Assembly (NCBI GenBank): GCA_903919925.1
Contig: CAIXKO010000534.1
Span: 1 to 34,183, forward strand
Direction of reading: 5' to 3'
DNA length: 34,183 bases
Source of the DNA: an uncultured Bacteroidota bacterium
Lineage (GTDB): Bacteria; Bacteroidota; Bacteroidia; Bacteroidales; UBA12481
Under the pieces are notes generated by a model that was not told the origin of the DNA, ran no database searches, and saw only the letters and a list, made by a program, of their open reading frames with translations. The position numbers and the translations under genes were made by a program. Numbering within the stretch: position 1 is the stretch's first letter; each line of letters begins with the position of its first letter. This document shows positions 1-34,183 of the stretch, in pieces.

Positions 1-1
1 G

Positions 2-868
2 CCAAAAGCCATAACCGCAATCCTTGCCGGTTCAGGGCTGGCCATGTGTGGGTTGCTTATGCAGACTTTATTCCGTAATCCGTTGGCCGGGCCGTTTGTA
101 CTGGGTATCAGTTCCGGAGCCAGTTTAGGTGTGGCATTATTAGTTATGGCTTCCTCGTGGTTTGGAGGGAACGCTTTGGTTCAGGTATTGCCTTATGGCC
201 ATTGGGGAATGGTTATTGCGGCGATGGTGGGTGCCTTGGCGGTGATGTTATTTGTTTTGCTTATTTCCATGAGGGTGGCGGATTCTGTATCCATTCTGAT
301 TATCGGGATGATGTTTGGGAGTGCTACGGGTGCCATTGTAAGCCTGTTGCAGTATTTCAGTGATCCGGATACGGTTAAGAGTTTTCTGGTGTGGACCTTT
401 GGGGATATCAGTGGGGTAACGGGTCCTCATTTGAAACTGCTGGCGCCTTTGGTTATTTTGGGTGTTTTTGCCGGATTGATCATCAGGAAACCGCTGAATG
501 CTTTGCTTCTGGGAGAAAACCATGCACGGGTAATCGGAATAAATGTTAAGAGGTCGAGAATAATTATTATATTGATAACCAGTTTATTGACTGGTGCAAT
601 AACTGCATTTACCGGTCCCATTGCATTTATTGGGGTTGCGGTCCCGCATTTGGCCAGGGCAGTCCTGAGATCATCGGATCATCGGTTATTGACGCCGGCC
701 ACCCTAATGTGCGGGGCCATTATCATGTTGATCTGTGATATTTTAGCCCAGCTACCGGCAGCTAACCAGGTACTTCCGATCAATACGGTTACTGCCATTT
801 TTGGAGCGCCGGTGGTAATCTGGGTAGTTCTCAGAAACCGACGTGGACGAACTCCCATAGAATCATGA
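2..868 (+). CDS. FecCD-family ABC transporter permease (iron-siderophore/heme/cobalamin type), 5'-truncated by the window edge
   Basis: The frame stays open upstream of the listed ATG at 44 (PKAITAILAGSGLAMCGLLMQTLFRNPLAGPFVLGISSGASLG), matching the conserved FecCD N-terminal region. GPIAFIGVAVPHLAR and multiple hydrophobic segments follow. Confidence 0.93.
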   Translation, partial: PKAITAILAGSGLAMCGLLMQTLFRNPLAGPFVLGISSGASLGVALLVMASSWFGGNALVQVLPYGHWGMVIAAMVGALAVMLFVLLISMRVADSVSILIIGMMFGSATGAIVSLLQYFSDPDTVKSFLVWTFGDISGVTGPHLKLLAPLVILGVFAGLIIRKPLNALLLGENHARVIGINVKRSRIIIILITSLLTGAITAFTGPIAFIGVAVPHLARAVLRSSDHRLLTPATLMCGAIIMLICDILAQLPAANQVLPINTVTAIFGAPVVIWVVLRNRRGRTPIES

Positions 869-1692
869 TACACTCCAACTCAAATAAGGTTATTCTTGAG
901 TCGGATCATCTGGCCATCGGCTACACGTTTCCGGGAAACATGCCATTGATTTTGGCCCGCAACCTCGATTTGACTATTGAAAGCGGGCAGGTGATTGGAT
1001 TGCTGGGGCCAAACGGATCAGGGAAATCAACTCTTTTGAGAACGCTGGCAGGATTACAGCCATACATTTCCGGATCAATAAAAGTGATGGGGCAATCGAT
1101 ACGGAGCAACCAGATCAGGCAAACTGCCCGGGTACTCAGCGTGGTTCTCACCGATCGTATCGACGTACGAAATCTAACCGTTTTCCAGCTGGTTTCGATG
1201 GGAAGGTATCCTTATACCGATTGGCTGGGCAGGGCCGGAGCTGATGATAATGACCGTATCAGGAAAGCACTGGAACAAGTTAGGTTGCTTGGGTATTCCA
1301 ACCGATTTTTCAATGAACTGAGCGATGGGGAGCAACAGCGGATACTGGTAGCTAAGGCTCTGGTGCAGGATACTCCGCTGATCATATTGGATGAACCCAC
1401 GGCCCATCTTGATTTGCCCAACAGGATTTCAATCATGAGGCTATTACGCAGTTTGGCTGATGAAACCGGGAAAAGCATTCTGTTCTCTACCCATGATCTT
1501 GATTTGGCCATTCATTCTTCGGATATTCTTTGGCTTCTTCAAAAGGGTGGGGTGCTGTTGAAGGGCAAGCCGGCAGATCTTATGGAAAGCGATGCTTTTG
1601 AAGAAACTTTCAAAACCGGGATTGATGCTGCAGATCAGGAGGTTGTATCGGACTATTTTCGTAGTCTGAAGAAACGTTCAGCTGAGGAATAA
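865..1692 (+). CDS. ABC transporter ATP-binding protein (FecE/BtuD-like)
   Basis: Walker A GLLGPNGSGKSTLL, signature LSDGEQQR, Walker B PLIILDEPTAHLD, H-loop STHD. Overlaps the permease stop by 4 bp. Confidence 0.95.
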   Translation: MIHSNSNKVILESDHLAIGYTFPGNMPLILARNLDLTIESGQVIGLLGPNGSGKSTLLRTLAGLQPYISGSIKVMGQSIRSNQIRQTARVLSVVLTDRIDVRNLTVFQLVSMGRYPYTDWLGRAGADDNDRIRKALEQVRLLGYSNRFFNELSDGEQQRILVAKALVQDTPLIILDEPTAHLDLPNRISIMRLLRSLADETGKSILFSTHDLDLAIHSSDILWLLQKGGVLLKGKPADLMESDAFEETFKTGIDAADQEVVSDYFRSLKKRSAEE

Positions 1693-1761
1693 TTTATTTC
1701 TAATTTTGAACCGGGTAGGCAGAAAATTATCTGTTCCTACGATTTTTAAAATTGAAATCAG

Positions 1762-2736
1762 ATGAAAGATTCGTGGATAAAAAAGGGATTTGTAGATGAA
1801 CCTGTTGATAGCCAAATCAATCTGGCCAATAGAATCAGGGATTTGGTCAAAGAAAAAAATGCAGTAATTCTTGCACATTATTACCAGGACGCTGACATAC
1901 AGGATATTGCTGACTTTGTGGGTGATAGTTTAGATTTATCACGAAAAGCAGCCGAAACAGAGGCAGATATTATCCTTTTTGCCGGCGTGCATTTTATGGC
2001 CGAAACAGCAAAAATTCTTTCTCCCGGGAAAAAAGTGCTGATACCCGATCAAATGGCAGGGTGTTCGCTGGCAGATTCCTGCCCTCCCGAAGCGTTTGCT
2101 GTTTTTCGTAATGAACACCCTGATCATATTGTAGTTACCTACGTGAATACCAGTGCGGCGATCAAGGCTTTATCCGATGTATGCTGCACCTCGACCAACG
2201 CGTTGAAGATCATTCAGCATATTCCGGAAGGACAGAAAATTATTTTTGCACCTGACCGGAATCTCGGAAATTATTTGAACAGCTTAACTGGAAGGGAGAT
2301 GCTGGTTTGGGATGGGGCCTGTCATGTGCATGAGGAGTTTTCTCTTGAAAAAATCCTGTTGTTGAAGAGTGAATATCCCGATGCCAAGGTTATTTGTCAT
2401 CCGGAGTGTGTGAAACCGATCCGGATCGTATCGGATTTTATCGGGTCGACCTCAGCTTTACTGGAATTCTCCAAAACCGATTCAGGCACAACGTATATCG
2501 TTGCCACTGAATCTGGTATCCTGCATCAGATGAAAAAGGCCAACCCGCATAAATTATTCATTCCTGCCCCGCCAAAGGACAGCACTTGTGCCTGCAACGA
2601 TTGCAAGTTTATGAAGCTTCACAACTTAAAGAAAATCTATAATACCCTGAAATTTGAATGGCCGGAGGTATCCGTACCAGAGGACATCAGGCAGCTTGCA
2701 GAGGTTCCGATCAGGAGGATGCTGGATTGGTCGTAG
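1762..2736 (+). CDS. nadA: Quinolinate synthase NadA
   Basis: AVILAHYYQDADIQDIADFVGDSLDLSRKA, GVHFMAETAKILSP, CSLADSCPPE, CHPECVKPI, CACNDCKFMKLHNLKKIYNTL are hallmark NadA motifs, including the Fe-S cysteines. Confidence 0.97.
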   Translation: MKDSWIKKGFVDEPVDSQINLANRIRDLVKEKNAVILAHYYQDADIQDIADFVGDSLDLSRKAAETEADIILFAGVHFMAETAKILSPGKKVLIPDQMAGCSLADSCPPEAFAVFRNEHPDHIVVTYVNTSAAIKALSDVCCTSTNALKIIQHIPEGQKIIFAPDRNLGNYLNSLTGREMLVWDGACHVHEEFSLEKILLLKSEYPDAKVICHPECVKPIRIVSDFIGSTSALLEFSKTDSGTTYIVATESGILHQMKKANPHKLFIPAPPKDSTCACNDCKFMKLHNLKKIYNTLKFEWPEVSVPEDIRQLAEVPIRRMLDWS

Positions 2737-2748
2737 CCAGGTATGCGG

Positions 2749-3264
2749 CTAACGATTCACCACTTTCTTCCCGGTTTTATCGATGTAAAACCAATGTTCG
2801 CTGATCCAGCTGCCATGTTCCCCTTGCGATTCTGTCAGGCAGTTGGTGCTTACCTCCGCTACACCATTGTCAAACGGCCAGGCGCAGTCGAACTGAGGCT
2901 TTATCAGCACCTTGCCGGAAATGGAATCGGCATATCCGATTTTATTATTCTCCAGGATTCTGAAAAGACCCTCCGATGGATAGTCCGGTCCGTTGTCATA
3001 CGAAAATATCCCGTACAAAACATTTTCCTGCCGGTCGATCGCAACAAAAACGCCATTCGGTTTTGCCACAACGGCATACGTTTTAAAAGTATCGGTAAAG
3101 CATCTTTCATATTTCCCAGGAGGAATAACGATATCTCCTTTGCTGTTTTTGTAGCCGTATCGGCCGGTAATGGAATCATTGAAAGCAACCAGGTAGTCGT
3201 TGTTCTTAATGGCCGGCCGGCAACTTGCCAGACTGAGGACAAGGAGAAGAATTGTTAATTTCAT
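2749..3264 (-). CDS. Small lipoprotein with WG-repeat-like segments
   Basis: Signal peptide with lipobox-like LVLSLASC. Repeated 'GxYGYKNSKGDIVIPP... / WFYIDKTGKKVV' motifs resemble WG repeats. Confidence 0.65.
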   Translation of the reverse strand: MKLTILLLVLSLASCRPAIKNNDYLVAFNDSITGRYGYKNSKGDIVIPPGKYERCFTDTFKTYAVVAKPNGVFVAIDRQENVLYGIFSYDNGPDYPSEGLFRILENNKIGYADSISGKVLIKPQFDCAWPFDNGVAEVSTNCLTESQGEHGSWISEHWFYIDKTGKKVVNR

Positions 3265-3265
3265 T

Positions 3266-3598
3266 TTACCTCCAGGTGAAGCCTTTAAATAATATCTTAT
3301 GAGCGGTTAAAAAGTTGCCAAAAAGAGAGTATGCCTCATTGACACTAAATCGATTTTTTATGCATTGGAGAAGTCCTGATTTATCACCCGGGTTTAACCC
3401 GAATATTTGATAAAGCTTATTTACTTCCTCTGGCTCAATAGTATAATCGTACTCGTAATCTGAATCTCCAAAAGCTTCTTCAACAGTTTTGCCAATATCA
3501 TACCCATCAAAGTATAATTGATCGTTCCCGTTAAAGTATATCTGCATAGAAATTCTGATATCAGGTCTTTCCAGATAAAACAAGGTTACCTTTTCCAT
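3266..3598 (-). CDS. Hypothetical protein
   Basis: Open frame just upstream of the lipoprotein gene on the same strand. The ORF track begins at a TTG (3649); an ATG at 3598 (MEKVTLFYLERPDIRIS...) looks better. Acidic, no recognised family. Confidence 0.55.
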   Translation of the reverse strand: MEKVTLFYLERPDIRISMQIYFNGNDQLYFDGYDIGKTVEEAFGDSDYEYDYTIEPEEVNKLYQIFGLNPGDKSGLLQCIKNRFSVNEAYSLFGNFLTAHKILFKGFTWR

Positions 3599-3759
3599 AT
3601 AATGACTTGAACAATACGCAAATGAGGGATACCTGATACAGCAGAGCAAATATAATAAAGCTGCTGAGAAAGTGAAATGATCAATTCGGATTTTCAGGAT
3701 CTGAAATAATCTCCTAATTTTGATTGTTGCGATATATGCCTTGATTAAACTATAAAAGC

Positions 3760-6700
3760 ATGAAACTAAAACTTTATCTTTTCATTTTTCTTAACCTTCT
3801 TTTTTCTCTGGACCAAATGCTTCCTGCCCAAAATGCATCAGGGTCCAAAACTCTTCCACCCGGTTATCCTGATCGCTCAGCTAACCTCGATGCATTTCCA
3901 GGCTTTAAAAATCCACCGGCCGGATATGGAGAGGTAAGTTTTTATTGGTGGCTTGGCGATACGCTTACAAAAGAACGGATTACCTGGCAGCTGGATCAGT
4001 TAAAAGGTAAAAGCATTACCGGTTTGCAGATCAATTATGCACACAGCGATGAGGGTGGAAATATTTGGGGGCTTACTTACCCAAGCAAACCACGGCTATT
4101 TTCCAAAGACTGGTGGGATTTGTTTGGCTGGTTTCTGGGTGAGGCAAAAAAGCGCGGAATGTCGGTAAGTCTGAGCGATTATACGCTTGGGATTGCTGGC
4201 CAGGGCTGGTTTGTTGATGAGATGCTCAAGGAAAATCCGGGTTTGTACGGGTCCAGATTATTATCGCGTGTTTATAATATCAAACCAGGCCTGGATACGA
4301 TTATTGGAATTCCAGATAATACGCTCAGTGCTCTGAACTACCGGGTTGCAAACGGATCGATCGTGCCCGGATCAGGTGAAAGACTGGCATCCACTGGCAG
4401 CAATAAAATACAAATAAGGCCGTCAAATGAAGGCAGGAAGGTGGTTCTGATCTATTTTGAAACGGTTAAAACTTCATTTGATCCCATGAATCCGCTTAGC
4501 GGCCCAAAGGTCATTGAGAAATTCTTTCAGCCTTTTACTGATCATTGCCCGGGTGAGGCCGGCAAGGGTTTGAATTTCTTTTTTTCGGATGAGCTGAATT
4601 TCGGGATCAGCGGATTGCTTTGGAACAGCCGCTTTGCTGAGGAATTCAAGAAGCGGAAAGGATATGATATTGTACCTGAACTGAGCGGTTTGTTTATCGA
4701 TATTGGAACGCGCACGCCTAAAATCAGGATGGATTTCAATGATGTTTTGGTAACCCTGAGCGAGGAGAGTTTTTTTATTCCCATCTATAACTGGCATACT
4801 GAAAGGGGCATGCTTTATGGCTGTGATCATGGCGGCAGAGGTTTGGATGTAACGGAATTCGGTGATTATTTCCGGTCCCAGCGATGGATGTCGGGTCCCG
4901 GCTGCGACCAGCCCAACCTCGATCGAAACATTAGCAAGAATAAGGTTGCCAGCTCGATAACACATTTGTATGAGCGTCCGCGCACCTGGCTCGAGGGTTA
5001 CCACAGCAGCGGATGGGGAACCAGCAGTGCGCAAATTGCGGATGCCACATTTACCAACTTTGCCATGGGACAAAACCTCCTGAGCTTGCACGGTCTTTAT
5101 TATTCCACGCATGGCGGTTGGTGGGAGTGGGCACCGCCCGATAATCATTTTCGCCAGCCTTACTGGGCAAATATGGACGATTTTCTGAAATGCTCCGAGC
5201 GGTTGAGTTATATTTTAAGCCAGGGGTATCACCAATGCGATGTGGCCATATTGTACCCTGTTGCACCCAAAGAAGCAGGAATGAGAGGCGATGAATCAGT
5301 GGCTACGGCATTCGCGGCTGGAAATATGCTTTATTCATCCGGGATTGATTTTGACTTTATCGATTTTGAATCACTGGTAAGGGCAAAGATTAAGAATGCT
5401 GAATTGCAGGTGAGCGGCGAGAATTACAAAGTTCTGATACTGCCTGCGATGGCGGCGATTCGCTTTGCAGCACTCGAAAAAGCCAATGATTTTTTTCAGG
5501 CAGGAGGGATTGTTATTGCGATTGGGTCGTTACCGGAAGCGAGCGAACGCATTGGGCGCGACGATCCGGAAATTCAGGTATTGAACAAGAAGATTTTTGG
5601 TTTGACAGCAGATAAAATTAAGGTAAATGGCAAATATGTAAACGCGTATGCACCCAACATGGGCACCGGCATCTTTCTGGTAAAACCCGATGATATTTCC
5701 GAAGTTACAGGAAAGGCATTGACCGTGGATTTCAGAGTTTTATCGGATGTTTCAAAGCCATATATTCTACATCGGAAAATTGGCAAGAGGAATATCTATT
5801 ATGTATACGGTGTGGCAAAAGATACGGTATGTTATTTCCGGTGCAACGGAAAAGTTGAGCTTTGGGATCCCTGGACGGGGACCTCAACGGAACTGAAGGT
5901 GCTTTCATCAGGCAACAGTGGGACCAGATTAAGAATGCCATTAAGTGCAACAGATCCTCAGTTAATTGTGTTCAGCCCGGGCGAGCCGTCAATTGCCGAA
6001 GAAGCAGAAGCTCCTTCCGAAAAAGGGGAAGTATTGCTGGTTGGTGACTGGGAATTTGAGTTGAAACCTACCCTTGATAATCTTTATGGCGATTACCGGC
6101 AGCCGGCTTATCAAGGTTATGTAGCTACCGATGCCAACCTGATCCGGTATAAGAAGGAGACCAAAGCGGATGTTGCCTGGCAGGTGCCGATGCTGGATGA
6201 TGCTCAGTGGGATACGGTTCAGGTTTCATACGGTCCGCAATTCTGGAAACTAGGACCTTTGCCATCAAAAGCAGATTCCCTGTCGCTGGAATCCAGATTA
6301 TCTGTCTTAAAATCCGTCGATCCTGCTGTTCCCGTTGTGGTGGCAGGCAAAACCTATTTTTGGAAGCCCTGGCAGTTTTCATGGAGGATGGGTTTAAAAG
6401 GAAATCCCGGACGGCAGGGTTATCACGGTTTGAAGGAGCTGATACATAATGATATTTTTCAGTTTGGCGAGGCAGTCAGAGATTGGCCCGGTGTACCCAG
6501 TCCCCGGATAGTACCTGAAAAAGAGGGGACCACTTACTTTATCTGGTCCACCGTGGTGTCGGCCCAGGATCAGTCGGCAAAACTGGTAAAAGGCGGAGTC
6601 GATCCATCGGGTATTTGGGTAAATGGGAAATCTGTAAGTATTTCTGAAGCCGCTGTTTTTCTCAAACCAGGTAATAACCCGGTATTGCTGCGATATTCAG

Positions 6701-7470
6701 TTACCGGTACCGGTTTTCTTGTATTTGAAAAAAGTGGCGAAGTGGCAGTCTACAAGGAACCGATTCCTTTGGCCTCCAACTGGTATGCAAACCCGGCGGT
6801 TTTGTTATATAACCTTACACCGGCAGATACCAAACCAGTGGGGTGGTACCGGTTTAAAGCACCTCCCGGCCTGAGTTCCATTGAGTTGGCCATGAGCAAC
6901 AAACCCACCATCTGGGTAAACGGAAGGGAGATACCCGCGAATAGTTACCGCCCCGTATCCGGATTGTTTGCCGATTCATTGCAAAAAGCATGGAAAGTAT
7001 TGCTGCCGGCACCTGTTTCATCCGGGTCCGCTGTGGCGGTCAGGTTTCCAATGGAACCGGGTTTGACGGGTGGCGCTGCTTGTGCCGAGCCTATCCGGCT
7101 TAACTGCGGCAAGGGGATGATCAGGCTGGGTAATTTATTCGATAACGAGAGTTTGATGACTTATTCCGGAGGAATGTGGTACCGGAAAACCATTGTATTA
7201 AATGCTTCTCAGGTTAGTTCATCAAAAGTTACCATTGATTTGGGAGACCTGGTATCTACCGCCGAGGTGATCATTAATGGTAAGTCAGCAGGAAAACGCC
7301 TGACACCGCCCTGGCAGTTTGATTTGACCGGCAAGGTAAAACAGGGCGAAAACCGGCTGGAGGTATTGATTTATAATACTTTGGGTAATTATTACCTGAC
7401 AACTCCGAGTAAGTACATTGGGTCAACCAGGTCTGGACTGATTGGTCCGGTGAAGCTTATACTGGAGTAG
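3760..7470 (+). CDS. Secreted glycoside hydrolase, GH106-like (alpha-L-rhamnosidase family candidate)
   Basis: N-terminal signal peptide (MKLKLYLFIFLNLLFSLDQMLPAQ). GYGEVSFYWWLGDTLTKERITWQLDQLKGKSITGLQINYAHSD and 'SLSDYTLGIAGQGWFVDEMLKENPGL' resemble large GH106-type proteins. C-terminal beta-sandwich-like region (STAEVIINGKSAGKRLTPPWQFDLTGKVKQGENRLEVLIYNTLGNYY). Confidence 0.78.
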   Translation: MKLKLYLFIFLNLLFSLDQMLPAQNASGSKTLPPGYPDRSANLDAFPGFKNPPAGYGEVSFYWWLGDTLTKERITWQLDQLKGKSITGLQINYAHSDEGGNIWGLTYPSKPRLFSKDWWDLFGWFLGEAKKRGMSVSLSDYTLGIAGQGWFVDEMLKENPGLYGSRLLSRVYNIKPGLDTIIGIPDNTLSALNYRVANGSIVPGSGERLASTGSNKIQIRPSNEGRKVVLIYFETVKTSFDPMNPLSGPKVIEKFFQPFTDHCPGEAGKGLNFFFSDELNFGISGLLWNSRFAEEFKKRKGYDIVPELSGLFIDIGTRTPKIRMDFNDVLVTLSEESFFIPIYNWHTERGMLYGCDHGGRGLDVTEFGDYFRSQRWMSGPGCDQPNLDRNISKNKVASSITHLYERPRTWLEGYHSSGWGTSSAQIADATFTNFAMGQNLLSLHGLYYSTHGGWWEWAPPDNHFRQPYWANMDDFLKCSERLSYILSQGYHQCDVAILYPVAPKEAGMRGDESVATAFAAGNMLYSSGIDFDFIDFESLVRAKIKNAELQVSGENYKVLILPAMAAIRFAALEKANDFFQAGGIVIAIGSLPEASERIGRDDPEIQVLNKKIFGLTADKIKVNGKYVNAYAPNMGTGIFLVKPDDISEVTGKALTVDFRVLSDVSKPYILHRKIGKRNIYYVYGVAKDTVCYFRCNGKVELWDPWTGTSTELKVLSSGNSGTRLRMPLSATDPQLIVFSPGEPSIAEEAEAPSEKGEVLLVGDWEFELKPTLDNLYGDYRQPAYQGYVATDANLIRYKKETKADVAWQVPMLDDAQWDTVQVSYGPQFWKLGPLPSKADSLSLESRLSVLKSVDPAVPVVVAGKTYFWKPWQFSWRMGLKGNPGRQGYHGLKELIHNDIFQFGEAVRDWPGVPSPRIVPEKEGTTYFIWSTVVSAQDQSAKLVKGGVDPSGIWVNGKSVSISEAAVFLKPGNNPVLLRYSVTGTGFLVFEKSGEVAVYKEPIPLASNWYANPAVLLYNLTPADTKPVGWYRFKAPPGLSSIELAMSNKPTIWVNGREIPANSYRPVSGLFADSLQKAWKVLLPAPVSSGSAVAVRFPMEPGLTGGAACAEPIRLNCGKGMIRLGNLFDNESLMTYSGGMWYRKTIVLNASQVSSSKVTIDLGDLVSTAEVIINGKSAGKRLTPPWQFDLTGKVKQGENRLEVLIYNTLGNYYLTTPSKYIGSTRSGLIGPVKLILE

Positions 7471-7507
7471 GGTATAGGCCATAGTGGTCAACCAAAGGTG
7501 GTGGCTG

Positions 7508-7532
7508 AACCCCAGACCAGAGATCTGGGGTT
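7508..7532 (+). terminator. Hairpin downstream of the GH106-like gene (candidate terminator)
   Basis: Perfect 9-bp stem AACCCCAGA / TCTGGGGTT with 7-nt loop, 38 bp after the stop codon. Confidence 0.5.
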
Positions 7533-7654
7533 TGTGCCATTTTCCATTAAATTCAATGCATCCGGATGATCTGATTCCGGATAAACATCTGGTACGGGTC
7601 ATCAACCAGGTGATGCTGCAGGATTTGACCTCTAGAAAACTTCATCAGAATAGG

Positions 7655-7679
7655 AAAGCCCGGCGAAATGCCGGGCTTT
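7655..7679 (-). terminator. Hairpin terminator downstream of the SusD-like gene (possibly bidirectional)
   Basis: Perfect 10-bp stem AAAGCCCGGC / GCCGGGCTTT with 5-nt loop GAAAT, in the convergent intergenic region. Confidence 0.75.
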
Positions 7680-7727
7680 AACCTTTGAACACCTAATGAT
7701 AACCTATGAAAAGCGGGATAAATTATT

Positions 7728-9143
7728 CTACTTTTTATCCCAGAAGATTTTGTCGGTACCCGGGTCAACCACGGCTGCAGGGCAGTTTGGGTCGTCGGTT
7801 CTCACCTCGGTAGGGTACATGTGGCGATAGGGAGGGTGGTTATTAACCAGCCCGTCGATACTGCCTGCCCAGTCGAGTTCGGGATATCCGGTACGCAGGT
7901 AATCGAGCCAGGGTTCAGTTGTGCGGATAAACATAGCCAGATATTTTTGCGTAATAATTAATTTCTGAGCAGCCTCTTCGTTGGAAGGGAAGGGTTTAAA
8001 CTGGGCGAGGTAGGTGGTAACGGCAGCCCCGGTAATTCCGTTAGCTTCCAGACTGGCTGTTACGCCTGCCTTAAAAGCGTTTTCAGCCTGAGGGTAATTA
8101 CCTTTAAAAACGTAAGCTTCGGCTTCCAGGAACCGGGCCTCAGGGAGGGTGGATACATACATTGATGTTGCAGGTGCCACATAATTGGGATGGATTCTGC
8201 TTAAGCTTCCATCAGCCTGGCCGGTGGTGCAAAATTTGTCGGTCCGGAAAACACCATCGCTGGCCGGCTCAAAATATACCGGGATTCTGGGGTCGCTAAA
8301 CCCTTGCATCAGGTTCATCATAAAAATGGAAGGCCTCCAGGGATTTATAAAGGTAGCCTGATAAAACCATGACCAGGCATTTGAAGCATCCTGGAAGGCA
8401 ATTTTAGGTTCATCATCAGCCGATTGCAAACCTCCGGTTAAAGCGGCAAGAGCAATATCTGCCTGGCCTGCCTTGGTTTTTCCCGGTGCATAGCTTAGCC
8501 TCATAGCATATCGGGCCTTCAGGGTTTTAGCCGTTTTTATCCACTTGCTCACATCTCCGCCAAAAATGATATCGGCTTTTGCGTATATCGATTGTCCATC
8601 GGCTGAAAGATTTACAATAGCATCGTCCAGCATTTTAAATATCTCATCATAAACAACTTGCCCTTCATCAAAAACCGGATTTAGTATTTCGGGGTACATA
8701 AAGGCCTGTTTAACCGGAATCTTATCGAGCCGATCAACTATTTCAGAATAGTGCCAGGCCATAATTATCTGGGAAATACCCATATAATATTTCTTGTCAT
8801 TTTTTAAGGCTTCCTTATACAGGTAATTAGCGTTGCGCAAGCCACCGGTATAGTACGACCAGAGGTATGCACCATCATCGGCACCATAAATAAGGCGTTC
8901 TATATTGCCCCATGTACCGGTGATTCCCATTTGCAAATTGTAGCACAGCGGACCGTATGTTCCGGTTCCGTTTCCAATGTATACCCACTGCATCTCCAGG
9001 GCAGGTAACATTGCATCTTCCACGCTGCCTTCTCCCGGAGTAAGGTCGCTGGGGTCCGTATTTATATCGAGGAACTTATCGCAAGAAGCCATTCCAATCA
9101 GCAATACGGCCAGGAAGGGGATAATCTTTTTTCTCATATTCAT
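7728..9143 (-). CDS. SusD/RagB family nutrient-binding outer-membrane lipoprotein
   Basis: Lipobox LLIGMASCDKFLDINTDPSDLTPG, typical SusD-like start. Directly downstream of a SusC-like gene. Confidence 0.92.
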   Translation of the reverse strand: MNMRKKIIPFLAVLLIGMASCDKFLDINTDPSDLTPGEGSVEDAMLPALEMQWVYIGNGTGTYGPLCYNLQMGITGTWGNIERLIYGADDGAYLWSYYTGGLRNANYLYKEALKNDKKYYMGISQIIMAWHYSEIVDRLDKIPVKQAFMYPEILNPVFDEGQVVYDEIFKMLDDAIVNLSADGQSIYAKADIIFGGDVSKWIKTAKTLKARYAMRLSYAPGKTKAGQADIALAALTGGLQSADDEPKIAFQDASNAWSWFYQATFINPWRPSIFMMNLMQGFSDPRIPVYFEPASDGVFRTDKFCTTGQADGSLSRIHPNYVAPATSMYVSTLPEARFLEAEAYVFKGNYPQAENAFKAGVTASLEANGITGAAVTTYLAQFKPFPSNEEAAQKLIITQKYLAMFIRTTEPWLDYLRTGYPELDWAGSIDGLVNNHPPYRHMYPTEVRTDDPNCPAAVVDPGTDKIFWDKK

Positions 9144-9164
9144 GATAAATAATTGATTAGTAAT

Positions 9165-12100
9165 TTAAAAAGTAACCCGTAAGAATAGTGAATAGGTTTT
9201 AGTGGAGGGGAACTGAAAGGTTACCCAACCCTGAGCATTGGAATCACCAAAAGAGCAATATTCCGGGTCGGCACCGGTAAAGCTTTTATCCACTTTTCTC
9301 CAGATGTTCCTGCCAATAAACCCAAGATCCAACCCTTTAACAAATTGCATTTTCTTAACCCAGGCTGTTGGTACGGCATAAGTTAGAGATAATTCGCGAA
9401 GCTTGATATAATCCGTTTTCTGCACATCGCCCGGGTTTTCAAACCAGCTTTCGCTATAATTCTGCTGCATATAATCCTGGTACCTGATTTTAGTAGTGTT
9501 GGTACCGGTAATTACCAGTTCTCCATTCTCCAGATGGCCTTTTGATCCTTGTAAGAGCAGCCATCCATCAGCAGGACGATCAAGTGTAAAGGATGAAGTT
9601 CCGGCACCGATCATATAACCTTCAGCACCATTTCTGGTATATCCGCCAATCTGGCAATCGAAAAATGCTGTTAGAGTAAAGCCTTTGAATTTGAATGAAT
9701 TGCGTAAGCCCCCGCGCCATTTTGGCTCCACCGGACCCAGCACTTTCATCCCGCTTTCATCTTTGATATATTGCCCGGTACGTCCCATGGTTTCATCGCG
9801 GACCACTGGTTTACCATTAGCATCACGGATGTAATCCCAACCCATAATCATTGGATAAGGATAGCCCTTAATGGCACGGCGTTCATACCACAATTCCAGA
9901 AAATCCAATGATGGAGAAACTTCAATAACCTTGCTAACGTTTTTCGACCAGGTGAGGTTTACATCCCAGGTAAAATCCTTCGTTTTCACAGGAGCGCCAT
10001 AAAGCATGAGCTCAATTCCCTTGTTCCCTATTTCTCCAAAGTTCATTTCCCGGTCAAAATAACCGGTGGTTTGCAATAATCTTCCAACGATGATTTGATT
10101 AAGAGTATGTTTGGAGTACAAAGAAATCTCGCCGCCCAGTCGGTTTTTTAAAGTCATAAACTCCAGCCCGACCTCAAATTCTTTAGTTAACTCATTCACG
10201 AGGTTAGGATTTGGAGCGGTCGTTCTGGGTAAAACGCTACCCACTCCGCCAAATGGAAATTCAATAACATCAACACGTGCCAGATCCCATTTCTGAACAC
10301 CTCCGTATGCCCACATATCGTTACCCACTTCGGTGTAGGAAACGCGAAGTTTTCCGAAATCCAGGAATTTGCTGTCTTTCATCAATTCGCTGAACAAAAA
10401 GGCAACGCTGGCTGATGGGTAAAAATAGGTGCGATTGGCTTTTGGCAGCGTTGAGGTGAAATCGTTGCGGCCTGTAAAAGTGGCATAAACCATTCTTTTC
10501 CACGAAACCATGGCCTGTCCGTAACCACTCATTGATCTTTTTTGCCCATATCCAAAACTTGGGGTCTTGGTTTGAAGGTTATTCAGTGTGTACATATCCT
10601 TATTGAGGAAATTGGCGCCGCTCACGGTTGCCCAGGTCCATTTATTATCGAAAACGTTACCCCCAACCATGGCTTCAACCTGAAAATCCTTGAAATCTTT
10701 ATTGTAATGAAGCATAACATCGGTGTTGAAGGAGTAGTTGGTTGTTGTGCTTTCGCCATAACGGCCGCCAGGAGTGCAAAGGGATGTAGAGTTCAGGTAA
10801 GAGGTCATAGAGTTGGTATAGGTATCGATACCGGCTTTACCAGTGAGGCGTAACCCTTCCATAATCTTATAGTTGAAACCAAAGGTAGGAATCACGTGAT
10901 TACGTGAACTTTTATCACCGGTGTTGGTCAGCGTCCATGCGTATGGATCCCTCCATGGGCTTCGGTAAGTGCGAACGTTTCCATTGGCATCAAAAACGGG
11001 GAAAGGATTCCACGAGGTTGGTGAGTTCATAAAAGTATTCATGAACGACTCGGCGCCCCAACCCTCAGGCAACCGGTTATTTCTGATCATGGAAAATTGC
11101 ATGGTTGTATTAAAGGAAAGCTTTTCCGACACGTTAAAGGTGAAGTTGGTTGTGATGTTGCTTCTTTTGTAAGTAATAGGATCCAGATATCCCTGATTAT
11201 CAAGATTAGCAACGGAAACAAAATAGGTTGCATTTTTGGTTCCGCCTTTAATTGAAACGCTGTTTTCGGAAGTGTAGGCCGGCTTAAACAATGACCATTT
11301 ATCGAAGTATTTGGCCTGAAGAGAATCGGCGGCGGCAAAGGCCGGTCCAAAAGTAAGCTGGGTTTTTGCATAATCACCGTTAACATACCGCCAGGTGCCG
11401 TCTTCATTTTGCATTCCCTGGGTGTATTTATCCTGCAAAGGCATTTTGTTAACAATATCCCAAGAGGATGAGTGGCTGTAAGTGATCTCCGGTTTTGTGT
11501 TCAGCTTGCCGTTTTTCGTGGAAATAATTATAACTCCATTGGCTCCCCGGGCTCCATATAATGCCGATGCAGCAGCCCCTTTGAGAACTGATATGTCCTC
11601 AATATTGTTAGGATCAAGATCGGCCATAGTGGAGTTTCCCGATCCCCGTCCAGCCTGATCGCCGATGAGGGATCCAAATTGATCATTGGAATACGGAATT
11701 CCGTCAACAATCATCAGCGGCTGGCTGTAGTTCAATGAACTGATCCCCCTGATACTAACTTTAGCCGCATTTCCTGCCAATCCTCCAGATGTCGAGATGT
11801 TTACCCCGGCAACTTTTCCTGACAGCGCTGAAATAACGTTTACTTCCTTTGATCGGACCAAATCGTTTGCTGAAACGTTAGCTACCGAATAAGTGAGGGA
11901 TTTCTTTTCCTTTTTAATGGCTAATGCCGTAACTACTACATCTCCAATCAAAACTTCGTCGCTTTCCAGCACCACATTGATGATTGTTCTCCCATTAACC
12001 GGGACCTCAGCATATTTCATCCCAATAAAAGATACCACCAGGGTGGAACCTGTTGCCACCTTGATTGTAAAGCTGCCATTTTGATCGGTTGAAGATCCAT

Positions 12101-12257
12101 TGGCTGTTCCTTTCTCCTGCACATTAGCACCAGGCAGGGTAGCTCCGTCAATAGCGGCAGTTACAGTTCCTTTAACTGTGATTTGTTGCCCAAACCCACT
12201 GAGCCCGAAAGAAACCAGGAGCATCAGAAGGCATGACAATTTTTTAAGTTTAAGCAT
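9165..12257 (-). CDS. SusC/RagA family TonB-linked outer-membrane protein
   Basis: Carboxypeptidase-like N-domain (VKGTVTAAIDGATLPGANVQEKGTANGSSTDQNGSFTI), plug domain (ALSGKVAGVNISTSGGLAGNAAKVSIRGISSLNYSQPLMIVDGIPYSND, ISVLKGAAASALYGARGANGVIIISTKNG), beta-barrel ending in an aromatic residue (FLRVTF). Confidence 0.96.
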   Translation of the reverse strand: MLKLKKLSCLLMLLVSFGLSGFGQQITVKGTVTAAIDGATLPGANVQEKGTANGSSTDQNGSFTIKVATGSTLVVSFIGMKYAEVPVNGRTIINVVLESDEVLIGDVVVTALAIKKEKKSLTYSVANVSANDLVRSKEVNVISALSGKVAGVNISTSGGLAGNAAKVSIRGISSLNYSQPLMIVDGIPYSNDQFGSLIGDQAGRGSGNSTMADLDPNNIEDISVLKGAAASALYGARGANGVIIISTKNGKLNTKPEITYSHSSSWDIVNKMPLQDKYTQGMQNEDGTWRYVNGDYAKTQLTFGPAFAAADSLQAKYFDKWSLFKPAYTSENSVSIKGGTKNATYFVSVANLDNQGYLDPITYKRSNITTNFTFNVSEKLSFNTTMQFSMIRNNRLPEGWGAESFMNTFMNSPTSWNPFPVFDANGNVRTYRSPWRDPYAWTLTNTGDKSSRNHVIPTFGFNYKIMEGLRLTGKAGIDTYTNSMTSYLNSTSLCTPGGRYGESTTTNYSFNTDVMLHYNKDFKDFQVEAMVGGNVFDNKWTWATVSGANFLNKDMYTLNNLQTKTPSFGYGQKRSMSGYGQAMVSWKRMVYATFTGRNDFTSTLPKANRTYFYPSASVAFLFSELMKDSKFLDFGKLRVSYTEVGNDMWAYGGVQKWDLARVDVIEFPFGGVGSVLPRTTAPNPNLVNELTKEFEVGLEFMTLKNRLGGEISLYSKHTLNQIIVGRLLQTTGYFDREMNFGEIGNKGIELMLYGAPVKTKDFTWDVNLTWSKNVSKVIEVSPSLDFLELWYERRAIKGYPYPMIMGWDYIRDANGKPVVRDETMGRTGQYIKDESGMKVLGPVEPKWRGGLRNSFKFKGFTLTAFFDCQIGGYTRNGAEGYMIGAGTSSFTLDRPADGWLLLQGSKGHLENGELVITGTNTTKIRYQDYMQQNYSESWFENPGDVQKTDYIKLRELSLTYAVPTAWVKKMQFVKGLDLGFIGRNIWRKVDKSFTGADPEYCSFGDSNAQGWVTFQFPSTKTYSLFLRVTF

Positions 12258-12283
12258 AAATTAAATTTTAGATAGGTTAGAAA

Positions 12284-12409
12284 ACACTTATTTTGGTCAT
12301 TCGACGCCGGTACTAAATTCGTCATTCGATGCCTTTTCGAATTTTTAGACACCCCTCAAAAACTCTCAAGATTTTTTAATATCTTGATAATCAATTAAAA
12401 AATAAGTGT
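12284..12409. promoter_or_regulatory. Candidate operator region upstream of susC
   Basis: Perfect 11-bp inverted repeat ACACTTATTTT (12284-12294) / AAAATAAGTGT (12399-12409). Between the arms lie a direct repeat GTCATTCGACGCC (12296-12308) / GTCATTCGATGCC (12321-12333) and an inverted repeat AAATTCG (12315-12321) / CGAATTT (12338-12344). Confidence 0.5.
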
Positions 12410-12430
12410 AATGATTACGTTTAATAATCG

Positions 12431-15376
12431 CTAAGAAAGCTTCTCGAGAAACTCCTGAATGCTTTCATTGGTATGAAGTCCCAATTTCATCCGGATCCGA
12501 TACCGATCCATTTCAATGGCTTTCGGTGATTTGTTTAGGATTGAGGCTATCTCCTTAATACTTAAGTTGGAACGGATGAGAGCAACCAATTGAACCTCTT
12601 TTTGGGAAAGAGAGGGTGCGGTTTGCTTTAATGAGTAGAAAAAATGTGGATCAACTTGCTCGAGGTGTTCATGTAAAATCAAAGTATGTTCGTCTTTGTT
12701 AATATCGCGCCTCATGTCGAGCACAACTTCCGCAAGCTTTTGTTTAATATTTGACAGGTTGGATTTGTAAATAGCGATTATCCGATTGATATACCTGTTA
12801 GTAAACTCATTATGGGTGGCAATGAGCAGGGCTAAATTGGTGATTTCCTGATGCTTTTGATGCAGTTCTTCATTTTTGTACCTCAGTTCTTCATCAACCC
12901 TTTGTTTCTCAAGCTCTTTGAGCCGGAGGTCAGACTGAAGGAGTGCATCCTTATTTTGAATTAACTCCTCTGTTCTTTTTCTGACCAACGTTTCCAGTTT
13001 GACATTTGCCTTTAGCAGCCACAGGTTATACAGGCGGATGCTAAGAACTACGATGCAAAAAAAAGTGGTAATAAAAAGAAAAATCATCCACCAGGTTCTG
13101 TACCAGGGCGGGAGAATCCGAAAACTAAAATTGGCTTCGGTTCCAATTACCTGATAGAAGTTGCGGGCTTTTACCTGAAAAGTATATTGGCCTTCATGCA
13201 AGCCTGAAAAATCGATCCGGTCATTCAATGACCATTCGGACCATCCGGCTGAAAAACCATCCAGAAAGTATTGAAATTCAGTTAATTCACTATCTTCAAA
13301 CCATAATGCGCCTACATCAAACTGCAAGGAGTTCTTATTGTAAGGTAAAGTTACCTTCTCCAATGAGGAATGGGTAAAACTGATGGAGCCGTTTTCCTGA
13401 ATTTGAAACCCGGCGAACAAAGTTTCTTTGGTATTGGTAATTGAAATACGATTGATCCTCGATGGAAAACTGCAAGGCTTGAGATTTCCTTCCTGCGGGT
13501 GATAAAAGATAATACCCTTTTTGTTCAGGTTAATCAATACCAGATTTGAATCGACCGGATATATCAATTCGCAGCGGTCATTAAATACTTGTAGTTTAAG
13601 TAAATCGTGGTCCGATAATGTAAAAACTCCACTGTTTTCTGTTAGGTGGCCGCCACCTTTTTGCCGGTAGAGAAACCAGATTTTATTCTGCAGGACACGG
13701 AATCCAAATGGCCGTCCAAAGTTATGGATCCGGTTTTTAAACAGAGAATCAATGGGTTTGAAAATTTCAAATATCCCGGAAACGGAGTTATAAGCGTAGA
13801 AACCTTCATCGTTGACCAGGAATAAGATTGATTTAAAACGAAAAATGTCGGCATCCCGCAAAGCAGGAACTTCCGATGAGGTGAATTTTCTCACCTTGAT
13901 TAAACTATCGCCTTGATCATAAAGATTGAATTTGAAAAGGCTGTCTTTTTTTAAAACAAACCAGGATCCTGAAAACTCAACCAATTGCAATGCCCCGGGT
14001 ATCTCGATAATTTCCTTCCCCACCTGCCAGATCTTATTAACCTTATGGATTTCACGGAATGAATTTGCCGTATAGATCAACCCTTCTCCGGGATCTTTTT
14101 CAGATGGAACCAGCAACTTTGTTTCACAGTCGCATGGGTAAAGCGAGTGCACAACCAATTCCTTATCAAAATATACGGCACCGGTCATGGATAGATTATA
14201 CAGGTTTCCTTCTGATTCAAAAACCTGGAAGGAGAGTGTATTGCTGAAGTTCAGCGGGGTGATCGTTGTTCTACCCAGCGGCAAACTGGAAGGTTTTCGC
14301 GCCATGGTATAGATAGTGGGATTGCCTCCGAAAATAATCTGGTCACCGTAGGTTGAGAGAATAGAGATATCGGTCATCCAGCTATCCTGAACCGGGAGTA
14401 TCCTAAAGGGGGAATTGAGCTCAACTGAAGCAATTCCGTTTTGAAGGGATGCAAAAAGCAATCCATTGGAGTCGTTATAACACACATCATAAACCGTATT
14501 TGAATTCAGGCCTGTGGATTTATCCAGATGCAGAATGATTTGTCCGTTGTGTGTGATTACGAATAACCCGTCGTTGCCGGATCCAATTACATAATTCCCA
14601 TTTGGCAGCAACACGGCTGTAGTGAGTGTTTTGTTGATAAAATGCTCAGAATCAGGTAATATCCAACGGGTAAACTTAAAACCATCATATTTAAATATCC
14701 CGTTTTTCATTGATACAAAAAGGGAGCAGCCATCATCATACGGAAGAATCGTATAAATGCGGTCATCGGCAAATTTGTTTCCGTCGGGGATTAATACCAG
14801 TGAGTCCCCTTTCAGAATCTTCATTCCAATACCTTTTTCCCGTACGTAAAACTGGTTTTTAAATATCAAGCCCCCGTGGTAACCGGTTGGCGATGGTATA
14901 ACTTTAATAATTCCGTTATGGAGTATAAAAACAAACCAGGTGGTTTGCAGGATAATCCGGTTGTCCAATGCGTGTATGGTCCATACATATCCGAAGTTTC
15001 TGTACGATTCAGGAATCAGGCTGGTGAGGTCTTCGATTTCCAGCTCTCCGTTGGATCCGGCTTTAAGAAAACCGAAGAAGGTGTCACCACAAAGCCAGAT
15101 TTTATTATTCTGATCAATCGCAATATCTCTGCAAGAAGGTGATATATTATTCACTGTCGTCCATTTACGACCGTCAAAAAGCAGAAGACCTTCACTATTT
15201 GCAACCATCATGATACCGGACGGATGAAAGGTTATTTTCCAATTCTCAAATCCTGCATGATAATCGGCTTTGGTATAATTCTTAATGTTTGGGACTACCA
15301 CTCCTGAACTGCTTGATTGTGCTGATGCTGAACGAATAATAATCAGGCAGGATAGCAGAAAGCATAGTCTTAACAT
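12431..15376 (-). CDS. Transmembrane one-component regulator: two-component-regulator-propeller-type sensor, Y_Y_Y domain, TM helix, coiled coil, LuxR-type HTH
   Basis: Signal peptide, propeller-like repeats (FEN..ITFHPSGIMMVANSEGLLLFDGRKW), Y_Y_Y region (FQYFLDGFSAGWSEWSLNDRIDFSGLHEGQYTFQVKARN), TM (TWWMIFLFITTFFCIVVLSIRLY), C-terminal LuxR-like HTH (LSQKEVQLVALIRSNLSIKEIASILNKSPKAIEMDRYRIRMKLGL). No histidine kinase motifs seen. Confidence 0.88.
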   Translation of the reverse strand: MLRLCFLLSCLIIIRSASAQSSSSGVVVPNIKNYTKADYHAGFENWKITFHPSGIMMVANSEGLLLFDGRKWTTVNNISPSCRDIAIDQNNKIWLCGDTFFGFLKAGSNGELEIEDLTSLIPESYRNFGYVWTIHALDNRIILQTTWFVFILHNGIIKVIPSPTGYHGGLIFKNQFYVREKGIGMKILKGDSLVLIPDGNKFADDRIYTILPYDDGCSLFVSMKNGIFKYDGFKFTRWILPDSEHFINKTLTTAVLLPNGNYVIGSGNDGLFVITHNGQIILHLDKSTGLNSNTVYDVCYNDSNGLLFASLQNGIASVELNSPFRILPVQDSWMTDISILSTYGDQIIFGGNPTIYTMARKPSSLPLGRTTITPLNFSNTLSFQVFESEGNLYNLSMTGAVYFDKELVVHSLYPCDCETKLLVPSEKDPGEGLIYTANSFREIHKVNKIWQVGKEIIEIPGALQLVEFSGSWFVLKKDSLFKFNLYDQGDSLIKVRKFTSSEVPALRDADIFRFKSILFLVNDEGFYAYNSVSGIFEIFKPIDSLFKNRIHNFGRPFGFRVLQNKIWFLYRQKGGGHLTENSGVFTLSDHDLLKLQVFNDRCELIYPVDSNLVLINLNKKGIIFYHPQEGNLKPCSFPSRINRISITNTKETLFAGFQIQENGSISFTHSSLEKVTLPYNKNSLQFDVGALWFEDSELTEFQYFLDGFSAGWSEWSLNDRIDFSGLHEGQYTFQVKARNFYQVIGTEANFSFRILPPWYRTWWMIFLFITTFFCIVVLSIRLYNLWLLKANVKLETLVRKRTEELIQNKDALLQSDLRLKELEKQRVDEELRYKNEELHQKHQEITNLALLIATHNEFTNRYINRIIAIYKSNLSNIKQKLAEVVLDMRRDINKDEHTLILHEHLEQVDPHFFYSLKQTAPSLSQKEVQLVALIRSNLSIKEIASILNKSPKAIEMDRYRIRMKLGLHTNESIQEFLEKLS

Positions 15377-15405
15377 AGATTGATTATTTTTTAATTGTTA
15401 AATAT

Positions 15406-15468
15406 ACACTTTTTATCTTACCGATAAGAAATGAGGTAAAGCAGATTCCCAACAGACCTAAAAAGTGT
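15406..15468. promoter_or_regulatory. Candidate operator upstream of the regulator gene
   Basis: Perfect 10-bp inverted repeat ACACTTTTTA (15406-15415) / TAAAAAGTGT (15459-15468), starting 30 bp upstream of the regulator start codon. Shares the ACACTTWTTW core with the susC upstream element. Confidence 0.45.
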
Positions 15469-15542
15469 TAGGTGGAAAGATTTATTTTGCGGATTCAATT
15501 TTGTAATGTTTCTTTGGTTGTGAAATCCAAATAATTAGCATC

Positions 15543-16406
15543 GTGGCAGCAATAAAAAAGTTCCTTATTGACATTTTCGTGGAAGGTTTTTTCAGGAGAT
15601 GGTATCGTTTTGTCAACAAAACTGATAAAAACGCTGAAGTCGTTTTTATGAATTACGGGTTTGCCGATGATGCCAATAAAATGACACTAGACTCCACCGA
15701 TGAGGTTAACCGTTATCCGATACAGCTATACCATCAGTTAGTCCGGGCTCATGACCTGGAGAATAAAGATATTCTTGAAATCGGGTGCGGCCGAGGAGGA
15801 GGACTTGCTTTTCTGACCAAGTTGCTTAAGCCATCTTCGGCAGTTGGAATCGATCTGGATCCTACTGCCGTTGAATTCTGCAACAAATTCTGGGGCAAAC
15901 CCGGGTTGAAATTTATTCAGGGCAATGCTCAGTCCATTTCGTTGCCAGACAATTCTTTTGATGTGATTATCAATGTAGAATCCAGTCATCGGTATGAAGA
16001 TATCAGCTTATTTTTGAAGGAAGTAAGACGATTGTTGAGGCCTGACGGGATTTTTCTATTAACTGATTTCAGGGGCCATGATAAAATGCCTGAATTGCTC
16101 AGGCATTTTGGAGGATCTGGATTGTTGATGACCGGTAACGACAATGTTACCCCTCAGGTGGTTAAGGCGCTTGAACTGGATGATCCCCGCCGCCGTAAGC
16201 TGATCAACAATTTGGCACCGCGCTTTTTACAAGGAATTGCACGTGATTTTGCGGGGGCAAAAGGATCACCCACCTATCGAAAATTTGCATCGGGGAAGTG
16301 GATCTATTTTAACTATTTTTTCAAGAAAGCATCTGTTGTTAAGGCAGTTAGCAGTGACTTGCCGATTTGGGAAAATCGCGATGGCTACAAACTCCCGCGT
16401 ACCTGA
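15543..16406 (+). CDS. Class I SAM-dependent methyltransferase (similar in type to phthiotriol/dimycocerosate methyltransferases)
   Basis: Motif I ILEIGCGRGGGLAFL, VGIDLDPTAVEFCN, SLPDNSFDVIINVESSHRY, EVRRLLRPDGIFLLTDF. The start codon is GTG. Confidence 0.87.
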   Translation: MAAIKKFLIDIFVEGFFRRWYRFVNKTDKNAEVVFMNYGFADDANKMTLDSTDEVNRYPIQLYHQLVRAHDLENKDILEIGCGRGGGLAFLTKLLKPSSAVGIDLDPTAVEFCNKFWGKPGLKFIQGNAQSISLPDNSFDVIINVESSHRYEDISLFLKEVRRLLRPDGIFLLTDFRGHDKMPELLRHFGGSGLLMTGNDNVTPQVVKALELDDPRRRKLINNLAPRFLQGIARDFAGAKGSPTYRKFASGKWIYFNYFFKKASVVKAVSSDLPIWENRDGYKLPRT

Positions 16407-16420
16407 CCTATGTTTTTTGT

Positions 16421-17209
16421 TTAGAATCTTTTTGAAATAATCCGGAAGATCCAGGGAGTAAACCGTATAATGAGGTTTTGTGTTTTCCCTATTGCCGAAA
16501 ACACTTTCCTTTGTTTCCTGTGCATGATCATTCCGGCAATTCCCCTGGCCACGGTGGCTGGTGATTGCTGCAAAGCAGGAGGTCGCTGAGGAACCTCGCA
16601 CCACTCGCCAGCCTGGTTTAAAACTCGCTTCTCACTATCGTTTCGGGTAAAGCCAACATAAGCTATACCGATGTGCATCCCTGAATTACGTTCTTCGGTT
16701 TGTAAACTTTGCGAAAAAGCGGTGAGAGCCATTTTGCCGCAGCTGTAAGCAGAGTGTTTCGGTAACCCAAAAAGCCCGGCGAGCGAGGATATCATGATAA
16801 TACTTCCCTTCGACCGGCGGATATCGGGCAAAGCAGCCTTTACCGGAAAAACGGAACCATAAAACTGGCTATCCATGGCAGTTTTAAAAATTTCGATGGG
16901 CAGCTCGGCAAAATTACCTGCCGCAGTAATGCTTGCATTGGTGACCAAAATGTCCAATTGTCCAAATTCCAGGATGATTTTGCTGACGATTTGTTCACAA
17001 ACATCAAATTTGGTGATATCTCCGGGAACCAGAAGGGTAGCAATTCCGGATTTCTGCAACTCTTCATTGGTTTTTTGAAGTTTGGCGGGATTTCGCCCAT
17101 TTAAGGCGATGGTGGCACCCAAAGATCCTAATTCCAGCGCTATAGCTTTTCCAATTCCCTGACTGGATCCGGTTATCAGGGCGATTTTTCCTTTAAATGT
17201 TTTATTCAT
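16421..17209 (-). CDS. Short-chain dehydrogenase/reductase (SDR)
   Basis: TGSSQGIGKAIA cofactor motif, NxS..YSCGKMAL catalytic motif. ATG at 17209 overlaps the upstream stop (ATGA) and is preferred over 17248. Confidence 0.92.
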   Translation of the reverse strand: MNKTFKGKIALITGSSQGIGKAIALELGSLGATIALNGRNPAKLQKTNEELQKSGIATLLVPGDITKFDVCEQIVSKIILEFGQLDILVTNASITAAGNFAELPIEIFKTAMDSQFYGSVFPVKAALPDIRRSKGSIIMISSLAGLFGLPKHSAYSCGKMALTAFSQSLQTEERNSGMHIGIAYVGFTRNDSEKRVLNQAGEWCEVPQRPPALQQSPATVARGIAGMIMHRKQRKVFSAIGKTQNLIIRFTPWIFRIISKRF

Positions 17210-18210
17210 TTTTTTGGTACCCGAATTTTTCCGCTTGCCAGGAGCCATTCATACGATTCCTTAATGGCTTGTTCAATAGGCGTTTGAGGCAGCCCGAGCT
17301 CTTTAATTGCTTTTTGAGCACTAAAATACTGCTCGTCGCATGAAATTTTTGCAATCGGAAGGGTGAATTTTGGTTTAAATCCGGGAATAATTTCCGCCAG
17401 ACCGGAAGATAAGGCACCTAAAGTTTTAATCAGGAACGATGGCACCGCAAAAGCCGGAGGTTTTACCCCAATGGTTTCACTCATGATACGGAATGCTTGC
17501 TGGTAGTTCAGGTTGGCGTTACCAACAATATAACTTTCGCCCGACCGGCCCCTGGTTAATGCGTTCACAACAGCCACACAAACATCGCCTACGTAAACAA
17601 AATTTCTTCCTCCTTTTGTGTACCCTGGCAAGCTGCGTTCTGCCACCTGCTTCACCATTTCATTGGATGTTGGCCCCGGATCATTTGGCCCCAGCATAAA
17701 GGTTGGATTAACCACTAAAACCGGCAGCTGGTATTGCTTGAAATACGACATGACCAATTTGTGGGCCTCCAGCTTGGAATCCATATAATCGAGCTTGTAA
17801 CGAGCTCCTTTATACGGTAGCGTTTCATTTCCGGGCTTTTCCCGATTTCCAAACCCAAAAGTATTTGCAGTTCCGATATGGATCAATCTTTTTACCGGGT
17901 TTTTAACCACCAGGTTTAAAATGTTGCGGGTACCTTCAATATTAACGGTTGAAACCATTGGATTTCGTGCCGGATTTATTGAAGTAGAACCGGCAGTATG
18001 AATAACATAATCACAACCGTTCAGACCGTTTACCAGGGTTTTGGGTTTTAGCAGGTCGCCGCTGAACCTTACCACATCCAGGTCGTCCAGGATACCAGGA
18101 TTGGTTCCCTCCTGAATCAGGGCATGAACAAGGTAATTCCGGCGTATCAATTCACGGGCAATATTGTTTCCCAGGAACCCGTTTGCCCCGGTTAGAAAAA
18201 CTTTTTGCAT
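17206..18210 (-). CDS. NAD-dependent epimerase/dehydratase (extended SDR)
   Basis: MQKVFLTGANGFLGNNIARELIRRNY Rossmann motif, YVIHTAGSTS, YMDSKLEAHKLV (YxxxK). The ORF track begins at a TTG (18264); the ATG at 18210 fits the family start. Confidence 0.9.
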   Translation of the reverse strand: MQKVFLTGANGFLGNNIARELIRRNYLVHALIQEGTNPGILDDLDVVRFSGDLLKPKTLVNGLNGCDYVIHTAGSTSINPARNPMVSTVNIEGTRNILNLVVKNPVKRLIHIGTANTFGFGNREKPGNETLPYKGARYKLDYMDSKLEAHKLVMSYFKQYQLPVLVVNPTFMLGPNDPGPTSNEMVKQVAERSLPGYTKGGRNFVYVGDVCVAVVNALTRGRSGESYIVGNANLNYQQAFRIMSETIGVKPPAFAVPSFLIKTLGALSSGLAEIIPGFKPKFTLPIAKISCDEQYFSAQKAIKELGLPQTPIEQAIKESYEWLLASGKIRVPKK

Positions 18211-18307
18211 TGGCATTCGTTGTTGTTTTGAGTCCTGGATAAAAGTAGAAAAAACCTTTATCAAAAATCAATATCTTTATCATCAAATTTAATGGTAAAC
18301 GGAGCTC

Positions 18308-18535
18308 ATGAAAAAGCGTAATGTTCTTATTGGTGCATTGGCCGGACTGGCTGTCGGTGCTATTCTGGGGGTTTTATTTGCTCCTGCAAAAGGGTCCGAA
18401 ACCCGACGAAAAATCTCAGATAAGGGTAATGAATTTGCCGAGAGCCTAAAAAATAGGTTTGATGGCTTTATTGATGATATTGCCAATGTCAATGAGCCTT
18501 CCAATGAAAACATAAATAGCAAACCATCTTCGTAA
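18308..18535 (+). CDS. YtxH domain-containing protein
   Basis: MKKRNVLIGALAGLAVGAILGVLFAPAKGSETRRKISDKGNEF is characteristic of the YtxH family. Confidence 0.88.
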   Translation: MKKRNVLIGALAGLAVGAILGVLFAPAKGSETRRKISDKGNEFAESLKNRFDGFIDDIANVNEPSNENINSKPSS

Positions 18536-18546
18536 AACCTGGTAAA

Positions 18547-18891
18547 ATGATCGAAGAAATCGGAAAACAGATCGAAACATTATTGCAAGGTGCGGTGGAT
18601 TATGGTAAAACCACTATTGAATTAACCAAGCTCCGGGCAGTCGACAAAGTTTCAGACGTAGCAGCGTCTATTCTTTCTAAGATTGCTATAGGGGCGATCC
18701 TTTTTTTATTTATTCTTTTTTTTGGTTTGGGCCTTGCTATCTGGCTCGGTGAAGTGATAGGCACGTTATACCTGGGCTTTTTTGCCGTTGCTGCCGGATA
18801 TGCCTTTCTTGCAATTGTGATTCATCTGTTTGTGATTAAATGGATAAAGAAGGTCATTTGCAATTTTATCATTGAAAATTTCCTTTATTGA
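18547..18891 (+). CDS. Phage-holin-family-like / DUF-type two-TM membrane protein
   Basis: Amphipathic N-terminus followed by two TM helices (AIGAILFLFILFFGLGLAIWLGEVIG, YLGFFAVAAGYAFLAIVIHLFVI). It follows YtxH, a common Bacteroidota arrangement. Confidence 0.7.
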   Translation: MIEEIGKQIETLLQGAVDYGKTTIELTKLRAVDKVSDVAASILSKIAIGAILFLFILFFGLGLAIWLGEVIGTLYLGFFAVAAGYAFLAIVIHLFVIKWIKKVICNFIIENFLY

Positions 18892-18897
18892 TTTGAT

Positions 18898-19161
18898 ATG
18901 CAAAAAATTACATCAGTCAAAGGACTCAAAGCAGCTATCCGTCAGTTGGAATTGGATCAGGATTTTAAAGGCAGGGCTTTAAGAAATCAATTTGCCGTGG
19001 TTGCGGAGAGGTTAAAACCTGCCAATCTGCTAAAAGCTGCATTAATTGAAATCATATCCTCACCTATTGCTAAGCAGATCGGAATAGAAACGGTTAAATC
19101 CTATGGTCATTTAATAATTGATCGTATTTTTAAGAAGAAGCAACAGGAATCGGGACAGTAA
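18898..19161 (+). CDS. Small hypothetical protein of the YtxH/holin-like cassette
   Basis: Starts 7 bp after the preceding gene on the same strand; small basic protein. Confidence 0.7.
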   Translation: MQKITSVKGLKAAIRQLELDQDFKGRALRNQFAVVAERLKPANLLKAALIEIISSPIAKQIGIETVKSYGHLIIDRIFKKKQQESGQ

Positions 19162-19233
19162 TCAGGAACTCCGACGTAGTTTCATACAAAATTTCAGTAG
19201 GCTCATAAAAAAATCGCTTGAGTTGGGCCTAAA

Positions 19234-19254
19234 TTGCCGAAATTCTTTCAGCAA
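19234..19254 (+). terminator. Weak hairpin after the YtxH cassette
   Basis: TTGC-C-GAAA-TTC-TTTC-A-GCAA hairpin (one internal mismatch) followed by TTATTT. Confidence 0.3.
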
Positions 19255-19295
19255 TTATTTACATTTATACCTTGATGTTTGTTCAATCCTTACCG

Positions 19296-20012
19296 ATGAA
19301 AATTTCATGCGTTATTGTTGATGATGAGCCAAAGGCCTGCCAACTACTAGTTGGTTTGCTCAGGCAGATTCCGGATGTGGAAGTCCTCGAAAGCTTCACC
19401 GATCCTTTTGAAGCCAGATTATATGTAATGGATTCAAATCCTGACATGGTTTTGCTGGATATCAATATGCCTGGTTTAAGCGGATTGGAGTTTTTGGATT
19501 CAATTAAGCGGGCCCGGATTCCGTCGGAGGTTGTTTTTGTTACAGGTTTCGATCATTATACCGTTGATGCCATCAGAAAGGATGCGTTTGATTACCTCTT
19601 AAAACCGGTCAGTCTGGATGATCTGGTCGAAATGATATGCCGCTACCGGGGCAGGTTATCCAGGAAACCGGTACAGCAGGATATCTGTTACGGAAAGTTG
19701 AAATTCAATACTTTACAGGGTTTTTTTCTATTGGATGTTTCGGATATCGTTTATGCTCAGGCTGACGGTAATTATAGTGTGGTATATCTGAATGACGGAA
19801 CCACTAAAATTATCACACAAAATCTTGGTAGTATTGATGAGCGCCTGGCTGATTTCAGCTTTTTCCGGATGGATCGCTCTATCATCATAAATTTAAAATA
19901 CCTTGTTCATATCAACAGGCGCGAGCAGGCATGCACCTTAGCCTTTAACGGTGCATCCATCGATTTTCTGGTTAACCGCAACCGGCTGAAGCAACTGATT
20001 GATCTTTTTTAG
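19296..20012 (+). CDS. LytTR-family response regulator
   Basis: REC domain (CVIVDDEPKACQLL, VLLDINMPGLSGLEFL, FVTGFDHYTVDAIRKDAFDYLLKP) and LytTR domain (DVSDIVYAQADGNYSVVYLNDGTTKIITQNLGSIDERL...FFRMDRSIIINLKYL). The ORF track starts at a TTG (19272); the ATG at 19296 is preferred. Confidence 0.94.
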   Translation: MKISCVIVDDEPKACQLLVGLLRQIPDVEVLESFTDPFEARLYVMDSNPDMVLLDINMPGLSGLEFLDSIKRARIPSEVVFVTGFDHYTVDAIRKDAFDYLLKPVSLDDLVEMICRYRGRLSRKPVQQDICYGKLKFNTLQGFFLLDVSDIVYAQADGNYSVVYLNDGTTKIITQNLGSIDERLADFSFFRMDRSIIINLKYLVHINRREQACTLAFNGASIDFLVNRNRLKQLIDLF

Positions 20013-20159
20013 CCAAACCCGGTTCAAACAAAATCACGTGTTGTTCATAAAAGGCATGCCAGTGTTCCTAACCCTGTGCGATAATTTTTGTTTAACTGAA
20101 TTCGAATTTCTAAATTACCAGCCATTTCTGAACCTTTTTCAACGAATCGTAACTACTTC

Positions 20160-23100
20160 ATGATGAGGAAATATATACCATTTACGCAACTAGCCCAGCG
20201 GGTTTGTCTGGTGCTAACATTCATGTTGGTTGGCAGTTGGACTGGATACTCGCAAACAAGTGCAGAGATTGCAACGTTTTCAGTCGATGGAAGTCCTTTA
20301 ATAAGTATTGGACCGGGTGGGATCAATCAGGTGGCTAACACAGTAGATCTGAAAGTGCCGTATTATACTGACCTGACAACCCTGGAAAAACGTGTGACCA
20401 ACTTTACACTGAGTCCAGGAGCTGCACAATTGTATTGGACCGCAACACCATGGACTGGCAACGTGGCCAATTTAGCTGGCAAAACCAAGTGGCTGATGGC
20501 TACTGGCAACGATCACTCGTTGACCTTGCCAGGAGGGGTTGATTTTGATTACTCGCTGGATGCGGATGGCGCAACAGCCGGTAACCAGATATGGTTGTCA
20601 GTACTATTGCCAACTACTTCTTTTGAAAACTATCTTTTGAATATTACAAAAGTAGCCCCAACCACCACAAAAGGCCTGGCTCTCACCAGTGTAACAGGCC
20701 TGGTAGATTGTTTCGGTGATCCGAGGAGCCCGATTATCAGCAATCCGGTATCTAACCAATTTGGAGGATATGATTATACTATCACTTTATTAACCAATAA
20801 CGATGCCAATAAGACTCTGACTTTCAATTATAACACTACAACTGATTATAATGGAACACCGGCAACTCCGGCTACGGGTTCGACTTTTAATTTTGGCACC
20901 AATGGTACTGGTCCGCACACCGTTATCGTTCAGGCACAGGATCCGGCAGTTACCGGAACCTATCGTTTTTATGCAAACTGGGTTACACCCGGAACCGCAA
21001 AAGTTCTGAGCACCTTTAGTCTGCGGGTTCCCAAATTGGTACCAGCTCCTGCCGGCAGCACCTATTTATCCGTAGCAGGTATACCTGATCCCGTTATCCC
21101 AAGAGTTTACAATGTTACGGTACCTTATGGCACCGATGTAACGGGTTTGGCAGCCGATTTTATTATCAGTGCCAATGCTATCATGACTCACTCCGCGGAC
21201 GCAGCGGTGCGCCAGGTTTCAGGAACAACTGTGAATGATTATTCAAAGCAGGTTGCTTTCACTGTATTTGATCAGGCCTGTGGTACAGTAGAGTATTTTG
21301 TTAACGTTATTGTTGCACCCAACGGGGGAAATGATATTTTTTCAGTTGAATTCAGCGGCACGGGTAATGATCCCTGTTATGAAGAAACCAATGGCTATAA
21401 ACCTTGGGGCTGGAATGGCAACTTTACGGTCGTTCAACCCGTGCCACCCTCAAACGGTTCCCTGAGCCTGACGGTTCCTTTTGATACCGATCTGGATCCT
21501 TTTATACTGAATACAGTGCTGACCCCGTCGTCGGTTGGCGCTAATATTGAGCCGGCCAGCATTACCGCCTTTCCTTTTCTGGGATTAAGTGGTGCCAATG
21601 TTGTTACGGTGACCGCTACCAACGGTGTTTCACAGAAAAAATACCTGATGACTATATCCGGTACTACCAGTAACCCGAGTAATGCGCATCAGCTCACCTC
21701 ATTCAGCTTCGAGGGATTAACCCCACCGGTAAACGGGAATGTTGATCTTTTGCGGAACCGGGTTGATGTGATTGTTCCGTTCGCAACTAATCTGAATGGG
21801 TTGGTGGCTTCATTTACCAAGAGTCCACATGCCTGTGTATATATTAATGGGCCCCTTATCACCGACAAAACCCTTCAGATTTCAGGAAGCAGCGCAAATG
21901 ATTTCACAAATCCACGAACCTATACGGTTATAGCACAAGATGCAACACCCGAGGTGCCGAATGAGGATTATTATAATATATATGTTGCCAAGGGACTGCC
22001 TGATGCACGCAATGAGATTTCCGGACTTACGGTTACCGGCCAAAAAAACTGTTTTGAGGAGCCATTTGGCGGAGTTACCGGGTCGGGCACGGCTTATGGA
22101 ATCCGCATGCGTACCGGTCTTGATGAAGGAGTGCATCTGACTGTTACCTTTACCAAGCCGCCTTTGGCTACCTGTCCGATTACATCGCCTTATGACTGGG
22201 CGGTATCATCATCGCCACTTACTATTCCGATTACCTCAGAAAGTGGTGCCACCGTAAATTACGTGATTACACCAACCTGGGTTACCCCGAGCGATAAAAA
22301 GGAGATTAAGACCTTTTCTTTTACCCCCGGCAGCAATTCACAGTTTGTGGAAACATACACCGGCGTAATAACCGGCTATCAAATTGCAGTGAATGTTCCT
22401 TATGGAACCAACGTTTCGGCTTTGGTTGCAACTTTTACCCTGGATGATCAATATTCCTGGATGACTCATTCAGAGGAGAATATGGACCAACAAGTAAGGC
22501 AAACCAGTGATGTTAGTGCTATAAACTATAGCACTCCGGCCGCCTTTACCGTGTATGATGAAAACTGCCAGACGGTTGAGTATATGGTTACCGTTACGGT
22601 GGCCCCGAATGGCTCAAATGAAATTAACTCGATCGATTTTTTTGGAACCGGAAACGATGATTGTTATGCTCCGTGGAATTGGAACGGTTCTTTTACCAAG
22701 GTTGCGGGACCGATGACTGTGAAATCGGTTGTTTATGACGGAACGTTCACGCTAACAGTTCCTTATGGCACAATTCTTACGGCAACACCACCGGACGCTG
22801 CTTTTACCCTGAGCCTGGTTAAATCGCCTCTTTGCACCATGCTTCCTGCCTCTATCACCAGTTACACAGTAGGAACGCCTATTCCTGTTACGGTTACTGC
22901 CGCGAATGGAATCTCGAAAAAGAAATTCCTGATTATTATTAATGTTGATCCCACGCGGAGCAATGAGCATTTGTTAAAAACATTCAGCTTTCAGGGATTG
23001 ACTCCCCCAGTAACCGGAATCGTTACGGAAGCCACGCACCGTGTTGACCTCACGGTTCCTTTTGCAACCAATGTGAATGGTTTGGTAGCTACTTTTACCC

Positions 23101-26100
23101 ATAGCGATCATGCTTGTGTTTATATAAACGGACCCGGTATCACGGATAAAACATTACAATATTCCGGAGTAACCGTCAATGATTTCAGTAATGCGCGAAC
23201 CTATACTGTTGTTGCGCAAAGCGGAAACCCAAATGAAGATTATTATAATGTGTATGTTGCCAGGGGACCTGCTGATATACACAATGAGATTTCCGGACTA
23301 ACCATTACCGGCCAAAGGAACTGTTTTGATGAGCCATTTGGCGGAGTCACCGGGTCGGGCACTGCCTACGGAATCCGTTTGCGCACCGGTCTTGATGCGG
23401 GAGTGCATCTGACGGTTACCTTTACCAAGCCGGCTTTGTCTACCTGCCCTATTACATCGCCCTATGACTGGGCAGTATCATCATCGCCACTTACTATTCC
23501 GATTACCTCAGAAAGTGGTGTTACCGTAAATTACGTGATTACGCCAACCTGGGTAACCCCAAGTGATAAAAAGGAGATTAAAACCTTTTCATTTACCCCA
23601 GGCAGCAATTCACAGTTTGTAGAAACATACACCGGCGTAATAACCGGGTATCAAATTGCAGTGAATGTACCTTATGGAACCGACGTTTCGGCTTTGGTTG
23701 CAACTTTTACGCTGGATGATCAATATTCCTGGATGACTCATTCAGAGGAGAATCTGGACCTTGGGGTAAGGCAAACGAGTGGTGTGAGTGCTATAAACTA
23801 TATCACCCCGGCAGCCTTTACGGTGTATGATGAAAACTGCCAGACGGTTGAGTATATGGTTACCGTTACTATGGCCCCTAATGGTTCAAATGATATTAAC
23901 TCCATCGCCTTTTTTGGCACCGGAAATGATAATTGTTATGCTTCCTGGAACTGGAATGGTTCTTTTACCAAGGTTGCCGGCCCAGTAACGGTGAATTCGG
24001 TTGTTTATGACGGAACGTTCACACTCACTGTTCCTTATGGCACAAATCTTACTTCAACGCCACCGGCTACTGCTTTTACCCTGAGCCTGGTTAAATCTCC
24101 TCTTTGCACCATGCTTCCTGCAACTATCACCAGTTACACAGTAGGAACGCCTATTCCTGTTACGGTTACTGCTGCCAATGGAATCTCGAAAAAGAATTTC
24201 CTGATTACCATTAATGTTGATCCCACGCGGAGCAACGAGCATCTGTTAAAAACCTTCAGCTTTCACGGATTGACTCCGCCAGTAAGCGGAACCGTTACAG
24301 AAGCCACTCATCGTGTGGATATCACAGTGCCATTTGCAACCAATATGAATGGCTTGGTAGCTACTTTTACCCATAGCGATCATGCCTGTGTTTATATAAA
24401 CGGACCCGGTACCACTGATAAAACATTACAATATTCCGGTGTAACCCCCAATGATTTCAGAAATGCACGAACCTATACTGTTGTTGCACAAAGCGGAAAC
24501 CCAAATGAAGATTATTATAATGTGTATGTTACCAGAGGACCTGCTGATACGCACAATGAGATTTCCGGGCTAACCATTACAGGCCAAAAGAATTGTTTTG
24601 AAGAAGCATTTGGCGGAGTCACCGGGTCGGGCACAGCATACGGAATCCGTTTGCGTACCGGTCTTGATACGGGAGTGCATTTGATGGTTGCCTTTACCAA
24701 ACCGGCTTTGTCTACCTGCCCGATTACCTCACCTTATGACTGGGCAGTATCAACTTCGCCCCTGACTATTCCGATTACCTCAGAAAGTGGGGTTACCGTA
24801 AATTATGTGATTACGCCAACCTGGGTAACCCCGAGTGATAAAAAAGAGATTAAAACCTTTTCATTTAAACCCGCCAGCAATTCACAGTTTGTGGAAACCT
24901 ACACCGGTGTTATAACAGGTTATCAAATTGCGGTGAATGTGCCTTATGGAACCAACGTTTCAGCTTTGGTTGCATCTTTTACGCTGGATGATCAATATTC
25001 CTGGATGACTCATTCAGAGGAGAATCTGGACCTACGGGTAAGGCAAACGAGTGGTGTGAGTGCTATAAACTATATCACCCCGGCAGCCTTTACGGTGTAT
25101 GATGAAAACTGCCAGACGGTTGAGTATATGGTTACGGTTACCGTGGCCCCTAATGGTTCAAATGATATTAACTCCATCGACTTTGTTGGAACCGGAAACG
25201 ATAATTGTTATGCTTCCTGGAATTGGAACGGATCATTTACCAAGGTTGCAGGCCCGATAACGGTGAATTCGGTTGTATATGACGGAACGTTCACGCTCAC
25301 TGTTCCTCATGGCACAAATCTTACTGCAACGCCACCGGCCACTGCTTTTACCCTCAGCCTGGTTAAATCGCCTTTTTGCACCATGGTTCCTGCCTCTGTC
25401 ACCAGTTACACAGTAGGGTCGCCTATTCCAGTTACAGTCACTGCCGCCAATGGAATCTCGAAAAAGAAATTCCTGATTACCATTAATGTTGATCCCACCC
25501 GGAGCAATGAGCATTTGTTAAAAACATTCAGCTTTCAGGGATTGAATCCTGCAGTAAGCGGAACCGTTACGGAAGCTACACACCGTGTTGACCTCACGGT
25601 TCCTTTTGCAACCAATATGAATGGATTAGTGGCTACTTTTACCCATAGCGATCATGCCTGTGTTTATATAAACGGACCCGGTACCACTGATAAAGCATTA
25701 CAATATTCCGGAGTAACCCCCAATGATTTCAGTAATCCACGAACCTATACTGTTGTTGCGCAAAGCGGAAACCCAAATGAAGATTATTATAATGTATATA
25801 TTACCAGAGGTGCTGCAGATACACATAATGAGCTTACGAGTTTATCCATCTCCGGACAAACCAATTGCTTATCCGGAGCCCACGCAGGGGAAATATCCGG
25901 AACGAGTCCGAATTTTACCTTCCGTTTGAGAAACGTCTTGGATGCAGGTAAATCATTGAGCGTTAGCTTTACCAAGCCAGCGTTGGCAACAGCTTGGGTG
26001 GGGGCAACACCAATAACCTCTCCTTATACCTGGACCCCATCAGGAAACACACCGCTGGTTATTTCCATCAGAGCAGAAAACGGTGCACAGGCAAATTACA

Positions 26101-29100
26101 CAATAACTCCGACATGGGTAAATCCAAGTACCTTAAAATCAATTACTTCGTTCAGTTTGCTGATTCCCAAAGCGGTTGGTGGCGGTACCTGGACAGCGAC
26201 TTCCGATCCAATCAACCAATCCTCAAAGGTTATCACAGTTCATGTTCCCCACGGATCGGTCTTAAATCCATTGGTTGCCGTATTTACGCTTGACGATAAA
26301 TATGCTTTAATGACCCACTCGGAAGAGAACGGCGATTTGCGTGTTCTGCAAACAAGCGGGGTTAGTATAAATAACTATACAACATCTGTTGCCTTTACGG
26401 TTTACGATGAGGGTTGTAGTACGGTGGAATACTTTGTAGTTATTGCCATGGACGAAAACAGCGGCAATGATTTCACCTCAACTCCCGGATTCAGCGGTAC
26501 TGGCAATGATCCTTGCTATAATGTACAACGCGATGGTTATCAGTATCAACCTTGGGCATTTTCAGGTAGTTTTACCTCTGGTGGTCCCGTAACAGCCGGC
26601 AATCCGCCGTTTGATTACGATGCAACACTCACCCTCACGGTACCTTTTAATACCAACCTTAATAGTTTTATCCTATCATTGCCTATTCCGGTTGGAGCAA
26701 GCATATCTCCCTCATTGATTACTAGTTATACACTGGGTACTCCAATTCCGGTAACGGTAACGGCCAGTAATGGCGTGGCCCAAAAGTTTTATCTGCTCAC
26801 TATATTGCAGAATGCCGCGAATACTGAGCATGTGCTCACCTCTTTCAAATTCCTGAAGGCAAACAACCCTGGCCTTGCCGAAGATATTGTTGCCGCTGGT
26901 AACGATATAACACACGAGTTTGGTTTGCTGGTTCCCTACGCAACAAATCTTACGGCATTAAAAGCATCATTTACCAGGAGCGATCATGCCTGCGTGTATA
27001 TCAACGGACCTGGTACCACAGATAAAACAATACAGATTCCAGGTGTGACTGCCAATAATTTCGGATCATCGTTATTTTACACGGTTGTAGCACAAAGCGG
27101 CTCGCCCGATGAAAGCAACTATCACGTGGTGGTATCCAAAATACCTGCCGACACCCATAATGAGCTCACCAACCTGGCGATAACGGGGCAAGCCGATTGC
27201 CTGACCGGGGCATTTGCCAGTGAAATATCAGGTTCCAGCCCAAATTGGACCATCCGGCTTCGTACCGGTCGCGATAATGGCAGGCCATTGATTATTAATT
27301 TTACAAAACCAGCACTGGCTACCAGTGGAGGTTTTAGTTCCGGCGATAGCTGGACACCATCAGGTAATACTCCAAAAAGTATTGTAATCACCTCGGAAAG
27401 CGGGGTGCCTGTTACCTACACCATTACGCCTCAGTGGGTATCGCCCAGTACAAAAAAGGCACTCACCTATTTTGCTTTTGAACCCTATTCGGAAATTCCC
27501 GGTACCGGTAACAGTCAGCTTCATCTGGTGCATCAGGGCACGATTGATGAAGCCGGAGGCCAGGTTGTTGTTCATGTTCCTTATGGCACAGATGTCACTG
27601 CGCTGAGGGCTTCGTTTATTTTGGACGATAAATATGCAAAGTTGACTCATTTGGAATTTAATCCTACAGCAACAGTTCTGCAAACCAGTGGCATAAGTCC
27701 GGTGAATTATACCCAGCCCGGGGCTTTTACCGTTTATGATGAAGCATGCAATACCAAGCAGTATTTTGTTACGGTGATTGTAGATTCTAATTCAGGTAAC
27801 GATGTTACCAATATAACTTTTAGCGGACTGGAATACCCATCCTGCGCGGTTTGCAATAATCTTCCCCCTATACCAGCCGCTCCGGTTGCCGTTTCGATAA
27901 ATGGAACAAATATCACGATTACGGTTCCTTTCGGAACTGATCTTGGGCACATTGTACTTGGAGGTTCCTATTCCCCGGGTGCTACCTGCTCCACAAATCT
28001 GGCAAATGTTACCAGTTATGTATCTCCTTTGCCACTGGTTGTGACCGCTGCAAATGGAGTTGCCAAAAAGACCTATACCCTTACCATTTTGAGAGCGGCT
28101 GCACTCAGCGGAACGCAACTGCTAACCTTTGGATTTGAGACCTCGCACAATGCCGGACTCACTCAGAACAGTTGGAATATTCTGCCCATCAGCCAATCAA
28201 CTTACCGGGTTGATGTTAAAGTTCCTTTCGGAACCAATTTAACTCAATTGGTGGCTTCGTTTACACACTCACCGATGGCTTGCGTTTACATTAACGGCAG
28301 ACAATGGACAGCAACCGATCTGCAATGCTCAGGGCAGTACAAACCCAATAATTTTAGTCAGGCAATTACTTATACCGTTAAGGCTCAGAACGGAGATGAA
28401 GCTTATTACAATATTTATGTATCCTATCCGGTGGATGGAGATGTTTGTGAAAATGCACTGCCGCTGACTTTCCCGGTAGTTAATCTCTTTGGCACTACTA
28501 CCGGCTTTAACGATGATTACAACCAATCGCCATGCAGTGGGGAGCAAAACTACATGGATGGTAATGATGTGGTTTATTCGATAGAGCTGACTCAAACCGG
28601 AACTTTGTCGGGTAGCATTCTTGGATCTTATGCCGCTGTTCATATTTTAAGTCAATGCCCTGGCCAGCAACTCAGTCAATCAGCATGCAGGGGATTTGCC
28701 GGAGGTCCAAACGGGGGTTCATTTTCCAGTGAAATGGTTGCCGGACGATATTTTGTGATTGTAAGCTCACTTACGGGTCACCAGACTACTACCTATTTGC
28801 TTAATCTACAGTTTGAAAGCCGGAATCATAATCAGCCAGACTGGACTATTGATCCAACACGATTCAGCTACAACGGCGATATTACCGCAGAGATTTTTAT
28901 TAATGATATTGCAGTTACCGGTGGTCAGGGTATCCTCGGAGCCTTTTTTGGTGATGTTTGCCGCGGGGTTCAAACCGGAGGAATGACTGGCCCATCAGGA
29001 AGTTACGTGTTTATTATCAGGTGTTACAGTAATTTGGCTTCAGGCGAAACGCTATCGTTCCGATATTATGATCCGGTACTTGATACGGTGCTTGCTGTTA

Positions 29101-30425
29101 CTGAAACCATTGCTTTTGAGGATAATATGATTTTGGGCGATGCTCAAAATCCAATTCCTTTGCATGCCTATTTCCCGGTTCAGGTATCAAAACAATTACC
29201 TGCTGGTTGGAGCTGGTTTAGCCTCAATGTAACCAACTCCGATATGGCACCTGCAAAAGTGTTGGCAACTGTTGCTCCGGTTAACCTCGATTATATTAAA
29301 AGTCAAACGGCATCGGCAACCTACTATACCGCAACAGGTTGGTTTGGTGATTTGACTACCATTAACCCTAAAGAGATGTATAAATTATATCTCTCCCAAT
29401 CGGCTACTTTAACTTTCGCGGGCAATCCAGCCAGTTCTTTTGCAAACCCCATCACGATTAAAGCAGGTTGGAATTGGATCGGCTATATTCCTCAGGTTGG
29501 CCAGTCTATTGCCAACGCCCTGTCCAGCATAAACCCGGTAGCTGCCGATTATATTAAAAATCAGACCCTTTCGAGTACCTATTATGCTGTATCGGGTTGG
29601 TTTGGAGGTCTTTCAGGATTAACACCGCTTGATGGGTATATGCTTAAAACGAGTCATGGAGCAGTATTAAGTTACGGAAGCATTGAACCGGTGAGCTTGA
29701 AGAGCGTGAAGAACGTGAAGAATGTGAAGAACGAGAAGAACGTTAAGAACGTTAAGAACGAGAAGAACGAGGAGAACGTTAAGAACGTGAAGAATGGGGA
29801 GATTGGGGAGAGTGTGGTGAGGGTGGAAGATTTTGAATATTCGGGGCAGGTGAATGCGGCGGTCTATTTGAATGGGCGGAGTTTTGAAGCTCAGGATTAT
29901 TGCCTCTTTTCGGTGGTTGATGGTCAGGTTAGAGGTGCGAGCCGCGGATTGTGGTTTGAGCCTACTAAAGAGTGGATACACAATCATCTTATATATAGTA
30001 ATATAGAAGAAGGTGATACGGTCAGGTTCCGATTGTATGATTCAGCATCTGACAAGTGGTATCAATTTGAAGAATATCTGGTTTTTAAATCCGATATGCG
30101 AATTGCCAATGCCTTCAACCCTTTCCTCCTTAAATCTTCCTCCTTACTTAACCCTTCACCCCTCACCCTTAACCCTTCTTTAAGCGTATGGCCTAATCCG
30201 GCTGGGTACCTGGCAACCATTGGATACGCGATAACCACTGATCAGGTTGTTGTTATTCAGATAATCGATTTTTCCGGCAGAATCGTAAATGAATTGAACC
30301 TGGGAAAACAGCCATCGGGTGAGCATGTTGCAATTTGGGATACATCAACAATCGATCAGGGAGTTTATTACCTTCGGTTTAAAAATTCCCAATCCGTATA
30401 TAAACAAGTTGTAATAGCCAGATAA
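20160..30425 (+). CDS. Giant (3421 aa) secreted multi-repeat surface protein with DUF5018-like beta-sandwich repeats, PPC-like domain, C-terminal modules and a T9SS type A sorting domain
   Basis: Signal peptide. Many copies of '(I)VxVPYGTxVxxLxAxFxL...Y(T)VxxE/DxxxxxYxVxV'. C-terminal SVWPNPAGYLATIGYAITTDQVVVIQIIDFSGRIVNELNLGKQPSGEHVAIWDTSTIDQGVYYLRFKNSQSVYKQVVIAR is a Por-secretion-type sorting domain. Confidence 0.93.
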   Translation: MMRKYIPFTQLAQRVCLVLTFMLVGSWTGYSQTSAEIATFSVDGSPLISIGPGGINQVANTVDLKVPYYTDLTTLEKRVTNFTLSPGAAQLYWTATPWTGNVANLAGKTKWLMATGNDHSLTLPGGVDFDYSLDADGATAGNQIWLSVLLPTTSFENYLLNITKVAPTTTKGLALTSVTGLVDCFGDPRSPIISNPVSNQFGGYDYTITLLTNNDANKTLTFNYNTTTDYNGTPATPATGSTFNFGTNGTGPHTVIVQAQDPAVTGTYRFYANWVTPGTAKVLSTFSLRVPKLVPAPAGSTYLSVAGIPDPVIPRVYNVTVPYGTDVTGLAADFIISANAIMTHSADAAVRQVSGTTVNDYSKQVAFTVFDQACGTVEYFVNVIVAPNGGNDIFSVEFSGTGNDPCYEETNGYKPWGWNGNFTVVQPVPPSNGSLSLTVPFDTDLDPFILNTVLTPSSVGANIEPASITAFPFLGLSGANVVTVTATNGVSQKKYLMTISGTTSNPSNAHQLTSFSFEGLTPPVNGNVDLLRNRVDVIVPFATNLNGLVASFTKSPHACVYINGPLITDKTLQISGSSANDFTNPRTYTVIAQDATPEVPNEDYYNIYVAKGLPDARNEISGLTVTGQKNCFEEPFGGVTGSGTAYGIRMRTGLDEGVHLTVTFTKPPLATCPITSPYDWAVSSSPLTIPITSESGATVNYVITPTWVTPSDKKEIKTFSFTPGSNSQFVETYTGVITGYQIAVNVPYGTNVSALVATFTLDDQYSWMTHSEENMDQQVRQTSDVSAINYSTPAAFTVYDENCQTVEYMVTVTVAPNGSNEINSIDFFGTGNDDCYAPWNWNGSFTKVAGPMTVKSVVYDGTFTLTVPYGTILTATPPDAAFTLSLVKSPLCTMLPASITSYTVGTPIPVTVTAANGISKKKFLIIINVDPTRSNEHLLKTFSFQGLTPPVTGIVTEATHRVDLTVPFATNVNGLVATFTHSDHACVYINGPGITDKTLQYSGVTVNDFSNARTYTVVAQSGNPNEDYYNVYVARGPADIHNEISGLTITGQRNCFDEPFGGVTGSGTAYGIRLRTGLDAGVHLTVTFTKPALSTCPITSPYDWAVSSSPLTIPITSESGVTVNYVITPTWVTPSDKKEIKTFSFTPGSNSQFVETYTGVITGYQIAVNVPYGTDVSALVATFTLDDQYSWMTHSEENLDLGVRQTSGVSAINYITPAAFTVYDENCQTVEYMVTVTMAPNGSNDINSIAFFGTGNDNCYASWNWNGSFTKVAGPVTVNSVVYDGTFTLTVPYGTNLTSTPPATAFTLSLVKSPLCTMLPATITSYTVGTPIPVTVTAANGISKKNFLITINVDPTRSNEHLLKTFSFHGLTPPVSGTVTEATHRVDITVPFATNMNGLVATFTHSDHACVYINGPGTTDKTLQYSGVTPNDFRNARTYTVVAQSGNPNEDYYNVYVTRGPADTHNEISGLTITGQKNCFEEAFGGVTGSGTAYGIRLRTGLDTGVHLMVAFTKPALSTCPITSPYDWAVSTSPLTIPITSESGVTVNYVITPTWVTPSDKKEIKTFSFKPASNSQFVETYTGVITGYQIAVNVPYGTNVSALVASFTLDDQYSWMTHSEENLDLRVRQTSGVSAINYITPAAFTVYDENCQTVEYMVTVTVAPNGSNDINSIDFVGTGNDNCYASWNWNGSFTKVAGPITVNSVVYDGTFTLTVPHGTNLTATPPATAFTLSLVKSPFCTMVPASVTSYTVGSPIPVTVTAANGISKKKFLITINVDPTRSNEHLLKTFSFQGLNPAVSGTVTEATHRVDLTVPFATNMNGLVATFTHSDHACVYINGPGTTDKALQYSGVTPNDFSNPRTYTVVAQSGNPNEDYYNVYITRGAADTHNELTSLSISGQTNCLSGAHAGEISGTSPNFTFRLRNVLDAGKSLSVSFTKPALATAWVGATPITSPYTWTPSGNTPLVISIRAENGAQANYTITPTWVNPSTLKSITSFSLLIPKAVGGGTWTATSDPINQSSKVITVHVPHGSVLNPLVAVFTLDDKYALMTHSEENGDLRVLQTSGVSINNYTTSVAFTVYDEGCSTVEYFVVIAMDENSGNDFTSTPGFSGTGNDPCYNVQRDGYQYQPWAFSGSFTSGGPVTAGNPPFDYDATLTLTVPFNTNLNSFILSLPIPVGASISPSLITSYTLGTPIPVTVTASNGVAQKFYLLTILQNAANTEHVLTSFKFLKANNPGLAEDIVAAGNDITHEFGLLVPYATNLTALKASFTRSDHACVYINGPGTTDKTIQIPGVTANNFGSSLFYTVVAQSGSPDESNYHVVVSKIPADTHNELTNLAITGQADCLTGAFASEISGSSPNWTIRLRTGRDNGRPLIINFTKPALATSGGFSSGDSWTPSGNTPKSIVITSESGVPVTYTITPQWVSPSTKKALTYFAFEPYSEIPGTGNSQLHLVHQGTIDEAGGQVVVHVPYGTDVTALRASFILDDKYAKLTHLEFNPTATVLQTSGISPVNYTQPGAFTVYDEACNTKQYFVTVIVDSNSGNDVTNITFSGLEYPSCAVCNNLPPIPAAPVAVSINGTNITITVPFGTDLGHIVLGGSYSPGATCSTNLANVTSYVSPLPLVVTAANGVAKKTYTLTILRAAALSGTQLLTFGFETSHNAGLTQNSWNILPISQSTYRVDVKVPFGTNLTQLVASFTHSPMACVYINGRQWTATDLQCSGQYKPNNFSQAITYTVKAQNGDEAYYNIYVSYPVDGDVCENALPLTFPVVNLFGTTTGFNDDYNQSPCSGEQNYMDGNDVVYSIELTQTGTLSGSILGSYAAVHILSQCPGQQLSQSACRGFAGGPNGGSFSSEMVAGRYFVIVSSLTGHQTTTYLLNLQFESRNHNQPDWTIDPTRFSYNGDITAEIFINDIAVTGGQGILGAFFGDVCRGVQTGGMTGPSGSYVFIIRCYSNLASGETLSFRYYDPVLDTVLAVTETIAFEDNMILGDAQNPIPLHAYFPVQVSKQLPAGWSWFSLNVTNSDMAPAKVLATVAPVNLDYIKSQTASATYYTATGWFGDLTTINPKEMYKLYLSQSATLTFAGNPASSFANPITIKAGWNWIGYIPQVGQSIANALSSINPVAADYIKNQTLSSTYYAVSGWFGGLSGLTPLDGYMLKTSHGAVLSYGSIEPVSLKSVKNVKNVKNEKNVKNVKNEKNEENVKNVKNGEIGESVVRVEDFEYSGQVNAAVYLNGRSFEAQDYCLFSVVDGQVRGASRGLWFEPTKEWIHNHLIYSNIEEGDTVRFRLYDSASDKWYQFEEYLVFKSDMRIANAFNPFLLKSSSLLNPSPLTLNPSLSVWPNPAGYLATIGYAITTDQVVVIQIIDFSGRIVNELNLGKQPSGEHVAIWDTSTIDQGVYYLRFKNSQSVYKQVVIAR
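20670..22010 (+). repeat. Super-repeat unit 0 (divergent) of the giant surface protein
   Basis: Protein-level alignment of KGLALTSVTGLVDCFG... through ...NEDYYNIYVAKGLPDAR with units 1-5; same order of four subdomains. Confidence 0.75.
22011..23282 (+). repeat. Super-repeat unit 1 (1272 bp, near-identical class)
   Basis: Begins AATGAGATTTCCGGACT (NEISGL). The same landmark recurs at 23283 and 24555, exactly 1272 bp apart. Confidence 0.95.
23283..24554 (+). repeat. Super-repeat unit 2 (1272 bp)
   Basis: Same landmarks as unit 1 at +1272 bp (e.g. CATTTGGCGGAGT, CAATATTCCTGGATGACTCATTCAGAGGAGAAT). Confidence 0.95.
24555..25826 (+). repeat. Super-repeat unit 3 (1272 bp)
   Basis: Same landmarks as unit 1 at +2544 bp. 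Confidence 0.95.
25827..27158 (+). repeat. Super-repeat unit 4 (divergent, about 1332 bp)
   Basis: Protein-level homology NELTSLSISGQTNCLSG... to ...DHACVYINGPGTTDKTIQ...KIPADTH. Confidence 0.88.
27159..28440 (+). repeat. Super-repeat unit 5 (most divergent, about 1282 bp)
   Basis: Protein-level homology NELTNLAITGQADCLTG... to ...MACVYINGRQ...DEAYYNIYVSYP. Confidence 0.82.
29700..29798 (+). repeat. Imperfect 9-bp tandem repeat, 11 units of consensus AAGAACGWK, encoding K-N-V/E triplets
   Basis: Direct reading: AAGAGCGTG AAGAACGTG AAGAATGTG AAGAACGAG AAGAACGTT AAGAACGTT AAGAACGAG AAGAACGAG GAGAACGTT AAGAACGTG AAGAATGGG. Confidence 0.95.
30184..30422 (+). other. T9SS type A C-terminal sorting domain of the giant protein
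   Basis: WPNPA start, paired beta-strands, 'DTSTIDQGVYYLRFKNSQSVYKQVVIAR' ending; typical of the Por_Secre_tail/TIGR04183 class. Confidence 0.88.
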
Positions 30426-30465
30426 ACTGTTTGTTTTAGTTTTTTTGGGAGATCAAAATATTGAT

Positions 30466-30494
30466 TAATTGACATTATAATAATTGACATTATA
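30466..30494. repeat. Tandem duplication of TAATTGACATTATA just upstream of the 800-aa gene
   Basis: TAATTGACATTATA at 30466-30479 and 30481-30494 (15-bp period), 21 bp before the ATG at 30516. Confidence 0.9.
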
Positions 30495-30515
30495 TTACCG
30501 CAAAGATCAAAAGGT

Positions 30516-32918
30516 ATGAAAACCCTTATAAAGATTTGTTTAGCCATGCTGGTTTTTACCACGATAAGTGCTCATGGTCAAACCAACCAGCCTGACTGGA
30601 CAGTTGATCCGGTCAACTACTCGTATGATATGGAAGTGGTTGCGCAGGTCTTTTTCAATGCCAGTCCAGTAACTGCCAATGGGATATTGGGAGCGTTTAT
30701 CGATGGAACATTACAGGGAGTAAAGGCTGTTGGATTAAATTACTCTGGTAAGTATGTGTTTATTATGCGTGTATATGGGAATATAGTGAGTGGAAAAACC
30801 ATCACTTTTAAGTTTTACGATACGGCCAGGGACCGGGTGTACGACATTACCGAGACTATTCCCTTCATGGCTGATTCAAGAGTTGGCAACGGAGATACTC
30901 CGCAGCTGTTTCACGCAATCATGGGATCCGATGCCACCCTGAGTGATCTTAGGGCCGGTGGTGTTACTATCACGGGTTTTAATTCATCCACCCTTACCTA
31001 CATTGTGAAATTGCCAAAGGGCACTTTGGTTCCGCCTGTTGTTACGGCAACTACAACGGATATTAAAGCTGGCAAGCTAATAACTCCTGCTGCATCTATA
31101 CCAGGGGTGGCCTCTGTTTTGGTGACTGCCGAAAACGGAACCACTCAAAAGACATATACCGTAAGCTTTGATATTATAAAAGGGACCGATGCAACGCTGC
31201 GTGATCTCAAAGTTGACGGTACTACTCTGACTGATTTTAATCCGGGCACCCTGGATTATCTCGTAGTTTTGCCACATGGAACGCTGTTGGTACCTACTGT
31301 AACCGCAACAACTACTGATGCTTCGGCTGCAAAGCTTATTACCCCGGCACCTTCTGTACCCGGAACCACCAGCATTGCGGTAACCGCTGAGGACGGGATT
31401 GCCCAAAAACTTTACACGGTTTATTTCTCGAATTCATCTTATATAAATAAACCAACCTGGGTAGTTAACGAAACTGACTACTCCCTGGATGCTGAGGTAA
31501 TTGCACAGGTATATGTCGACAATCTGCTCAGTACTGCAGCAGATGGTATTTTGGGATGCTTTGTGGGATCCAGTTGCCGTGGAGTAAAAACGGGAGGATC
31601 AATAGGGCCAACAGGGAAATTTGTGATTTCCATTCGGTGTTACAGTAATACTGCATCGGGTGAGACCTTAACTTTCCGGTATTTCGATCCGATCCTGGAT
31701 ACGGTGCTTCCAATACGCGAAACCGTTGCTTTTGAACCGAACATAATCGTGGGAACGGGTATAAATCCTTTTCTCATGCATGCTTCAACCAATCTCATTG
31801 CCATTAAGCCGCTGGCGGCAGGCTGGAACTGGTTCAGTTTGAATTTGTTGAATTCCGATATGTCTTTGAACAATGTATTGGCTTCAGTCAGTTTTCATGA
31901 AGGGGATTATATTAAGAGTCAAACCCTTTCAGCCATGTATTATAAGGATTTTGGATGGTTTGGTGATCTCACCACTATTGATCCCACTGAGATGTATAAA
32001 ATCAAAGTGAGTGCGATGGATACCATTGAATTCGTTGGATTTGAGATTATTCCGGGTAGTTTGACTGTTTCGGTTAAGGTGGGTTGGAACTGGATTGGTT
32101 ATCCACTGCTCACTCCCGGGACGGTGGAGAATGTATTAAAAGAAATATATCCTGTTGTAGGTGATTATATCAAGAACCAGACGTTATCAAACTCGTATTA
32201 TGCCGGATCAGGATGGTTTGGCGAGTTAAACAATATGGTGCCGCTCGATGGTTATATGCTCAAGACCAGTCACACGGGCACTCTGTCTTACACTTCAGGA
32301 GCTGGAGGATATACTGATACCCGCGATGGCACGGTTTACCCATGGGTTAGAATCGGTACTCAAAGCTGGATGCTTCAGAATTTGTCTTACCTTCCTTCGG
32401 TCAGTCCATCGGCAAGCGGATCCGATGTCATACCTTATTATTATGTATACGGTTACCAGGGAACCAGTGTGAGTGATGCAAAAGCAACATCCAACTTCAA
32501 TACTTATGGTGTTTTGTATAACTGGGAAGCGGCCAAAACTGCCTGCCCAAGCGGCTGGCATTTGCCTACTGATGAGGAGTGGAAAACCCTCGAAAAGTAT
32601 CTGGGGATGAGTGTGACAGAGTCAAACACATCGGGATGGAGGAACAGTGGATCGGTTGGAACTAAAATGAAATCCACCACCTTATGGCCCGTGAGTGGGA
32701 GAGGAGATAACAGCAGTGGTTTTACGGCCCTTCCCGGAGGTAATCGGGGCACAAGCGGTGGCTTTTATAATATTGGTACGTATTCCGTATTTTGGTCTGC
32801 CACCAGTACTGATCTTACAAATGCTTGGTATAGAGGATATTATTCGTCTGATGATGGTTCTGGAAGAGATATTTGGTATCGGTACGGAGGGTTTTCGGTG
32901 AGGTGCCTGAGAAATTGA
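30516..32918 (+). CDS. Secreted modular surface protein: cadherin-like/DUF5018-like beta-sandwich repeats, shared Trp-rich modules, C-terminal Fibrobacter succinogenes major paralogous domain
   Basis: Signal peptide (MKTLIKICLAMLVFTTISAHGQ). Two 'GxDATLxDLxxxGxTxTxFNxxTLxYxVxLPxGT' repeats. C-terminal 'DGTVYPWVRIGTQSWMLQNLSY...YGVLYNWEAAKTACPSGWHLPTDEEWKTLEKYLG...SGFTALPGGNRG...FWSATS...GFSVRCLRN' matches the FSU major paralogous domain. Confidence 0.92.
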   Translation: MKTLIKICLAMLVFTTISAHGQTNQPDWTVDPVNYSYDMEVVAQVFFNASPVTANGILGAFIDGTLQGVKAVGLNYSGKYVFIMRVYGNIVSGKTITFKFYDTARDRVYDITETIPFMADSRVGNGDTPQLFHAIMGSDATLSDLRAGGVTITGFNSSTLTYIVKLPKGTLVPPVVTATTTDIKAGKLITPAASIPGVASVLVTAENGTTQKTYTVSFDIIKGTDATLRDLKVDGTTLTDFNPGTLDYLVVLPHGTLLVPTVTATTTDASAAKLITPAPSVPGTTSIAVTAEDGIAQKLYTVYFSNSSYINKPTWVVNETDYSLDAEVIAQVYVDNLLSTAADGILGCFVGSSCRGVKTGGSIGPTGKFVISIRCYSNTASGETLTFRYFDPILDTVLPIRETVAFEPNIIVGTGINPFLMHASTNLIAIKPLAAGWNWFSLNLLNSDMSLNNVLASVSFHEGDYIKSQTLSAMYYKDFGWFGDLTTIDPTEMYKIKVSAMDTIEFVGFEIIPGSLTVSVKVGWNWIGYPLLTPGTVENVLKEIYPVVGDYIKNQTLSNSYYAGSGWFGELNNMVPLDGYMLKTSHTGTLSYTSGAGGYTDTRDGTVYPWVRIGTQSWMLQNLSYLPSVSPSASGSDVIPYYYVYGYQGTSVSDAKATSNFNTYGVLYNWEAAKTACPSGWHLPTDEEWKTLEKYLGMSVTESNTSGWRNSGSVGTKMKSTTLWPVSGRGDNSSGFTALPGGNRGTSGGFYNIGTYSVFWSATSTDLTNAWYRGYYSSDDGSGRDIWYRYGGFSVRCLRN

Positions 32919-33104
32919 AGGGCCCTGGTTAAGAATCTGCGTCATCAGTGTTCTATTATAATTTTTGCGTGCCGCATTGATCACATGCATGGTGGAAACC
33001 CTGAATATGGGTGTGGTTAATGCACATTTGGGTCAATTAGTATTGAAGAAAATGCTGTTGGCGTAAAAGTTGTATTTTCATTATAAATATACAGCCGGAT
33101 ACTC

Positions 33105-33112
33105 TAATTTTG
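33105..33112 (+). promoter_or_regulatory. Possible Bacteroidota -7 element (TAnnTTTG) upstream of the M6 protease gene
   Basis: TAATTTTG, 36 bp before the ATG at 33149. The same octamer occurs upstream of nadA (1701-1708) and of the GH106-like gene (3715-3722). No convincing -33 TTTG partner was seen. Confidence 0.3.
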
Positions 33113-33148
33113 CTTGCTGTATGCCACTTCCCATGTAAATCCACTAAA

Positions 33149-34183
33149 ATGAAACAAATTTACCTTCTGGTGTCCTTGGCACTTCTGTGTGCCAGTTTAC
33201 CAATGGAAAAAGCTTTTGCGGTTACCGCTTATCCGTATCCAGTGAAAATTACTCAGCGCGATGGAACAAAACTCACTATTATTTTGCAGGGCGATGAAAA
33301 AGTTAAATGGGCCAAAACCCTGGACGACTATGCTTTAATGTATAATGATAAAGGAGTTTATGAATATGCCCGGTTGAATGCATCCGGCGACATGGTTCCT
33401 TCAGGAATAAAAGCAAGTGAAATAATGGAGCGAACACCTGCCGAACTTTCTTTTTTAACCTATACCCAAAAGAACCTGGTTTTCAGTCCTTCTCAGGTTT
33501 CAGTGATGAAACAAGTGTGGAACACCCTTAAGTCAGGAGGTCCGGACAAGGCGTTTCCTACCACCGGCAGTCGCAAGCTCATTTGTATATTGATTGGGTT
33601 TACCGATTTGGCATTTACCAAAACCCAGGCGGAATTTCAAAACCTGTTTAATCAGGTAGGTTATACCCTTGACGCAGCAGCAGGAAGCGTAAAAGACTTT
33701 TTTACAGAGGCTTCCTATGGTCAGCTCAACCTGACTGTAGATGTTGCCGGCCCGTTTACAGCCAGTAACACAATGGCTTATTACGGAGCCAATGATGCCT
33801 CGAGTAATGACCTCCGTCCTCGGGAGTTGATCACGGAAGCGGTTAACCTGGCCAATCCAACGGTAAATTATGCCGATTACGATAATGACCTGAATGGCAC
33901 GGTGGATGGAGTTTACGTGATTTTTGCCGGTTACGGTGAAGAAAATGCCGGAGTTAGCCCCAATGCCATCTGGTCGCATGCCTGGAGTATTACCACTGTC
34001 ACCCTGGATGGTAAAACAATCAGCAAATACTCCTGTTCCCCGGAGCTGAGAGGAGCTACAGGAACCAATTTAACCAGAATCGGAGTGATTTGCCATGAGT
34101 TTGGACATGTGCTGGGTGCACCCGATTTTTATGATACGAATTACGCTACCGGCGGGCAGTATTTAGGCACCGGGTGGTGGGAC
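33149..34183 (+). CDS. M6-family (immune inhibitor A-like) secreted metalloprotease, 3'-truncated by the window edge
   Basis: Not in the ORF track because no stop is reached. Translating from ATG 33149 gives signal peptide MKQIYLLVSLALLCASLPMEKAFA, then SRKLICILIGFTD, VKDFFTEASYGQLNLTVDV, DGVYVIFAGYGEENAG and the zinc motif ICHEFGHVLGAPDFYDT. Confidence 0.93.
   Translation, partial: MKQIYLLVSLALLCASLPMEKAFAVTAYPYPVKITQRDGTKLTIILQGDEKVKWAKTLDDYALMYNDKGVYEYARLNASGDMVPSGIKASEIMERTPAELSFLTYTQKNLVFSPSQVSVMKQVWNTLKSGGPDKAFPTTGSRKLICILIGFTDLAFTKTQAEFQNLFNQVGYTLDAAAGSVKDFFTEASYGQLNLTVDVAGPFTASNTMAYYGANDASSNDLRPRELITEAVNLANPTVNYADYDNDLNGTVDGVYVIFAGYGEENAGVSPNAIWSHAWSITTVTLDGKTISKYSCSPELRGATGTNLTRIGVICHEFGHVLGAPDFYDTNYATGGQYLGTGWWD

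Follow-up and report, generated by a model that had tools for sequence, protein, structure and literature searches.

How a giant bacterial surface protein comes to contain long, uniform copies of one DNA unit, and what such an array might do for the cell, is the question raised by a 34,183-nucleotide stretch of an uncultured Bacteroidota genome, hereafter the window. The ORF list and domain matches define a 3421 aa ORF at 20160-30425, encoding a giant exported surface protein on the forward strand, where all features of this gene given below lie. The initial annotation placed in it three tandem, in-frame copies of an exact 1272-bp super-repeat spanning 22011-25826.

Identity and register of the repeat

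Self-alignment of the ORF places a core at 21957-25772, in which three head-to-tail 1272-bp units (21957-23228, 23229-24500 and 24501-25772 in mechanical phase) align end to end at offsets of +1272 and +2544 with 0 indels, as the initial annotation had claimed. Pairwise DNA identity ranges from 89.0 to 91.6% (90.0, 89.0 and 91.6% for the three pairs) and protein identity follows closely (90.1, 88.4 and 92.2%). Length and reading frame are exact, but the sequence is not: 107-140 nucleotides differ per pair, about two-thirds of them at third codon positions (87/127, 91/140 and 76/107), a bias that had already been noticed by eye. At offset 1272 the best-scoring block extends past the third unit, covering 21957-25870 at 90.3% identity. 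A chance origin of the core is excluded, because the best 1272-nt window at the other in-frame offsets tried in the ORF (1272 and 2544 aside) reached only 44%, at offset 1332, which corresponds to a diverged unit. Self-identity at an offset of ~106 aa, the length of a single domain, equalled background, and this period was rejected as the repeat.

The individual landmarks of the original description are all in place. The motif NEISGL is encoded at 22011, 23283 and 24555, the block CATTTGGCGGAGT is present only at 22063, 23335 and 24607, and antisense ORFs of 72, 62 and 93 aa start at 22970, 24242 and 25514. We rejected these antisense "shadow ORFs" as genes; they are a by-product that recurs along with the repeated DNA. 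Beyond the contig of the window, unit DNA matches contig C788 only (69% over 208 bp, with a further piece of 32 bp). Two scans of a collection of genome contigs, one using the unit as query and the other the alignment of all six, yielded no relative.

The count of three copies describes the homogeneous core correctly, but the array is longer. Using profiles for domains A, B, C and D built from the three core units and then iterated, we identified 24 Ig-like domains in the unbroken order (A-B-C-D)x6 at residues 171-2757, forming six super-units from 20670 to 28430. In this natural domain phase the core runs from A2 to D4 (22008-25811), which the 22011-25826 first reported fits, and divides into U2 (A2-D2, 22008-23267), U3 (A3-D3, 23280-24539) and U4 (A4-D4, 24552-25811). 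The outer units are diverged, with 44-51% identity to the core when whole units are compared. They comprise U1 (20670-21995; A1 20670-20993, B1 20994-21326, C1 21327-21674, D1 21678-21995), U5 (A5-D5, 25824-27143; 53-55% to the core) and U6 (A6-D6, 27156-28430; 36-54% to the core). Core domains of the same type are 87-94% identical, and adjacent domains 21-33% (mean 26%). Each super-unit has four cysteines, one per domain, that are invariant in 6/6 units. A spacing of 32-33 residues, spanning the B-C junction, separates the cysteine of B from that of C, and an interdomain disulfide is possible.

Domain fold, export and genomic setting

Summed over its repeats, the whole protein scores 64.9 bits against Pfam DUF6242 (cut-off 29) and 46.2 bits against DUF5018 (cut-off 38.2), and unit U3 on its own scores 28 against DUF6242, just below cut-off. 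An AlphaFold model of the 424-aa four-domain unit, computed from the six-unit alignment, is almost all beta and of moderate confidence (pLDDT 66.9, pTM 0.47); structure searches with it returned mostly generic multi-domain Ig-like chains at low TM-scores. More useful was a confident single-domain model of eight strands built for domain D with eleven in-protein relatives (pLDDT 87.6). It matches surface domains of Bacteroides, namely 8aa2_T from the levan utilisome (rmsd 1.7 over ~100 columns), 3hbz and 4jrl, and a sequence profile search also matched the levan utilisome DUF4960 protein and 3hbz (E 2.4e-6). The stalk domains are Ig-like and of the DUF6242/DUF5018 type. The models show beta-sandwich domains. 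The stalk may be rod-shaped, although the interdomain geometry in the four-domain model is not confident.

The array is flanked by recognisable terminal regions. A segment resembling a signal peptide by eye (MMRKY...LVLTFMLVGSWTGYSQT, 20160-20255) is followed by an N-terminal Ig-like domain (20256-20669), which matches type D weakly and contains an insertion; a paralogue on C788 shares this domain. Behind U6 lies a C-terminal module of ~132 aa (VCENALPLTFP..., 28428-28823), PPC-like by eye and with no match in a Pfam search. This module and the additional C-terminal modules that follow (28824-29681) are common to many proteins of the genus. One of the additional modules recurs at 30582-30926, and one segment is present twice, at 29288-29347 and 29546-29605. 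An in-frame 9-bp tandem repeat (GTGAAGAAC-like, 29690-29815) encodes a KNVKNEK linker. Repeats of the GTGAAGAAC type are dispersed in the genome, with 226 pattern matches, as against 3 in one congener and 0 in six others; several of the other places examined look non-coding, because stop codons occur in most frames. The repeat thus reads as a lineage-specific dispersed minisatellite.

The C terminus carries a T9SS type A sorting domain at 30186-30416 (TIGR04183, 28.7 bits, cut-off 23), and Pfam PF18962 scores 26.9 on it, just under its 27. SprA (TIGR04189) scores above cut-off in the genome, where it is divided between two contigs, and there are ~149 matches to T9SS sorting domains. Given the sorting domain, SprA and the abundance of sorting domains in the genome, the predicted export of the giant protein by the T9SS is well supported. 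Together, the alignment, domain order and sorting domain bear out the proposal of a tandem, in-frame super-repeat in a giant surface protein. From the domain array, a fibrillar or stalk-like role would be expected, and adhesion is its presumed function; a ligand-binding domain was not identified in the giant protein, including its N-terminal part.

Upstream of the gene lies a LytTR response regulator, and downstream are a FISUMP protein with the common C-terminal modules and then an M6 peptidase. Another M6 peptidase, on contig C850, carries a single B-C-D block with tail modules and a KNVKNEK-type linker as in the window protein, and would represent module shuffling among T9SS proteins. Elsewhere in the window, a GH106-type alpha-L-rhamnosidase adjoins a SusC/SusD-type pair on the other strand (3760-7467 and 7728-12257), which is likely a rhamnose-glycan utilisation locus. 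The T9SS and the SusC/SusD-type genes mark the host as a member of the Bacteroidota.

Divergence and history of the array

The initial annotation suggested recent duplication, gene conversion or selection on filament length as the source of the uniform core. Pairs among U2-U4 have a dS of 0.28-0.36 and a dN/dS of 0.13-0.16, and synonymous divergence between core and outer units is saturated. The core copies are therefore old and under purifying selection, which does not support a recent duplication. Selection on filament length is plausible.

A second giant protein of the same genome, encoded on C788 next to nadE, has a similar N-terminal region and two A-B-C-D units; the middle units are absent from it and its 3' end is cut by the end of the contig. 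In a tree of units and same-genome paralogues, U2-U4 cluster as one clade (100/100), C788 unit 1 joins U1 (100/99), and C788 unit 2 joins U6 at moderate support (92/87). The corresponding identities are 41% between C788 unit 1 and U1, and 57% between C788 unit 2 and U6. With both C788 units placed beside the outer units U1 and U6, internal addition is the probable origin of the middle units. The simplest reading of these sequences would be a two-unit ancestor with the middle units gained in the window gene, and it is possible that C788 instead lost middle units that it once had. Contamination is an unlikely source of C788, as the genome has only one copy of the neighbouring nadE.

Among 12 genomes of the family, the full four-domain unit occurs only in this one. 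Giant proteins of the same domain type adjoin nadE here and in two congeners, where the nadE-linked relatives match the four-domain unit only in part. This suggests conservation of the nadE site and a relationship between this locus and the gene ancestral to that of the window.

These data allow us to propose a model, which we consider likely, in which a T9SS-exported fibrillar stalk with a presumed role in adhesion grew longer as a four-domain block was duplicated internally. The ancestor would have had two super-units, those that are first and last today. In this lineage the whole A-B-C-D block would then have been duplicated in tandem and in frame mid-array, most probably by unequal homologous recombination, with U2-U4 as the product of the last rounds. 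Since then these copies would have accumulated changes within the limits of purifying selection, and may at times have exchanged sequence by conversion. Anchored at the surface, the stalk would likely hold the N-terminal region off the cell for adhesion or ligand contact. Because the duplicated unit consists of four dissimilar domains, the stalk could grow while each domain keeps a dissimilar neighbour. Consistent with multi-domain-unit expansion, the array has a four-domain period and a core, U2-U4, set between the diverged U1 on one side and U5 and U6 on the other. Expansion in mid-array by several domains at once is a recognised pattern (Bjorklund 2006, PMC1553488).

A less probable, though credible, account is concerted evolution, in which ongoing gene conversion or repeated unequal crossing over homogenises the core, so that dS underestimates the age of the triplication. 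The relationships among the copies do shift along the unit: in domain A, U3-U4 have a dS of 0.31 against 0.57 for U2-U4, and in domain D it is U2-U4 that are closest (0.16 against 0.36). The pattern of the odd copy out is heterogeneous along the unit (permutation p 0.0125; max-chi2 breakpoint p 0.0175), and some runs common to the core copies are long (p 0.002-0.08). D1, which adjoins the core, is 68% identical to it, as against 29-46% for A1-C1. These signals lend weak support to the conversion first suggested, but they are not corrected for multiple testing and uneven selection could explain them. The core, moreover, has no long identical tract apart from one of 100 bp, and all core pairs lie near a dS of 0.3, which argues that conversion is not frequent now.

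Possible length change and comparison with known repeat proteins

The architecture also invites comparison with Periscope Proteins (SasG, Rib and Sgo_0707; PMC8201768, PMC9704523), in which similar DNA likewise encodes a surface stalk of folded units that follow one another in tandem and closely resemble each other. Their most variable members have the highest repeat identity (PMC8201768). Periscope Proteins are anchored by sortase and carry an N-terminal ligand domain, whereas the unit here comprises four dissimilar domains whose neighbours share 21-33%, the protein ends in a T9SS sorting domain and no N-terminal ligand domain was found. Periscope Proteins are said to break the rule of low identity between neighbouring domains. 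It is kept here because the similar unit spans four dissimilar domains, and partly for this reason we do not class the window protein as a Periscope Protein.

A strain-variable adhesin of this general kind, its reach set by fast changes in the copy number of the 1272-bp unit, is in our judgement unlikely. The surface export signal, the folded tandem domains and the near-identical DNA units would all suit it, but 90% identity in mostly short identical runs would depress recombination. Each pair shares only 9-11 identical runs of at least 25 bp, the longest of 100 bp, which weakens the earlier description of the array as a RecA hotspot. Three copies diverged to a dS of ~0.3 imply a fairly stable copy number, and a second-length version of the array is absent from the assembly. 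We give similarly little credence to the idea that the four-domain super-repeat was itself selected, as a means of changing length by homologous recombination with every neighbour <35% identical, sparing the cost of misfolding borne by ordinary stalks of near-identical repeats. That an assembler created or miscounted the copies is very improbable: the assembly is a draft of 916 contigs with 5.36% contamination, but an assembler would not invent the 107-140 differences seen per pair, whose bias to third positions reflects selection, and with no identical run above 100 bp the copies have diverged sufficiently to be distinguished. As to the short-read collapse that had been feared, the three copies are real and distinguishable, yet an extra near-identical copy could be hidden.

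Other giant proteins offer analogies. In the titin A-band, similarity is highest among the middle super-repeats, the first and the last having diverged (PMC10665226). The window array shares this gradient between middle and ends, as well as ordered Ig-like super-repeats in which domains of equal position are most similar; titin is, however, a muscle protein of unrelated function with Ig/FnIII super-repeats of other lengths, and the likeness is one of analogy only. The same holds for the triplicate region of nebulin (PMC9109913), which also has three tandem copies of a multi-unit block in a giant gene, but is a segmental duplication of exons in the human genome, where disease variants in copy number are known. 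Closer in fold, by profile and by structure, are the Bacteroides DUF6242/DUF5018 surface proteins (the levan utilisome DUF4960 protein, 8a9y/8aa2, and 3hbz). At ~340-470 residues these are too short for such an array, in contrast to the 24 domains found here.

Repeats are also present in related proteins. Among same-order relatives with this domain type, the best self-identity over 300 nt is mostly 43-65%, with a few reaching 71-92% over shorter stretches. In other giant ORFs of the genome (C639, C82, C398, C896, C264 and C815) long repeats are 77-89% identical in DNA over 300 nt, and the offsets that score best are 384-1260 bp. The window array has the longest uniform unit among the repeats compared and is not a different kind of thing.

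The repeat is thus otherwise of an ordinary kind for giant Bacteroidota surface proteins. With its graded units, and with a shorter paralogue elsewhere in the genome, it provides a clean bacterial example of a giant stalk probably lengthened in mid-array by duplication of a multi-domain block. It could also serve to test whether super-repeats let recombination alter the length of a stalk while meeting the requirement that neighbouring domains differ.
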